In this document: positions 1 through 46,740 of the stretch, one piece after another | How positions within the stretch are numbered: the stretch's first letter is position 1 | Layout of the letters: every line of letters starts with the position of its first letter | Assembly: GCA_030429345.1 (NCBI GenBank) | Contig: JAUIFJ010000026.1 | Location: forward strand, 1 to 46,740 | Reading direction: 5' to 3' | Length of the DNA: 46,740 nucleotides | DNA from: a bacterium | GTDB lineage: Bacteria; CAIWAD01 | Position numbers and translations under genes: made by a program | Notes under the pieces: generated by a model | Seen by the model: the letters and a program-made list of their open reading frames with translations, nothing else | Database searches by the model: none | Told to the model about the DNA's origin: nothing

Positions 1-140
1 CCCACCCTGCTGTCATTCCGTGGCTTGACCACGGAATCCTTCTCCGCGTCGCAGACCGGAGGGGCATCAAACCTCCACCCACCCCGCTGTCATTCCGTGG
101 CTTGACCACGGAATCCTTTTCCGCGTCGCAGACCGGAGGG
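1..140. repeat. Two tandem REP-like repeat units
   Basis: Two copies of a 63-base unit (1-63 and 78-140) differ at only two positions. Each contains the inverted repeat CCGTGG-CTTGA-CCACGG flanked by GTCATT and AATCC, an arrangement typical of REP/intergenic palindromes. The first copy touches the window edge, so the array may extend leftwards. No coding sequence is supported here. Confidence 0.8.
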
Positions 141-174
141 TTGCCTTGAAAGAGCACTTCAACGCGCGTTCCGG

Positions 175-201
175 ATCCCGCGGTCGAGCCGCGGGATTTT
201 T
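175..201 (+). terminator. Rho-independent terminator (rightward)
   Basis: Perfect stem ATCCCGCGG / CCGCGGGAT (175-183 and 189-197) with a five-base loop, followed by a T run. It would end a rightward transcript coming from outside the window. Confidence 0.6.
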
Positions 202-218
202 GGTGGACTTTTTGACTA

Positions 219-258
219 TAAAAAATGCCCCGAAGGTTCCGGACTCCTTCAGGGCATT
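219..258 (-). terminator. Rho-independent terminator (leftward)
   Basis: Stem AATGCCC.GAAGG / CCTTC.GGGCATT (224-258). Read leftward it is followed by six Ts. It lies about 290 bases beyond the stop of the ABC-F gene and faces the rightward terminator at 175-201. The stretch 259-549 between it and the ABC-F stop holds no gene that I can support. Confidence 0.65.
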
Positions 259-549
259 CTTGTGTGTGTGTGAGCGTGTGTCAAACGCTTCTGGTGTTGA
301 TCTTTCGATCGACACTCTGGGTATAGCCAGATTCGTGCCAAAATGCTCTTCCTACCCGGCAACTACCCATTAACCCTTGTTTCTTATAGCCTTGATGAAA
401 GAAGGCCTCTCCCCCGACCCGGGCGCAGGGGCAGCCATTGTGACTCCAGCATCACGAAGGCGCGGGAAAGGCTGTAACTCTGGGTTCACAAGGGTGATCT
501 GGTTATTGTTTTTCAACGACTTGGATTCTATGACTCCAAGCCCACAAGC

Positions 550-2565
550 TCAGACATCCTCGTCCAGGCCCAGCTCTTCCAGGGTTTGCGAAAGATCCTG
601 CTGGGCTTTTTCCCACTCCGAGTACAGGGCATCCAGCTTCTTGCGGTGCGTGTTGTACTCGCGGGTCAGCCGCGTCAGGCCCTCGCCGTCGGCCAGCACC
701 TGCGGATCGATCAGCTGCTCTTCCAGCACCGCCAGGCGCTTTTCCCGTTCCTCGATGCGTTCCTCCAGCTCCGCGCACTGCTTGCGGGCCTCGCGCAGCA
801 GGCGACGGACACGGATCTTCTCCTCCGTGGCCTTCTTGCGCTCCTCCCGCTTGCGCGGGCGTCCTTCCGCCGAAGGCTCTTCCTCCTTCCCCGCATCCTG
901 CACCGCGGGAGCCTGCTCCTTTTCCAGCCGCTCCTCGCGCAGGCGCAGGAAGTCGCTGTAGTTGCCGGCGTAGTCGTGCAGGCGTCCCTCCCGCAGTTCC
1001 AGCACCCGTGTCACGACCCGGTCGAGAAACCAGCGATCGTGGCTCACCACCAGCAGCGTTCCCTGAAAATCCTGCAGGGACTGCTGCAGCACATCCTTGG
1101 CCTTGATGTCCAGGTGGTTCGTCGGCTCGTCGAGCACCAGCAGGTTGCTGCGGCGCAGAAGCAGCCCGGCGACGGCGAGACGGGACTTCTCGCCTCCGCT
1201 CAGCACGCCGACCCTCTTGTGCACGCTATCGCCGCTGAAGAGAAAACTGCCCAGCAGGCTGCGCAGGGCCGTCTGGTCCAGGCCGCTGTTGATGCGGCCG
1301 ATCTCCTCCAGCACGGTGTTCTCGCGCAGCATCTGTTCTTCCGCGTCCTGGGTGTAGAAGTCCAGTTCGACCTTGTGCCCCAGCTGGACCTCGCCCTCGC
1401 TGGCATCGAGCAGGCCGCAGAGAATGCGGCTCAAGGTCGTCTTGCCCGCGCCGTTGACACCGACCAGGGCCACCCGTTCCCCGCGCTTCAGTTCCAGGTC
1501 CAGGCCGCTGAAAACCGGCGATCCCTTCTCATAGGCATGCCCCAGGCCGCGCATCTTGAGCGCCACGTCGCCGCTGCGCTCGCAGGGCGGAAAATGGAAG
1601 CGGATGCCGCGGGTCTCCTGCTCGACCTCGATGCGCTCGATCTTTTCCAGCATCTTGACGCGGCTTTGCACCTGGCGGGCCTTGCTCGCCTTGTAGCGGA
1701 AACGCTCGACGAAGCGCTCCAGTTCGGCGACCCGTTCCTGCTGGCGCAGGGCCTCGCTGCGCAGGCGCTCCTTGAGTTCCTCCTTCTGCCGCAGGAAATC
1801 CTGGTAGCTGCCGACCCAGATGCGCAGCTCGCCGCGGTCCAGCTCGGCGATTTGTGTCACGGTGCGATCCAGGAAGAAGCGGTCGTGGCTGACCACGATC
1901 AGCGTGCCCGTGTAGCTGCGCAGGTAGCGCTCGAGCCATTCCATGGTGTCGCTGTCCAGGTGGTTGGTCGGCTCGTCGAGCAGCAGAAGGTCCGGGGCCG
2001 AAAGCAGCAGGCGAGCCAGGGCGGCGCGCATCTGCCAGCCGCCGCTGAAGGCGCTCAAGGGACGATCATAGTCCTCGCGCTGGAAGCCCAGCCCGCCGAG
2101 CAGGCGACTCGCCTCGCCGCGCAACCGGTAGCCGTCCACATTGTCGAAGTGTTCCTGCAGGTGCCCCAGGCGGCGCAGGCATTCGGCGGCCTCTTCGGAC
2201 TCCGGATCCAGGGCTCCCAGCGATTGCCTGAGCTCGTCCATTTCCGCTTCGATCTCGCTCAGGTCGGCGACAGCCTCGACGACGGCGTCGACCAGGGGAC
2301 GATCGGTGGAAAAGCTGAAGTCCTGTTCCAGGTAGCCGATGCGCAGCCGGCCGGGCTTCTGGACCTCGCCGCGTTCCGGCTCCACCCGACCAGTGAGCAG
2401 GCGCAGCAGGGTCGTCTTGCCCGTGCCGTTGTCTCCGACCAGACCAATGCGCTGGCCGGCCTTGATGGTCCAGTCCAGCTCCTTGTAGAGCACCTTGTCC
2501 GGAAAAGACAGGTGCACCTGTTTCAGCGTCAGCAAATCTTCCGTCCTGTTTCCTTGGTCCTTCAA
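550..2565 (-). CDS. ABC-F family ATP-binding protein (ribosome-associated, EttA/Uup-like)
   Basis: A soluble protein of 671 residues with two ABC ATPase domains and no membrane segments, the layout of ABC-F proteins that act on the ribosome. Visible motifs are Walker A GDNGTGKTT (about residues 44-52), signature SAFSGGWQMR, Walker B LLLLDEPTNHLD, then a charged linker rich in Arg/Lys, a second Walker A GVNGAGKTT, signature LSGGEKSR and a second LVLDEPTNHLD. The last 100 or so residues form a Lys/Glu/Arg-rich coiled coil, as in the Uup C-terminal domain. The start is TTG at 2563-2565 and the ribosome-binding site is weak, so a start slightly downstream is possible. It lies 75 bases after the M1 peptidase gene on the same strand and may be co-transcribed. 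Family is certain; the sub-class (translation factor or resistance) is not. Confidence 0.93.
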   Translation of the reverse strand: MKDQGNRTEDLLTLKQVHLSFPDKVLYKELDWTIKAGQRIGLVGDNGTGKTTLLRLLTGRVEPERGEVQKPGRLRIGYLEQDFSFSTDRPLVDAVVEAVADLSEIEAEMDELRQSLGALDPESEEAAECLRRLGHLQEHFDNVDGYRLRGEASRLLGGLGFQREDYDRPLSAFSGGWQMRAALARLLLSAPDLLLLDEPTNHLDSDTMEWLERYLRSYTGTLIVVSHDRFFLDRTVTQIAELDRGELRIWVGSYQDFLRQKEELKERLRSEALRQQERVAELERFVERFRYKASKARQVQSRVKMLEKIERIEVEQETRGIRFHFPPCERSGDVALKMRGLGHAYEKGSPVFSGLDLELKRGERVALVGVNGAGKTTLSRILCGLLDASEGEVQLGHKVELDFYTQDAEEQMLRENTVLEEIGRINSGLDQTALRSLLGSFLFSGDSVHKRVGVLSGGEKSRLAVAGLLLRRSNLLVLDEPTNHLDIKAKDVLQQSLQDFQGTLLVVSHDRWFLDRVVTRVLELREGRLHDYAGNYSDFLRLREERLEKEQAPAVQDAGKEEEPSAEGRPRKREERKKATEEKIRVRRLLREARKQCAELEERIEEREKRLAVLEEQLIDPQVLADGEGLTRLTREYNTHRKKLDALYSEWEKAQQDLSQTLEELGLDEDV

Positions 2566-2640
2566 TCAAGACCAGGCAAGGTAGCCCACCCCAATCGCTA
2601 TCGCTATCGGGTTCACGGCTGTTGCTGCTATGGGACGGAG

Positions 2641-4842
2641 CTAGTTGCCGAAGACCGCCTCCACGCGGAAGAAGCCCAGGCCATCCTGTGGTGCAACGGC
2701 CCATTCCGGTTCCGTCGGCTCGGCCAGCAGGGCGGCGTCCAGGAAATCCATCCCGGAGGCTCCGTATACGCGGTAGGCAATTGCCTGTGGAAGCGGGTTC
2801 CAGGAAAGCTGCAGCAGTTCTCCGTCATAGAGGATGGAGAGCTGCGGCGGCGCCTCCGGCCAGAGGTGGACCAGGCCCAGGTCCTGCCAGGCCGCGTCTC
2901 CCGGTGCCAGGAAGAGAATCCGCGATTCCTGCGGATGTCCGCCCGCAAGGCTGCGCAGCTCGAAGCGCAGGCTGTCCCCGGGCTGCCAGTCCTGCAGGCC
3001 GGCCTTGAGCTCGGCACTCAGCACGCCCTGGTCCAGGCAGGAGAGCGAGAGCGTGTCCGAAGGATCCGCGACACGGGACAGGCGCAGAGAGACCTCATCC
3101 TCTGCCGGGACGCTACCGTCGGCGAAGCGCGCGCTCAGGATCCACTGCGCCACCTGGTCGTCCAGGGCGGCCTGGGCGTGGGTCTCCAGCATCCAGTCCT
3201 CGGGGTCGAAGAGCGCTCCCTGCAGGGGGGCAGGAAGCGGGATCGCCCAGCCCTGTATACGCTCTTCCTGGTGCAGCCAGACCTCCTCGTCCCGGTTCTG
3301 CTGCTCGAGATGCAGCGGAAAATGGGCTGCGAAGAGCGCTTCCGGCTGGGTCTGCTCGAGCACGACCTGGGCGAAGTCCTGTCCCTGGTGCGTGCGGGCG
3401 ACCGCCGTCCAGGACAGGTCGGGGCGGTTGACCCCGTAGAGGTAGCCCTGCCAGTAGCCTTCCAGGTCCTTGTCCGTATACGCGTCGACGTGGGACAGGA
3501 AATCGCTGACGCGCGCGCTGCCGTAGCGGAAGGGGCTGTCGTACCAGCCGCGCATCACATCGCGGAAGGCGGCCTCGCCGATCTGGCCTCGGAGCATGTG
3601 CAACAGCCAGGCGCCCTTCCTGTAGACCGTGTTGGAATTGAAGGTGCTGGGCGGATCGTATACGGGGCCGGAGGGATCGCTGACCCAGCAGCGCGAGTTC
3701 ATGAAGGCCTGCAGTCCGGCGGCGCCCTGGACATGCTCGGTCCAGAGGGCCTCGCTGTAGGTGGCGAAACCCTCGTTGAGCCAGATGTCGGCGAAGGTGG
3801 CGCAGGTCACCAGATCGCCCCACCACTGGTGCGCCAGCTCGTGTGCCACAATGCGGTCATAGGCGTGATCGCCCCGCACCAGGACCGCCCCGTAGCTCGT
3901 GTTGCACTGATGCTCCATCGCCCCGCCCCAGGGGAACATGCTGTGTCCGTATTTCTCCTGGATGAAGGGATACTCGCCCCACAATTCGCTGAAGAACTCG
4001 AGCATCGGCACGGTGACATTGAAGTCCTCGGCGGCCTGGGCGTATTCCTCCGGGTAGACATAGTGGCTGACGAGCATCGAGTCGCCTTCGAGGCCCACGT
4101 AGTATTCGTCGATCCGTTCGTAGTTGGTGATCGCCAGGCTGACCAGGTAGCTGGCGATCGGGTAGCGCTCTTCCCAGCGGAAGCGCAGATCCGCTCCCAG
4201 CGTGTCCACACCGGCCAGCAGGCCGTTGCTGGTCGCCGTATACGCGGCAGGCACCGTGATCCAGACATTCGCCGAATCGGCCTTGTCGGAGGGATCATCC
4301 TTGCCCGGCCACCAGGAACGCGCCCCGTAGGGCTCGCTGAGCGTCGAGAGAATCGGCGTGCCGGCGTGGGTCGTCAGGCTCCAGGAACCGAAGCCGCTGG
4401 ACTGGGGGCTGCCGTGGTAGTCGATGCCCAGCGAGATCGCCTGCCCCGAATCGGCCGGCTGGGCCAGGCTGATCACCAGGATGTCGCCCTGGTGCGTCCA
4501 GCCGGCGGCATCTCCGTCGACAAGGTCGACGACCATATTGGCTGCCAGGTCCAGTTCCAGCTGGTTGAGCCCGTCCATGCAGCTGTCCAGGAGCAGCTCG
4601 GCCCGGCCCTCCAGGCTGCCGTCGTCCATGTCGGGACTCAGCTCCAGGTGCACGAAGCGCGTGTCGATTTCGGCATCGCGCCTGGAAGCGGTGGGGGCGA
4701 GGCGCTGCTGGGCCGCCGCCAGGTGCTGTTTGTACCAGCTTTCGATGAGCGGATCCTCGGGAGGAGGGGCCGTCTCCGCCGGCAGCAAGCGGCCGGACAG
4801 CAGAAGGCTGATCCCCGCGAGAGAAGCGATCCTGTGGTTCAT
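2641..4842 (-). CDS. Secreted M1-family metallo-aminopeptidase
   Basis: A 733-residue protein with a hydrophobic signal peptide (cut probably near residue 22). It carries the gluzincin zinc site HELAHQWWGD near residue 332 followed by NEGFATYSEALW near 355, which supplies the third zinc ligand. The exopeptidase GAMEH motif, here GGAMEHQ, sits upstream. These are hallmarks of M1 aminopeptidases, which remove N-terminal residues from peptides; here it should act in the periplasm or outside the cell. The last 90 or so residues look like a fibronectin type III-like beta domain. I chose ATG 4840-4842 because GAGGTG lies just upstream and it gives a clean signal peptide; an open frame continues upstream to 5004 without such support. 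It is transcribed divergently from the anti-sigma-type gene at 5142. Confidence 0.92.
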   Translation of the reverse strand: MNHRIASLAGISLLLSGRLLPAETAPPPEDPLIESWYKQHLAAAQQRLAPTASRRDAEIDTRFVHLELSPDMDDGSLEGRAELLLDSCMDGLNQLELDLAANMVVDLVDGDAAGWTHQGDILVISLAQPADSGQAISLGIDYHGSPQSSGFGSWSLTTHAGTPILSTLSEPYGARSWWPGKDDPSDKADSANVWITVPAAYTATSNGLLAGVDTLGADLRFRWEERYPIASYLVSLAITNYERIDEYYVGLEGDSMLVSHYVYPEEYAQAAEDFNVTVPMLEFFSELWGEYPFIQEKYGHSMFPWGGAMEHQCNTSYGAVLVRGDHAYDRIVAHELAHQWWGDLVTCATFADIWLNEGFATYSEALWTEHVQGAAGLQAFMNSRCWVSDPSGPVYDPPSTFNSNTVYRKGAWLLHMLRGQIGEAAFRDVMRGWYDSPFRYGSARVSDFLSHVDAYTDKDLEGYWQGYLYGVNRPDLSWTAVARTHQGQDFAQVVLEQTQPEALFAAHFPLHLEQQNRDEEVWLHQEERIQGWAIPLPAPLQGALFDPEDWMLETHAQAALDDQVAQWILSARFADGSVPAEDEVSLRLSRVADPSDTLSLSCLDQGVLSAELKAGLQDWQPGDSLRFELRSLAGGHPQESRILFLAPGDAAWQDLGLVHLWPEAPPQLSILYDGELLQLSWNPLPQAIAYRVYGASGMDFLDAALLAEPTEPEWAVAPQDGLGFFRVEAVFGN

Positions 4843-5081
4843 ATCCTGCACCTCATGTCCTGCATCGGGTCGAATGCCCCGCTTTCCTGTGCCCCGACTT
4901 TCCTGCCAGAAATGGCCATGCAGGCAGGGGCCGGCTTTCTCACTGGCATCCCGCCAGAATCCGTCGGGAACCGGATCCGGGGGAGTGAGAGTTCGAGCAG
5001 ACAAAAGGCAAGGATTGTGCCATGCCCTGAATGGGCCTCCCCGGGAGGGGCGGGGCCCGAATCGGGGACGCTGCTATCTTC

Positions 5082-5098
5082 TTGGGACTTGCTTTGCA
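5082..5098 (+). promoter_or_regulatory. Sigma-54 promoter for the RsbW-like gene
   Basis: TTGG (GG at 5084-5085), ten bases, then GC at 5096-5097 within TTTGCA. This fits the -24/-12 spacing and most consensus positions of sigma-54 promoters (TGGCAC-N5-TTGCA). The expected start of transcription is near 5109, about 33 bases before the ATG. The same stretch can also be read as a sigma-70 promoter (TTGGGA, 17 bases, TACAAT at 5105-5110). Confidence 0.5.
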
Positions 5099-5141
5099 AA
5101 ATCCTACAATTCAGACCTCGTCCAGGCTTGAAAAGGAACCC

Positions 5142-5567
5142 ATGAAAGCATTCACGGACATTCATCGCGAACTGCGGATCGCCTCTGATCCGGCGGCGAT
5201 CACTTCCGTGGAAAGATTTCTGCAGGCCTTTGTCGAGGAGGCGGGTCTGAACGAGGACCAGGCCGGGGATGTCCTGATTGCCGGAACCGAGGCGGTCAAC
5301 AATGCCATTCTGCACGGCAACCGCAGCCAGCCCGAACTGGAAGTGCTGATTCGCGTCGAATGCCGCGACAAGCGGCTTCGCATGGAGATCAGCGACCAGG
5401 GCGGGGGCTTCAATCCGGCGGACAATCCGGATCCCACCAGCCCCGAGCAGCTCATGGAAGACAGCGGTCGCGGCCTGCTGATCATTCGGCACTTCATGGA
5501 CGAGCTGAGCTTCATCGACCACCCCGAAGGACAAACCGCCGTCCTGATCAAGAACCTGCACGAATGA
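5142..5567 (+). CDS. Anti-sigma-factor-type histidine-kinase-like ATPase (RsbW/SpoIIAB-like)
   Basis: 141 residues with a stand-alone HATPase_c_2 domain. The N box reads EAVNNAILHGN (about residues 47-57), the G1 box ISDQGGGFNP (about 86-95) and the G2 box SGRGLLIIRHFMDEL (about 107-121). Proteins of this kind bind sigma factors or phosphorylate anti-sigma antagonists in partner-switching pathways. No antagonist or PP2C phosphatase gene is nearby, so the partner is unknown. The ATG at 5142 has AAAAGGA upstream; an open frame reaching back to 5031 has no such support. Its stop overlaps the start of the following lipoprotein gene (ATGA at 5564-5567), indicating translational coupling. A possible sigma-54 promoter lies at 5082-5098. 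Confidence 0.9.
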   Translation: MKAFTDIHRELRIASDPAAITSVERFLQAFVEEAGLNEDQAGDVLIAGTEAVNNAILHGNRSQPELEVLIRVECRDKRLRMEISDQGGGFNPADNPDPTSPEQLMEDSGRGLLIIRHFMDELSFIDHPEGQTAVLIKNLHE

Positions 5568-6208
5568 CCCTGCGCGCTTTCCTGCCCTTCCTGCTCCTGG
5601 GCCTACTGGCCTGCGGCGGCAAGCATTCCGACAGCTACCGCCCCGGTTCGACCGGGGACTCCTGGACCTACCGCGACAGCACCTCGACCAATGGGCGCGG
5701 CGTCGTGCGCGAACGCATCGAGGAACTGGGGCGGGACACGGTCCTGGTCCGCGCGGGACGCGAGATCGCCTGTCGTACGCTTGTGCTGCGTCGTGGCGTG
5801 GAACGGATTTCGCGCATGTGGTTCAGCGAGGACGATGGCCTTTGGATCCACCGCCTGGACCACCTGGGCGCAGACGAATACATCCTCTACGATCCCCCCT
5901 ACCCCATGATGGCCTCGCCGCTGGCCGAGCCCGGCACGCTCGCCGTCCGGCTGGAACTCTTCCGTCGGGGTGACAGCGAGCCCTATCGCGGCTTCGACAG
6001 CGAACTGCAGGTCCGCAACGAATGGATCACGCGGGACGTCCGCGGCAAGAGCCGCCAGGTCCTGCGCCAGACCCTTGCCGAAACGGGCCCGGCGGGCATT
6101 ACCTACACGAAGGACTGGGTCAAGGGCCTGGGCAAGGTCCGCGAAGAGGCCCGCGGCGGCAGCTCCAGGGGCCCCAGCGTCTACTCGCTGATCGAGCTGG
6201 TCGACTAG
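5564..6208 (+). CDS. Putative lipoprotein of unknown function
   Basis: 214 residues. The N-terminus is a short lipoprotein signal with lipobox LLAC, so Cys17 would be lipidated and the mature chain (starting CGGKHSDSY) anchored in a membrane. The rest is a hydrophilic, beta-rich domain with no motif that I recognise. Residues such as GDSWTYRDST near the start resemble the YxPxxxGxxWxY opening of some lipoprotein families, but this is only a resemblance. It overlaps the upstream anti-sigma-type gene by four bases (ATGA), so the two form an operon. It is convergent with the microcompartment genes; the 129 bases between them hold nothing recognisable. Confidence 0.8.
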   Translation: MTLRAFLPFLLLGLLACGGKHSDSYRPGSTGDSWTYRDSTSTNGRGVVRERIEELGRDTVLVRAGREIACRTLVLRRGVERISRMWFSEDDGLWIHRLDHLGADEYILYDPPYPMMASPLAEPGTLAVRLELFRRGDSEPYRGFDSELQVRNEWITRDVRGKSRQVLRQTLAETGPAGITYTKDWVKGLGKVREEARGGSSRGPSVYSLIELVD

Positions 6209-6337
6209 ACAGCGACTCTGCGATCCAGTGAAGACAGTTCAGCATATCAATTGACTGATGCGGGTTTCGACCCGTGGGGCAGGATTGTGGTACGCGTACA
6301 GGATGAGGCGATGGTCGATCCCGAGAGCGACGGGGGA

Positions 6338-6601
6338 TCAGCGATCGACGTGATCGACGATGCCTGTGATACAGGCGTCCACGGGGGTCAGGGAGTCCTT
6401 CATGGGGATCGAGGCCTCCTTGCTGCTGACATAGAACACGTGCTGGCCGCTGTTGCAGCCCAGGGGATCGACGGCGGCCAGCAGGTCGCCGGCCTTCCTT
6501 CCGTCGCCGTCAAGGGGCTGGATCACGAGCAGCGTCCCCTGCTCGAGGGCCGGATGCTTGCGCGTGGCCCAGACCTTGCCGACGACGCGCGCCAGGTTCA
6601 C
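6338..6601 (-). CDS. EutN/CcmL-family microcompartment vertex protein (second copy)
   Basis: 87 residues, start GTG at 6599-6601. The sequence opens with NLARVVGKVWATRKHPAL, followed by a central LLVIQPLDGDG and VDPLGCNSGQHVFYVSS. This is the pattern of the EutN/CcmL/PduN family (BMC-P), whose pentamers cap the vertices of bacterial microcompartment shells. The GTG overlaps the TGA of the first copy (GTGA) and GGGAGGA lies just upstream, so translation of the two is coupled. It differs from its neighbour at many positions, so this is an old duplication or two specialised vertex proteins. No hexameric (BMC-H) shell gene is in the window. Confidence 0.9.
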   Translation of the reverse strand: MNLARVVGKVWATRKHPALEQGTLLVIQPLDGDGRKAGDLLAAVDPLGCNSGQHVFYVSSKEASIPMKDSLTPVDACITGIVDHVDR

Positions 6602-6876
6602 GATTCCTCCCGCAGCAGGTCGACGCGATCGACGATCGCCATCACCACCGTGTCCACGGGCTTGCCTTCGGTGCTCTCGGTGAGGCGAGCGCTGGAGCCG
6701 GAGGCGCAGAGCACGACTTCCCCGACACCCGCTCCCACGCTGTCGACGGCGACGCTGAAGCCGCTCTTCTCGCTGTAGTCGAAGTCCAGGTGGCGGACGA
6801 CGAGGAACTTGAGTCCTGTCAGCTTGGGGTCTTTGCGGGTCGCCCAGACCGTGCCGATTACCTTGCCGAGCAGCAT
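6598..6876 (-). CDS. EutN/CcmL-family microcompartment vertex protein (first copy)
   Basis: 92 residues. It begins MLLGKVIGTVWATRKDPKL and contains VAVDSVGAGVGEVVLCASGSSAR, both strong signatures of the BMC-P pentamer family that closes the corners of microcompartment shells. The ATG at 6874-6876 has GGAGAGG upstream. It lies 81 bases downstream of phosphopentomutase on the same strand and overlaps the second vertex gene by four bases, so the three are likely one operon. Phosphopentomutase fits the sugar-phosphate-utilising (SPU) class of microcompartments, whose loci often carry deoxyribose-phosphate aldolase and ribose-5-phosphate isomerase. That link is inference, since those enzymes and the shell hexamers must lie elsewhere. 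Confidence 0.93.
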   Translation of the reverse strand: MLLGKVIGTVWATRKDPKLTGLKFLVVRHLDFDYSEKSGFSVAVDSVGAGVGEVVLCASGSSARLTESTEGKPVDTVVMAIVDRVDLLREES

Positions 6877-6957
6877 GGTGCCTCTCCGGAATACATGGAA
6901 TCAAAAGCGGAATATACCGAGCCCGCTGCTGGCATGCCTGCCTTGGCGAGTCGAGGA

Positions 6958-8130
6958 TCAGTCCAGGAAACTGTTGCCGGAAAAAGAGGCCGGCAGGCCG
7001 AAATGTGATACCACGGAGGCCGCCATGTCGGTGAAGCTTTCGCGCGTCCCCAGGGAGCGGGCTTCGCGGCCTGGCTCCACCACGAGAAGGGGCACGCTCT
7101 CCCGCGTGTGATCCGTATTGCTGCCGGTGGGATCGTTGCCGTGATCCGCCGTCATGCAGAGCACATCCCCGGGGCGCAGCAGCTCAAGCAGCTGCGGCAG
7201 TTGCCGGTCGAAGGTCTCCAGGCCTCCGGCGAAGCCGCGCGGGTCCAGGCGGTGCCCCCAGAGCACATCGAAATCGACCAGGTTGAGCAGCAGGAACTGT
7301 TCCTGCCGCGCCGGCTGCCGCAGCTCCTCGCAAAGCAGGCCGAAGCCCTCATCGTTGTTCTTCGATTTCAGGCTGCGGTCGATGCCGGTTCCGGCATAGA
7401 GATCGTCGATCTTCCCGATGGCCACCACCTCGATCCCCGCCTCGCGGGCCGCCTCGAGCACGATCGGTCCATGCGGCTTCAGGCTGAAGTCCCGCCGGTT
7501 GGTCGTGCGCTCGAAAGCCCCCTCGACTCCGACAAAGGGGCGGGCAATGACGCGCGCTACCGCGTGCTCCCCGACCAGCAGGTCTCGGGCGACACGGCAG
7601 ATGCGGTAGAGTTCCTCCAGGGGCAGACGCTCTTCGTGGGCCGCGATCTGGAAAACGCTGTCGGCGCTGGTATAGAGGATCGGCTTGCCGCTGTGCAGGT
7701 GCTCAGCGCCCAGTTCGGCGATGATCTCCGTTCCGCTGGCCGCCTTGTTGCCCAGCACGCCAGGAATCCCGCAGGCCTCGCAGAAGGCCTGTACCAGCTC
7801 CTCTGGAAAGCCCCGGGGGTAGACCGGAAGCGCCCGCGCAGTGACCAGACCGGCCAGCTCCCAGTGGCCCAGCGTGCTGTCCTTGCCCTGGCTCTTTTCC
7901 AGCATGCGGCCCCAGGAAGCCCCAGGGTGTTCCACGGGCGGCACACCTTGCAGGTCAAGCACATTGCCCAGCCCGAGGGACTGCAGGGTAGGCAGACGCA
8001 GGCCGCCGACCCGGCGGGACAGGTTACCCAGGGTATTGGCGCCCGCGTCTCCGAAAGCGGCCGCGTCGGGCGCGTCGCCGGCTCCGACGCCGTCGAGCAC
8101 CAGCAGGATGAATCTGCGGGGGGGGTTCAT
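6958..8130 (-). CDS. deoB: Phosphopentomutase
   Basis: 390 residues, the usual family length. It interconverts ribose-1-phosphate or deoxyribose-1-phosphate with the 5-phosphate in nucleoside breakdown, using two manganese ions. Alkaline-phosphatase-superfamily motifs are present in the right order: LVLDGVGAGDAPDA at the N-terminus (metal Asp), then GANTLGN, DSTLGHWELAG, and near the C-terminus ADHGNDPTGSNTDHTRE, which supplies further metal ligands. I chose the ATG at 8128-8130 because AAAGGACC lies upstream and the protein then begins at the conserved strand; the open frame runs on to 8451 without support. Two microcompartment vertex genes follow on the same strand. Upstream is a 50-residue gene ending in its own terminator. 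Confidence 0.95.
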   Translation of the reverse strand: MNPPRRFILLVLDGVGAGDAPDAAAFGDAGANTLGNLSRRVGGLRLPTLQSLGLGNVLDLQGVPPVEHPGASWGRMLEKSQGKDSTLGHWELAGLVTARALPVYPRGFPEELVQAFCEACGIPGVLGNKAASGTEIIAELGAEHLHSGKPILYTSADSVFQIAAHEERLPLEELYRICRVARDLLVGEHAVARVIARPFVGVEGAFERTTNRRDFSLKPHGPIVLEAAREAGIEVVAIGKIDDLYAGTGIDRSLKSKNNDEGFGLLCEELRQPARQEQFLLLNLVDFDVLWGHRLDPRGFAGGLETFDRQLPQLLELLRPGDVLCMTADHGNDPTGSNTDHTRESVPLLVVEPGREARSLGTRESFTDMAASVVSHFGLPASFSGNSFLD

Positions 8131-8177
8131 GAAAGGTCCTTTGCCCGCTTCGCGGGATAAAAAGGCTGCAGCGGCGG

Positions 8178-8205
8178 CAAAAAGAAAAAGGCCCGCGAGG
8201 GGCCT
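8178..8205 (-). terminator. Rho-independent terminator after the 50-residue gene
   Basis: Read leftward: AGGCCC-CTCGC-GGGCCT (8189-8205) followed by TTTTCTTTTT. It lies between the small gene (stop at 8229) and deoB (start 8130), so it either ends the small transcript or attenuates read-through into deoB and the microcompartment genes. Confidence 0.75.
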
Positions 8206-8228
8206 GGGATCATCGGGCTGACCACCGC

Positions 8229-8381
8229 CTAGCCGAGAATCTCTTTCTCGTTCTGCGGAGTCACATAGACGATCTTCTTGCGCACGGAGTAGGCACCCGA
8301 ATCCTTCTTCTCCATGGTGATGAGCATCACCGGGCGGTCGTGGGAAACCTGCTTGGCAACGAATTTCTGCGTCTTGGCCAT
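8229..8381 (-). CDS. Small conserved-looking protein of unknown function (50 residues)
   Basis: Start ATG 8379-8381 with GAGGATGAG upstream, stop TAG at 8229. The product starts MAKTQKFVAKQVSHDRPVM and continues with LITMEKKDSGAYSVRKK and a hydrophobic strand IVYVTP. It is basic and soluble. I do not recognise the family; it superficially recalls small ribosomal proteins, but no zinc-binding Cys pairs are present and the match is not convincing. A good ribosome-binding site, sensible codon use and its own terminator at 8178-8205 support it as a real gene. Its own terminator argues for independent expression, perhaps at high level. Confidence 0.75.
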   Translation of the reverse strand: MAKTQKFVAKQVSHDRPVMLITMEKKDSGAYSVRKKIVYVTPQNEKEILG

Positions 8382-8463
8382 GGGATCTCATCCTCATTTC
8401 GAAATACAACGGGCTCTCTGCGAGCGCGAAAGACGACGATAATACCGACAAGCGGGCGGAAAT

Positions 8464-11064
8464 TCAAGGGCTCGGCATTGAGGGAAGCAGGAAATGTGCC
8501 TGCACCTGGAAGAAGCCCCGGGGCTCCCCTTCCCAGGGCAGCGTCCAGAAGGACTCCTGGGTGAAAGCGATCCGGTTGGCCAGCGTGGCCTCCTCCCAGG
8601 GGCTCTCCAGGCGATGGATCGAAAACCCTTCCAGCAGCACCGCCGGATCGCTGCAGGCGCTGGCCCAGCTCAGTTGCAGCAAGGGTCCCTGCAGATCGAG
8701 GCCCAGATTCTCCACGATGCAGTAGTAGGGGCCGCGATAGCTGAAGGCCAGCAGCCCGGAGAGTCCGCCGCGATTCCCGGCCCAATCCTCGGCCTGGGCC
8801 GCCAGCCAGAGAGTCCCCGGCTCCAGGGGAAGTTCCGCCAGTTGCGCCTCGTCCATCTCGGCCTGGGCCAATTCCGGTTCCTGCAGGCGGTCCACGCTGA
8901 ACTCGGCCTCCTCCGGAGCATTGAAGGGCTGGCTGGCGAAATGCAGGAGCACGCTGCGGAAGGTGCTGTCCTGCTCGACCGCGCTCCAGCTCAACGCGAG
9001 GCCTCCCGTGCTGTCCTCTTCCAGGTCGAGCCAGTTCCCGAAAGCCGCGGGCGGCGCCTGGTCCACGCTGCCGAACCAGTCGTCCTGGATGCCTTCCAGG
9101 CCGGAGAAGCCGCTGTAGGCGAAAAGCGGATTCTGGTCGTCGTGCACGCGCACTTCGAAGCGCAGGCTGTCGCCGATCGCGTTGTGCGGCAGGACGAGCC
9201 GCAGGGTGGTGTCCGCGCTGCTGCCCGCCAGTCCGGCGTCCTGCCAGTCCTCGGCGGGACTGTTGTATACGCCGTCCAGGTTGTCATCCAGGCGCCACTG
9301 CAGGGAGGACAGGTCCACCCGGTGTTCCTCGTCCCGCAGGCGCAGGTCAATGGCCAGTTCCGTTCCCGCGCTCCAGAACCGGCCGTGCGCCGGGAAAAGC
9401 GCCTGCAGCTGCGGCGGCTCGAGGTCATCCGTATACACGGCCACCGTGTCGCTGTGCGCCGACAGTCGTCCCAGCTCGTCCCGCCCGCGCAGGCAGAAGA
9501 CCCAGTTCCGTCGGTAGCCCAGGTTGTCCAGCGTGATCCGGTCGCAGCGCGCCCAGCAGAGCTGCTCGTAGTCGTTGCGGTCGATGAGAAAGGTCGACGG
9601 CCCGAAGGCCCCCGTCGAGTCGGCCAGGATCTCGTAGCTCTCGAAACTGCTGCTGCGGGTCGGGGTCCAGCGCAGGCTGACCGAACGGCTGCCCAGGCCC
9701 ACGCTGCGGAAGTCCTGCGCGGCCTCAGGCGGATCGGGATCAGCAGTGAAGACCTGCAGGCTGTCGTGCGCGTCGCGCAGGGCCTCGAAGAAGGGGGCGT
9801 AATACAACCAGGCCGTGTCGAACTGGGCCAGGCGCGTTCCGGCCGTGTCCGCCTGGTAGAAGGCGCTCTCGCCCAGGGTGTGCGCCGGCAAGGGCAGCTC
9901 GTCCAGTTCGATGTGCAGCAGCCTTTCGGGCTCGTCGCACTCCGCATAGCCCTGGCCGCCTGCGCCGAAAGTGTGCAGCATCTGGCAGTTGCTGTTGTAG
10001 CCCCAGAGCGATCCCGCAGTCGGCAGCACCAGGGTCTGGCCGGGAGAGGGTTCCACCACCAGCGGAAAAAGCGGATTGCCGGAAATGTACTCCAGCAGCG
10101 AGACCTGCTCGTGGGGAAAGCCCAGGCCGTCCGCCGGCTGGACCGGTTCCGCGAGCAGGTTGAGCGCCCCCAGGACGCCGAAGCCGGGATCGTAGAGAGG
10201 AGGCAGGAAATAGCGCGTATACCGGCCGCCGGTGACGACCATGCTGCGCAGGTCGCGATGGCTGGCGTCGTCATAGCTGTGCAGCTGCAGGACCAGTTCG
10301 TCCGTGCCCTGGACCTGCCAGAAGTCGACCATGGCCTCGTGTGTCACGGCGAAGGGATGCAGGCAGTTGCGGGTAGGATCCGACAGGCTGCGGCTGTTGG
10401 TATAGGTCGATCCTGTCGCCAGGACCTCCCTGCCGGCGGAGGCGATCATCAGCAGGCCGGCGTCCAGTTCCTGGAAGACGCGCAGGCCGACATAGGGGGC
10501 GATGTAGTCGTCACAGGGATGCGGGACCTGCACGCAGATCTCCGGCCGCTCCGCCGTCGGCGAGAACACGTAGAGCCCCCAGGAGCGGTTGAAGCCGCCG
10601 ATCACGTCGTCGGCCTCTCCGGGCAGGCCCAGGTCCACGTGGCTGGAATCCAGGGGCTCGCGCAAGAGCCACAGGGGCCGACCGCTGTCCGTGTCCTGGA
10701 AGTCGACCAGCCGGTAGTCCGTGTCCAGTTCCTGCAGCAGGCTGTCTGCGGACGAGCCCTCGTCCAGCAGCAGGAAGGTGACCAGGCTGTGCCAGGCATC
10801 CAGCAGGGCGCGGTCTTCCGGAGTGTCGTACAGTCGTTCGAAATGACCGAAGGACTGGGCCTGGGGATCCAGGCCGGGGGGCGCGTATACATTGTAGCCC
10901 GGGCGAAGGATGTTCTCGCTGACGTGACTCAGCCAGTTGTCGTAGGCGCAGGCCGCCTCGTCTCCCGCAAGGAAGCCGGACAGGCTGCCCTCTTCCACCA
11001 GGATCTGCCCCTGGATCACGGATGCCGCCAGCAGGCACCCGAGGATCCCACATCGCCCTCGCAT
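8464..11064 (-). CDS. Large secreted protein with fibronectin type III-like domain
   Basis: 866 residues with an N-terminal signal peptide (hydrophobic stretch CGILGCLLAASVIQG). The first half has no recognisable motif and is rich in Asp, Leu and aromatic residues. Around residues 455-545 the pattern VSLRWTPTRSSSFESYEI and VFCLRGRDELGRLSAHSD matches a fibronectin type III fold. Two further beta-sandwich-like segments follow, the last with a similar style to the C-terminus of the M1 peptidase. There is no NPFNP sorting block at the end. The ATG at 11062-11064 has GGGGGAAGAAG upstream. It is probably surface or periplasmic and perhaps binds protein or sugar. It is divergent from the TPMT-like gene; function unknown. 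Confidence 0.82.
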   Translation of the reverse strand: MRGRCGILGCLLAASVIQGQILVEEGSLSGFLAGDEAACAYDNWLSHVSENILRPGYNVYAPPGLDPQAQSFGHFERLYDTPEDRALLDAWHSLVTFLLLDEGSSADSLLQELDTDYRLVDFQDTDSGRPLWLLREPLDSSHVDLGLPGEADDVIGGFNRSWGLYVFSPTAERPEICVQVPHPCDDYIAPYVGLRVFQELDAGLLMIASAGREVLATGSTYTNSRSLSDPTRNCLHPFAVTHEAMVDFWQVQGTDELVLQLHSYDDASHRDLRSMVVTGGRYTRYFLPPLYDPGFGVLGALNLLAEPVQPADGLGFPHEQVSLLEYISGNPLFPLVVEPSPGQTLVLPTAGSLWGYNSNCQMLHTFGAGGQGYAECDEPERLLHIELDELPLPAHTLGESAFYQADTAGTRLAQFDTAWLYYAPFFEALRDAHDSLQVFTADPDPPEAAQDFRSVGLGSRSVSLRWTPTRSSSFESYEILADSTGAFGPSTFLIDRNDYEQLCWARCDRITLDNLGYRRNWVFCLRGRDELGRLSAHSDTVAVYTDDLEPPQLQALFPAHGRFWSAGTELAIDLRLRDEEHRVDLSSLQWRLDDNLDGVYNSPAEDWQDAGLAGSSADTTLRLVLPHNAIGDSLRFEVRVHDDQNPLFAYSGFSGLEGIQDDWFGSVDQAPPAAFGNWLDLEEDSTGGLALSWSAVEQDSTFRSVLLHFASQPFNAPEEAEFSVDRLQEPELAQAEMDEAQLAELPLEPGTLWLAAQAEDWAGNRGGLSGLLAFSYRGPYYCIVENLGLDLQGPLLQLSWASACSDPAVLLEGFSIHRLESPWEEATLANRIAFTQESFWTLPWEGEPRGFFQVQAHFLLPSMPSP

Positions 11065-11181
11065 CTTCTTCCCCCTTTTGCCGCTTCCTGCCGGCTGCCG
11101 GCCGCCAGGACTAGCGCGTACTTCCTATTATACACGCGGCGCACGGGAATCCAAGGAAAATGGACAGCAGGCGGGAGGAAG

Positions 11182-11835
11182 ATGGACGCGGCATTCTGGA
11201 AGGGGCGATGGCAGGAAGGCAAGACCGGCTGGATGCAGAAGCGGGTCAATCCGCGGCTGCAGCAGATGTTGCCGCGCCTGCTGGCAACGGGCGAGCAGAA
11301 TGTCTTCGTGCCCCTCTGCGGGAACAGCCTGGACATGCCCTGGCTGGCCGGCAAGGGCCTGCGCGTGCACGGCGTCGACCTGGTGGAAGAGGCCCTGCTG
11401 GGCTTCTTCCGCAGCGAGAAGCTGCAGCCGACAGCGAGCGAGGAACCTTCCGGCGTCCGCTGGAATGCCGGTCCCTACTCGCTGTGGCACGCGGACATCC
11501 TGGACCTGCGGCCCGGGGACCTGCCCTCCTCCTTCGCCGTATACGACCGCGCCTCCCTGCTCGCGCTGCCCGCGGATCTTCGGCGCCGCTATGCCGGCTG
11601 GTTCGGCAGCATCTCCCCTTCCGGCACGCGCAAGCTGCTGATCACCGCCGAGTACGAACCCGGGGAAATGCAGGGGCCGCCTTTCCCCGTCTTCCGCGAT
11701 GAGGTCGAAGAGCTCTACGCCGCGCACTGGGAGATCGAGGTCCTGTGTCACGAGGAGGTCCCCCTGGCCCGCCGCTGGCAGGAACGCGGCATGACCTGGA
11801 TCCGCGAGGGGGTTTATCTCCTGGAACACAGGTAA
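11182..11835 (+). CDS. Thiopurine S-methyltransferase (TPMT) family SAM-dependent methyltransferase
   Basis: 217 residues. The N-terminus reads FWKGRWQEGKTGWMQKRVNP, the substrate-side signature of the TPMT family, followed by the SAM-binding region VFVPLCGNSLDMPWLAGKG and VHGVDLVEEALLGFF. A later YDRASLLALP segment is also typical. Bacterial members methylate thiopurines and have been linked to methylation of selenium and tellurium compounds; the natural substrate here is unknown. The ATG at 11182 follows GGGAGGAAG. It stands alone: divergent from the secreted protein and followed by the non-coding repeat tract. Confidence 0.92.
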   Translation: MDAAFWKGRWQEGKTGWMQKRVNPRLQQMLPRLLATGEQNVFVPLCGNSLDMPWLAGKGLRVHGVDLVEEALLGFFRSEKLQPTASEEPSGVRWNAGPYSLWHADILDLRPGDLPSSFAVYDRASLLALPADLRRRYAGWFGSISPSGTRKLLITAEYEPGEMQGPPFPVFRDEVEELYAAHWEIEVLCHEEVPLARRWQERGMTWIREGVYLLEHR

Positions 11836-12759
11836 CATCGCCCGGGAGGCGCCTCCAGGACATGCTCACCACCGCCGCGGACCAGGGCCCGCGGCTGTCG
11901 GTCTGCGCCCCTGCGGGACGATTATTCCAATAATCCCACTCCACCAGGCTCCCGCAGGGGGTCACGAATGATTCTCGATCCGTGGATACGATATTCGTAG
12001 GCATCAATTCGCGTTCCGCGGACCAGGGCCCGCGGCTATCGGTCTGCGCCCCTACGGGACGATTATTCAAATAATCCCACTCCACCAGGCTCCCGCAGGG
12101 GGCCACGAATGATAGCCGTGGGTGTCAGCCCACGGAAAACAAACGACCACACACCGAACAGGTGATACCCGTCGTGGACATTCAACATTGTGCAATTCGT
12201 TGAATCAGGTAACCGGGTTTGATCCAGGAAAACCGGCTACATATTCCGCCGGATGGGGTTTCACGTTCAACGATCGCGATCCGCGGATACGGTATTCGCA
12301 GGCATCCATTCGCGAACCGCGGACCAGGGCCCGCGGCTGTCGGTCTGCGCCCCTACGGGACGATTATTCAAATAATCCCGATCCACCAGGCTCCCGCAGG
12401 GGGCCACGAATGATAGCCGTGGGTGTCAGCCCACGGAAAACAAACGACCACACACCGAACCGGTGATACCCGTCGTATACGTCCATTATTATGCAATTCG
12501 TTGAACCGGGGAACCGGGGAACCGGAATTGATCCAGGAAAACCGGCTACATATTCCGCCGGATGGGGTTTCACGCGCAACGATCGCGATCCGCGGATACG
12601 GTATTCGCAGGCATCCATTCGCGAACCGCGGACCAGGGCCCGCGGCTATCGGTCTGCGCCCCTGCGGGACGATTATTCAAATAATCCCGATCCACCAGGC
12701 TCCCGCAGGGGCCACGAACGATAGCCGTGGGTTTCAGCCGCAGCAACGATCGGAACAAC
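11836..12759. repeat. Non-coding tract with four copies of a long structured repeat
   Basis: Four copies of a core begin at CCGCGG at 11875, 12016, 12317 and 12626. Each core is roughly 105 bases: CCGCGG-ACCAGGGC-CCGCGG, then GGTCTGCGCCCCT, an arm (C/A)GGGA, an inner ATTATT/AATAAT pair and the return arm TCCCGCAGGGG. The last three copies belong to near-identical units of about 300 bases. These also share a hairpin CCGTGGG-TGTCAG-CCCACGG (for example 12116-12135) and the stretch ATCCAGGAAAACCGGCTACA. The short open frames across it follow the repeats and do not look coding. The tract separates the TPMT-like gene from rnhB. Confidence 0.85.
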
Positions 12760-13380
12760 CTAGTCCGAAGACAGGCCGCGGGACTCGAACCAGCGTCTCA
12801 CGGGAGCGTAGCTTCGCCGGTGGATTTCGCAGGGGCCCAGCTCCTGCAGGGCGGCGAGGTGCGCCGGCGAGGGATAGCCCTTGTGATCGGCAAAGCCGTA
12901 GCCGGGCCAGCGCTGGTCCGCCTCGCGCATCCACGTGTCACGGGCCTCCTTGGCCAGGATCGAGGCCGCGGCAATGGCGGCGCTGATCCCGTCGCCGCCA
13001 ATGAGCGCCCGGCCGGGCCACTGCAGCGGGAAATCCCGCCCGTCGACCAGCACGTATCCGGGCGAAGGATCCAGGGCGGCCACCGCGCGCCGCATGGCCA
13101 CGAAGGTTGCCTGCAGGATGTTGAGCCGGTCGATCTCTTCCCGTGAAACATGGATCACGGACCAGGCCAGGGCGTTGGCGCGGACCCATTCGTCCAGCGA
13201 CGCGCGGCGGCCTGCCGACAGGCGCTTGCTGTCGTCCAGCCCGGCGGGCGGATCGCCCTCCGGTAGAATCACGGCGGCTGCGGTCACCGGCCCGGCCAGG
13301 GGACCGCGCCCGGCTTCGTCCACACCCGCCAGGCGCTCCAGCCCCAGCTCGGCCCGCAGATCCCGGTCGTGCCCCTTCAT
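12760..13380 (-). CDS. rnhB: Ribonuclease HII
   Basis: 206 residues, normal length. RNase HII cuts RNA in RNA-DNA hybrids and starts removal of misincorporated ribonucleotides. The catalytic acidic residues are visible in [14 protein letters not shown] (Asp21, Glu22), YVLVDGRD (Asp113) and [10 protein letters not shown] (Asp148). LDDSKRLS and GGDG are also family signatures. Its start overlaps the stop of the upstream uracil-DNA glycosylase-like gene (ATGA at 13377-13380), so two DNA-repair functions are coupled. Its stop lies at the edge of the repeat tract. Confidence 0.97.
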
Positions 13381-14018
13381 TGAGCAAGCAGTTCCAGCAG
13401 GCCGGCCCGGCAGGCGGCTTTTCCGCCGTTGGCCGGGTGTCTCACCGCATCGCAGTCGAAGCCCAGCCGGCCCAGGACCAGCTCCGCCTTGCGGCCCACG
13501 GCAACGTGGCGCTGTATACCGAAGGTCTCGCTCAGCTCGCGCAGGACCCAGGACAGTTCTTCGAGTTCCGCGTCCGTCGGCGTGCGGTTGGAGAGTTCCC
13601 GTTCCTTCTTGAAGGGATGAAGCGGGAAGGCGTTCCAGACAAGGGGCAGAACGGGCAGTTCACCAATGATGTTCCAGAGGATCGTCCCGGATGGTTCCGT
13701 ATACCCTTCGGGTCGCCCGGAAGTCCAGCGGTAGCCCTTGCCGGGGCCGAACAGGGCGTGCCCCGCGACTCCGCGCACCAGTTGCCGCTCGCTGGTGAAG
13801 GGGATGCCGCTCCAGTGGCAGCCGTTGTAGCCGGGCGCTTCGCCGACCAGCATCACGGTCGGGGCGGCCGTCGCCATTTCCCGCAGGTAGAGCCGCAGGT
13901 TCTCGCGGCGCACGGCATCGCGCTCCCTGTCGCCGCCGGCGTAGGGATTGAAACACAGCTCCATGGGCGGAAGTCCGCCCAGGCGCCGGATGAAGGTGTC
14001 GATTCGTTTGTGGATCAC
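13377..14018 (-). CDS. Uracil-DNA glycosylase superfamily protein
   Basis: 213 residues from GTG at 14016-14018. The motif [21 protein letters not shown] corresponds to the GEAPG active-site loop of the family 4/5-like uracil-DNA glycosylases, and the C-terminal HPANGGK corresponds to the His-containing loop. WNAFPLHPF matches the strand after the active site. The four iron-sulfur Cys of classic family 4 enzymes are not visible, so it is a divergent member; the substrate cannot be assigned. The GTG has no strong ribosome-binding site, so the start is uncertain; an in-frame ATG lies 18 codons later. It is coupled to rnhB by a four-base overlap. The terminator of the upstream gene lies immediately before its start. 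Confidence 0.85.
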
Positions 14019-14027
14019 GGCAGGAGA

Positions 14028-14057
14028 GGAAAAGGGTCCGCGCCGGAACGCGGACCC
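14028..14057 (-). terminator. Rho-independent terminator after the MmgE/PrpD gene
   Basis: Read leftward: GGGTCCGCG-TTCCGG-CGCGGACCC followed by TTTTCCTCT. It lies ten bases beyond the stop of the MmgE/PrpD gene and just before the glycosylase start. Confidence 0.8.
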
Positions 14058-14066
14058 GTTGTTGTG

Positions 14067-15437
14067 CTACACCAGGTCGGCCTTGAGAGACGCCATCAGG
14101 TCGCGGCAGCTCATCTTCTCGCAGGAGAAGATCGCCTCCTTGACCTCCTGCTGGCGCTTCTCGCTCAGCCGGCCCTCGCAGAGGCCGCCGAACTTGGCGT
14201 CCAGGTCCTCCTGGGTCATCGGTTCGCGGGGATCGCCCTTGGGGTACTCCAGGTATTCCTCGAACTCGCGGCCGTCGGTGGTCGTGATCCGCACACGGCT
14301 GGGCTGCTTGGCGGGGAACATCTCCTCGAACTCGAGGCTGGCCTCGCCCTTGATCTTGTCGATGGTCTCGCGGATCGCCGGGTCGGCGATCTTCTCGTCG
14401 GTGAAACTGGCGGTCGTGATCTTGCCGTCGACGATGGCCGCCGCCAGGCAGTAGGGCAGGCTGTGATCCGCTGTCTCACGGCTCTCCGGGCGGTACTTGT
14501 GCGGATCAAAGAGAATGTCGCAGGCGCGGGCGATGGTCGTCACGACCACTTCCTTGATGTCCTTGTGCGACAAGTTGTTGCCCTTCATCACCTTGAGGGT
14601 CGCGCTCAGGTGGGTGTGCGACAGGGCCTCCGTGGGGAAGGCCTTCATGCCGCATTCCAGGATCTTGAAACTCTCGCCCAGGCCGCCGACCAGGGCCTCG
14701 TCGTCCCAGCCTTCCCCGAAGCAGTGCTTCAGCCCTTCCTTGCCTTCGAAGACCTCCTCCGTGCCCGAGTAGCCTTCGCGGGCCATCAGGGCGGCGAGCA
14801 CGCCGCTCTGCACGGCCATCGGGTCGACGGTGTTCTTCATCATGGTCAGCTTGCCCGCCGTCGGACAGCCGATGGTGTGGTTGTGACACCCGCTGATGCC
14901 GATGGCGTGCACCAGCTGATCCTCGCTCAGCCCGAGCAGCACGCCGGCGGCGATCGGGCTGACGAACTGGGTCAGGGTGGCGTGGTGCCAACCGCGCTCG
15001 CGCACGCCGGGCTTGGCGAAAAGGCACATGCGCTGCTCGAACTCGTAGGCCAGCACGATGGCCGTGATCACCTCTTCCATGGAAGAATCCGCCAGCTCGC
15101 CGGCGGCCAGCGCGGCCGGAATCAGGTCCGAAGGATGGCTGGGGTCCTCCTTCCAGTAGATGTCATTGAAGTCCAGTGCGCGGATCATCAGGCTGTTGAG
15201 AAAAGAGGCGTTGACGGCGGGCATCTTGCCGCCGAAGCCCAGAATCGTCGCCTGCCCGCTGCCGCCCATGTCATCATAGATGCGGCGAATGGCGCCCACG
15301 TCCGGCGTTTCCATACTGCCGTAGGCGCAGCCCACGCTGTCGTACAAATAGCGCTTGACCTCGTGCACGACATTCTGCGGCAGGTCGGAATAGGTCAGCC
15401 CAAGGGAAAAGCGGGCGATCTGGCGAGAAAGGCTCAT
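14067..15437 (-). CDS. MmgE/PrpD family protein (2-methylcitrate dehydratase-like)
   Basis: 456 residues, the normal family length. Family landmarks are the helical N-terminus, LNSLMIRALDFNDIYWKED with the conserved D-[FL]-x-D pattern, HPSDLIPAALAAGE, ISGCHNHTIGCPTAGK and MKAFPTEALSHTHLSA. PrpD dehydrates 2-methylcitrate in propionate breakdown; other members act on related acids such as cis-aconitate or itaconate precursors. No prpB or prpC neighbour is present, so the substrate is open. ATG 15435-15437 follows GGAAGGAA. It appears to be a single-gene transcript ended by the terminator at 14028-14057. Confidence 0.93.
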   Translation of the reverse strand: MSLSRQIARFSLGLTYSDLPQNVVHEVKRYLYDSVGCAYGSMETPDVGAIRRIYDDMGGSGQATILGFGGKMPAVNASFLNSLMIRALDFNDIYWKEDPSHPSDLIPAALAAGELADSSMEEVITAIVLAYEFEQRMCLFAKPGVRERGWHHATLTQFVSPIAAGVLLGLSEDQLVHAIGISGCHNHTIGCPTAGKLTMMKNTVDPMAVQSGVLAALMAREGYSGTEEVFEGKEGLKHCFGEGWDDEALVGGLGESFKILECGMKAFPTEALSHTHLSATLKVMKGNNLSHKDIKEVVVTTIARACDILFDPHKYRPESRETADHSLPYCLAAAIVDGKITTASFTDEKIADPAIRETIDKIKGEASLEFEEMFPAKQPSRVRITTTDGREFEEYLEYPKGDPREPMTQEDLDAKFGGLCEGRLSEKRQQEVKEAIFSCEKMSCRDLMASLKADLV

Positions 15438-15550
15438 GGGGAGATTCCTTCCGGGAAAAGGGAATTGAGGAGGGGTTCCGCAGGCGCCGAAAGTGCGCGA
15501 AGAACCCGTTGCCCGGAATGTAAGGAAGCCCGCCCGCCAGAGGAAACCGC

Positions 15551-16000
15551 TCAGTCCGCCAGGGAATGCGGAAAGCCCTCTTCCCGCTGCTCCGCTGCCA
15601 GTTGCCGCAGGGCCGCGCGGTACTCATCCGATTCCCGGCGTGTTCGTTCTTCCTGCTCCTCCTGGCGACGTCGATTCAGGCGGATTGCCAACAACAATCC
15701 GATGCCCGGCAGGGACAGCATGGCCATGACGCCAATGCCCTGGGCCTCGCCGTTCATCAGCACCAGCAAGCCAATGCCGATGCCCAGGCCGATCATGGCC
15801 AGCGGCAGGCTGTAGATGTTGCCGACACGCTGTGCGGGACGTGGCGGCAGCGGCAGGCGCAGTTCCAGGCTTCGCATGGCCTCCGCGTGCTCCAGCTTCT
15901 GTCTGCGGTAGCGCATTTGCAGGAAATAGATTACCACGCCGGTCAGGCAGAAAACGAAGAGGATCGGCGCGAGCATCTCGGCCAGGGTCTGGGATACCAT
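15551..16000 (-). CDS. Membrane protein of unknown function (DUF6249-like)
   Basis: 149 residues with three membrane segments. One is at the N-terminus (about residues 10-28), then a charged stretch RYRRQKLEHAEAMRSLE, a hydrophobic pair around SLPLAMIGLGIGIGLLVLM and GVMAMLSLPGIGLLLAI, and a charged C-terminal helix of Arg/Glu repeats. The layout resembles small membrane proteins (DUF6249-type) found beside ECF sigma factors in FCB bacteria; this is a resemblance only. It lies divergently from the ECF sigma gene across a 156-base region that contains an inverted repeat, so the two may be co-regulated. AGGACC precedes the ATG. Confidence 0.8.
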   Translation of the reverse strand: MVSQTLAEMLAPILFVFCLTGVVIYFLQMRYRRQKLEHAEAMRSLELRLPLPPRPAQRVGNIYSLPLAMIGLGIGIGLLVLMNGEAQGIGVMAMLSLPGIGLLLAIRLNRRRQEEQEERTRRESDEYRAALRQLAAEQREEGFPHSLAD

Positions 16001-16069
16001 TGGAGGTCCTTTCTTGTGTCGCTGGGCGGAAGTGCCCTTTCGCCAGGTAGTCCGCTGCGCAAGGAAAAA

Positions 16070-16106
16070 GGTTACAGGCAGTAACCGAATCGGGGCCTGC
16101 GCCGTC
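16070..16106 (+). promoter_or_regulatory. Candidate ECF-type autoregulated promoter with inverted repeat
   Basis: GGTTAC-AGGCA-GTAACC (16070-16086) is a perfect inverted repeat. Its right arm GTAACC is followed after 16 bases by CGTC (16103-16106), the AAC...CGTC arrangement typical of ECF sigma-dependent promoters. Transcription would start near 16113, which argues against the TTG at 16112 as start codon of the sigma gene. Confidence 0.45.
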
Positions 16107-16156
16107 TACCTTTGCAAACAGGGAGCAGAACGATTCGCGAGAGCATTCAGCAGGCA

Positions 16157-16696
16157 ATGGACGATGGAAGCTGGCGCCGTCTTCGGGACGAGGACCCCCA
16201 GGCCTTCTTCCGCCGTCTGCGCTCGGAAACGCTGCCGCAGGTCTGGTCCATGTGCCTGCGGCTGCTGCAGGACCGGACCCTGGCCGAGGATGCCTGCCAG
16301 GAATGCTACCTGCGGGTCTGGCGATCCCTGGAGCGCTTTCGCGGAGAGGCTAGGCTGAGCACCTGGATCCTGGCCATCGCGATCCGCTGCTGCCGGGATC
16401 TGCAGAAGAAGGAATACCGGCCCGAGCGGCCCCGCCCCAGCGCGGACGGCGAACTGCCCGTACAGGCCGGAGCCTGCGAGGCCCGTCAGCGCGAAGAGGA
16501 AGACCTGGTCGAACGGCTGCTGAAGGGCCTGTCTCCCGGAGACCGGGAGCTGGTGCTGCTGTTCTACATGGAGAACCACAGCGTGGCCGAAGTGAGTCGC
16601 CTGACGGGCAAGGGCAGGGGTGCGGTCAAGACCGCCCTGCACCGGGCGCGCCGCAGGCTGGCCGGTCGCCTGCTGGAACTGGAGGAAGAAGGATGA
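16157..16696 (+). CDS. ECF RNA polymerase sigma factor
   Basis: 179 residues from ATG 16157; an open frame reaches TTG 16112, but that would coincide with the predicted transcription start. Region 2 is seen in EDACQECYLRVWRSLERFRGEA and STWILAIAIRCCRD, and region 4 in LSPGDRELVLLFYMENHSVAE and GKGRGAVKTALHRARRRL, the DNA-binding helix-turn-helix. This is a classic ECF (sigma-70 group 4) factor that directs RNA polymerase to stress- or envelope-related promoters. The stop overlaps the start of the following membrane protein (ATGA at 16693-16696), the normal arrangement for a sigma/anti-sigma pair. A candidate promoter of ECF type lies at 16081-16106, consistent with self-activation. Confidence 0.93.
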   Translation: MDDGSWRRLRDEDPQAFFRRLRSETLPQVWSMCLRLLQDRTLAEDACQECYLRVWRSLERFRGEARLSTWILAIAIRCCRDLQKKEYRPERPRPSADGELPVQAGACEARQREEEDLVERLLKGLSPGDRELVLLFYMENHSVAEVSRLTGKGRGAVKTALHRARRRLAGRLLELEEEG

Positions 16697-17070
16697 GACC
16701 CTCTTCGGAAAATATGGATCGCGAACTGCGACGATTGCTCTCTCCGCTGCCGGTTCCCGAGGGATTGGAGGCTCGCCTGGAGGCCGCCTTCCTTGAGGAA
16801 CTGAGCACTTCCCGCCAACCTGCGCCGACCCGTTTTCCCTGGCCCCATGTGATCGCCGTGGGCGGCTTTGCCTGCGGCCTGGCCCTGGTGCCGGGCTTCT
16901 GGGATCTGCTGGCCGCCATGGGTCGCCTGCTGCTGCAGGGCATGCACTGGCTTCGGACGATGCCGGAACCGGGCAGCCTGAGTCTGCTGCTGCTCGCCAT
17001 GCCGGTCCTGGCCCTTCTGGGGGCCATGGGCCTGAGCCGTATCCAGGACGAGGTCCTGGGACCCCGCTGA
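16693..17070 (+). CDS. Putative anti-sigma factor, membrane protein
   Basis: 125 residues. A soluble N-terminal part of about 45 residues (MDRELRRLLSPLPVPEGLEAR) precedes two membrane segments (about 50-70 and 93-112). Coupling by a four-base overlap to the ECF sigma gene and the topology (cytosolic N-terminus, membrane anchor) suggest that it holds the sigma factor at the membrane. There is no zinc-binding HxxxCxxC motif, so it would be a non-zinc anti-sigma factor; this is inference from context. Confidence 0.75.
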   Translation: MRPSSENMDRELRRLLSPLPVPEGLEARLEAAFLEELSTSRQPAPTRFPWPHVIAVGGFACGLALVPGFWDLLAAMGRLLLQGMHWLRTMPEPGSLSLLLLAMPVLALLGAMGLSRIQDEVLGPR

Positions 17071-17164
17071 TTCATCCTGAGAAGCCCTGCTCGAAAAAGG
17101 GAATACCGCCAACTCTGTCTAAAGTTGACCCTCTCGCTGGCCGATCAGGGGTCCAGGAGGAGCC

Positions 17165-17359
17165 ATGGAAAACCCAGACACCCTGTTCACCGATGACGGC
17201 CTCGAAGTCCGCTTCGATCCCCTGATGGACGAGTTTCTCAGCCAGCGCCCCCTTGCCCGGCTGCAGCTGATCGATCGCCAGGGCCTGCCCACTCCCCTGG
17301 AGCTGGACGCGGAATCGCTGGACCAGCTCGTGCGTCTTCTGGAAGGCCTGAGCCACTGA
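17165..17359 (+). CDS. Small acidic protein of unknown function (64 residues)
   Basis: Start ATG 17165 with a strong site CCAGGAGGAGCC directly upstream; stop at 17359. The product is acidic, rich in Leu and Asp (FDPLMDEFLSQRPLARLQL, then ESLDQLVRLLEGLSH), soluble and without Cys. I do not recognise it. It sits between the anti-sigma gene and the SDR gene on the same strand and codon use matches its neighbours, so it is likely real. Confidence 0.7.
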   Translation: MENPDTLFTDDGLEVRFDPLMDEFLSQRPLARLQLIDRQGLPTPLELDAESLDQLVRLLEGLSH

Positions 17360-17404
17360 CCTCCCTCTTGTGGCGAAAGCCCGCCCCGGCCGCTATTTTG
17401 CGGC

Positions 17405-18286
17405 ATGCGTCCTGACTTGTTCAGCAAAACGGTCCTGATCACCGGAGCCACCACCGGCATCGGCCTGGCCCTGCTCCAGCGTCTGCTCAAGGGGAGCTGG
17501 CGCATCATCGCCACGGCCCGCCCCACCTCCATGCCGCGCTTCCGGGAACTGGGCTTCCAGGAATCCGACACCCTGCGCCTGCACCCCCTGGACATCCTGA
17601 ATGCGGAACAGCGGGAGGAGCTGCACAAGGGACTCGTGCAGGAGGACTGGCTGCCCGGCATCCTGATAAACAATGCCGGACTGAGCTACCGCGGCGTCGT
17701 CGAACAAATGGACAGCGTGGCGGACGAGCAGCAGATGCGCATCAACTGCCTGGCTCCCCTGGCGCTGACCCGCCTCTTCCTGCCCTCGATGCGCGAACGG
17801 CGCGCGGGACGGATTCTCAACATCAGCAGCGTGGGCGGAATGATGGCCATGCCGACCATGGGCAGCTACTCCGCGAGCAAGTTCGCCCTGGAGGGAGCCA
17901 GCGAGAGCCTGTGGTACGAAATGCGTCCCTGGGGCGTCCATGTGACCCTGGTGCAGCCCGGCTTCGTGCGTTCCGAGTCCTTCCGCAACGTGCGTCCCAG
18001 CCGGCAGGCGGAACAGGCGCAGCTGGACGAGCGGGACCCCTACCACCGCTACTACCGGCACATGGTGCCCTTCATCGAACGGCTGATGTGGCAATCGCGC
18101 AGCAGCGCAGAGGACGTGGCCCGCCGCATCGAAGGCGTGATGCGCATGAAGAGGCCTCCCCTGCGCGTCGCCGGAACGAAGGACGCCCGCTTCTTCTACA
18201 TGCTGCGGCGCCTGCTTCCGCGAACCCTGTACCACAATCTGCTCTACCGCAACCTGCCGGAGATCGGCGACTGGGGTCCCGCATGA
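17405..18286 (+). CDS. Short-chain dehydrogenase/reductase (classical SDR)
   Basis: 293 residues. The Rossmann nucleotide-binding motif TGATTGIG is at 13-20, NNAG at 89-92, the catalytic Ser in NISSVGG (about 141-142), and Tyr155/Lys159 in SYSASK. It is therefore an intact NAD(P)-dependent oxidoreductase; the substrate is unknown. The C-terminus is longer than average and Arg-rich, with a hydrophobic segment near the end, suggesting membrane association as in lipid-active SDRs. There is no clear ribosome-binding site before the ATG, so initiation may be leaderless or weak. Its stop overlaps the DoxX gene start (ATGA 18283-18286). Confidence 0.93.
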   Translation: MRPDLFSKTVLITGATTGIGLALLQRLLKGSWRIIATARPTSMPRFRELGFQESDTLRLHPLDILNAEQREELHKGLVQEDWLPGILINNAGLSYRGVVEQMDSVADEQQMRINCLAPLALTRLFLPSMRERRAGRILNISSVGGMMAMPTMGSYSASKFALEGASESLWYEMRPWGVHVTLVQPGFVRSESFRNVRPSRQAEQAQLDERDPYHRYYRHMVPFIERLMWQSRSSAEDVARRIEGVMRMKRPPLRVAGTKDARFFYMLRRLLPRTLYHNLLYRNLPEIGDWGPA

Positions 18287-18777
18287 TCAATCCCCTGGCA
18301 ATGGATCACGACCGCACCGACCTGATCTTCCGCGTGCTCTTCAGCACGATCTTCCTGGCCCTGGGCATGGAGCACCTGTTTCGTGACACACTGATCCTGG
18401 AACTGATGCCCGGCTGGATGCCGCTGCGGCGGGCCGTCTCGATCCTCTGCGGGCTCTGGCTGCTGGCCGGAGGCGGCATGCTGGCCATCGGCTGGCACAC
18501 TCGGAAGGCGGCGGCCATGCTCGGTCTTTTCCTGGTGCTGGTGACGGCCTTCGTGCACGGAAGCGCGCTGGTGGGTACCCCGGAGGGCCTGCCCGGCGAC
18601 TGGAGCTGGCTCTGGCAGGTCTACCAGCGCAGCAACTTCGTCAAGAACATCTGCCTGCTCGGGGTCTGCTTCCATCTGTTGAATCACGAAGCCGGCCGCT
18701 ACAGCCTGGACTACCGCCTCAACAGAGATCGCGCAAGCAGGCTGCCGTCCGCTCCGGGTCGAGGGCCGGCGAACTGA
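18283..18777 (+). CDS. DoxX-like membrane protein
   Basis: 164 residues with four membrane segments. The first contains RVLFSTIFLALGMEHLF and the others are around SILCGLWLLAGGGMLAIG, AAAMLGLFLVLVTAFVHG and FVKNICLLGVCFHLLN; this order matches the DoxX family. Members are quinone- or redox-linked membrane proteins of varied role. It is translationally coupled to the SDR gene. Its last 59 bases overlap the 3' end of the CofD-like gene on the other strand (18719-18777), a tail-to-tail antisense overlap. Confidence 0.85.
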   Translation: MINPLAMDHDRTDLIFRVLFSTIFLALGMEHLFRDTLILELMPGWMPLRRAVSILCGLWLLAGGGMLAIGWHTRKAAAMLGLFLVLVTAFVHGSALVGTPEGLPGDWSWLWQVYQRSNFVKNICLLGVCFHLLNHEAGRYSLDYRLNRDRASRLPSAPGRGPAN

Positions 18778-19870
18778 CGGAAGTCACCAGCTCGGCCTCG
18801 ACGACACGCAGTCCGCGCGCGCTCAAGGCACGGCTGCTCAACCCGCCGGGATAGCGCCCACGCCGCGGGTCGACGAGAACGTGCGTCATCAGGTGTCTCA
18901 CATCTTCGCTGCCGGGCGCCACTCCCAGGACGGCCAGGAGCAGGTCCGCCTGCTCTTCCAGGCGCAGGCCGGCCACTTCCGGGTCCGGAAAGGTCGAGGG
19001 GATCCAGACCTTGGGACGGGCACTGTCGCGCAGGGCCTTCGTGATCCCCACGGGCAGCAGGCTTGCCACCAGGCTGGTCCAGAAGCTTCCACAGGCGTAA
19101 CACAACAGCTCCGCCGAGGGGATGGTCCGCAGGACTTCGGGTTCGGCCGGTGGGACAGGCCGGGCATTGGCGGTTCCCGGGGCGACGAAGGACAGGCTCT
19201 CGATGCGGGGTGCCGAAGGGGATGCCTGGCGCCTGGTGATCGCTTCCTGTCCCACAATGCGGCTGCCGTCGTCCAGCCCCGCCACCAGGTCCAGCGGAAC
19301 CGTCGAGGCGGGGCGAACCAGGCCGCGGGCGCTCAGGATCCCCGCAAACCGGTCGATCGCCTGGCCCGTTTCCCCCGACTCGAGCATCAGGCCGGTCAAC
19401 ACCAGGTTGCCCAGACTTGCGCCAGCGGCGTCGAAGGCCGGCGGCCTGCGCTCCAGGAAGGCGGCCATGCCCTGGCGAATCACGCGGCTCCGCTCGGCAG
19501 GCAACTGCTTGAGCCGGCTCTCCTCGCCCCCGGCAATCGCCTGCAGCAGTGCCATCTGTTCGTCGGGAGAAGCCCCGGCATCGATGCGGCTGTGCAGGAG
19601 CGCGTGTGCTCCACGCACGCCGGGACGCTCCAGATCCGCCAGCGCCAGCAGCCGGTTGCGCAGATCCCCCGGGCTGATCAGCCCCAGCCCTTTCCGGATT
19701 TCCGCGCTGCTGCCCCCGTTGTCGAAAGGCGTGATCACATGCACACTGCGATGGGTCTGGCGGACCAGCAGCCGGGACAGCCCGCGCAGGGCCGTGCCGC
19801 CGCCGAAGAAGAGCAGGGCGGGACCGCTGACCGGATTCCGCGTGGAGGGGCGGGGAGCGGGCTGGTTCAC
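18719..19870 (-). CDS. GAK-system CofD-like protein
   Basis: 383 residues from GTG 19868-19870. It is related to the CofD/YvcK (UPF0052) family: LLFFGGGTALRGLSRLL at the N-terminus corresponds to the GGGTG nucleotide/phosphoryl loop, and TPFDNGGSSAEIR and SPGDLRNRLLALAD correspond to the DDGGSSG and PGDxRN motifs. The changes from the standard YvcK motifs fit the CofD-related branch seen in GAK operons. The GTG overlaps the ATP-grasp stop (GTGA), with GGAG upstream. It is last in the operon amphi-Trp, PhoU-kinase, ATP-grasp, CofD-like. Reaction unknown; by analogy it may transfer a phospho-group. Confidence 0.87.
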   Translation of the reverse strand: MNQPAPRPSTRNPVSGPALLFFGGGTALRGLSRLLVRQTHRSVHVITPFDNGGSSAEIRKGLGLISPGDLRNRLLALADLERPGVRGAHALLHSRIDAGASPDEQMALLQAIAGGEESRLKQLPAERSRVIRQGMAAFLERRPPAFDAAGASLGNLVLTGLMLESGETGQAIDRFAGILSARGLVRPASTVPLDLVAGLDDGSRIVGQEAITRRQASPSAPRIESLSFVAPGTANARPVPPAEPEVLRTIPSAELLCYACGSFWTSLVASLLPVGITKALRDSARPKVWIPSTFPDPEVAGLRLEEQADLLLAVLGVAPGSEDVRHLMTHVLVDPRRGRYPGGLSSRALSARGLRVVEAELVTSVSSPALDPERTAACLRDLC

Positions 19871-20760
19871 GACAGCCACTCCAGGACCCATTCCGCGTAG
19901 GCGCGTGCCGCGTCGATGCCGCTGCTGTCCATCAGTCCGCGGAACCCGCCGAAAGCGCTGACTTCGTAGACCAGGGGGCCCTCTTCGCTTTCTACCACGT
20001 CGACCCCCGTGAAGGCGAGTCCGAAGGCCTGCTGGGCGCGCCGGGCCAGATCGATGACCTCGGGAGCCGGATCGACGGGAGCATAGCGCCCCCCCTCGTG
20101 GATCGTCGTATTCCAGGAACCCCCCGGAATCCGCGCGTAGGCGCCCAGGTACTCGCCTCCCAGGAAGACGATGCCGAGATCCCGCCCCGGATGCTGCACG
20201 AAGCGCTGCAGGTAGAAGACCAGGTTGCCGCTCTCCCGGTAGCGGCGCAGATCGCGGCGCAGGTCCTGTCCGGGCCTCAACAGGCGCATGCCGCGCGCCT
20301 TGCTCGTATACAATGGCTTGAGCACGGCGGTTCCGAACTCCTCCACGGTCCTCTCGGCAAGGGCGATATCTTCCGTGATACGGGTGCCGGGCATGGGGAT
20401 GCCGGCGCGCTGCAGTGTCAGGGTGCAGGAAAGCCGGTCGAGGGCCAGGCGCATGGCGGCGGGCTCGGAGAACACGGGCACCTCGTGCCTCAGCTGCAGG
20501 TGCTCCAGCAGGTCCAGACGGGAAAGCAGCGCCGGCGAGTAGCGGCCTCCGACTTTCTTGACCACCACGGCGCGAATGGCCTCCAATCGTTTGCCCTTCC
20601 AAAGCAGCCGGTCGGAGGGCAGGTCGAGGCTCAGGTCCTCCATGTCGACCAGAAGCGTATCACATCCGCAATCGCGGAAGCTTTCCACCAGCCGCGCGGA
20701 GGACCATCCGTCCTCGACGCCGGCGACCAGGATGCGCCCCGTTGCATCGCGGCTCTTCAC
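19867..20760 (-). CDS. GAK-system ATP-grasp enzyme
   Basis: 297 residues from GTG 20758-20760; GGAGGA lies just upstream and the GTG overlaps the stop of the kinase gene. The protein shows the ATP-grasp layout: an N-terminal pre-domain, a central ATP-binding part with GTAVLKPLYTSKARGMRL (the lysine-bearing strand and glycine loop), NLVFYLQRFVQHPGRDLGI, and a C-terminal LAFTGVDVVESEEGPLVYEV with the metal-binding acidic residues. It resembles RimK-type ligases, which join a carboxylate to an amine. The position between a PhoU-kinase and a CofD-like gene is diagnostic for the GAK system. Substrate unknown. Confidence 0.9.
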   Translation of the reverse strand: MKSRDATGRILVAGVEDGWSSARLVESFRDCGCDTLLVDMEDLSLDLPSDRLLWKGKRLEAIRAVVVKKVGGRYSPALLSRLDLLEHLQLRHEVPVFSEPAAMRLALDRLSCTLTLQRAGIPMPGTRITEDIALAERTVEEFGTAVLKPLYTSKARGMRLLRPGQDLRRDLRRYRESGNLVFYLQRFVQHPGRDLGIVFLGGEYLGAYARIPGGSWNTTIHEGGRYAPVDPAPEVIDLARRAQQAFGLAFTGVDVVESEEGPLVYEVSAFGGFRGLMDSSGIDAARAYAEWVLEWLS

Positions 20761-22430
20761 ATGCTCCTCCGCAGCAGCCAATCCGGAAAACGGAAAGCGC
20801 CGGCCTGGCCGACGGGAATCCGCTCCAGCAGGTAGAGTCCCTTCAGGAAGAGCTGGCGCGCCAGTTCCCTGTCAAAGATGTATCGGGTGGAAGTGATGCA
20901 GGAACGAGCGACGCCCAGGGCCAGGCGACTCTCGAAGCTTCGGTCCTCCTGCCGGGCGGCAAAGTCCCGGCCGACCGCGAGGCATTCCGCCATACGCCGG
21001 GCAGCGGCATCCTTGCTCGGCTGATCCCCCAGCGGCAATCGGAGCAGGCTGACCATCAGCACGCTCAAGTCCTGCAGCCAGTCCTGCTGCGCGCTGCGAT
21101 GCACATCCAGCAGATGGAGTTTGCTGGCATCCGGATGGTAGAGCACGTTGTCCAGGTTCAGGTCCCCGTGCGTCAGCACGCTGAAGGGAGCCGCCAGGGT
21201 GCGATCCAGGGAATCCAGCCGCAGGAGAAGATCCCCCAGCGAAGGCACGGAATAGCCGCCCAGACACTGCCCGTGGCGGGCAAGGGTCGGGTGAAGACGA
21301 CGCACTCCTGCCATCCGCCGTTTGAGCTGCGCCATGAAGCGCGGGCGGGCCGGCTCGGAAACCCGTGTTTCCTGCCAGATCTCCTGCAACAGCTTCAACA
21401 GTTGCCGCAGGCCGTCGCGTCCGCTGCCTTCGGGGGAATTGATGAAGTGCGCCAGCAGCGTCCGCCCGGGAAGATACTGCACCAGCATGCTGGCGCGTCC
21501 TTCGTGGCGGCGGAACTCCAGAATCTCGGGCGCCAGTCCCGGGCGGAATTCGGCCCAGCGGCGCAGGCCGTCGCGCTCGCGGCTGATCTTGCTGAAGAGC
21601 CCTTCCTTGAAGACGGCGGAAGGCTTGCTGCTTCCGGGGCGAACCGCTGTTGTCAGGTTGCCGCTGCGGGTGTCGGCGAAGCTTTCCAGGTCCAGGCGGT
21701 CCAGTTCGCTTTCCTGGCCGCTGGAAGCCAGATGATCTTCCAGCCTTTCGAGCTGCTTCAATTTGAAACGCTCTCCCACCGCCGCGGACAGGATCGCCTC
21801 GCCGATGTTCTGCAGGCAATCGCCCATCCGCTCCAGGTAGCGCAGGATGAAGAGCATGGTCAACTGGTCTTCGGGATCCCGCCCTTTTTTGAGCCGCCGG
21901 TTGATCTTGACGAAGCCGTTCTTGAACATGCGGTCCAGGTCGCGCTCGCTACGGGCAATGGCCAAGGCCGCGTCCACGTCCATGTTCCGCAGGGCGGCTT
22001 CCAGGCCTTCCAGCCCTTCGTCGATCAACCGGAACATGGCGCTGAAGCGAAAGCCTCGCGGAACACGGTCGCTATGCAGGAAGAGGGTCTGTTTGCACAG
22101 GTTCACCGCGTAGTCCGCAATGCGCTCCAGGTTGGCAGTGACCACGTTGAGCGCCATCAGGCGCGCCAGGCTGCGGTCGCTTCCGGAGGGCGCGTCGCGC
22201 ACAGTGGTGAAACAGTGCCGCTCGATACGGGCTTTGAGCAGGTCCACGTACTGGTCCCGATCCCATGCGCGCTTGAAACGCTCGAAGGACGGCGCCTCGA
22301 GACAAGCGTGAGCATCTTCCAGCTGGCGCAGGGTCTCGAGAACCAGGAAGTGAAAATTATCCGGCAGTCTACGCGCGGCTCCACCCTCCAGGCGCTTTGC
22401 TTGTCCTTCGCTGTTCGCATTGGCAGTCAT
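20757..22430 (-). CDS. PhoU-domain / aminoglycoside-phosphotransferase-like kinase fusion (GAK operon)
   Basis: 557 residues in two parts. Residues about 25-235 are all-helical with two PhoU-like repeats (TANLERIADYAVNLCKQ and LRYLERMGDCLQNIGEAIL, the E/DxxxD metal motifs of PhoU). Residues about 290-480 carry a small-molecule kinase fold: HGDLNLDNVLYHP near residue 418 (catalytic Asp, Asn) and LLDVHRSAQQDW (metal Asp), as in APH/choline kinases. The start ATG 22428-22430 overlaps the amphi-Trp stop (ATGA). In GAK systems that I recall, the kinase is HprK-related; a PhoU-APH fusion in that place is unusual. Substrate unknown, but phosphate sensing joined to phosphorylation is suggested. Confidence 0.88.
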   Translation of the reverse strand: MTANANSEGQAKRLEGGAARRLPDNFHFLVLETLRQLEDAHACLEAPSFERFKRAWDRDQYVDLLKARIERHCFTTVRDAPSGSDRSLARLMALNVVTANLERIADYAVNLCKQTLFLHSDRVPRGFRFSAMFRLIDEGLEGLEAALRNMDVDAALAIARSERDLDRMFKNGFVKINRRLKKGRDPEDQLTMLFILRYLERMGDCLQNIGEAILSAAVGERFKLKQLERLEDHLASSGQESELDRLDLESFADTRSGNLTTAVRPGSSKPSAVFKEGLFSKISRERDGLRRWAEFRPGLAPEILEFRRHEGRASMLVQYLPGRTLLAHFINSPEGSGRDGLRQLLKLLQEIWQETRVSEPARPRFMAQLKRRMAGVRRLHPTLARHGQCLGGYSVPSLGDLLLRLDSLDRTLAAPFSVLTHGDLNLDNVLYHPDASKLHLLDVHRSAQQDWLQDLSVLMVSLLRLPLGDQPSKDAAARRMAECLAVGRDFAARQEDRSFESRLALGVARSCITSTRYIFDRELARQLFLKGLYLLERIPVGQAGAFRFPDWLLRRSM

Positions 22431-22687
22431 GCCTTGCGAATCTCCAAAGGATCGGCCTCGACGGGTGCAGCACGCTCCCAGCGGATATCCAGCTGCAGTC
22501 GGCCCTGTCGATCCAGCTTCTCCGCGCGGATGCGAAGATCCATCCCTTCGGCCGGCTTCAACAACAATTCCGTGTCGCTGTGCTTGAGTCTCAGGACGCC
22601 TTCTCGAAAGGCTCCGGCCAGGCCTTCAAGAATGTCTGCCATGGCCTGTGGATCCTGAATGCTGCGGTGTTCGAAATTCTGACTCAA
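22427..22687 (-). CDS. Amphi-Trp domain protein (GAK system)
   Basis: 86 residues from TTG 22685-22687, with GAGGCG upstream. The sequence has alternating hydrophobic and charged residues and ends a strand with LQLDIRWER, the Trp-terminated amphipathic pattern that gives the amphi-Trp domain its name. It leads the four-gene GAK operon and its stop overlaps the kinase start. Its role is unknown; it may act as a carrier or substrate protein for the enzymes that follow (inference). An AT-rich segment TTAATATAG just before the ribosome-binding site may be the promoter -10 region. Confidence 0.85.
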   Translation of the reverse strand: MSQNFEHRSIQDPQAMADILEGLAGAFREGVLRLKHSDTELLLKPAEGMDLRIRAEKLDRQGRLQLDIRWERAAPVEADPLEIRKA

Positions 22688-23155
22688 CGGATCGCCTCTT
22701 CTATATTAATGAAGCCTTTTGCCGATCAGGGTTGCAAAACCTGGAAGATCCCGGAGTTCCAAAGTGGCAATTTCGATAGTGGCGGATGCAACGCGCCACT
22801 CGGAAGAGGTGGCGCACATTGCTAATCGCCATAAGGAACCCCTGACCCGCCATGGCCTGTCACCTTGGTCACGGAAAGGACGACAGGGCACCAGAGACAG
22901 CTACAAAAGCCCTGCAATCTTCGGAGTGCCTGCAAGTGGCCAGCTTCGGTCATGTGTGCTCATTTTTGAACACGGCTACACCCTCCCTCGGGGGCGCTTC
23001 AACGACAACCAAGATGACAACTGATTGTTTTCATGCTACTTGTAAAATCCTTCATTCTTGGCACACCGATTGCTACACTAGGCGGTGTCCGGTCACCGGA
23101 CTAGCAAAACTGAACAAGAACATCTTCTAGCAACCTTTCAACCTAAGGGGGAAAA
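22688..23155. other. Intergenic promoter region between GAK operon and secreted-protein gene
   Basis: 468 bases without a supported gene. It holds the leftward start region of the GAK operon, a hairpin GCGCCAC...GTGGCGC at 22793-22815 without a T run, the sigma-54 promoter at 23058-23074 and a palindrome GTCCGGT-C-ACCGGAC at 23087-23101 in the leader of the secreted-protein gene. Confidence 0.6.
23058..23074 (+). promoter_or_regulatory. Sigma-54 promoter (first secreted paralog)
   Basis: TTGGCAC-ACCGA-TTGCT: GG at 23060-23061, ten bases, GC at 23072-23073. This matches the consensus TGGCAC-N5-TTGCA almost perfectly. It lies 82 bases before the ATG at 23156. Confidence 0.85.
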
Positions 23156-24127
23156 ATGGAACTCCGTAGTGTTCCCACATTTCTTTTCCGCACTGCCCTT
23201 GTAGTGTCGGTCGCCACTCTCGGCGCCCAGGCCTTCACGGGAAACGTGCCGGCTGACTTCGGGCCCATGTCCGAGGTTGTCTTCGACGGTATGGATGTCG
23301 GTCTGCCTGCTCAGGCGCCGGTGGGTACGATTTCCGGTTGGGAAATCGAAGCCGCGGCTTTTGAGATGGATTGGGCTGGTGGCGTGCTGAGCGTCGGTCT
23401 TGACTTCACCAGCTGGGCTGGCGACGCCGACGGCGACACCTTCGAGGGAGGCACCAGCGCCTGGCTTGCCGGCAACGGCGGCACGGACATGGCCAACCTG
23501 GCCGGTACCGAAGCGATCTGCGTGGCTTTCGACTTTGATCAGGACATGAACTTCGACGTCATCGCCGGTGTCAGCGCCCTGACCGATTATGCCGGATTCG
23601 ACGTTGCCATGTACAATGGCGCCAACCCGCTTCTGCCCTTCGCTTTCGGCGCTTCCATGCCGGCTCACATGGGCGCCCACATGATGGGTCCCGACTTCGA
23701 GTTCGAGCTGACGGGCATGATGAACCTGGATCCCTACAACGATCTGATCTGCTTCAACTTCGCCGTCTTCTCCGGCAGCTATGCTGACGACGGTATCGGC
23801 GAAGACTTCATGTATGGTGAAGTTTGCCTGCGTGATCGCGGTGCCGACGCCCAGGACCTGGCTTCCAGCTTCAGCCTGAGCGCCAACCACCCGAATCCCT
23901 TCAACCCGACCACGACCATCTCCTTCAACATGGAGAGCACGGACGTGGCCAACCTGAGCGTCTATAACATGATGGGCCAGAAGGTTGCCACCCTGGTGGA
24001 CGGTGTTGTCGGCAGCGGCAATCACGAGGTCGTCTTCGACGCTTCCAACCTGAGCAGCGGCGTGTACTTCTACACCCTGTCTGCCGGCGCGAACGTCGAG
24101 ACCCGCAAGATGATCCTCACCAAGTAA
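23156..24127 (+). CDS. Secreted sorting-domain protein, paralog 1 of 3
   Basis: 323 residues. A signal peptide (FFRTALVVSVATLGAQA-type, cut probably after GAQA) leads a passenger domain rich in Asp, Gly and Met, with TEAICVAFDFDQDMNFDVIAGV and DDGIGEDFMYGEVCL containing two conserved Cys and Asp-rich, calcium-like loops. From about residue 240 the sorting domain starts: NHPNPFNPTTTISF, LSVYNMMGQKVATLVDG, SNLSSGVYFYTL and a final RKMILTK. It is probably exported to the surface via a type IX-like route. AAGGGGG precedes the ATG. It has its own sigma-54 promoter and a terminator at 24146-24178. Passenger function unknown. Confidence 0.9.
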   Translation: MELRSVPTFLFRTALVVSVATLGAQAFTGNVPADFGPMSEVVFDGMDVGLPAQAPVGTISGWEIEAAAFEMDWAGGVLSVGLDFTSWAGDADGDTFEGGTSAWLAGNGGTDMANLAGTEAICVAFDFDQDMNFDVIAGVSALTDYAGFDVAMYNGANPLLPFAFGASMPAHMGAHMMGPDFEFELTGMMNLDPYNDLICFNFAVFSGSYADDGIGEDFMYGEVCLRDRGADAQDLASSFSLSANHPNPFNPTTTISFNMESTDVANLSVYNMMGQKVATLVDGVVGSGNHEVVFDASNLSSGVYFYTLSAGANVETRKMILTK

Positions 24128-24145
24128 TCATCTGCAGCTTCGATT

Positions 24146-24178
24146 CCCCCGGCGGTTCGCGCCGCCGGGGGAATTTTT
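24146..24178 (+). terminator. Rho-independent terminator after paralog 1
   Basis: Stem CCCCCGGCGG / CCGCCGGGGG (24146-24171, loop TTCGCG) followed by AATTTTTG. Confidence 0.9.
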
Positions 24179-24305
24179 GTCCTTTAGACCTCGAAGTGTT
24201 CTGAATCTGTCAAGAGCGGCAGGATCTGAACACTCTCCGCTGTTTTTGCTTTTTCCCCCTCAAGCCTAACTCCCTGTTTTTCAGGACATGACCTCTCTCC
24301 ATGTT

Positions 24306-24323
24306 TTTGGCATGCGGCTTGCT
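24306..24323 (+). promoter_or_regulatory. Sigma-54 promoter (second secreted paralog)
   Basis: TTGGCAT-GCGGC-TTGCT: GG at 24309-24310, ten bases, GC at 24321-24322. It lies about 72 bases before the chosen ATG at 24394, close to the spacing at the first paralog. Confidence 0.8.
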
Positions 24324-24393
24324 CTTCTTGCTGGCGAAGAAGAAGTGCCTGTTCCCCGAACAGCAAATGCCCTAAACAGTGAAGGAAAGAGTT

Positions 24394-25371
24394 ATGACCA
24401 TTGGAAAACTGTCTGCTGTTGCCATGCGCACCGCCCTGGTTGTGTCTGTGGCAACGCTGAGCGCCCAGGCGTTCACCGGAGATGTACCCACAGACTTCGT
24501 TGGCCCCGACGTTGTCGTCCTTGCCGATCCCATGGATGTCGGTCTGCCCCTGCAGGCTCCCGGCGGAACCATCAGCGGCTGGGAAATTGCTTTCGCCGCT
24601 TTCGAGCTGGATGCCGACAATGACCTGCTGCGTGTGGGTCTCGACTATGTCGGTATGGCTGGCGACGCTGACGGAGACGGCAATGCCTCCAACAGCAGCG
24701 CCTGGCTGCTGGGCAATGGCGGCGTCGACCTGCCCAATCTGGGTGGCACCGAGTCGATCTGCATCGCCTTCGATTTTGATCAGGACATGAACTTCGACCT
24801 GATTGCCGGCGTGGATGGCTTCACGGACGCGACCAACTGCCGCGTGGCCAACTACACCAACGGCGGACTGCTGCCCTTCAGCTTCGGCGCCCCCGCCCCG
24901 GCGCACCAGGGCATGCACATGATCGGCCCCGACTTCGAGTTCGAAATCGCCAATCTGAGCGGTGTTTCCAACTACATGAACATGGATACCTACTGCTTCG
25001 ATTTCGCCCTCTTCTCCGGCAGCTTTGCCGATGACGGCGTCGGCGAGGATTTCATGATGGGTGAGGTTTGCCTCGAGAACCGCAGCGCGGATACCGAGGA
25101 TCTGGTCAGCAACTTCCAGCTGGAAGCCAACTACCCGAACCCCTTCAACCCCACCACGACCCTTTCCTTTACCATGGAGAGCACGGAAGTCGCCAACCTG
25201 AGCGTCTACAACATGGTCGGCCAGAAGGTCGCCACCCTGGTGGACGGTGTTGTCGGCAGCGGCAGCCACGAAGTCGTCTTCGACGCTTCCAACCTGAGCA
25301 GCGGCGTGTACTTCTACACCCTGTCTGCCGGCGCGAACGTCGAGACCCGCAAGATGGTGCTGACCAAGTAG
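24394..25371 (+). CDS. Secreted sorting-domain protein, paralog 2 of 3
   Basis: 325 residues, the same design as paralog 1: signal peptide ending SAQA, a passenger with TESICIAFDFDQDMNFDLIAGV and DDGVGEDFMMGEVCLENRSAD, then the NPFNPTTTLSF sorting block ending RKMVLTK. I chose the ATG at 24394 (GAAGGAAAG upstream) over an in-frame GTG at 24379 because it matches the paralogs. The last part shares an 84-base identical run with paralog 1 (25273-25356 versus 24029-24112), pointing to recent duplication or gene conversion. Own sigma-54 promoter and terminator. Confidence 0.9.
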   Translation: MTIGKLSAVAMRTALVVSVATLSAQAFTGDVPTDFVGPDVVVLADPMDVGLPLQAPGGTISGWEIAFAAFELDADNDLLRVGLDYVGMAGDADGDGNASNSSAWLLGNGGVDLPNLGGTESICIAFDFDQDMNFDLIAGVDGFTDATNCRVANYTNGGLLPFSFGAPAPAHQGMHMIGPDFEFEIANLSGVSNYMNMDTYCFDFALFSGSFADDGVGEDFMMGEVCLENRSADTEDLVSNFQLEANYPNPFNPTTTLSFTMESTEVANLSVYNMVGQKVATLVDGVVGSGSHEVVFDASNLSSGVYFYTLSAGANVETRKMVLTK

Positions 25372-25393
25372 GCACCCTTTCGTCCAGAACCTG

Positions 25394-25430
25394 AAAGCCC
25401 CTGTCGTTCTTGCGGCAGGGGCTTTTCCTT
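25394..25430 (+). terminator. Rho-independent terminator after paralog 2
   Basis: Stem AAAGCCCCTG / CAGGGGCTTT (25394-25425) followed by TTCCTTTTCC. The rest of the 350-base gap up to 25721 carries the sigma-54 promoter of paralog 3 and no supported gene. Confidence 0.85.
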
Positions 25431-25649
25431 TTCCTTCAACTCCTGCTCGTCCTGGCTGACGCCAGCAACAAGTCCCGGCACCACTACCAGTCCTACCGGC
25501 CCAGCACGCATCCAAATCCGCACTCCTGCCGGAATCTGCACACTCACCCCGAAATCCGACAGAAAAAGCACACTTTTACAGTCTGGTCACAAAGCTGGCT
25601 TCGCGCTTAAAGCATTGTGTTTATTCAGTGTGGGAGCTCCACGACTGGA

Positions 25650-25666
25650 TTGGCACAATGCTTGCC
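25650..25666 (+). promoter_or_regulatory. Sigma-54 promoter (third secreted paralog)
   Basis: TTGGCAC-AATGC-TTGCC: GG at 25652-25653, ten bases, GC at 25664-25665. It lies 56 bases before the ATG at 25722. Confidence 0.85.
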
Positions 25667-25721
25667 AAAGATTGCAGAAATTAGCAACCACCAATCCTTA
25701 GGACTTTTGAAGGGGGAACAA

Positions 25722-26693
25722 ATGAAGATGAGCAAGATTCCCGTTGTGCTGTTCCGCACGGCTCTGGTCATCAGCGTGACCGCTGTTGGCGCCAAGGCTT
25801 TCACGGGAGATGTAGCGGTCGATTTCGTCGGCCCGGATGTCGCTGTCCAGCTGGATCCCATGGACGTCGGTCTGCCCGTGCAGGCTCCCGGCGGAACGGT
25901 TTCCGGTTGGGAATTCACGGCGGTCCTGTTCGAGCTGGATGCCGCCAACGACATGCTGCGCGTGGGCCTCGACTATGTCGGTCACGCCGGCGACGCCGAC
26001 GGTGATGGCGATCCTTCCAACAGCAGCGCCTGGCTGCTGGGCAACGGCGGCTTCGACTTCGCCAACCTGGGCGGTACCGAGTCGATCTGCATCGCTTTCG
26101 ATTTCGACAGCGACATGAACATGGACGTCATCGCTGGTGTGAGCGCCATGACGGACACCTATTCGGTCAACGCCTTCAACAATGGCGGCCTGCTGCCCTT
26201 CAGCTTCGGCGCGCCGATGCCCATGCATCAGGGTGCCTACATGATTGGCCCCGATTTCGAGCTGGAACTGACCAACCTGAGCGGTCTGGCCGACTACACG
26301 AACATGGACGAGTACTGCTTCTACTACTCCGTGTTCAGCGGTTCCTATGCTGACGACGGTATTGGCGAGGACTTCAAGTTCGGCGAAGTCTGCCTGGACA
26401 ACCGCAGTGCGGACGCCCAGGAAGTCGCGGGTGATTTCGGTCTGGCTGCCGCCTACCCGAATCCCTTCAACCCGACCACGACCCTGTCCTTCCAGACTCC
26501 CGAGACCGGCATGGCCAACCTGAGCGTCTACAACCTGGCCGGCCGCAAGGTCGCCACGCTGGTTGACGGCATGGTCGACGCCGGTAATCACGAGGTCGTT
26601 TTCGATGCCTCGAACCTGAGCAGCGGCGTGTATTTCTACACCCTGCGCACCGCGAACCTGGTCGAGACCCGCAAGATGGTCCTGACCAAGTAA
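25722..26693 (+). CDS. Secreted sorting-domain protein, paralog 3 of 3
   Basis: 323 residues. A signal peptide ends near GAKA; the passenger keeps the shared TESICIAFDFDSDMNMDVIAGV and DDGIGEDFKFGEVCLDNRSAD segments with both Cys; the sorting block NPFNPTTTLSF follows, then SNLSSGVYFYTL and a final RKMVLTK. It is more diverged from paralogs 1 and 2 than they are from each other, mostly near residues 195-230 and in the last third. ATG 25722 follows AGGGGGAACAA; a longer open frame from 25617 would include the promoter and is rejected. Own sigma-54 promoter and terminator. Confidence 0.9.
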   Translation: MKMSKIPVVLFRTALVISVTAVGAKAFTGDVAVDFVGPDVAVQLDPMDVGLPVQAPGGTVSGWEFTAVLFELDAANDMLRVGLDYVGHAGDADGDGDPSNSSAWLLGNGGFDFANLGGTESICIAFDFDSDMNMDVIAGVSAMTDTYSVNAFNNGGLLPFSFGAPMPMHQGAYMIGPDFELELTNLSGLADYTNMDEYCFYYSVFSGSYADDGIGEDFKFGEVCLDNRSADAQEVAGDFGLAAAYPNPFNPTTTLSFQTPETGMANLSVYNLAGRKVATLVDGMVDAGNHEVVFDASNLSSGVYFYTLRTANLVETRKMVLTK

Positions 26694-26722
26694 GCATCCG
26701 GCAACGTACTACGGCGTTCCAG

Positions 26723-26757
26723 CCCCCTTCCGGTCTCACCGGAAGGGGGTTTCTCTT
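26723..26757 (+). terminator. Rho-independent terminator after paralog 3
   Basis: Stem CCCCCTTCCGG / CCGGAAGGGGG (26723-26749) with loop TCTCA, followed by TTTCTCTTT. Confidence 0.9.
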
Positions 26758-26963
26758 TGGGCCAATGGGTCAGGATCGCAGTGGTCCCGGTCACGGAAGT
26801 GCTGCCGGCGAAAATGGCGAAGGGTACTCGCTTGCCGGGGGTCATCCAGCGAGACAGGATTCCATCATGCTGAATTCGATGCCCTCGGAAGCGGCAACAG
26901 ATTCTCTTGCAGCATGATCAATAACAGGGATAGCAACCCTGGCTGTCGTCCGCTCGTCAGGAC

Positions 26964-26993
26964 AAGAAAAAGGCCCCTCGAAAACAAGGGGCC
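26964..26993 (-). terminator. Rho-independent terminator (leftward)
   Basis: Read leftward: GGCCCCT-TGTTTTCG-AGGGGCC (26972-26993) followed by TTTTTCTTG. It is the likely end of the leftward respiratory operon, about 230 bases past its last stop codon. Confidence 0.8.
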
Positions 26994-27224
26994 CGAAATC
27001 GATGCGTGACAGGATCGCATCGGGAGGTGTGGCGAATTCAGCTGCAGGAAGGTACATGGATGAATCGGATCCGGCAAGATCCGCCAAGTGATTCCTCTTT
27101 CATATTTCCCTATTGGTCTATTCACTAATTCTGATCAAGTTGGACCAACAAACTTGTTTCTTCTGCCTTTGCATATCGGCAGAAGAATGGACAATTATTA
27201 CTCTCTCATTAGCCGTTTCGCTAA

Positions 27225-28442
27225 TTATCCGCAACCACCGCCAACGACCTTGGGCTTTTTCAGCTGGATGCGATCCGGCCAGGAAAGTCTGTCAAAGGTA
27301 CCGGGCAGGGGGCGGGAAATCGTTCTTCGGCTACCCAGAGCCTGCTGAAAACCCTGGTCCGCGCGATCCTGCGCGCCCTCCAGGACCTGATAGTCGGCCG
27401 CGTCCCCTCCGCATGCCTCCAGCCAGGGCTGCAGACCATCGGCCAGGTAGTAGAGATTGCCAAGCCCCAGGCGGTGGAAGGCCTTCCAGGCCTGGCGCGC
27501 GCTCGCCTCGTCCTCGGCAACGAGCAGGGTCACTCGTCCGCTTTGACCGCGTGCTTCTTCCGCATAGGCCTGCATCCCCGTCGGCACCATGCGACGCGCG
27601 TCGCGCAAATGGAAGAGATTGAAGGAGGATTCCGGACGCAGATCCAGGATCTGCAGGTCCATGCGGTTGTCGCGCATGGTGCGCAGGGCTTCCGCGGGAC
27701 CGACCGCAAAGGCCCCATTTTCCAAGGCGCGATGGAGAGTATCCGGTTGCTTCCTCCAGTAGTACACGGGTCCGGGCTCCTCGATCAGGAACAGGGCCAG
27801 GGCGAAGACCACGAAAGCGCCATGAGCGACTGCTCGCATTTTGCTGGCCCGGTTGAAGGTTCGTGAATGGAACTGGCGCTGTATGACAGCCGCCAGGGCG
27901 AAGAGTGCCAGAGCCAGGAAAACGACTCCCAGGAGGACCACCGGGCGGCTGCTGTCGAAGAGCTGCGTCAGATCCTGCCGGCCGTAGTCTCCAAGGGTCC
28001 AGAGTGCTTCGAGTTTCCGGAAGGATTCACCGAAGGAGAACATGCCGACCAGGGCGCCAAGGACGAAGAAAAGACCGTCCAGCTTCAAGGTCGCCAGGGC
28101 AACCAGCGATGTGCCGGGACAGAATCCGCCGACAATGAAGCCGACGCCCATCAGCCCTCCGCCAATGAGTGCCGAGGCCAACCAGGTCGGCGGCAGCCAG
28201 ATCGTCTCCAGCACCAGCCATCCTGCAGCACCGGCCAGCCCCAGCAGCAGGGCCGCGGTGACGATGGCCGTGAACATGACGCGCAGAACGGCCAGGTCGC
28301 GGAAATAGAACTGGCCGGCCAGCTTGCGGCTGTCCCCGAATCCGGCACTTTCCAGAATGAAACCGAAGGCCATGCCGATTCCCAGCATGAGCAACAGGGA
28401 GGGCAGGTCGGAGGCGTGAGCCTCTGGAGCGATGGGAAACAT
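27225..28442 (-). CDS. YeeE/YedE sulfur transporter half fused to a Cys-less rhodanese-like domain with GGC tail (leftward operon)
   Basis: 405 residues. The first 230 or so form membrane helices of the YeeE/YedE family (SUF transporter), with AFGFILESAGFGDSRKLAGQ and GFIVGGFCPGTSLVALATLKLDG, which holds the conserved Cys of thiosulfate-type channels. A rhodanese-like part follows (LQILDLRPESSFNLFHLRDA ... GNLYYLADGLQPW). The active-site loop reads TLLVAEDEASARQ, with no Cys. The protein ends KKPKVVGGGCG, a flexible lysine/glycine tail with a single Cys. It is last in the operon and follows the short YeeE/YedE gene by three bases. I infer that it receives imported sulfur on the C-terminal Cys. 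Homologous to the protein encoded at 37120-38313. Confidence 0.88.
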   Translation of the reverse strand: MFPIAPEAHASDLPSLLLMLGIGMAFGFILESAGFGDSRKLAGQFYFRDLAVLRVMFTAIVTAALLLGLAGAAGWLVLETIWLPPTWLASALIGGGLMGVGFIVGGFCPGTSLVALATLKLDGLFFVLGALVGMFSFGESFRKLEALWTLGDYGRQDLTQLFDSSRPVVLLGVVFLALALFALAAVIQRQFHSRTFNRASKMRAVAHGAFVVFALALFLIEEPGPVYYWRKQPDTLHRALENGAFAVGPAEALRTMRDNRMDLQILDLRPESSFNLFHLRDARRMVPTGMQAYAEEARGQSGRVTLLVAEDEASARQAWKAFHRLGLGNLYYLADGLQPWLEACGGDAADYQVLEGAQDRADQGFQQALGSRRTISRPLPGTFDRLSWPDRIQLKKPKVVGGGCG

Positions 28443-28445
28443 GGT

Positions 28446-28976
28446 CTACTCCTGAGTCCAGAGCCGGCCCAGGGGGCGAGCCAGCGTGTAGGCCGCAATG
28501 AAAACGCTGAACATGAAAATCCAGGCTCCGACGGAAAGCATGGCCCCGCCGCTGAGCGCCAGACCGGAAGTGCACCCGCGGGCAAAGCGCGCACCGAATC
28601 CCATCAGCACTCCGCCCGCAAAGGCGAACAGCCAGCGCTGCTTCTTCCCCAGCAGCGGACCTCGCCGTGTCTCGACACGCATGCGGCCGTGCAGCACGCC
28701 GCTGAGCGCTCCGCCGATCAGCACTCCGATCACCTGCAGCACAAGCCAGTGGTCGAAGGTGTTGCTGGCTGCCATGGGCGCCGTATACGGATTCTGCAGG
28801 ATGTGGTCCGGCTGGAACAGTCCCTGGGCCATCAGGATCAGGCGGTGCAGTCCTCCGGAAGCGCCCAGTCCGTGTCCGGTCAATATAAAGGCTCCGAAAA
28901 GCAGCAGGCCCAGCAGCAGGCCGGCAACGGTCGGGTTCCAGTAGCGTTCGCCGCCCTGGGGAAGGTCGTGTTTCAT
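28446..28976 (-). CDS. YeeE/YedE family sulfur transporter half (leftward operon)
   Basis: 176 residues, four to five membrane helices. The signature GFGARFARGCTSGLALSGGA carries the conserved Cys of YeeE/YedE proteins, which import thiosulfate or related sulfur species. Full-length transporters have two such halves; here the second half is the next gene (27225-28442), so the pair probably makes one split transporter. It starts four bases inside the cytochrome b gene (ATGA 28973-28976). Homologous to the protein encoded at 36620-37129. Confidence 0.92.
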   Translation of the reverse strand: MKHDLPQGGERYWNPTVAGLLLGLLLFGAFILTGHGLGASGGLHRLILMAQGLFQPDHILQNPYTAPMAASNTFDHWLVLQVIGVLIGGALSGVLHGRMRVETRRGPLLGKKQRWLFAFAGGVLMGFGARFARGCTSGLALSGGAMLSVGAWIFMFSVFIAAYTLARPLGRLWTQE

Positions 28977-29611
28977 CTTTCGGCCCCTTCTGCGTGCCCC
29001 TGGGGCAGGTCCTCGTAGCCCGTGATCATGGCGACGAAATTGCTGGCGGGCGTGTGACCCGTCGTCGCCAGGTAGATGTGCGACACCAGGAAGACCAGCA
29101 GCATCCAGGCCAGCAGCAGGTGCAAGCTCGCCAGCAGGCCGATCCAGGTGGGTGGAAGCATGCCGCGCAAGCCTGCATGGCCGCTCCAGAGCAGGAGGCC
29201 GCTGAAAACCTGTCCCGGCAGGGCGATATTGAGCAGCGCCAGGTAGGTCAGCTTCTGCAGCGGATTCAGCTTGGCCTGGCGCGTCTTCTCCACAGGATGG
29301 TCCTCGCCGCGGAAAATGCCTCCCGTGTAATACCTGGCCTGCCGCAGGGCCAGGCCGAAGAATCCCGGGTCGTCGGGCAGGAACTGCAGGATCTCCCGCG
29401 AGAAGATGTGGTACAACAGCCCCAGCAGGGCATTGAGCGCCAGCGCCAGGCCGGCCCAGCGATGCAGGAACTCGGCGAAACGGAAATCCAGCAACAGCGG
29501 CAGGTCGGGACGGTGCACGACCGCTCCGGTCCAGAAGAGCAGCAGGATCACGCCGGCCTGGACCCAGTGCCAGGCGCGCTCGTGCAGGTCATACATTCGA
29601 ACGCGTTGCAT
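28973..29611 (-). CDS. Membrane cytochrome b (di-heme, FdnI/PhsC-like)
   Basis: 212 residues with four membrane helices. Conserved His residues that can bind two b-type hemes occur in YDLHERAWHW, FLHRWAGLALALN, SLHLLLAWMLL and VSHIYLATTGH; the TGH and the closing MITGYED are typical for the cytochrome b subunit of formate dehydrogenase and thiosulfate reductase. It should pass electrons between the quinone pool and the multiheme cytochromes encoded just upstream. GGAGAATCC precedes the ATG; it overlaps the heptaheme gene (TGATG) and the next gene (ATGA). Confidence 0.93.
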   Translation of the reverse strand: MQRVRMYDLHERAWHWVQAGVILLLFWTGAVVHRPDLPLLLDFRFAEFLHRWAGLALALNALLGLLYHIFSREILQFLPDDPGFFGLALRQARYYTGGIFRGEDHPVEKTRQAKLNPLQKLTYLALLNIALPGQVFSGLLLWSGHAGLRGMLPPTWIGLLASLHLLLAWMLLVFLVSHIYLATTGHTPASNFVAMITGYEDLPQGHAEGAER

Positions 29612-31110
29612 CAGGATTCTCCTTCCCGCCGGGAACCGGCGCGCCAGCGCAGGAAGCCATGGCTGCAGACCGCCACCAGGGTCGCCATCAGCAGGACCAG
29701 TCCTGTGACGTCGAGCATGGCGCTCTTCTGTCCGGGCATGTACCCGTGGTTCCCGCGTGCGGATTGTGCGACAAGCCCCTGGCCCGCGACCGGCAACAGG
29801 GTGGGCTCGGTGTATACATCTTGGGGATCGCGGAAGGGGGGCGCCTCCCCGTCCGCGGACAGCGCGACGGGCATGCGAAAAGAGGCAGCCTCCGGATGAT
29901 GGCAGCTGCCGCAGTCCCGCAATGCCCGGCTTCCGTCCTGAATGCCGTGCTGCAGTTCGACAATGCGCAGTTCACGTCGGGCATCTTCGACCAGCAGGAC
30001 CAGGTTGACCGGAACATAGCGCGCCTTTCCCATGTGATCCGTCTTCTCAAGCAGCAGCGGTTTGGCACCCCTTTGCAGAAGGCGGCTGTCCGATGGCGGT
30101 CCCCCGGCTCCGCGCCAGCTGCTCTCCACGACCTTTCCCTGGGCCAGGCGTAGCTCGGCCAGGGCCCCGGCGGGCATTTCCGGAATATGGCATGCCCTGC
30201 AGTCCAGCCTTTCGAAATGCGATTCGCGGTAGGGCAGCCACTCGTGTGGCAGGAAAGGATCGTGGCAATCGCGGCAGCTGCGCATGTCCTGCGCCTCCCC
30301 GGCATCGCCGACGGAGGCGAGCCTGTGCGACGGCTGTTCCAGCCAGTCGCCGAAGCCCTGCCGTCGCGGTTCGTAGAGCAGGTGGGGCGGACTCAGGTCC
30401 GCGTCCAGCCTCCGCTGCATGGGATTGTCAATGCCGTGATGACAAGCCGTGCACTCGAGCAGCGCGCGGGCATGCACATCCCAGGGATCATGCCGGCCTG
30501 TCTTGTCCGCCAGGTTCAGCGGGCTGTCGGACAGACGCTGCGCCGAGTAGAACTGCCCCTGCCAGGCCCAGTCCGCGGGAACAGCATCCTGCAGCAGTGC
30601 GTCGCCGCCGCCCGCTTCGGCCAGGCCATGGCAGGTGCCGCAGCTCGAGCGGCTGCCTGCCTGCAGCGGCAGGCGATCCACGGGCCAGGCGCCATCGGGT
30701 CCGAAAGCATCCGTGTTCCAGGCCAGGGCTTCCGGGTCCACCAGCTCGCTGGCCGCCAGGGTCGCCATGCCGGCGTGCTCCGCATCCCCTTCGGACAGCC
30801 GGCGGATCCGCTGCGGCAAGTCGGCCTGGTCCAGGTGGCAGGCGAAACAGTCCGGTACCGGGTCGCCTTCCGTATACAGCCAGTCGCTGCTGGCCGCCTC
30901 GCCAGGGCCGCCGCCCAGTCCCGGCGTGTGGCTGCTGTGCGTCGAGATGTACTCCACATCGTGACACGACCCGCAGCTCTGGACGAAGTCGTGGGGCCGG
31001 GCAGTCGAGGTCACCGGTCGCCCCGCATTGTCCAGCAGCCGGAAGTCCGGATGGGCCGCCTGCAGCGGCACCGCGCCGAGCAGCGGGAGCAGGAACACCA
31101 GGATCCTCAT
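29611..31110 (-). CDS. Heptaheme c-type cytochrome with C-terminal membrane anchor
   Basis: 499 residues. A signal peptide is followed by seven CxxCH motifs (CGSCH, CFACH, CGTCH, CTACH, CRDCH, CRACH, CGSCH). A single hydrophobic segment near the C-terminus (MLDVTGLVLLMATLVAVCS) anchors it in the inner membrane, with the hemes outside. It most likely relays electrons between the cytochrome b and the octaheme protein. It starts four bases inside the octaheme gene (ATGA 31107-31110), so translation is coupled. I do not recognise a named family. Confidence 0.9.
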   Translation of the reverse strand: MRILVFLLPLLGAVPLQAAHPDFRLLDNAGRPVTSTARPHDFVQSCGSCHDVEYISTHSSHTPGLGGGPGEAASSDWLYTEGDPVPDCFACHLDQADLPQRIRRLSEGDAEHAGMATLAASELVDPEALAWNTDAFGPDGAWPVDRLPLQAGSRSSCGTCHGLAEAGGGDALLQDAVPADWAWQGQFYSAQRLSDSPLNLADKTGRHDPWDVHARALLECTACHHGIDNPMQRRLDADLSPPHLLYEPRRQGFGDWLEQPSHRLASVGDAGEAQDMRSCRDCHDPFLPHEWLPYRESHFERLDCRACHIPEMPAGALAELRLAQGKVVESSWRGAGGPPSDSRLLQRGAKPLLLEKTDHMGKARYVPVNLVLLVEDARRELRIVELQHGIQDGSRALRDCGSCHHPEAASFRMPVALSADGEAPPFRDPQDVYTEPTLLPVAGQGLVAQSARGNHGYMPGQKSAMLDVTGLVLLMATLVAVCSHGFLRWRAGSRREGES

Positions 31111-32540
31111 TGGGCCACCACCTTTCCCTGCTTGCGCCGCCCGCCAACCAGCAGCGGATCCTCCTGGTAGCCCAGGGCTTCCCAGTCCATGCGCGATTGC
31201 TCCCCGTGGCAGTCGTCACACTGCAGCGAACGGCTCTTCTCGGCGACCATGTGAGACAGAGGCCAATACATTTCCGTTTCGGTGAAGCCGTAGCTGCCGC
31301 TGTAGGGGATTCCGCTGGCCTCGCTTCCCAGTTCCAGGGCCTGGTCCCAGTCGTAGGTCGTCCAATAGCCGCCGGGTCCGAAGGTCTTCGGCACCAGCAG
31401 GGTCCGGTGTTCCGTGTCGTAGACCTGGCGGCCCCGGTGGATCTTGAAGGGCCAGATCCGCGCTTGCTCGTCGCGGATGTCTCCCAGGGGTCCCGCCAGG
31501 ATGGTCGGTTGCTCGGCCAGGCTGTCCCCGGCCAGGTAGTGGCGGGCCTTGCCGTTGTACCACTCGTACTCGGGAACCACCTCGTGCTCCCACTCGAAGG
31601 CGCCCTTCCTGGCCATGTAGCGGTGGGGATCGGCGACCGCGCGTTCGCGCTCCCTGTCCCCGGCGACGGACCAGTCCCAGAACAGCTTGGTGCCTTCGTC
31701 CTGGGCCATTTCCGGAATATGGCAGGTCTGGCAGGCCAGGGTCCGGCCATGGAGATTGAGCCGCTCGTCGTCGTGCGGCGATTCCGTGTGACACTGATCG
31801 CATGTCACACGCTGATCGCTCTCCAGGCTGACCGAAATGGCCCGCCCCGGAATCCTGTGCTCCTCGGTCCAGTGGCAATCCGTGCACTGGAAGTCGTGCT
31901 TGCCCATGTGCACGTCGAGGCGCGGACCGGGATGCAGCAGGCTCTGGTCCAGGTCTCCGTGCTTGACAGCGTTTCCGCCGCCGCCGTTGAAGTGGCAGCT
32001 TCCGCAGGTCTGCCGGCTGGTCGGTCCGACGCTGGCCGCGACCAGGCGCAGATCGACGGCGGGATCCGGCAATCCGGACAGTCCCTTGCGATAGCTTCCG
32101 CTGCCGTCGTGGCAGACCAGGCAGTCCACGTTCTCCTCGATGGAGAAATCGAACTCGGCATCCTTCCAGCCATAGCCCGCGTGGCAGGTCGTGCAGCGAG
32201 GCCAGTTCGACTCCACCCCTATACAGAAGTTGTTCAGGGCATTGGCCTTGCCGAAGCGGATCGGCGCTTCACCGGGCCGCACTTCCATGGGACTGCCCTG
32301 CCAGTTCCAGTGGGCTGTCTGCTGCACATGTTTCGCGGCCTCTTCGTGGCAGGCAAGACAAGTGCGGGTGACTTCCGGACCGCTGGCCAGGCTGTCCGTG
32401 TAGAAAGGGGAATGATCCAGGGGTTTTCCACGCGTCGGAAGGTGTTCCCAGGGATCGTTGCCCTGGACTGCTCCCGGCAGGAGCGCGCCCAGCAAAAGCG
32501 CGTGCAGCAGGATCTGTGCCGTCATATGGATCCGGTTCAT
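31107..32540 (-). CDS. Octaheme c-type cytochrome, tetrathionate reductase family
   Basis: 477 residues with a signal peptide and eight CxxCH motifs (CLACH, CTTCH, CLVCH, CGSCH, CTDCH, CDQCH, CQTCH, CDDCH). NALNNFCIGVESNWPRCTTC and the following AGYGWKDAEFDF, VDCLVCHD and FNGGGGNAVKHGDLD are close to the octaheme tetrathionate reductase family. The characterised Shewanella enzyme reduces tetrathionate and also nitrogen compounds, so the substrate here is a family-level guess. I chose ATG 32538-32540 (AGGAAGAG upstream). It is first in the leftward operon, beside a candidate FNR-type site. It is not related to the molybdenum Ttr enzyme. Confidence 0.92.
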   Translation of the reverse strand: MNRIHMTAQILLHALLLGALLPGAVQGNDPWEHLPTRGKPLDHSPFYTDSLASGPEVTRTCLACHEEAAKHVQQTAHWNWQGSPMEVRPGEAPIRFGKANALNNFCIGVESNWPRCTTCHAGYGWKDAEFDFSIEENVDCLVCHDGSGSYRKGLSGLPDPAVDLRLVAASVGPTSRQTCGSCHFNGGGGNAVKHGDLDQSLLHPGPRLDVHMGKHDFQCTDCHWTEEHRIPGRAISVSLESDQRVTCDQCHTESPHDDERLNLHGRTLACQTCHIPEMAQDEGTKLFWDWSVAGDRERERAVADPHRYMARKGAFEWEHEVVPEYEWYNGKARHYLAGDSLAEQPTILAGPLGDIRDEQARIWPFKIHRGRQVYDTEHRTLLVPKTFGPGGYWTTYDWDQALELGSEASGIPYSGSYGFTETEMYWPLSHMVAEKSRSLQCDDCHGEQSRMDWEALGYQEDPLLVGGRRKQGKVVAQ

Positions 32541-32873
32541 GGAACTCTTCCTTTGGAAATGCATCGGCGGACAAGGTAACCGAATAGCTATTTAGATATT
32601 TGACGAAGATCAATATTGACCAATTAATCCTACTCGCTCATCAAGCTGGATTTTGCCCATTGCCTATTGAATTATCACAGGTTGTGATTGGATCGAAAGA
32701 GTGCCACAGAAAGCTCTGCATGATTTTGTTCAATAAGTCAATCAACTAGCCACTGCATAAACAACCACCAAGACAGCTCTACATAATGATATGTTCATGA
32801 AAGCATGAGTCAGGTCAAGAGTCCCGGCCCGCCAACCCTATACAATGGAGGCAGTCAGATTTCCGGAGGGCGC
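32541..32873. promoter_or_regulatory. Shared divergent promoter region of the two respiratory operons
   Basis: 333 bases, clearly more AT-rich than the flanking genes. It contains TTGAC-GAAG-ATCAA at 32600-32613, close to the FNR/CRP-type consensus TTGAT-N4-ATCAA, about 60 bases before the octaheme start. AT-rich stretches such as CATAATGATATG near 32790 could serve the rightward operon. No gene is seen. Confidence 0.55.
32600..32613. promoter_or_regulatory. FNR-like binding site
   Basis: TTGAC-GAAG-ATCAA matches 9 of 10 defined positions of the FNR/DNR consensus TTGAT-N4-ATCAA. Its place between two anaerobic-type respiratory operons supports oxygen control; no FNR gene is in the window. 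Confidence 0.45.
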
Positions 32874-35096
32874 ATGGAACGCAGGGAGTTTCTGAAAATC
32901 GGCGGAGCGGGTGCAGCGGGGAGCGTGCTCCTGGGCGGCCTTGGAACGGACTGGTTCGGCAGCTACGGAGACGAGATCAAGGATCCCGGCAGCGACGGAG
33001 AGAAGATCGTTCCCAGTTTCTGCGAACTCTGCTTCTGGAAATGCGGCATCCTGGCCCATGTGCGCAATGGCCGCGTCACCAAGATCACCGGCAATCCAAA
33101 GCATCCGCTGTCGCGCGGCCGCCTTTGCCCGCGCGGCGCGGGCGGGACCGGCCTGCTCTATGATCCGGACCGCCTGCAGCAACCCCTCGTGCGCGTCGGC
33201 AAGCGCGGGCAGCAGAAATTCGAGGCCGTCAGCTGGGACACCGCCCTGGACGAAGTGGCCGAGGGCTTCGAGAAGATCCGCCGGCAACACGGACCCGAGC
33301 ACCTGGCGCTGTTCTATCACGGCTTCGGCGCCAACTGGATGAAGCACCTCTTCAAGGCCTACGGCAGTCCCAATATCAGCGCCCCCAGCTACGCCCAGTG
33401 CCGCGGTCCCCGCGACGTGGGCTTCGACCTGACCTTCGGTTCCGGTGTCGGTTCTCCGGAGAACACGGACATGGCCAACACGCGCTGCCTGGTGCTCATC
33501 GGAAACCACCTGGGCGAGAACATGCACAACACGCAGGTCCAGGATTTCAGCGAAGCGATCCGCAACCGGGCCGACCTGATCGTCGTCGATCCCCGCTTTT
33601 CCGTCGCCGCCTCAAAAGCGCGCTATTGGCTGCCGATCCGCCCGGGTTCGGATCTGGCCCTTCTGCTGGCCTGGGCCCATGTCCTGGTCCACGAGGGCGG
33701 GTACGATCGTGAGACGGTCAACCAGCACGGATACGGCTTCGACGCCTTTCGCGAGCACCTGAAAAGTCACACGCCGGAGTGGGCCTATCCGCGCACGGGC
33801 ATCAAGCCTGCCGTGATCCGCGAAACCGCCGCCCTGATGGCCGGTGCCGCGCCGCGCGCCATCGTCCACCCCGGGCGCCATGTGACCTGGTATGGCGACG
33901 ACACGCAGCGCAGTCGCATGATCGCCCTGGTGAATGCCCTGCTGGGATCCTGGGGACGGCGCGGCGGCTTCCTCGTCCCCTCGCAGGTCGAACTGGCCGA
34001 CTATCCGATGCCCGAGATCAGGAAGAACGGCCTCCAGCCGGCGGACCGTCCGGCGGCCAGCCAGTACCCGCTGGCCGACACGGTTCTGGCCCAGGGCCTG
34101 TGCAACGCCACCATACCCGGGTATCACGACTACGACCTCAAGGGCTGGATGGTCTACGGCAGCAACCTGCCGACCACCCTGCCCGATCCGCGCAAGACCT
34201 ACGAGGCGATTCGCAAGCTGGATTTCCTTGTCACCATCGATGTGCTCCCGGCGGAGATCTGCGGCTGGTCCGACGTGGTCCTGCCCGAATGCACCTACCT
34301 GGAGCGCTGCGACGACCTGCACAACCCGTACTACAAGGAACCCTATGTCGCCGTACGACAGAAGGTCGTCGAACCGCTCCACCAGACGAAACCCGGCTGG
34401 TGGATCGCGCGCGAGCTCGCCGACCGGCTGGGCCTGGAGCAGTTCTTTCCCTGGAAGGACAGCGAGGAGTACGCCATGGAACGCGCCCACGGCGCCGGTC
34501 TGGACTGCGAGACCCTGCGTCGCGACGGCGTCGCGACGGGCGTGTCCCCGCCGACCTGTGTCGAGGACGGCCTGCGCCCCGAGTTCTGGACCGACAGCGG
34601 GAAGATCGAGTTCTACAGCAACCGGCTGCAGCAGGCCGGCTTCGACCCCATGCCGGTCTACACCGATCACGGCGACCCGCCCGCCGGCTACTTCCGTCTG
34701 CTCTTCGGCCGCACGCCGACGCACACCTTCGGTCGTACGACAAACAATCGCCTGCTGTCGGAGACCTTCAAGGGCAACGAGGTCTGGCTCAACGCCGAGA
34801 CGGCCCGTCTGCGCGGCCTCAAACACGGCGAGCAGGTCTACCTCCAGAACCAGGATGGCGTGCGCAGCAGTTTCAGCGCTCCCCTGAAGGTCACGGAGCG
34901 CATTCGTCCCGACGCCGTCTTCCTGGTGCACGGCTACGGCCGCAAGGCCAGGGAGCTGCGTTTCGCCTTCGGCCGCGGCATCGACAGCGCGGAACTTGTC
35001 ACACAGGCGAAAGTGGATCCGATCATGGGCGGCACGGGCATGAACGTGAACTTCGTCGCGATCCTGCGCGCGGAAGATGTCGAGGAGGTGGCCTGA
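32874..35096 (+). CDS. Molybdopterin oxidoreductase catalytic subunit, PsrA/PhsA-like (polysulfide/thiosulfate reductase)
   Basis: 740 residues. The N-terminus RREFLKIGGAGAAG is a twin-arginine signal, so the enzyme is exported folded. A [4Fe-4S] site follows (CELCFWKCGI ... LCPRG), then molybdopterin-binding regions. SYAQCRGPRD near residue 176 supplies the likely Cys ligand to molybdenum, as in PsrA/PhsA. GRTPTHTFGRTTNN near the C-terminus is part of the cofactor-binding domain. It is followed by the B and C subunit genes, the classic order for polysulfide, thiosulfate or tetrathionate reductases. ATG 32874 follows GGAGG; a longer frame from 32805 lacks support. Exact substrate and direction cannot be told. 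Confidence 0.92.
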   Translation: MERREFLKIGGAGAAGSVLLGGLGTDWFGSYGDEIKDPGSDGEKIVPSFCELCFWKCGILAHVRNGRVTKITGNPKHPLSRGRLCPRGAGGTGLLYDPDRLQQPLVRVGKRGQQKFEAVSWDTALDEVAEGFEKIRRQHGPEHLALFYHGFGANWMKHLFKAYGSPNISAPSYAQCRGPRDVGFDLTFGSGVGSPENTDMANTRCLVLIGNHLGENMHNTQVQDFSEAIRNRADLIVVDPRFSVAASKARYWLPIRPGSDLALLLAWAHVLVHEGGYDRETVNQHGYGFDAFREHLKSHTPEWAYPRTGIKPAVIRETAALMAGAAPRAIVHPGRHVTWYGDDTQRSRMIALVNALLGSWGRRGGFLVPSQVELADYPMPEIRKNGLQPADRPAASQYPLADTVLAQGLCNATIPGYHDYDLKGWMVYGSNLPTTLPDPRKTYEAIRKLDFLVTIDVLPAEICGWSDVVLPECTYLERCDDLHNPYYKEPYVAVRQKVVEPLHQTKPGWWIARELADRLGLEQFFPWKDSEEYAMERAHGAGLDCETLRRDGVATGVSPPTCVEDGLRPEFWTDSGKIEFYSNRLQQAGFDPMPVYTDHGDPPAGYFRLLFGRTPTHTFGRTTNNRLLSETFKGNEVWLNAETARLRGLKHGEQVYLQNQDGVRSSFSAPLKVTERIRPDAVFLVHGYGRKARELRFAFGRGIDSAELVTQAKVDPIMGGTGMNVNFVAILRAEDVEEVA

Positions 35097-35644
35097 TGCT
35101 CGAGCAGCAATTCGGCATGACCGTGGATACGCGCACCTGCGTCGGCTGCGCCGCCTGCGTGATCGCCTGCAAGACCGAGAACCGGCTGGCGGAGGGCTAC
35201 GTCCGCAACTGGATCACGACCCAGACCCGCGGCCGTTTTCCGGAACTGGTGATGACGATCCGCTCCGAGCGCTGCAACCATTGCCGCAGCGCGGCCTGCG
35301 TGCGCGCCTGCCCGACCGGTGCATCACACTATGCTGCCGGCGGAACCGTACAGGTGACCGGGTCCAAGTGCACCGGCTGCAAGGCCTGCATGGCCGCCTG
35401 CCCCTATGACGCGCGCTATGTCGACGAGCAGAGCGGCACCGTCGACAAGTGCACCTTCTGCAATCACCGCACCAGCCGCGGCATGGCGACCACGGCCTGC
35501 CAGGAGGTCTGCCCGACCCGCAGCATCGTCTTCGGGGATCTCAACGATCCGGACAGCGAGATCTCCCACCTGCTGGCGCAGCGTGACTGGTATACACTCA
35601 AACCGGACGCCGGCACGCGCCCCAGCCACTACTTCCTCAAGTAG
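35096..35644 (+). CDS. Iron-sulfur electron-transfer subunit, PsrB/PhsB-like
   Basis: 182 residues with sixteen Cys in four ferredoxin-type groups (CVGCAACVIACKTEN, RCNHCRSAACVRACP, KCTGCKACMAACPYDARY, KCTFCNHR...ACQEVCP), enough for four [4Fe-4S] clusters. It should carry electrons from the membrane subunit to the molybdenum subunit. There is no signal peptide, so it is probably exported as a complex with the Tat-signalled A subunit. The ATG overlaps the A-subunit stop (TGATG), with GGAGG upstream. Confidence 0.95.
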   Translation: MLEQQFGMTVDTRTCVGCAACVIACKTENRLAEGYVRNWITTQTRGRFPELVMTIRSERCNHCRSAACVRACPTGASHYAAGGTVQVTGSKCTGCKACMAACPYDARYVDEQSGTVDKCTFCNHRTSRGMATTACQEVCPTRSIVFGDLNDPDSEISHLLAQRDWYTLKPDAGTRPSHYFLK

Positions 35645-35652
35645 GAGTCCCC

Positions 35653-36609
35653 ATGGAAGCCACCTCGACACGCGCCAATCCGCTGGTGGACCCGGGTCTG
35701 ACGATCTGGAACCAGGATGTGGCGATCTACCTCTTCCTGGGCGGCATTGTCGCCGGCGTCATGATCCTGAGCGGCGCCATGCGCCTGTGGTACAAACAGG
35801 AAGAACCCAGCCTGGCCCTGCGGTTGCTGCCCTGGGGCAACCTGGCGCTGATCAGCATCGGCATGTTCTGCCTTTTCCTCGACCTGGAGAACCGCTTCAA
35901 CTCCTGGCGCTTCTACCTGGTCTTCAAGGCCTACTCGCCCATGAGCTGGGGCGCCTGGGTGCTGCTGCTGGTGTATCCGGTTTCGGCGCACATGGCGTGG
36001 GCGGAAACCCCTGCGCATTGGCGGGAAACCGTGTTGCGAAAGGTTCCCCTGCTGCGGCCCTGGGGGGAATGGAGCGTCCGCGCCCGTCGCAATTTCGCCG
36101 CCCTGAGCATCGTCAGCGGCAGCGTGCTCGGCATCTACACCGGCATCCTGCTGGGCGCCATGCCCAGCCGCCCCTTCTGGAACAGCAGCCTGCTCGGGCC
36201 CCTGTTCCTTGTTTCCGGTGTATCGACCGGGGCGGCCTTCATGCTCCTGTTCAGGCTGAACCAGGGCGAACGCCGCTTCCTGGGCTTCCTCGATTTCCTG
36301 CTGATTCTCGCCGAACTGGGCATCATCGCCCTCTGGATCATCGGCATGGCGGCGGGGGGCGAGGCCAGCCTGCAGGCCCTGAAACTGATCTTCGGCGGTC
36401 CGTATACGGCCGCCTTCTGGTCGCTGGTCATCGCCCTGGGGCTCGTGACACCGGCCATTGCCGAGTTCATCGAATACAAGCACCGCGCCATCCCGGGTCG
36501 CGGCGCGGCACTGCTCGTGCTGGGCGGGGGATTCGCCCTGCGCTGGATCATGGTATACGCGGGGCAACACTCCGGCTGGGCCAGCGAGGCCTCGGCCGGC
36601 CTGTTCTAG
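35653..36609 (+). CDS. NrfD/PsrC-family membrane subunit
   Basis: 318 residues with eight membrane helices. LGGIVAGVMILSGAMRL near the start and SPMSWGAWVLLLVYP in the middle are NrfD/PsrC landmarks. This integral subunit exchanges electrons with quinones and anchors the A and B subunits. It follows the B gene by eight bases, with AGGAG before the ATG. Together the three genes make a complete Psr/Phs-type complex. Confidence 0.95.
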   Translation: MEATSTRANPLVDPGLTIWNQDVAIYLFLGGIVAGVMILSGAMRLWYKQEEPSLALRLLPWGNLALISIGMFCLFLDLENRFNSWRFYLVFKAYSPMSWGAWVLLLVYPVSAHMAWAETPAHWRETVLRKVPLLRPWGEWSVRARRNFAALSIVSGSVLGIYTGILLGAMPSRPFWNSSLLGPLFLVSGVSTGAAFMLLFRLNQGERRFLGFLDFLLILAELGIIALWIIGMAAGGEASLQALKLIFGGPYTAAFWSLVIALGLVTPAIAEFIEYKHRAIPGRGAALLVLGGGFALRWIMVYAGQHSGWASEASAGLF

Positions 36610-36619
36610 GAGAAGGCGA

Positions 36620-37129
36620 ATGAATACGCGCAGCTACTGGAACCCCTACCTGGCCGGAGTCCTGCTCGGCCTGGCCCTGCTGGCGGCCTTCGTCGTTGCA
36701 GGCCAGGGCCTGGGCGCCAGCGCTTTTCCCAAGCGCGTGATCGCCGGGGCCTGTGATGTCTTCAGTCCGGAATGGACCGCCGGCAGCGCCGCCTTCGGCA
36801 AGTACGTCGGCAGCGGAAACCCGCTGGCCAACTGGCTGGTGGTCGAGGTGATCGGCGTGCTTATCGGCGGCTTCCTCGGCGCGGTGAGCGCCGGACGCCT
36901 GAAGGGCGAAGTCGTCCGCAGTTCCAATGTGACACAGGGCCGACGCCTCTTCTTCGCCCTGCTGGGCGGAGTGATCATGGGCTTCGCCGCCTCCCTGGGG
37001 CGCGGCTGCACATCCGGGCAGGCCCTGTCGGGCGGGGCCAGCCTCGCCGGCGGCAGCTGGGCCTTCATGATGATGGTCTTCGCCGGCGGCTATGCCGTCG
37101 CCTGGTTCGTGAGGAAACAATGGATCTGA
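36620..37129 (+). CDS. YeeE/YedE family sulfur transporter half (rightward operon)
   Basis: 169 residues with four to five membrane helices. SYWNPYLAGVLLGLALLAAF at the start and GFAASLGRGCTSGQALSGGA near the end match the short YeeE/YedE protein of the leftward operon (28446-28976), including the conserved Cys. It should form one split transporter with the next gene, which it overlaps by ten bases. GGAGA precedes the ATG at 36620. Placement after psrABC-like genes suggests that it moves the sulfur compound used or produced by that complex. Confidence 0.93.
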   Translation: MNTRSYWNPYLAGVLLGLALLAAFVVAGQGLGASAFPKRVIAGACDVFSPEWTAGSAAFGKYVGSGNPLANWLVVEVIGVLIGGFLGAVSAGRLKGEVVRSSNVTQGRRLFFALLGGVIMGFAASLGRGCTSGQALSGGASLAGGSWAFMMMVFAGGYAVAWFVRKQWI

Positions 37130-38313
37130 CCTTCCCCTGGCTCCCGCGCGGCTTCTTCGGAGAACAGGGCGGCCTGCTGACGGCCCTCCTGATTGGCGCG
37201 GTCTTCGGTTTCGCCCTGGAACGGGCGGGCTTCGGCAACGGGCGCAAGCTGGCGGCCCAGTTCTATTTGTACGACATGACGGTCTTCAAGGTCATGTTCA
37301 CCGCCATCGTCACGGCCATGGTGGGCCTCTACGCGCTGTCAGGAGTCGGCCTCGTCCAGCTGGATCTGGTCTGGATCAATCCGACCTACCTGGCGCCCCA
37401 GCTGCTGGGCGGTTTCCTGCTGGGCGTGGGCTTCATTGTCAGCGGCCTGTGTCCGGGCACGGCCTTCGTGTCCCTTGTCTCGGGCAAACTGGATGCACTC
37501 GTCGTCCTGGTCGGCGTCTTCCTGGGTGTGCTGCTCTTCGCTTTCGGCCTGGATGGGCTGCCTGCACTGGAGGCCCTGTATACGAGCGGCTCGGGCGAGG
37601 TCCTGACCCTGCCGGGACTGCTGGGGATCTCCGGCAGCTGGCTGGCTGCCGGCGTGGCCCTGATGGCCCTGGGCGCCTTCATCGGCGCGGAGAAGGTGGA
37701 AGAGCGGATGGCGGCGCGCCTGAAGAAGAACGGCGCGGACCTGGATGGAAGCCGTGTGACAGATTCCCGGGGCAAGTACTGGGCCATGGGCAGCCTGCTG
37801 GCCCTGAGCCTGCTAGCGGCCACCGCCGCGCCGATGCTGGAGCAGGAAAACCCGCGGCAACTGGTGGCGAGCGGAGTGCGCCCCTTGCCCCTGGCCGAGC
37901 GCATCATCGCCCATGAACCAGCGCTGCGGATCCTGGACCTCCGGGAAGCCGGAACGGACCTCAGGATTCCGGGACTTGGAAAGGCATCTCCCACATCCCC
38001 TCCGGCCGATCTGCTGCCGGGCCAGCACGTGGTGCTGATCGCCGAGGGCGACCTGGACGCGAAGGACCTGGCGGGCTGGCCGCAAGGACCGGAGTACGAA
38101 GTCCTGGAAGGGGGCGCCCAAGCCTGGAAGGAACAGGTCCTGACGCCACTGGAGGCCGAAGTATACAACCAGGAGGCGCTGGACCGGGCGAAGGTCCAGA
38201 ACGAGATCTGCGCCTGGTTCAACGGGACGGAAAGCAAGGCGGTCAGCGCACCGCCGCCGCCCGTGATCCAGCCGGCCGTCGGCTCGCGCAAGAAACCCAA
38301 GGGCGGCTGCTAG
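37120..38313 (+). CDS. YeeE/YedE sulfur transporter half fused to a Cys-less rhodanese-like domain with GGC tail (rightward operon)
   Basis: 397 residues. The membrane part has AVFGFALERAGFGNGRKLAAQ and GFIVSGLCPGTAFVSLVSGKLD, matching the long transporter of the leftward operon with its conserved Cys. The C-terminal part is a degenerate rhodanese-like domain (LRILDLREAG, then HVVLIAEGDLDAKD and VLEGGAQAWKEQVL) in which the usual Cys loop is replaced by AEGD. A linker rich in Pro leads to the end, SRKKPKGGC. GAGGAAACA precedes the ATG at 37120. The last 45 bases (38274-38318) occur again at 41268-41312 beside the IS110 element. I infer that sulfur is handed on through the terminal Cys. Confidence 0.88.
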   Translation: MDLTFPWLPRGFFGEQGGLLTALLIGAVFGFALERAGFGNGRKLAAQFYLYDMTVFKVMFTAIVTAMVGLYALSGVGLVQLDLVWINPTYLAPQLLGGFLLGVGFIVSGLCPGTAFVSLVSGKLDALVVLVGVFLGVLLFAFGLDGLPALEALYTSGSGEVLTLPGLLGISGSWLAAGVALMALGAFIGAEKVEERMAARLKKNGADLDGSRVTDSRGKYWAMGSLLALSLLAATAAPMLEQENPRQLVASGVRPLPLAERIIAHEPALRILDLREAGTDLRIPGLGKASPTSPPADLLPGQHVVLIAEGDLDAKDLAGWPQGPEYEVLEGGAQAWKEQVLTPLEAEVYNQEALDRAKVQNEICAWFNGTESKAVSAPPPPVIQPAVGSRKKPKGGC

Positions 38314-38318
38314 TCGCG
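38274..38318 (+). repeat. Direct repeat copy A (gene tail)
   Basis: 45 bases covering the last codons (VGSRKKPKGGC), the stop codon and five bases beyond it are identical to 41268-41312. Confidence 0.95.
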
Positions 38319-38332
38319 GAGACAGAGCAATG

Positions 38333-38366
38333 AAAAGCCCCCGGGGACCATTTCCCGGGGGCTTTT
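38333..38366. terminator. Bidirectional Rho-independent terminator
   Basis: Stem AAAAGCCCCCGGG / CCCGGGGGCTTTT. It works in both directions between the rightward sulfur operon and the leftward porin-cytochrome operon. Confidence 0.9.
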
Positions 38367-38390
38367 CCTGTTCCGTCGCCGAAGCCGACT

Positions 38391-39557
38391 TCAGAAGGCG
38401 CTTGTCACACCGAATACCAGCCGGTTCGCCTCCCGCTCAGCGTCTCGTGTGCCTTCGAGAATCAATCGCAGGTTCCGCGCCACGAGAACCGTACCCGACA
38501 AGGTCCAGGTCTCGAAATCGTGCACATCAAGGTCCGAATCGATCCGGTTGTATAGACCAGTCATCATCCAGCGGGACTGCTCGCCCCGGGGCATATAGAT
38601 CAGTTCAGCGCAGATGCCGCTGGTCTCGATCTCCTCGCCATCGCTGAAGGTCGGATCACTGTCCGTGCGCAGGAGGTACTGGCCGGTAAAGGCAAGAGGT
38701 CCGACTCCAATGCCGATATCCGGCCCCATGTAGGTCACTTCATTGGTATACGTGCTTGATGCGGGCTGTTCCTTGCCAATGTATACGAAGCCGCCCAGCG
38801 AGAACAAGTCCCCGAAGCCCTGCAGCACGCGCAGGCCGGCATTCTTGTAGCGGTCGGAATCGTAGGTCTTCTCCGCTCCGGACTGCGGAATGCCGTTCCC
38901 GTTCACGATGAATCCCACCAGGTCGGTCCCGGTCTGCTCGATCCCGTAGACAAGCATCATGCCGCGGTCATAGGCCAGGTTCGTGCTCGAATCGCCGATG
39001 CGGGTCTTGTAGATCTCGTAATCCTGCACCGTGAGACGCAGTTCGCGCTTCATCAGGGGATCCGATGTCTGGAACTGCCCGACCATCACATCCAGGGGCG
39101 TATCAAAGATGTTGTCGAAATGGACGTAGGCGTCCTCGACGCCCGCAACTTCCCCGTGTTCGGACATGTAGAAGTAGAAATAGTAGCCGATGTTGCGGTA
39201 CAAGGTCCCGCCGGAAAGCAGCTTGACTCCCCAGGGGGTCTGCAGGTCCGTCGTTGCCTCGGACTCGGAATCCCAGGTCGCAAAAGCGTCGAAGCGCGCC
39301 GCCAGGGGAAAGTCCTTGTTCAGCCAGAGCATCTTGTCGCCCGCCGTCACGTAGTCGCGTTCCTTCTCGCTTTCTTTCATGATGAAGCCGTTGCCGGCGA
39401 ACTCCTCGCCGTAGGCCGTCAGGCGCGGGAAGGGGGCATGGCATGTCGTACAGGAAACCTTGTATCTCCTGGCGAATGCCGGGATCGCCCATGTGCTCTG
39501 TGCGGAGATGACCAGCGTAAGCAGCGTCAACAGGATGAAACGGGAACGCGGACTCAT
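38391..39557 (-). CDS. Outer-membrane porin-like protein with N-terminal c-type heme motif
   Basis: 388 residues: a signal peptide, then AFARRYKVSCTTCHAPFPRL with one CxxCH heme site, then a series of amphipathic beta strands (for example GGTLYRNIGYYFYFYMS) ending in Phe, as expected for an outer-membrane barrel. The phrase CxxCHxxFPRLxxYGEEF is typical of porin-cytochrome proteins found with extracellular or metal-linked electron transfer. It follows the pentaheme gene by 24 bases on the same strand, with CTGGAGG before its ATG. Together they may carry electrons across the outer membrane (inference). Confidence 0.88.
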   Translation of the reverse strand: MSPRSRFILLTLLTLVISAQSTWAIPAFARRYKVSCTTCHAPFPRLTAYGEEFAGNGFIMKESEKERDYVTAGDKMLWLNKDFPLAARFDAFATWDSESEATTDLQTPWGVKLLSGGTLYRNIGYYFYFYMSEHGEVAGVEDAYVHFDNIFDTPLDVMVGQFQTSDPLMKRELRLTVQDYEIYKTRIGDSSTNLAYDRGMMLVYGIEQTGTDLVGFIVNGNGIPQSGAEKTYDSDRYKNAGLRVLQGFGDLFSLGGFVYIGKEQPASSTYTNEVTYMGPDIGIGVGPLAFTGQYLLRTDSDPTFSDGEEIETSGICAELIYMPRGEQSRWMMTGLYNRIDSDLDVHDFETWTLSGTVLVARNLRLILEGTRDAEREANRLVFGVTSAF

Positions 39558-39581
39558 TGGATCCTCCAGATGAAGATGGTT

Positions 39582-40922
39582 CTATTCGTAGACTTCGAAC
39601 CATGTGAATTGCGAGTTGACGAGCATCGGCTCGCTTTCTTCCTCAGGCACGTCTAGCAGTTCCGCAACGGGTCCTACCAGCAGACTGTAGTTCAGGCTGG
39701 CATGGACCTCGACCCTGCCCTCGGCGATTTCGTCGGGCAGCTCCCAGGTGAAGGTCTCGATTTTTGTCTCACGGGGTTCGAAGCGGTAGTCGACCCCCAG
39801 GGAGGCCGTGTTCCATTGCATGATCGTCATCCGGCCCTGGTCATCGAAATAGGGCATGCGGAAAATGCGGTCCCCGAAGGGCACGCCATCCCTCTGCACG
39901 CCCTCGAAGTCCGGAAGATCCAGCGGGACCCCCAGGTCCTGGTAGGCCAGCACATCGGCAGCGATCGTATACTCTTCCCCTTCGAAGCCTTTCGGATCGA
40001 CGGGCAGGTGGAAACGCTGCCCCTCGGAATCGACCGCTTCCACATGCAGCCAGAGAATCCGGTCCTCCACCGAACCCGTCGGAAATTTGTGTCCCGTCTT
40101 GCCGTTGAAGAGCTGGACCTGGACCACGACGGTTCCACCCGTTTCCACTTCGCGCTCATCCGGGTGCATCCGCAGCTCGATCGTTCCCCGGACCTTGCCT
40201 GGATCATGCGCTCCATGGAAGAGGTGCTGGGCAACCATGTCTTCGTCGGCCATGCTGGCTGACCGTCCCTTCGCCCTGGGCATGTGGCACTGCTGGCAGG
40301 GCACGCCCTGCTCGGCGTAGGGGCCTTCTTTCCATTCCAGGTGCGTCGATTTGACCCAGACACCGCTTGGCGCACGTTCGTTGTGGCAGATGCCGCAGAA
40401 TTCGGCCTGGCTGAAAAGCGAGTTGGCCTCCGTGTCGTGATGCGGCGACTCCCGTCCGGGCTTCGAGCCTCGCTTCACTCGACCGGGATCGACCACGTAG
40501 TTGAAGTTGAAAGGCAGATCCCCGCTGAATCCGGTAATCGAATGACAGAAGTCGCAGCTGACGGACTCGTTGGCGCGGGAGTTCTCCGAAGGCCTGGGTG
40601 GGGGAATATCGCCGGCAAGCCATGCCAGGGGCGCATGGCAGCCATTGCAGCCGTCTACGGCATCCTTGAAGCGGGGATCCTTCTCGGCATGCTTGACGGC
40701 CAGGTCGAAGTATTCGATTTCGTCCCAGTGATGGGTGAAAGCCTTGCTCATCATCGACTGGTCCCATTGCCAGTAGATGTCCGTGTGACAGGCCTTGCAC
40801 GCTTCGGGACTTTCGAAGTCATCGTAGGACAGACTGCCCCGGGTGGAAGTGGCCCCCTGTTCAGCAGCCAGGACAGCAGTGGTCACGAAGAGGAGCAGAC
40901 AGGCGGGAGAGAGGCAGGACAT
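39582..40922 (-). CDS. Pentaheme c-type cytochrome (cytochrome c554-like) with beta-sandwich tail
   Basis: 446 residues with a signal peptide and five CxxCH motifs (CKACH, CNGCH, CDFCH, CGICH, CQQCH). The arrangement EACKACHTDIYWQWDQSMMSKA and SVSCDFCHSITG recalls the cytochrome c554/c-prime family. From about residue 240 to the end it has a beta-rich domain (GGTVVVQVQLFNGKTGHKFP) seen in many multiheme cytochromes of unknown substrate. GGAGGCGCA precedes the ATG. First gene of a two-gene operon with the porin-cytochrome. Confidence 0.9.
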   Translation of the reverse strand: MSCLSPACLLLFVTTAVLAAEQGATSTRGSLSYDDFESPEACKACHTDIYWQWDQSMMSKAFTHHWDEIEYFDLAVKHAEKDPRFKDAVDGCNGCHAPLAWLAGDIPPPRPSENSRANESVSCDFCHSITGFSGDLPFNFNYVVDPGRVKRGSKPGRESPHHDTEANSLFSQAEFCGICHNERAPSGVWVKSTHLEWKEGPYAEQGVPCQQCHMPRAKGRSASMADEDMVAQHLFHGAHDPGKVRGTIELRMHPDEREVETGGTVVVQVQLFNGKTGHKFPTGSVEDRILWLHVEAVDSEGQRFHLPVDPKGFEGEEYTIAADVLAYQDLGVPLDLPDFEGVQRDGVPFGDRIFRMPYFDDQGRMTIMQWNTASLGVDYRFEPRETKIETFTWELPDEIAEGRVEVHASLNYSLLVGPVAELLDVPEEESEPMLVNSQFTWFEVYE

Positions 40923-41267
40923 TGCGCCTCCGTCAACTAAATGATTCTATGCCATTAGTCGTAAAACTAAGTGTTGTCTGTCACACTTTCAATCTGATTC
41001 GGCAGTCATGCGCCCTTGATTCATCGGAACCCTACGGGCATGGGCTCTCCGGGCATCCGTTCCGTGAGGTCAGGATACGCACCCTGTGAACGAGGCCACT
41101 GGAGATTTGCTTTGCCTAAGTTTATTCTGCGTTCCTGCTTTCCTGGGAATACGGATAATATTCGTTTTCCGAAATGCGCGCACAGCCTTCCGCCTTGGGC
41201 TGCCTGCTGATAGTCCATCGCCGAATCTCTCGTTGAAAGAAAAGCGAAGCACCACGAAAAACCAGCT

Positions 41268-41312
41268 GGCCGTCGGCTCGCGCAAGAAACCCAAGGGCGG
41301 CTGCTAGTCGCG
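41268..41312 (+). repeat. Direct repeat copy B (orphan tail of the YeeE-rhodanese gene)
   Basis: Identical over 45 bases to 38274-38318, including the codons for VGSRKKPKGGC and the stop. The sequence before it bears no resemblance to the rest of the gene, so this is a stranded 3' fragment. It lies about 90 bases upstream of the presumed left end of the IS110 element. Confidence 0.9.
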
Positions 41313-41339
41313 CGATTCGTACGACAAAAGAACAAGAGA

Positions 41340-41373
41340 ACACCCCGCCTTCCGGAACCGGAGGGCGGGGTGT
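41340..41373 (+). terminator. Strong hairpin, possible terminator
   Basis: ACACCCCGCC-T-TCCGG / CCGGA-G-GGCGGGGTGT with a two-base loop and one mismatch, then only TTTGC. It could terminate transcripts before the IS element, although the T run is short. Confidence 0.5.
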
Positions 41374-41403
41374 TTGCAATACGGTGAAGGGGGGATGGTC
41401 GCG

Positions 41404-42701
41404 CTTAGACCTTATGGAACGACCGGGCCCCCTTCTTCGTGGGTTCAACGGAGTTGAGAGCCACATTGGTGTGTTGGTCAACAATCACCAAAACGAGAGG
41501 ACCCGGTCATGACGCAACCTACCACTTCCACGGTTTGGATCGGCATGGATGTGCACCAGGATTCCATTTCCCTGGCCTACATGCTCAATGACGAGAAGCA
41601 GCCCACGGTGATGAAGCTGGGTGGGGACCTGCATGCTGTCCGCAGGCAGTTTCGTCGGCTGGCAAAAAAGGGGACGCCGAGGGCTTGCTACGAGGCCTCA
41701 GGTGCAGGCTATGTCCTGCAACGGCGACTGACTCAGGACGGCTTTCACTGCGAAGTGATTGCTCCCAGCCTGATCCCGAAGAAACCGGGTGACCGAAGGA
41801 AGACGGATCGGCTGGACGCGATCCACCTGGCAAGGATGTACAGAAGTGGAGACCTGACACCCGTCGCCGTGCCGAACGAGGTCCAGGAAGAAGTGAGACA
41901 ACTGGTGCGAACACGGCTCTCGGTCCAGAGGGAAGTTGTACGACTGAAACACCGGATCGTACGCGTTCTTGCCACACACGGCCACCGCTTCACCGGAACG
42001 AAGAGCAACTGGACCAAGGCCCACCGGGCATGGCTTCGACAACTGCGAAAGCAGCTGGAGGGTCCGCTTGGAGATGTCCTCCAACTTCACCTGGACCAGT
42101 TGGAGTACAGCGAATCCCAAAGAAGCGCCCTGGATCAGCTGATCGAGAAGTGGGCCGGCAGGGAACCTTTCCGTGAGACGGTCGAAGCCCTGCGCTGCTT
42201 TCGGGGAATTGAAACCCTGACGGCAATGACCTTGGCCAGCGAGATTGGGGACATCCGGCGGTTCTCCGGTGCACGACAACTAATGGGCTACAGTGGACTG
42301 ATTCCGGGCGAAAGGTCCAGCGGTGCAGTGGAAAGGCGAGGGCCGATCACGAAAAATGGCAACGCCTATTTGCGCAGGGTGCTGGTGGAGGCAGCATGGC
42401 ACTACCAGCACAGAAACGGGGCACAGCTGATTCTGCGGCGAAAGCGGCAGGGGCAGTCGCCCTCCGTCGTTGCGACTGCTGTCAAGGCGCAGCATCGTCT
42501 CTCAAGGAGATACTGGCATCTGCTGCAGACGAAACACAAGAACAAGGCGATCACCGCCGTGGCGCGTGAGCTCTGCGGATTCGTCTGGGCCGCCATGAAC
42601 CAGGTGGCCTGGATTTAAAGCCATGGATCTGAAGTCTGTGTGACGAAGGAGGATCCTCGTCTGAAATATGCGACAGCCATCGGCTGATTCGCGGTCTTAG
42701 A
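41404..42701 (+). mobile_element. IS110-family insertion sequence (ends approximate)
   Basis: The transposase gene (41509-42618) is flanked by non-coding stretches without terminal inverted repeats, as is usual for IS110. CTTAGA occurs at 41404-41409 and 42696-42701 and could mark the ends, giving about 1.3 kb, but this is tentative. GACCGGG at 41421-41427 can pair with CCCGGTC at 41502-41508 directly before the ATG; the left end is where IS110 elements encode a bridge RNA. Confidence 0.55.
41509..42618 (+). CDS. IS110-family transposase (DEDD)
   Basis: 369 residues, full length and apparently intact. The N-terminal RuvC-like DEDD domain shows WIGMDVHQDSI (Asp14), RACYEASGAGY (Glu62) and KTDRLDAIHLARM (Asp100, Asp103). 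The C-terminal transposase_20 domain has FRGIETLTAMTLASEIGD, ARQLMGYSGLIPGERSSG (candidate catalytic Ser) and TKNGNAYLRRVLVEAAW. These enzymes insert DNA using a bridge RNA that pairs with donor and target. GAGAGG precedes the ATG. No other copy is in the window. Confidence 0.95.
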   Translation: MTQPTTSTVWIGMDVHQDSISLAYMLNDEKQPTVMKLGGDLHAVRRQFRRLAKKGTPRACYEASGAGYVLQRRLTQDGFHCEVIAPSLIPKKPGDRRKTDRLDAIHLARMYRSGDLTPVAVPNEVQEEVRQLVRTRLSVQREVVRLKHRIVRVLATHGHRFTGTKSNWTKAHRAWLRQLRKQLEGPLGDVLQLHLDQLEYSESQRSALDQLIEKWAGREPFRETVEALRCFRGIETLTAMTLASEIGDIRRFSGARQLMGYSGLIPGERSSGAVERRGPITKNGNAYLRRVLVEAAWHYQHRNGAQLILRRKRQGQSPSVVATAVKAQHRLSRRYWHLLQTKHKNKAITAVARELCGFVWAAMNQVAWI

Positions 42702-42789
42702 TCGAGGGCGCTCCGGACGGACAGAAGCAGGTGCGGCACCCAACCCGCGGATATCAGTCTGATTCACCGTCGGCTACACACAGACAAAG

Positions 42790-42822
42790 AACCCCGGTTC
42801 CGGAAGAACCGGAACCGGGGTT
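42790..42822. terminator. Strong hairpin terminator between IS110 and the secreted-protein gene
   Basis: Perfect 14-base stem AACCCCGGTTCCGG / CCGGAACCGGGGTT with loop AAGAA. Read leftward it is followed by CTTTGTC, so it probably ends the gene at 42875-43834. Confidence 0.75.
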
Positions 42823-42874
42823 TGCATTCAACATAGACTCGGAGCAAGGGACACTTGACTCCGGTCGTTCCATA

Positions 42875-43834
42875 TCATTTCACCAGCAGCATCTTGCGGC
42901 TCAGGCTGCCGGCCGGCGTCTCGAGCATGTATACGTATACGCCGCTGGCCAGGTTGCTGGCGTCGAAGACCACTTCGCTCTCTCCGGCAGGCTGCAGGCC
43001 GTCGACCAGTACGGCCACCTGGGAGCCCTGCAGATCAAACACGGTCAGACGGGCCTCGCTGGTTTCCGCCAGCGAGAAGGCGATCGTCGTGGTCGGGTTG
43101 AAGGGATTGGGGTGGTTCTGGGCCAACTCGTAACCGACAGGAAGATCCTGCGTGTCGGAGGTCCGCTGGCAATTGAAATTCATGGCGCCGACACCGTAGT
43201 CGACGGCGGCATTGTTGGCATTCTGCACCAGTTCGATGATGATCTCGTCTACATCGGAGGGATCGACGCCATCGAAGTCGGCCAGCATGAAGACGGCCTG
43301 CACGTGGCTGTCTCCGTCGAAATAGGTCGGGCTGCAGTGCAGCATGCCGGACTCCGTGTCCGCGACGCCGTTGGATACGAGCGTCACGCTGATCGGCGTG
43401 CCGTCCGGTCCGCTGCCGTTGCAGTCCGTGTCGAGCTGTCCGTAGAAGTTGAGCACCAGGCGATCCGAATCACACCCGGTGGTCAGATCCAGGTCCAGGT
43501 CGTTCTGGTAGCCGTAGTGCAGCGACCACTCGGCCTGGTTGTTGAACGCGCTGTTGAAGGTCAGCGTGCCGCCCTGCCAGGTGGACTGCCCCACGTAGGG
43601 CGAATAGTCGCTGCCGGCGATCTTGTGAAAGGTCGTGTGACGATTGCCGCCGAGAATCCCGGCATCGAAGACATCATCGCTTCCAGTCATTCCCACGGGA
43701 ACCGGTGTTCCATAGAAGGTGAAGCCCAGGTAGGTGTCACCGGCCGTAAAGTCATCGATCAGGACATCCGCCGAAACGGTGAACAGGACGCCTGTCAGGG
43801 CATAGATGGATAGAGCACGAAACAGTCTGGACAT
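42875..43834 (-). CDS. Secreted sorting-domain protein
   Basis: 319 residues. A signal peptide is followed by a beta-rich passenger (DDFTAGDTYLGFTFYGTPV at its start, later SDRLVLNFYGQLDTDCNGSG) that looks like a lectin- or carbohydrate-binding-type sandwich, though no named family is certain. A linker MNFNCQRTSDTQDLPVGYEL leads to the sorting block NPFNPTTTIAF, LTVFDLQGSQVAVLVDG, SNLASGVYVYML and a final RKMLLVK. The linker CQRTSDT.DLP is shared with the gene at 44458. ATG 43832-43834 follows AGGAGAAG. No sigma-54 element was found upstream. Function unknown. Confidence 0.88.
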   Translation of the reverse strand: MSRLFRALSIYALTGVLFTVSADVLIDDFTAGDTYLGFTFYGTPVPVGMTGSDDVFDAGILGGNRHTTFHKIAGSDYSPYVGQSTWQGGTLTFNSAFNNQAEWSLHYGYQNDLDLDLTTGCDSDRLVLNFYGQLDTDCNGSGPDGTPISVTLVSNGVADTESGMLHCSPTYFDGDSHVQAVFMLADFDGVDPSDVDEIIIELVQNANNAAVDYGVGAMNFNCQRTSDTQDLPVGYELAQNHPNPFNPTTTIAFSLAETSEARLTVFDLQGSQVAVLVDGLQPAGESEVVFDASNLASGVYVYMLETPAGSLSRKMLLVK

Positions 43835-44457
43835 GATGCACTTCTCCTACAGATTGAAGGCTGTTGAGGGTAGCAGCAGGAAACCGCCGACGGGGCCGCA
43901 TGAAGACCGGGCAAGGTCAGGTCCTGTCCAAGGATTCCAGGTTCTAAGGCGAAAGCATGAACAGCAAATGCCATACCAGTGAATGGAGCACTGCTCATCC
44001 GCTTGTTTTAAAGCGGATCCTGATCTCCTTGACAAACGGATAGTCCGCTTTCTGAACAATTGAATGTCGGGAAATGAACAAGTCTGGTGGCCCGGGCGCA
44101 TGTCGATTCCAACAAGAAGCCGAAGGACGGCGATACTTATCCCCGTGCTCCTGCAAAAAGCCATTGGGTCTCTGCTTTGGGTCTAGAATTCTTTCGAAGG
44201 ACTGTGCCAGAGGATGGTTTCTTCCTGGGCTTTCCCATCCATTGGCTTTCCTCCGAGTCCGGGCTCCACCTGAGCGCGCCGAAATGGCACAATGCCAACG
44301 ATTTCTTTCCTCTTGCCAAAAATTACTTGCAACAACTGTTTTCTTTTCAGATCATCTGTCCAGCCAGTGCCCTAACACCGGCCCATTAAACAGAACATTG
44401 CTACCGACTCGCATGCCTTGCCCTGGTGCGCGTGTCACAAATCTGTAGGAAAGAACC
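43835..44457. promoter_or_regulatory. Divergent intergenic region with repeated TCCGCTT motifs
   Basis: 623 bases between two divergent secreted-protein genes. ATCCGCTT-GTTTTA-AAGCGGAT (43997-44018) is a perfect inverted repeat, and AAACGGA-TAG-TCCGCTTT (44034-44051) is a near copy. They may be an operator or activator site. TGGCACAATGCCAACG at 44285-44300 resembles a sigma-54 promoter but lacks the -12 GC. No gene is supported. Confidence 0.45.
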
Positions 44458-45297
44458 ATGAAACACTCCTCCCTGCTTTCACTAGCGGGCTGCGCGCTGG
44501 CTTGCGCGCTGGCGCTTGCACCTCGTGCCGTACAGGCGGATGTTCCCGCCTACGGCACGGCGACAGTCGACGGCTCTTTTGCCGAATGGGATCTGGTCAA
44601 TGACTTCTTCGCACCGATGCACAATGCGGGGAATCCCAGTCATCCGATCCTGTCCAACCTGTATCTCCGCTACGACTGCGCCGAGAATCTACTCTACATC
44701 CTGGTGCTGGATCTGGACGACGGCTTGCCGGTAGACCAAAACAATGGCGATGCCTGGGTCAAGATCTACCAGAACGGCTGGTCGAACAACAAACTGATTG
44801 ACGGCAGTGGCGCCGGCAACACAAGCCCGCGCGGTTTCGCCTGGATTCCGGACGGTTCCGGCGGAGTGCTCGGCTATGAGGCCTTCGCCAGTTTGCCCAC
44901 CGGATACTTCGAGCATTTCGAAGCACACATCAACATCAGCGGCAACACCTCCTCTTCCGGCAAGTATGTCCACGGAAACGACATCGACCTGAATGTGGAG
45001 TGCCAGCGCACTTCGGACACGGTGGACCTGCCCGGGACTTTCTCCCTGGCGCAGAACCATCCCAATCCTTTCAATCCTTCGACCACCATCGAGGTCCAGC
45101 TCAGTGAAACGGCCGTGGCCGGCCTGCGGGTATACGACCTTTCCGGGCGCACCGTGGCGACTTTGCATGACGGACTGCTGGCCCCCGGCGTGCACAGCTT
45201 CGCCTTCGACGCCAGTTCGCTGAGCAGCGGGATCTACTTCTACACCTTGCAGGTCGATGGTGACAGCCAGACCCGCCGTATGGTACTGCTGAAGTAA
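44458..45297 (+). CDS. Secreted sorting-domain protein with DOMON/CBM9-like passenger (pair member 1)
   Basis: 279 residues. After a signal peptide (cut near VQA) the passenger begins ATVDGSFAEWDLVNDFF, runs through LYLRYDCAENLLYILVLDL and contains DAWVKIYQNGW. This order resembles carbohydrate-binding family 9 or DOMON domains, which bind sugars or heme; the assignment is tentative. CQRTSDTVDLP links to the sorting block NPFNPSTTIEV, LRVYDLSGRTVATLHDG, SSLSSGIYFYTL and a final RRMVLLK. The downstream gene at 45616 is a clear paralog. AGGAAAG precedes the ATG. Terminator at 45320-45356. Confidence 0.9.
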   Translation: MKHSSLLSLAGCALACALALAPRAVQADVPAYGTATVDGSFAEWDLVNDFFAPMHNAGNPSHPILSNLYLRYDCAENLLYILVLDLDDGLPVDQNNGDAWVKIYQNGWSNNKLIDGSGAGNTSPRGFAWIPDGSGGVLGYEAFASLPTGYFEHFEAHINISGNTSSSGKYVHGNDIDLNVECQRTSDTVDLPGTFSLAQNHPNPFNPSTTIEVQLSETAVAGLRVYDLSGRTVATLHDGLLAPGVHSFAFDASSLSSGIYFYTLQVDGDSQTRRMVLLK

Positions 45298-45319
45298 GCT
45301 CCTGATCTATATGTCCTTC

Positions 45320-45356
45320 AAGCCCCCGGATCCTTGTGATTCGGGGGCTTTCTCTT
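45320..45356 (+). terminator. Rho-independent terminator
   Basis: Stem AAGCCCCCG / CGGGGGCTT with a long loop, followed by TCTCTTT. Confidence 0.85.
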
Positions 45357-45510
45357 TCCCGCCTCCTTCGAGGTCTGCCCGATGCAGGACACAGTGCAAA
45401 GTGATGACGGCCACTTCCGGCTTCCTGTCCCGGTCACGCCAGGGCTTTATGACATTTTTTTCATTGCAGCCGGTCAAAGGGCTTGCAGGTGTTGAGAAAT
45501 TGTGCCATTC

Positions 45511-45527
45511 TTGGCGCGGCTTGTGCC
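45511..45527 (+). promoter_or_regulatory. Possible sigma-54 promoter
   Basis: TTGGCGC-GGCTT-GTGCC: GG at 45513-45514, ten bases, GC at 45525-45526. The -24 part is good; the -12 part (TGTGC) is weaker than in the paralog trio at 23-26 kb. Confidence 0.5.
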
Positions 45528-45615
45528 CTAACACGTGCCACCCAACCAAAGACGAAAACACATACGCGCCTTGCGTGCAGGGCGGAGATTGAACTCTGCA
45601 AAGGGGAAAGAACCA

Positions 45616-46452
45616 ATGAAGAAGTCTATCCTGTTGATCTTCGCGACCCTGATTGTCGCCAATCTGACACCGCTGACTGCGCAGGCCCAGGAGCCTTCAA
45701 CTGGCGATGGCATTGTTGTTGATGGAAACATCCTGGACTGGGACCTTGGCGCGGATTACTTCGCCGACATGTACATGGCCGGCAATCCCACCCGACTGGC
45801 CCTCGCCACCCTGTACCTTCGCTATGACTGCAGCACGCAGATGCTCAACCTCCTGGTGCTCGACGTGCCCGAGGACGGCCTCTGCCCGGATGAAGACGAG
45901 GATGAAGCCTGGGTCAAGATCTACGGCCTCGGCTGGTCCGGCAACAAGCTCATCGATGGCGAAGGCAACGGCAACACCTCCCCCCGAACCTTCGAGTGGG
46001 TGTATGACGACGAAGATCACCTGATCGGCTACGAGGCGAGCGCCTACCTGGAAACGGGCAGTTATGCCGAGTTCGAGGCGCACCTGAACGTCTCCGGCGA
46101 AACCGCGTCCACCGGCAAGCGCAACCGCGGCTGGGCCATTCCGCTGAGCCTCAACTGCGAGCGGACCGCCGAGAGCGTTGATCTGCCGGGAACGCACGCC
46201 CTGCAGCAGAACTACCCCAATCCCTTCAACCCGAGCACGACGATCCAGGTCGAGTTGGCCGGGACCGGCCCGGCGACCCTGGCCGTCTACGACCTGGCGG
46301 GACGCCAGGTGGCCGAGTTGCAGAATGGCCTGCTGGCCGCGGGAACGCACAGCTTCGTCTTCGACGCCTCCGGCCTGACAAGCGGTGTATACTTCTACAG
46401 CCTGGCAGCCGGCGGGATCACGGAGACCCGCCGCATGGTGCTGTTGAAGTAG
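45616..46452 (+). CDS. Secreted sorting-domain protein with DOMON/CBM9-like passenger (pair member 2)
   Basis: 278 residues, paralog of the gene at 44458. Signal peptide ending TAQAQ; passenger with IVVDGNILDWDLGADYF, LYLRYDCSTQMLNLLVLDV and DEAWVKIYGLGWSGNKLIDG; linker CERTAESVDLP; sorting block NPFNPSTTIQV, LAVYDLAGRQVAELQNG, SGLTSGVYFYSL and a final RRMVLLK. I chose ATG 45616 (GGGGAAAGAACC upstream) over an in-frame ATG at 45535 because it gives a clean signal peptide. Terminator at 46474-46510. Confidence 0.9.
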   Translation: MKKSILLIFATLIVANLTPLTAQAQEPSTGDGIVVDGNILDWDLGADYFADMYMAGNPTRLALATLYLRYDCSTQMLNLLVLDVPEDGLCPDEDEDEAWVKIYGLGWSGNKLIDGEGNGNTSPRTFEWVYDDEDHLIGYEASAYLETGSYAEFEAHLNVSGETASTGKRNRGWAIPLSLNCERTAESVDLPGTHALQQNYPNPFNPSTTIQVELAGTGPATLAVYDLAGRQVAELQNGLLAAGTHSFVFDASGLTSGVYFYSLAAGGITETRRMVLLK

Positions 46453-46473
46453 ACGCGAAGAATTTCGTATGAC

Positions 46474-46510
46474 AAAGCCCCCGGCGCCTGGCGCCGGGGG
46501 CTTTTTCTTT
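46474..46510 (+). terminator. Rho-independent terminator
   Basis: Stem AAAGCCCCCGGCGC / GCGCCGGGGGCTTT followed by TTCTTT. Confidence 0.95.
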
Positions 46511-46551
46511 CCGAGACAGGTACGCCTGGCACTGCAAATCGGGGGCAGTCA

Positions 46552-46578
46552 AGAAAAAGACCCGACCGCATCGCGGTC
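46552..46578 (-). terminator. Possible terminator of a leftward gene beyond the window
   Basis: Read leftward: GACCGC-GAT-GCGGTC (46564-46578), then GGGTCTTTTTCTT. The 162 bases beyond it hold no coding sequence that I can recognise. Confidence 0.4.
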
Positions 46579-46740
46579 GCTGCATAAAGCCGCCGGTGAA
46601 TCCGGCGCGAAAGGCGAGCACGCCCATTCATTCCGCCAACGCCCGGATCGTTCGGCACACAACGCGAGTTGCCCGGGCGGCGCGGTAGCGTGTGCCACCA
46701 GTACACTCTCGGTATGCCCGGGGTGGGATTGTCTTTTGCG

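Follow-up and report, generated by a model that had tools for sequence, protein, structure and literature searches.

A four-gene GAK locus

The window, the whole 46,740-nucleotide stretch that was analysed, contains four minus-strand genes running from 22687 to 18719, each overlapping the next by four bases (ATGA at 22430-22427, GTGA at 20760-20757, and GTGA at 19870-19867). Genes and subdomains are as follows:

22687-22427, minus strand: amphi-Trp gene, the first of the operon (86 aa, TTG start, AAGAGG ribosome-binding-like site upstream)
22430-20757, minus strand: PhoU-APH fusion kinase gene (557 aa, ATG start)
21771..22403, minus strand: PhoU half of the fusion (about residues 10-220; range aligned to PhoU structures)
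20757..21764, minus strand: APH-type kinase half of the fusion (about residues 223-557)
20760-19867, minus strand: GAK ATP-grasp gene, RimK/LysX-like (297 aa, GTG start)
19870-18719, minus strand: GAK CofD-like gene (383 aa, GTG start)

The original prediction had described a four-gene GAK operon with these overlaps, and its coordinates were exact: the locus is a GAK locus (NCBIfam TIGR04356/04357/04354/04355/04358). The amphi-Trp protein scores 40.6 bits against TIGR04354 (cut-off 31), and the tryptophan of this domain occurs in every one of 124 aligned copies. Matches to the GAK-specific families were expected for the two proteins encoded after the kinase; the ATP-grasp protein clears its model (TIGR04356, grasp_GAK; 361.2 bits, cut-off 300), while the CofD-like protein has TIGR04357 (CofD_rel_GAK) as its best, full-length family match at 325.5 bits, 14.5 under the cut-off of 340. 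The gene order is common to GAK loci of many phyla, so the window's arrangement is not a product of chance, and the fusion kinase gene adjoins the ATP-grasp gene, as it does in 77 of 80 named loci. Here and below, the named loci are the 80 that ranked best among 515 confirmed ones by similarity to the ATP-grasp alignment. A longer TTG start, at 20781, is also listed for the ATP-grasp open reading frame.

No Rfam match at gathering scores was found in the window. Terminator-like sites number three (3.7 expected by chance), and there is one promoter-like site, on the strand opposite to the operon; repeats within 18300-23200 are weak and chance-like. A defense system was considered and rejected, as the four window proteins, one PHP-like protein and one protein of the HprK-related kinase B family (HprK_B; TIGR04355) gave no PADLOC match at E 0.001. 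Public annotation uses the name GAK, and our literature search turned up no publication on the system or on a fusion of PhoU with a kinase.

By sequence, the closest solved relatives of the ATP-grasp protein are LysX and RimK, and those of the CofD-like protein are the YvcK/GlmR-type structures 2ppv, 2o2z, and 2hzb. The latter protein also matches PF01933 (CofD; 126.1 bits, cut-off 30) and is assigned, by these similarities, to the GlmR/YvcK branch. Conservation of the CofD-like, HprK_B, and PHP-like families was assessed on every second locus (28 of 56, 38 of 76, and 34 of 68, respectively), with the window's CofD-like protein added. GAK CofD-like proteins all share the first catalytic Asp and the GD-R motif, whereas the window's protein stays under the cut-off of the GlmR/YvcK model TIGR01826 (114.4 bits vs 196). 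GlmR is a uridyltransferase, and its Listeria form was mutated at three catalytic residues together, D40, D41, and N198 (PMC10128056). The window's protein keeps only the first of them, with Asn at the second (the remaining 28 of 29 CofD-like sequences have Ser) and Ser at the third (Asn in 26 of 29); GlmR-type transfer is therefore putative. The CofD-like gene is absent from 7 of 40 well-flanked named loci (best 80 of 515) and from three of the nine GAK genomes among 193 searched, and so cannot be a step that every GAK system needs.

The PhoU-APH fusion kinase

An APH-type kinase fused to two PhoU repeats, as predicted from the sequence, was recovered by profile search, with PF01895 (PhoU) matching over two stretches (84.4 bits, cut-off 23.5) and PF01636 (APH) at 29.2 bits (cut-off 23.2). 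No NCBIfam model reached its own cut-off for the fusion; the canonical stand-alone PhoU equivalog TIGR02135 scored 81.2 bits, below its cut-off of 130.25. An aminoglycoside resistance gene was rejected on the APH equivalog models (34.5 bits, far under the cut-off of 205). Fold searches with a structure model of the window's protein (pLDDT 90.8) retrieved PhoU 1t72 (Z 25.1, rmsd 2.7 over 208 residues) and methylthioribose kinase 2pyw (Z 22.6), and the neighbors of the kinase half comprise methylthioribose kinase, PsiK, APH(3'), maltokinase, glucosamine kinase, and LxmK. K275, E285, the HGDxNxxN motif at residues 421-428 (21147-21170), and D442 are the same in 78 of 78 aligned sequences (alignment A2). 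The kinase thus shares fold and catalytic motifs with APH/choline-kinase-fold small-molecule kinases such as 5-methylthioribose kinase, maltokinase, and APH(3'), but differs from them in being joined to PhoU and in falling far under the aminoglycoside cut-offs. The small-molecule substrate of the original prediction agrees with the closest fold matches (methylthioribose kinase, sugar kinases, and APH) and stays putative; one neighbor, LxmK, is a member of a lanthipeptide dehydratase complex.

Evidence for the predicted phosphate-responsive control is of two kinds, and together they hint weakly at phosphate gating of the fusion. ExxxD motifs lie in the window's PhoU half at residues 102-106 (22113-22127), 162-166, and 200-204 (21819-21833), and the ExxxD motifs are mostly conserved. 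A stand-alone PhoU gene occurs in 3 of 50 GAK loci, the 50 longest of the named ones (best 80 of 515), against 0.24 expected. ABC-transporter neighbors of GAK loci are a mixture in which PstB is not the sole type.

Components were counted across loci with profiles and score thresholds of our own making. Of the best 80 of 515 loci, 77 have PhoU-APH (70 of the 71 with 2 kb upstream), as do all 8 relatives and all 3 plasmid loci; the window's genome holds one copy. Cultivated GAK hosts include Desulfogranum japonicum (L082) and Onishia taeanensis (L081), and a plasmid-borne locus occurs in Rhodobacterales. Among 193 genomes it was found in ten, nine of which also encode the GAK ATP-grasp protein, eight HprK_B, and six the GAK CofD-like protein. 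Conversely, all nine genomes with the GAK ATP-grasp have PhoU-APH (Fisher p 1.2e-14, phylogeny ignored). In the tenth genome (G176), PhoU-APH is cut by the contig end and lies beside genes for a histidine phosphatase, a metallophosphoesterase, and an amphi-Trp protein. PhoU-APH is therefore a regular component, as yet without a name, of almost all GAK loci surveyed (best 80 of 515), and with the ATP-grasp protein it forms the constant pair of the system.

HprK-related kinase B and phosphoesterase modules

That GAK loci elsewhere carry an HprK-related kinase was borne out: HprK_B is present in 69 of 80 named loci (best 80 of 515), 7 of 8 relatives, and all 3 plasmid loci. The original prediction went further and placed PhoU-APH in the slot of this kinase, as a substitute in the window's lineage. 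PhoU-APH is indeed the window operon's sole kinase, and neither window nor genome yielded a TIGR04355 match over the cut-off of 200 (the genome's best reached 26 bits). In most loci of the best 80 of 515, however, the two kinases stand side by side, PhoU-APH usually being next to HprK_B, and in loci lacking HprK_B the fusion is close to that of HprK_B-bearing kin; for instance, L042 (without HprK_B) adjoins L091 (with it) in the PhoU-APH tree. This co-occurrence refutes replacement, which we regard as hardly tenable and which could survive only in the form that PhoU-APH alone suffices. The tree was computed without L021, and three rows whose HprK state was unknown do not enter the count.

HprK_B can nevertheless be missing from GAK loci. 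Nine other named loci (best 80 of 515) lack it, mostly on short contigs of draft assemblies; it is missing from 8 of 70 with 1.3 kb downstream and present in 40 of 40 with at least 5 kb on each side. Five of the loci lacking it, from Desulfonatronovibrio/Desulfonatronospira and Desulfonatronum (L039, L076, L084, L086, and L042), resemble the window in having ATP-grasp followed by CofD-like without HprK_B, and their genomes hold no HprK_B over the cut-off. Unlike the window, four of the five have a PHP-like phosphoesterase (the contig start is too near to judge in L039), and they are not its closest kin in the PhoU-APH tree.

An improbable alternative is that a canonical HPr kinase encoded elsewhere in the window's genome (L023, open reading frame 1105-2073) supplies the HprK function in trans. 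That frame, an HPr kinase by its motifs as judged by eye, holds the genome's best TIGR04355 match, the 26-bit hit, which covers the P-loop only; HprK_B, however, is a family separate from canonical HPr kinase, with a long N-terminal part. Nor is such a stand-in seen throughout the nine other genomes with an HprK_B-less locus: a TIGR04355 search gave no match at E 0.001 in five, weak P-loop matches (22-28 bits) in three, and a true HprK_B elsewhere in one.

A PHP-fold phosphoesterase emerges as a further unnamed, common GAK component, its gene occurring in 61 of 80 named loci (best 80 of 515). This protein, encoded upstream, gave nothing relevant in a PDB sequence search with the family; the fold search alone matched a PHP phosphoesterase (3o0f; Z 15.6, rmsd 3.5 over 239 residues). 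Its His/Asp metal-ligand motifs are invariant in 34 of 34 sequences. It occurs together with the histidine phosphatase/metallophosphoesterase pair in none of the 80 named loci (best 80 of 515). The window contains neither this pair nor an XXXCH gene, and its genome has no PHP-like protein in a search that was positive in six of ten genomes. HprK_B and the PHP-like phosphoesterase are thus missing from a genome that is 98% complete, and the window's locus is best read as a streamlined GAK variant that has lost both.

Loss of these two modules could also mark a decaying relic, as could the long branch of the window's PhoU-APH (1.96 in a quick tree) and the CofD-like score under its cut-off. Four intact reading frames with four-base overlaps, retained kinase catalytic residues, and a TIGR04356 score well over the cut-off argue against decay, and we consider it very improbable. 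Given the long branch, the function of the window's fusion may have shifted.

A proposed pathway and its alternatives

A streamlined locus with a PhoU-gated kinase/CofD/ligase mechanism is the reading we tentatively favor, as a whole somewhat short of probable. The APH half would phosphorylate a small molecule, probably sugar-like or acidic, with the PhoU half setting kinase activity in response to phosphate, metal state, or a docking partner. A nucleotide derivative of the kinase product may be bound or used by the CofD-like protein, and the ATP-grasp enzyme would ligate an amino acid or other carboxylate partner. In other genomes, the PHP-fold phosphoesterase, or the histidine phosphatase and metallophosphoesterase, would undo the phosphorylation, and HprK_B could add protein-level control. 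Amphi-Trp proteins may serve as scaffolds or carriers.

The amphi-Trp proteins are also central to a different possibility, in which GAK modifies protein: PhoU-APH and HprK_B would phosphorylate the amphi-Trp protein, and the ATP-grasp enzyme would ligate a residue to it in the manner of LysW/LysX or RimK. Small amphi-Trp proteins flank the enzymes in 71 of 80 named loci (best 80 of 515). HprK phosphorylates a small protein, the ATP-grasp is nearest LysX/RimK by sequence, and the APH-fold LxmK is part of a lanthipeptide dehydratase complex. Yet no conserved C-terminal residue for ligation was seen by eye on amphi-Trp proteins, a result on which the carrier-protein idea was also dropped; no phospho-site position was decisive, the best being Ser/Thr in 73% of 112 copies; and most fold neighbors of the kinase are small-molecule kinases. 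We therefore judge protein modification unlikely, if still plausible.

The small-molecule pathway could be extended to GAK at large, as a phosphate-gated pathway across many phyla in which PhoU directly regulates a small-molecule kinase. The metabolite made and unmade through PhoU-APH, GlmR-like CofD, LysX-like ligase, and a dedicated phosphoesterase would be phosphorylated, capped with an amino acid, and linked to a nucleotide, and would be a cofactor, a signal, or a precursor of the envelope, with the window as the smallest working form; we offer this extension as doubtful speculation. The GAK parts list itself changes, with PhoU-APH as the constant kinase, a PHP-fold phosphoesterase as a frequent partner, and an HprK-related kinase that can be absent. 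With just four genes, the window's locus lends itself to reconstitution, so that the GAK product becomes testable. In one further locus (L034), HprK_B and CofD are encoded in a single reading frame.

The operon and its surroundings

The four genes lie at 18719–22687 on the minus strand, as originally predicted, and the predicted four-base overlaps link them throughout (ATGA at 22430–22427, GTGA at 20760–20757 and GTGA at 19870–19867). In the family scan, the amphi-Trp protein matched TIGR04354 (40.6 bits; cut-off 31), and a single 557-aa protein combined two PhoU stretches with an APH kinase (PhoU-APH). The original prediction had made the identity of the operon depend on GAK-family matches of the two remaining proteins: the ATP-grasp enzyme exceeded the TIGR04356 cut-off (361.2 bits vs 300), and the CofD-like protein, with GAK CofD (TIGR04357) as its best family, fell slightly below (325.5 vs 340). 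It is nearly certain that this is a GAK locus and that PhoU-APH is a constant GAK gene. A literature search, with most subscription papers and bioRxiv preprints outside its coverage, returned no paper describing either GAK or the fusion.

The genome to which the window belongs, as contig 88, spans 4.24 Mb and is 98% complete. The GAK ATP-grasp was absent at E 1e-60 from the other four of five genomes examined in the phylum, and the locus is therefore sporadic. T9SS-type proteins are encoded upstream on the opposite strand, and the respiratory cluster beyond them is perhaps a sulfur-compound reductase.

Features flanking the operon in the window
17911–18777, +, ORF with a weak DoxX match; its 3′ end overlaps the 3′ end of the CofD gene by 59 bases, on opposite strands
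23156–24127, 24379–25371 and 25617–26693, +, tandem set of three paralogous secreted proteins, each with a T9SS type A sorting tail (the third judged from sequence only)
27225–40922, respiratory cluster: rhodanese/Sulf_transp, cytochrome b561, multihaem cytochromes (one PF11783), molybdopterin oxidoreductase, NrfD, a second Sulf_transp and another multihaem cytochrome
41509–42618, +, IS110-family transposase
44458–45297 and 45535–46452, two further proteins with tails of this T9SS type A kind, close to the end of the window

PhoU-APH and HprK_B across GAK loci

We scanned named genomes with the ATP-grasp alignment, took the best 80 of 515 loci and counted components with home-made profiles. 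PhoU-APH was present in 77 of these best 80; where at least 2 kb of upstream sequence was available, 70 of 71 had it, a planctomycete locus (L028) being the one without. Phyletic profiling of 193 genomes (thresholds: PhoU-APH E 1e-30, ATP-grasp E 1e-50, HprK-related kinase B [HprK_B] E 1e-20, CofD_GAK E 1e-50) placed PhoU-APH in 10, with ATP-grasp in nine of those, HprK_B in eight and CofD_GAK in six. In the tenth genome (G176) a contig end truncates the PhoU-APH gene, and the genes before it encode a histidine phosphatase, a metallophosphoesterase and an amphi-Trp protein; every PhoU-APH detected in the 193 genomes thus stands in a GAK setting.

At E 1e-50, TIGR04356 matched nine of the 193 relatives, counting the window. 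The order amphi-Trp, PhoU-APH, ATP-grasp held in all eight others, with HprK_B next in seven; the eighth (G107) reaches a contig end there, and HprK_B and CofD open another contig beside the remainder of an ATP-grasp gene. Three annotated Rhodobacterales plasmids carry a "phosphotransferase" (a PhoU-APH homologue), ATP-grasp, HprK-related kinase B, histidine phosphatase, metallophosphoesterase and amphi-Trp; two of them also have CofD close by, and one has a NUDIX gene. Several loci (L016, L017, L033, L040 and others) have a second amphi-Trp paralogue downstream of CofD or HprK_B, in several cases with a long Ala/Pro/Lys-rich tail.

HprK_B occurred in 69 of the best 80 of 515 loci, and in 62 of the 70 among them with at least 1.3 kb downstream. 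We read it as dispensable, on evidence that points both ways. All 40 of these loci that have 5 kb of flank on either side contain it, but ATP-grasp is followed directly by CofD in four loci (L039, L042, L076 and L084) and by histidine phosphatase in two (L049 and L062). Whole-genome searches returned no TIGR04355 (HprK_B) match over cut-off in eight of nine genomes with HprK_B-less loci, the ninth (G195, host of L049) having one elsewhere, and a quick PhoU-APH tree needed six changes to account for the loci without HprK_B. The best TIGR04355 match in the window's genome reached 26 bits, in an ORF that by eye resembles an ordinary HPr kinase, and HprK_B is very probably truly absent there. A Zixibacteria GAK locus (L034, 3823–6210, +) encodes HprK_B and the CofD-like protein in a single ORF, which ties the two together.

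Structure of PhoU-APH and the phosphate link

The PhoU-APH model (pLDDT 90.8) divides into a PhoU half, similar to 1t72 (Z 25.1), and a kinase half closest to methylthioribose kinase (Z 22.6), with PsiK, APH(3′), maltokinase, glucosamine kinase and LxmK, which comes from a lanthipeptide dehydratase complex, as further fold neighbours. K275, E285, H421, D423, N425, N428 and D442, with roles assigned from the APH fold, are identical in all 78 sequences. Each of the six E and D residues that make up the PhoU ExxxD motifs is retained in 68–75 of 78; PMC5686610 describes E(D)XXXD as a PhoU hallmark. Among the longest 50 of the best 80 of 515 loci, three have a stand-alone PhoU gene, vs 0.24 expected from those genomes' PhoU genes (p 0.002, relatedness ignored). 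With the mostly kept motifs, this gives the originally predicted phosphate-responsive control a hint rather than proof.

Phosphoesterases and partner enzymes

A ∼390-aa PHP-like protein is encoded immediately before amphi-Trp, with all 61 ORFs of the cluster on the amphi-Trp strand; it occurs in 61 of the best 80 of 515 loci and in six of eight relatives.

L075 (named GAK locus) 6803–7969, +, PHP-fold phosphoesterase family of GAK loci, also in 60 other named loci among the best 80 of 515

A representative had no Pfam or NCBIfam match, and sequence search of the PDB gave no relevant match for the family. Among PHP phosphoesterases, the model of the representative (pLDDT 91) matches 3o0f (Z 15.6), RNase AM and 2yb1, and all 34 sequences share the HWHPE, PHPE and GDDxH residues. 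None of the best 80 of 515 loci combined this protein with the histidine phosphatase/metallophosphoesterase pair, and one or the other was found in each of the 40 well-flanked loci among them. The PHP-like protein was not found in the window's genome by a search that was positive in six of 10 GAK genomes; G041 and G186 also lacked it, and G176 has the alternative pair.

In the AmgK-MurU salvage route, an APH-type kinase acts ahead of a uridylyltransferase. A metabolic mechanism for GAK, in which a PhoU-gated small-molecule kinase would act with a GlmR-like CofD protein, a RimK/LysX-like ligase and, in most genomes, an opposing phosphatase, is the favoured but tentative reading, less likely than not. 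The nearest PDB entries to the GAK ATP-grasp by sequence are LysX and RimK, and its next NCBIfam model after grasp_GAK is MptN; the nearest structures to the CofD-like protein are YvcK/GlmR. GlmR is a uridyltransferase (PMC10128056), and PMC7525490 describes UDP-GlcNAc binding by Bacillus subtilis GlmR and its interaction with YvcJ. Residues D40, D41 and N198, which had been mutated together in Listeria GlmR, were mapped onto 29 GAK CofD-like proteins through alignment to the nearest solved structures: all 29 kept the first, none kept the second and 26 kept the third, which is Ser in the window's protein.

What the first reader, a model, noticed from the sequence alone, without database searches (positions are those of the whole stretch)
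27225..38313. Mirror-image divergent sulfur-respiration locus: two different redox modules, each ending in the same split YeeE/YedE transporter
Leftward: octaheme cytochrome, heptaheme cytochrome, cytochrome b, short YeeE/YedE, long YeeE/YedE-rhodanese. Rightward: PsrA-, PsrB- and PsrC-like subunits, short YeeE/YedE, long YeeE/YedE-rhodanese. Both operons are tightly packed, mostly with overlapping starts and stops, and share one promoter region. Known biology: YeeE/YedE proteins import thiosulfate-type sulfur, and Psr/Phs complexes and octaheme tetrathionate reductases act on sulfur compounds. Pairing one transporter with a heme-based and another with a molybdenum-based enzyme suggests a cycle, for example tetrathionate/thiosulfate on one arm and thiosulfate/polysulfide on the other.
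Basis: partly seen in the sequence, partly recalled or inferred. Interest (0 to 1): 0.85.

Follow-up and report, generated by a model that had tools for sequence, protein, structure and literature searches.

The report
Two sulfur-respiration modules with tethered sulfur-carrier arms
Two back-to-back gene sets each encode a periplasmic sulfur-compound enzyme plus a two-piece sulfur channel that carries a tethered, single-cysteine tail; the tail looks like a built-in swinging arm handing sulfur to the enzyme, and each set (though not the pairing) recurs in many bacterial phyla.

Summary
Each arm is a real, conserved operon. psrABC-yeeE(short)-yeeE(long) occurs across many phyla (about 60 of the best 80 hits; more than 560 relatives confirmed) and was already noted in Ignavibacteria. 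Octaheme cytochrome (OTR)-heptaheme/cytochrome b-yeeE-yeeE follows 18 of 23 assessable OTR genes; I found no paper describing it. The head-to-head pairing was seen only in this genome, so the proposed two-arm sulfur cycle has no comparative support.

The 'rhodanese' on each long YeeE lacks the catalytic cysteine and ends in a tail with one terminal cysteine (GGC/GGCG/EGC; 46 of 47 carriers, and the exception has an in-frame stop just before an intact KKKKKEGC). Topology places it outside the cytoplasm. Four loci pair the same unit with multi-domain rhodaneses. The genome lacks TusA, sulfite reductase and detectable SoxY.

Best reading: a portable unit (PmpAB-type channel plus membrane-tethered pseudo-rhodanese carrier) that presents sulfur on a SoxY-like arm to interchangeable periplasmic enzymes, here PsrA and OTR, both linked to quinol. 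Carrier anatomy is well supported; the sulfur chemistry, direction and substrates are inferred. Selenium oxyanions remain a rival.

The parts
27225..28442 (-). Long YeeE half (PmpB-like) fused to an extracytoplasmic pseudo-rhodanese ending KKPKVVGGGCG (405 aa)
   Evidence: PF04143 39 bits, PF00581 32 bits; no catalytic Cys, terminal Cys; rhodanese fold and disordered tail in AF2 model
28446..28976 (-). Short YeeE half (PmpA-like, 176 aa), conserved RGCTSG
   Evidence: PF04143 82 bits, profile 174-309; weak match to TsuA 6LEO residues 235-324
28973..29611 (-). Membrane cytochrome b561-type, probably quinone-reactive subunit (212 aa)
   Evidence: PF01292 74 bits; best NCBIfam match thiosulfate reductase cytochrome b, below cut-off; fused to the heptaheme protein in several relatives
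29611..31110 (-). Heptaheme c-type cytochrome with a C-terminal membrane helix (499 aa)
   Evidence: 7 CxxCH; homologue in L088 fused to cytochrome b
31107..32564 (-). Octaheme tetrathionate reductase family cytochrome (OTR, 485 aa)
   Evidence: TIGR04315 560 bits over cut-off 375; 488 bits to Shewanella 1SP3; 8 CxxCH
32565..32873 (.). 309-bp divergent intergenic region shared by both operons
   Evidence: two sigma-70-like matches, shuffles mean 0.6, not convincing
32874..35096 (+). PsrA-type molybdopterin subunit with Tat signal (740 aa)
   Evidence: full-length match to Thermus 2VPW, 690 bits; PF00384, PF04879, PF01568
35093..35644 (+). PsrB-type iron-sulfur subunit
   Evidence: PF13247 and others
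35653..36609 (+). PsrC-type (NrfD) membrane subunit
   Evidence: PF03916 130 bits
36620..37129 (+). Short YeeE half (PmpA-like), conserved RGCTSG
   Evidence: PF04143 76 bits, profile 174-309
37120..38313 (+). Long YeeE half (PmpB-like) fused to a pseudo-rhodanese ending RKKPKGGC (397 aa)
   Evidence: PF04143 58 bits; rhodanese fold by AF2/Foldseek; terminal Cys
38334..38369 (.). Palindromic hairpin (AAAAGCCCCCGGGGACCATTTCCCGGGGGCTTTT) between convergent genes, likely bidirectional terminator ending the right operon
   Evidence: sequence; a shorter version is reported as terminator-like on the - strand

Best explanation
These are two separate sulfur-respiration modules built on one shared unit. 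The unit is a PmpAB-type two-piece YeeE channel plus a membrane-tethered carrier: a pseudo-rhodanese facing the periplasm, without the catalytic cysteine, ending in a flexible tail with one cysteine (GGC/GGCG/EGC). Proposed mechanism: the terminal cysteine takes up a sulfane-sulfur group (persulfide, polysulfide or S-thiosulfonate) in the periplasm, and the tail swings it into the active site of the co-encoded enzyme. That enzyme is PsrA (molybdenum; electrons from menaquinol via PsrC and PsrB) in the right operon, and OTR (heme; electrons from quinol via cytochrome b and the heptaheme protein) in the left operon. The enzyme cleaves the S-S bond, releases sulfide or thiosulfate and returns the thiol. 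The YeeE halves would pass a sulfur species between carrier and cytoplasm; direction and substrate are unknown. Shown: gene content, conserved operons, loss of the rhodanese cysteine, conserved terminal cysteine, predicted rhodanese fold. Inferred from sequence: periplasmic topology, quinone link. Inferred only: sulfur loading on the tail, delivery to PsrA/OTR, reductive direction.
For: Conservation of psrABC-YeeE-YeeE in many phyla and of OTR-(heptaheme)-cyt b-YeeE-YeeE after 18 of 23 assessable OTR genes. Heptaheme and cyt b fused into one protein in L133, L144, L165-L167, L169-L172 and L088. Terminal Cys in 46 of 47 carriers under a criterion that ignores Cys; the exception has a stop just before an intact KKKKKEGC. 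Catalytic rhodanese position is Cys in 2 of 71, while four other rhodanese domains of the same genome keep it. All 33 fused carriers have a K/R-rich loop then a further helix before the domain (mean 5.7 K/R in the loop, 2.2 after); separately encoded ones have an N-terminal anchor with more K/R on the N side in 20 of 25 that differ. AF2: ordered rhodanese, tail of the left copy below pLDDT 50. The same unit follows multi-domain rhodaneses in L036, L053, L076, L083. No TusA or sulfite reductase family in the genome, so the known cytoplasmic YeeE partner is missing. Paper: otr lies next to soxYZ in lucinid symbionts (PMC11237559).
Against: No experiment bears on carrier or transporter. Topology is from charge and hydropathy only. 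The tail of the right copy is modelled with middling confidence (pLDDT 52-61), not clearly disordered. The tail Cys could instead bind a metal or form a disulfide. Five OTR genes have no YeeE pair, so OTR does not always need the unit. YeeE halves match TsuA and selenium YedE models equally weakly. Electron direction cannot be read from sequence.
Confidence: 0.5

Rival explanations
1. Selenium (or tellurium) oxyanion respiration. PsrABC is really a selenite reductase (Srr-like) with rhodanese-type helpers, and the YeeE pair is a selenium-handling YedE; the terminal Cys carries Se(0).
For: Srr of Bacillus selenitireducens is a Psr-like operon with rhodanese-domain genes (PMC12481199). Short YeeE matches selenium YedE/FdhT at 36 bits versus 39 for TsuA. 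The adjacent pentaheme protein 39582-40922 resembles ExtKL, whose Geobacter cluster holds a rhodanese and a porin affecting selenite reduction (PMC5877670).
Against: PsrA aligns full length with Thermus polysulfide/thiosulfate reductase at 690 bits. OTR is a tetrathionate/nitrite enzyme. Occurrence in hundreds of genomes fits common sulfur better than rare selenium.
Confidence: 0.15
2. The same machinery runs oxidatively: the carrier is charged with sulfur from sulfide or thiosulfate, and OTR or Psr oxidises it, feeding electrons to quinone, as in a reduced Sox pathway.
For: The GGCG tail resembles SoxY's arm; otr neighbours soxYZ in sulfide-oxidising lucinid symbionts (PMC11237559).
Against: No SoxY match in this phylum, though the control set was silent too. 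otr was induced 36-fold by tetrathionate in Ca. Sulfomarinibacter (PMC8528874), fitting reduction. Characterised PsrABC and OTR are reductases.
Confidence: 0.15
3. One reading: the two arms act together, tetrathionate/thiosulfate on one arm and thiosulfate/polysulfide on the other.
For: Shared 309-bp divergent region; both arms have their own YeeE pair.
Against: The pairing was found only here; relatives carry one arm; the YeeE pairs are separate lineages.
Confidence: 0.1
4. YeeE pair and carrier serve mainly as sensor or assimilation channel beside the reductase (as SoxT1B signals to SoxR), not as part of the catalytic route.
For: YeeE-family SoxT1B is a signalling unit in Hyphomicrobium (PMC11582611); a MerR-type regulator precedes psrA in Ignavibacteria loci.
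Against: Carrier tail lies outside the cytoplasm by topology; no regulator gene was recognised next to the operons in this window.
Confidence: 0.1

Closest known systems
PmpA/PmpB split YeeE proteins
   Same: Short protein matches the C-terminal half of YeeE and long protein the N-terminal half, each with one conserved Cys (PMC11582611)
   Different: Long half here carries an extra helix and a pseudo-rhodanese carrier with a terminal Cys, and sits in respiratory operons
psrABC-MerR-DUF395-rhodanese cluster of Ca. Thermonerobacter, Melioribacter and Ignavibacterium (PMC6338057)
   Same: Same gene order as the right operon; the cluster was already linked to sulfur metabolism there
   Different: The paper calls the last gene a rhodanese-related sulfurtransferase; the lost catalytic Cys, the conserved terminal Cys and the OTR version are not mentioned in the passage read
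Wolinella Sud-Psr polysulfide respiration
   Same: A periplasmic rhodanese-fold protein carries polysulfide sulfur in a Psr system (PMC3397948; delivery to Psr from own knowledge); Sud 1QXN is a weak profile match
   Different: Sud is soluble and uses the rhodanese-loop Cys (own knowledge); here the carrier is membrane-tethered, the loop Cys is gone and a tail Cys replaces it
SoxYZ sulfur carrier
   Same: Periplasmic carrier with a flexible arm ending in a GGC-type motif (motif from own knowledge)
   Different: Different fold; no PF13501 match in the phylum (control silent)
YeeE-YeeD / TsuA-TsuB thiosulfate uptake and YTD clusters
   Same: YeeE family channel paired with a sulfur carrier
   Different: Known carrier is cytoplasmic TusA; TusA is absent from this phylum's five genomes and the carrier here faces outward by prediction

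Membership tests
YeeE/YedE family (PF04143), PmpAB type | Sulf_transp domain above the curated cut-off, split into N-terminal and C-terminal halves | tested here: met
   Four genes at 39-82 bits over 27; long = profile 11-195, short = 174-309
YeeE/YedE family (PF04143), PmpAB type | Conserved transport cysteine in each half | tested here: met
   CPGT in 83 of 87 long halves and RGCTSG-type motif in 67 of 68 short halves
TsuA thiosulfate transporter | NCBIfam TsuA equivalog cut-off | tested here: inconclusive
   20-39 bits against 400-645; a half protein cannot reach a full-length cut-off
Octaheme tetrathionate reductase (TIGR04315) | Model score over 375 bits | tested here: met
   560 bits
Octaheme tetrathionate reductase (TIGR04315) | Eight CxxCH hemes and a Lys after the heme-2 motif | tested here: met
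   8 CxxCH; CxxCHDxxGxYxK kept as in 1SP3; that this Lys is the heme ligand is my inference
Octaheme tetrathionate reductase (TIGR04315) | Tetrathionate reductase activity | not testable with these tools
   needs enzyme assay
PsrABC / PhsABC | Mo subunit, FeS subunit and NrfD subunit in one operon, Tat signal | tested here: met
PhsA thiosulfate reductase | NCBIfam PhsA equivalog cut-off 694 bits | tested here: not met
   495 bits; so not claimed as PhsA, only as Psr/Phs-type
Respiratory selenite reductase Srr | PsrA-like subunit in the Srr clade | not tested
   no Srr sequence was at hand
Active rhodanese | Catalytic Cys in the CxxGxR-type loop | tested here: not met
   absent in both window copies and in 69 of 71 aligned carriers
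SoxY | PF13501 domain | tested here: not met
   no match in five genomes (control set also silent); the tail is similar, the fold is rhodanese
YTD cluster | yedE with tusA and dsrE | tested here: not met
   no PF01206 in the genome; the genes beside the YeeE genes are other families

The most novel reading that the evidence does not exclude
A so far undescribed class of extracytoplasmic sulfur carrier: a dead rhodanese tethered to a split YeeE channel, using a C-terminal GGCG/EGC swinging arm, shared as an exchangeable unit by Psr, OTR and secreted rhodaneses. In this reading the natural substrate of many octaheme 'tetrathionate reductases' is a protein-bound sulfur group on that arm, and the heptaheme-cytochrome b protein is OTR's dedicated quinol dehydrogenase.
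Probability: 0.35. Interest if true: 0.85.

Novelty: new variant of a known kind. Interest (0 to 1): 0.7.

Why it matters
The physiological role of octaheme tetrathionate reductase and the role of split YeeE pairs are both open. A conserved operon joining them, with a dedicated quinone link and a tail-cysteine carrier, turns both questions into one testable prediction: the carrier's terminal cysteine delivers sulfur to the enzyme. If true, it adds another kind of sulfur-carrying arm next to SoxY and DsrC, found in many uncultured phyla, and would correct the automatic label 'rhodanese sulfurtransferase' for hundreds of genes.

Tried and rejected
1. The head-to-head pair as a functional unit: looked for it in the five genomes of the phylum, the 80 named loci and 26 regions read out of other genomes; found nowhere else. 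2. Recent duplication of one YeeE pair: not favoured by the tree, where the OTR-arm rows can form one clade (p-AU 0.86) and the Psr-arm copy sits with G003 and Gemmatimonadota Psr copies; the tree has long branches, so this is weak on detail. 3. First topology script picked the wrong helix; replaced. 4. First tail count (69 of 69) had required a Cys near the end for separately encoded carriers, which is circular; recounted without that (46 of 47). 5. Shared operator in the 309-bp region: inverted repeats and promoter matches are unremarkable. 6. Paracoccus OTR locus on a plasmid has no YeeE annotated beside OTR; the Photobacterium record was not annotated. 8. The second AF2 model gave only middling confidence for the right-hand tail. 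9. The listed top structure-search matches were rhodaneses, none a YeeE/TsuA structure for the membrane half; membership there rests on Pfam.
Full report
WHAT IS THERE. The ten genes are present at 27225-38313 and were identified by Pfam, NCBIfam and PDB searches. Left operon, minus strand: OTR (8 CxxCH), heptaheme cytochrome (7 CxxCH, C-terminal helix), cytochrome b561-type protein, short YeeE, long YeeE. Right operon, plus strand: PsrA (Tat motif), PsrB, PsrC/NrfD, short YeeE, long YeeE. Genes overlap or nearly touch, and 309 bp separate the operons. A palindrome at about 38334-38369 follows the right operon. These are the only OTR over the family cut-off and the only PF04143 genes of this 4.2-Mb, 98%-complete genome.

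THE RIGHT ARM IS WIDESPREAD. The best 80 were examined. About 60 have psrA/B/C genes directly beside the YeeE pair, mostly in the order A-B-C-short-long; Myxococcota and Bdellovibrionota relatives have A-B-short-long-C. Titles name Gemmatimonadota, Acidobacteriota, Bacteroidota/Ignavibacteria/Kapabacteria, Calditrichota, KSB1, Verrucomicrobiota, Myxococcota and Bdellovibrionales. The cluster was noted before in Ca. Thermonerobacter, with psrABC homologues in Melioribacter and Ignavibacterium (PMC6338057), so this arm is not new as a gene cluster.

THE LEFT ARM IS ALSO CONSERVED. TIGR04315 was searched in 386 spread genomes and in the 82 genomes of G049's phylum, and regions were read out. Of 23 OTR genes with at least 3.5 kb downstream (window included), 18 are followed by a YeeE pair and 5 are not (L130, L135, L137, L162, L164) (L133 was counted because the two cytochrome ORFs compete). 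In 17 of the 18, a cytochrome b, mostly with the heptaheme domain, lies between. In L133, L144, L165-L167, L169-L172 and Planctomycetales L088 the heptaheme and cytochrome b are one protein, which argues that they work as one quinol-cytochrome unit. L131, L132, L163 and L168 have cytochrome b but no heptaheme protein. My searches of open-access papers found no description of this operon; subscription papers were not searchable.

THE PAIRING. In the same family, G002 and G004 show only the left type and G003 only the right type. Of 19 other genomes tested for the window's PsrA subfamily, none has both arms; G347 has a related PsrA (55%) and an OTR without YeeE. The left and right YeeE proteins are paralogues (45-49%) in separate lineages. 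So 'mirror image' is a correct description of this locus but not a conserved unit.

THE CARRIER. Both long YeeE proteins continue past the channel half into a rhodanese-like domain: Pfam sees it on the left only, a profile of 25 relatives matches many rhodaneses in the PDB, and AF2 models of both copies match rhodaneses by fold (Foldseek E-values weak, top probabilities near 1). The catalytic Cys position holds Cys in 2 of 71, whereas four other rhodanese domains of this genome keep it. Instead, the chain ends in a Pro/Ala-rich stretch and a Cys: GGC, GGCG, GGCS, EGC and similar. A count that did not use the Cys for selection gave 46 of 47 carriers; in the one exception an in-frame stop precedes an intact GSAPTVSKKKKKEGC. 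In about half of right-arm loci the domain is a separate gene of about 217 residues with one N-terminal helix. Charges put the domain outside: 33 of 33 fused carriers have a further helix after a K/R-rich loop (5.7 versus 2.2 K/R), and separate carriers have more K/R before the helix in 20, fewer in 5. This is inference from sequence, not a measured topology.

OTHER PARTNERS. In L036, L053, L076 and L083 the same unit follows a gene for a multi-domain rhodanese, most with a signal-like start. The unit therefore pairs with at least three kinds of sulfur protein.

HOW IT MAY WORK. Known: YeeE imports thiosulfate with cytoplasmic YeeD/TusA; split PmpA/PmpB halves keep the essential cysteines (PMC11582611; PMC13047784). 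Here TusA and NIR_SIR sulfite reductases are absent from all five genomes of the phylum (controls positive), and SoxY gave no match (control silent, so absence is not proven). An outward-facing carrier with a single tail Cys is the remaining candidate partner. Sud of Wolinella offers a precedent for a periplasmic sulfurtransferase carrying a polysulfide chain (PMC3397948). OTR of Shewanella reduces tetrathionate, nitrite and hydroxylamine and has a negative surface except near its catalytic heme and heme 8 (PMC4484225). otr was induced by tetrathionate in marine Acidobacteriota (PMC8528874), and otr sits beside soxYZ in lucinid symbionts (PMC11237559), an independent link between OTR and an arm-type carrier. 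I therefore propose delivery of protein-bound sulfur to PsrA and OTR. Loading, delivery, direction and what passes through YeeE are not shown.

RIVALS. Selenium is the main one: Srr is a Psr-like operon with rhodanese helpers (PMC12481199), YeeE halves match selenium and thiosulfate models equally weakly, and the neighbouring pentaheme protein resembles ExtKL.

LIMITS. Gene calls in the related loci are mechanical ORFs labelled by BLAST; some starts are wrong and fusions at contig ends are uncertain. Many sources are metagenome-assembled genomes. The set of 80 is the best-scoring slice of a larger family.

Noticed in passing
38391-40922 (-): Two genes convergent with the right operon: a pentaheme cytochrome resembling ExtKL (65 bits, below cut-off) and a 388-aa protein with one N-terminal CxxCH and no Pfam match, possibly an outer-membrane barrel. 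The same pair occurs in Bacteroidota locus L052 (60% and 48% identity), a few kb from a psr-YeeE operon.
   Followed up: partly
L028, L044, L048, L057, L066 and others: A protein of about 920 aa with 11 CxxCH hemes (cytochrome b domain found in the L066 copy) lies upstream of psrA in Acidobacteriota and Ignavibacteria loci; other 11-12-heme genes lie divergent or downstream in Gemmatimonadota and Opitutaceae.
   Followed up: partly
L023, L030, L031, L039, L060-L062, L064, L070, L081: A MerR-like regulator with a Cys-rich C-terminal part (about 150 aa) sits immediately before psrA; no such gene was seen in the window beside the operons.
   Followed up: no
G000 contig C65, 12596-14164 (L174, L176, L181, L182): A protein with four rhodanese domains elsewhere in the genome; at least two keep the catalytic Cys. 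A candidate sulfur loader for the carriers.
   Followed up: no
L134 (G004): Variant OTR-YeeE-YeeE followed by a 9-heme cytochrome of 631 aa instead of heptaheme/cytochrome b.
   Followed up: no
25617-26693 and 44458-46452 (+): Secreted proteins with Por/T9SS-type C-terminal sorting domains flank the locus on both sides (related ones also at 23156-25371); an IS110-type transposase lies at 41509-42618.
   Followed up: no
L035 2776-3381: Separate carrier gene with a stop just before the KKKKKEGC tail; could be a sequencing error or a real truncation.
   Followed up: yes

Follow-up and report, generated by a model that had tools for sequence, protein, structure and literature searches.

A conserved cysteine tail on Cys-less rhodanese-like domains that accompany two-part YeeE/YedE-family pores

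The route by which periplasmic sulfur gets to YeeE/SoxT-type channels has yet to be settled (PMC11582611). The window analysed here, a stretch of 46,740 nucleotides of bacterial DNA, raises this question in a concrete form. It encodes two long YeeE/YedE proteins, each bearing a rhodanese-like domain without its catalytic Cys and ending in a Lys-rich, Gly-flanked tail with one Cys. What is this Cys for, and on which side of the membrane does it work? On balance we think it probable, if only just, that each system is a membrane-tethered, SoxY-like sulfur-carrier arm, which serves a two-part YeeE pore and shuttles to a periplasmic respiratory enzyme.

Two divergent operons with a pore in two genes

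Both long ORFs are real, and they end as originally read from the sequence. The first (37120-38313, plus strand) has a product of 397 aa, in which a long YeeE half (the N-terminal half of PF04143) is followed by an extra transmembrane (TM) helix, the Cys-less rhodanese domain and the tail KKPKGGC, the C-terminal end being SRKKPKGGC. The second (27225-28442) repeats this YeeE-TM-rhodanese-tail order in 405 aa, ends in KKPKVVGGGCG, and lies on the minus strand, a point that the original prediction had left unstated. Pfam finds the N-terminal part of PF04143 (Sulf_transp) in both long proteins (39 and 58 bits, cut-off 27) and its C-terminal part in two short ORFs (82 and 73 bits, cut-off 27). These short halves, at 36620-37129 (plus strand, with GRGCTSG as the counterpart of the periplasmic channel Cys C293) and at 28446-28976 (minus strand, with RGCTSG), are each located directly upstream of the long-half ORF in their own operon. 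With the N-part in the long ORF and the C-part in the short one, each system is thus a two-protein YeeE pore.

The operons of the family take two forms, and the window holds both, divergent around 32600-32800. In the first, the short half and the long half with its rhodanese and tail follow a Tat-exported, PhsA/PsrA-like molybdopterin oxidoreductase (32805-35096, plus strand; best NCBIfam model PhsA, 494.7 bits, below the equivalog cut-off of 694), a 4Fe-4S electron-transfer subunit (35117-35644, plus strand, the start being approximate since an upstream ATG is possible) and an NrfD/PsrC-type membrane subunit (35653-36609, plus strand). In the second, they are joined by an octahaem cytochrome of the tetrathionate reductase (OTR) family (31107-32564; TIGR04315, 560 bits, cut-off 375), a multihaem cytochrome c (29611-31110) and a cytochrome b561-type membrane subunit (28973-29611), all on the minus strand. 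The partner enzymes of the tail operons are redox enzymes that face the periplasm.

The terminal cysteine and the rhodanese loop

Eight fused proteins, from the window and from other genomes, are 28-52% identical to the 37120 protein and all share the terminal Gly-x-Cys, while the rhodanese region shows little conservation. Scanning 84,980 species genomes gave 80 loci, found in Gemmatimonadota, Acidobacteriota, Bacteroidota/Ignavibacteria, Chloroflexota, Planctomycetota and KSB1, and also in Bdellovibrionales, Myxococcales, other 'Deltaproteobacteria' and Pseudomonadota (Lysobacterales, Vibrio); the family spans at least nine bacterial phyla. From the scan loci and 386 further genomes, mostly drawn from across the domain, 93 homologous C-terminal modules were assembled, and 91 of them have a Cys within the last three residues. 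At 50% identity they fall into 49 clusters, and the Cys is present in every member of 47. Among conserved neighbouring proteins the same placement is seen in only 6 of 298, a contrast that is far beyond chance, though the trials are not independent. Aligning 46 full-length fusions leaves just two invariant Cys, C397 in the tail and C111 of CPGT.

The tail of the 37120 protein (residues 369-397, 38224-38310), rich in Pro, Ala and Lys, ends with the invariant Cys397; that of the 27225 protein is encoded at 27228-27260 on the minus strand. The AlphaFold2 models of the two proteins have a mean pLDDT of 84 and 82, falling below 50 over the last residues of both, including the KKPKVVGGGCG segment, and both tails are predicted to be disordered. 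Across the family, the 14 residues before the Cys contain about 4.3 K/R and 0.8 D/E, and the commonest endings are EGC, GGC, GGCG, GLCS and GGCGG. A C-terminal Cys next to basic residues bears a superficial similarity to a metal-binding site or to a lipidation or sorting signal. However, the Cys stands alone with no His or Cys partners, no TM segment follows the Gly-Gly, no recognised sorting motif is present, and the 0 to 2 residues after the Cys vary among homologs; we therefore regard such a role as very improbable. At one locus, L030, the tail KKKKKEGC lies beyond an in-frame TGA, the only early stop seen. We considered selenocysteine at the tail and rejected it: the TGA falls at a linker position that is not conserved, and with the tail following it a point change is likelier.

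The domain that precedes the tail has a rhodanese fold. In the 27225 protein (27408-27704, minus strand) PF00581 scores 31.9 bits against a cut-off of 22.2, and this is the only one of the two proteins to pass the gathering score. For the 37120 protein (residues 247-342, 37858-38145), the profile of the family alignment matches PDB rhodaneses, and the AlphaFold2 model gives VIA Z values of 9-10 against many rhodaneses over residues of about 247-342. Foldseek with the whole model returned nothing at E < 0.001, and the rhodanese domain came out on VIA re-alignment. No YeeE structure appears in the Foldseek and VIA lists, which says nothing against a YeeE fold.

When aligned with active rhodaneses, the segments VAEDEAS (27225) and IAEGDL (37120) fall on the catalytic loop, and the catalytic Cys is Ala in both (IAEGD in the latter). 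We aligned the 93 modules against eight active rhodaneses that these loci also encode. The catalytic column has a Cys in none of the 93, with Ser, Gly, Ala, Asp, Thr or Pro in its place, and none of the members sampled has an active loop; the eight active rhodaneses all have the loop Cys, and none has a tail Cys. An apparent loop Cys in L029 and L036 was discounted, as it falls just before the catalytic position in this alignment. Judged by these residues, the rhodanese domains of the tail family cannot be sulfurtransferases through the usual loop Cys. The coincidence of loop-Cys loss and tail Cys, first noticed in the two window proteins, thus extends to the whole family (catalytic Cys in 0/93, tail Cys in 91/93).

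The original prediction had gone further and supposed that the reactive Cys moved from the loop to the tail. The pairing of dead loop and tail Cys stands; the move itself is conjecture, and two homologs have the tail without any rhodanese. These two, L042:849-2060 and L100:4932-5810, consist of a YeeE half, a TM helix and a short Pro-rich linker with a terminal Cys, so the arm can exist without the domain. Separate ORFs encode the YeeE half and the TM-rhodanese protein at 28 loci, where it is the rhodanese that bears the tail; 48 of 50 YeeE halves have no Cys at their end, the exceptions being L042 and L100. These two, with an arm and no rhodanese, suggest that function resides in the arm and that the rhodanese domain serves as its holder. 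A Cys-less domain with no tail Cys, the combination that would count against a link between the two, was found at L115 alone (2-949, 1432-2634), where the fused YeeE-rhodanese lacks the tail Cys, yet a multi-rhodanese ORF of the same locus ends in KPVRKGAGC.

Locus arrangements vary in other ways. L057 has two tandem rhodanese-tail ORFs, and one domain of the L115 multi-rhodanese protein has a Cys-bearing CNSSFRS loop. A separate, larger rhodanese-like protein is encoded upstream of the YeeE halves in L051, L063, L072 and L058; next to the YeeE halves of these four loci we recognised neither a full Psr nor a full OTR operon.

Membrane side and channel cysteines

In the YeeE of S. thermophila the channel Cys come in the order C293, C91 and C22, the third lying at the cytoplasmic interface with YeeD (PMC11073785). 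The position of C22 aligns with about G39, at the end of TM1; TM1 thus runs from outside to inside, and with six TM helices the C-terminal domain comes to lie outside. The extra helix (residues 217-243, 37768-37848) is accordingly predicted to run in-to-out and to take the C-terminal domain to the periplasm. Loop charges agree, the two main inside loops having a mean K+R of 2.2 and 3.0 and the outside loops 0.15-1.2, and K/R are richer before the last TM than after it in 53 modules, against 14 with the opposite trend. The stand-alone rhodanese-tail versions resemble signal anchors with a short basic N-terminus. Taken together, these features make it very probable that the rhodanese domain and the tail are periplasmic. 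The tail had been placed at the channel exit; its predicted side, from the positive-inside loops, the TM count, the C22-equivalent position and the signal-anchor stand-alones, does not support this, and in a pore that imports, the supposed exit would be the entrance on the periplasmic side.

Two of the three channel Cys of TsuA-type proteins are kept. The C293-type Cys is present in all 82 short halves, and the C91-type Cys in all 46 long halves (in the 37120 protein it is C111 of CPGT, codon 37450-37452, the counterpart of the mid-channel C91 of S. thermophila YeeE; PMC11073785). The C22-type Cys is gone in all 46, with Gly, Ser or Ala instead. The TusA/YeeD family (PF01206) has no match in the genome of the window, and none in 12 of the 18 other genomes that bear the tail. 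In all it is absent from 13 of 19 such genomes, compared with its presence in about half of the 386, and the search control was positive in 11 of 14. A YeeD-type cytoplasmic acceptor is thus not required. The missing C22 and the missing TusA/YeeD weaken the case for a simple import relay that ends in the cytoplasm.

The same two absences, together with the tight operon linkage to periplasmic redox enzymes, would fit a flow in the reverse direction, in which the pore releases a sulfur anion (sulfite, thiosulfate or sulfane) from the cytoplasm or membrane onto the arm, for delivery to the Psr or OTR enzyme. However, characterised YeeE/TsuA proteins import (PMC11073785), and we consider reverse flow unlikely. 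Import appears the more likely direction because the characterised YeeE relatives import.

A candidate sulfur-carrier arm

We propose the following for the carrier arm. The dead rhodanese would sit on the periplasmic face as the holder of a flexible arm that bears positive charge and a single Cys at its end. This Cys would be loaded with, or would present, a sulfur species (a persulfide or an S-thiosulfonate) where the periplasmic respiratory enzyme from the same operon has its active site, the enzyme being a Phs/Psr-type molybdoenzyme in one case and an octahaem OTR-type cytochrome in the other. The arm may then swing to the periplasmic mouth of the pore and exchange sulfur with the C293-type Cys, from which it would pass to the C91-type Cys. 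By its length, the tail Cys could plausibly reach the channel Cys. The binding of sulfur by the arm Cys, and the docking of the arm at pore and enzyme, are what we infer from tail-Cys conservation, the lost catalytic Cys, the rhodanese fold, tail disorder, the periplasmic side, the channel-Cys pattern and the partners.

The closest parallel is SoxY, whose GGCGG Cys has an established sulfur-binding function (PMC6067878). Both have a small periplasmic domain and a flexible C-terminal Gly-Gly-Cys tail, and the likeness to SoxY that was originally suspected is borne out by homologs with literal SoxY-type ends (ISGGCGG, GGGCGG), some finishing exactly in GGCGG, and by the predicted disorder of the tail. 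SoxYZ has been put forward as a supplier of YeeE-like SoxT channels, and sulfur transfer from SoxY to the SoxT channel cysteines was independently considered conceivable (PMC11582611). In the tail family, however, the holder is rhodanese-like, the arm is Lys-rich and is anchored in or fused to the pore, and the partners are Psr/Phs enzymes or octahaem cytochromes instead of SoxAX/B. No SoxY domain (PF13501) was found by Pfam in the long or operon proteins, in the genome of the window or in the other tail-bearing genomes searched; since PF13501 has matches in 30 of 386 genomes, and over the cut-off in only 19 of 386, its absence from the tail-bearing genomes is statistically uninformative.

It is also conceivable, though quite improbable in our view, that the tail serves docking, assembly or redox switching, through a disulfide with an enzyme or channel Cys, and so keeps the pore and the respiratory enzyme attached to each other while carrying no substrate. 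Its lysines could provide electrostatic docking, its one invariant Cys might give a mixed disulfide, and pore and enzyme are encoded together. Nevertheless, a Gly-flanked terminal Cys on a disordered linker fits substrate-carrier arms such as that of SoxY better than a docking peptide, and the Cys is retained with two unrelated partners, the Mo enzyme and the octahaem cytochrome.

Other known systems share parts of the carrier-arm arrangement. YeeE/TsuA with YeeD/TsuB, which takes up thiosulfate, uses the same pore family with two of the three channel Cys in common, and its partner domain supplies an extra sulfur-handling Cys, as the tail does here. YeeD, however, works on the cytoplasmic side with a CPxP motif, whereas the tail family has its extra Cys on a tail in the periplasm, has lost the cytoplasmic channel Cys, and makes its pore from two genes. 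SoxT1A and SoxT1B of Hyphomicrobium are YeeE-like importers believed to receive sulfur from the Cys of a periplasmic carrier; their carrier is the separate SoxYZ, and the accessible text on them describes no fused rhodanese or carrier tail. The rhodanese fold is shared with YgaP-type and single-domain rhodaneses, and membrane-anchored rhodaneses exist, but in the tail family the catalytic Cys is absent in 93/93 and the candidate reactive Cys is on the tail. The tail family thus falls within the YeeE family and has the rhodanese fold, but it lacks the Cys of active rhodaneses as well as two features by which TsuA-type YeeE is defined, and its domain is not that of SoxY.

Across at least nine phyla, and beside respiratory enzymes of two unrelated kinds, the tail family appears to solve sulfur delivery by tethering the carrier to the pore. 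More tentatively, these may be widespread, undescribed machines in which a periplasmic swinging Cys arm on a two-part YeeE pore relays covalent sulfur between a respiratory sulfur enzyme and the transmembrane Cys, with the rhodanese as a mere, dispensable holder. We found no published account of such a tail in the literature open to searching, which covers few subscription journals. The proposal comes down to one testable residue, the last Cys, and cultivated carriers are available in Vibrio hangzhouensis and Melioribacter roseus. A likely pitfall of annotation is put right as well, as a rhodanese call in the tail family does not mean a loop-Cys sulfurtransferase.

Repeats and neighbouring sequences in the window

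The tail-end codons and stop of the 37120 gene lie within one copy of a 51-nt direct repeat (38268-38318), the other copy being 2.9 kb downstream (41262-41312); the two are identical at 50 of 51 positions and have unrelated flanks. Such a copy might indicate that the tail is a spurious in-frame extension derived from a repeated DNA element. We rejected this origin as barely credible: the repeat has only two copies in the genome, it lies outside the probable left end of the nearby IS110 element, and divergent homologs from many phyla have this tail encoded by dissimilar DNA and attached through differing linkers. Because these homologs carry the tail in other DNA sequence, the tail is native to the 37120 gene. 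The copy at 41262 ends a 73-aa ORF (41086-41307) that is probably not a gene. The IS110-family transposase is at 41509-42618, and the left end of its element is placed near 41401 by a second copy of the left part, which ends contig C1. Between the two copies of the 51-nt repeat, the minus strand (38391-40922) encodes a 388-aa predicted outer-membrane-like protein without a Pfam match and a 446-aa multihaem cytochrome. Elsewhere in the window, a family of secreted proteins, some of them tandem paralogs, whose C-terminal sorting domain is T9SS-like (SSGVYFYTL...TRKMVL), is encoded at 23156-26693, 42875-43834 and 44458-46452, and a repeat of approximately 300 nt with inverted-repeat ends is present in three tandem copies at 11901-12739.
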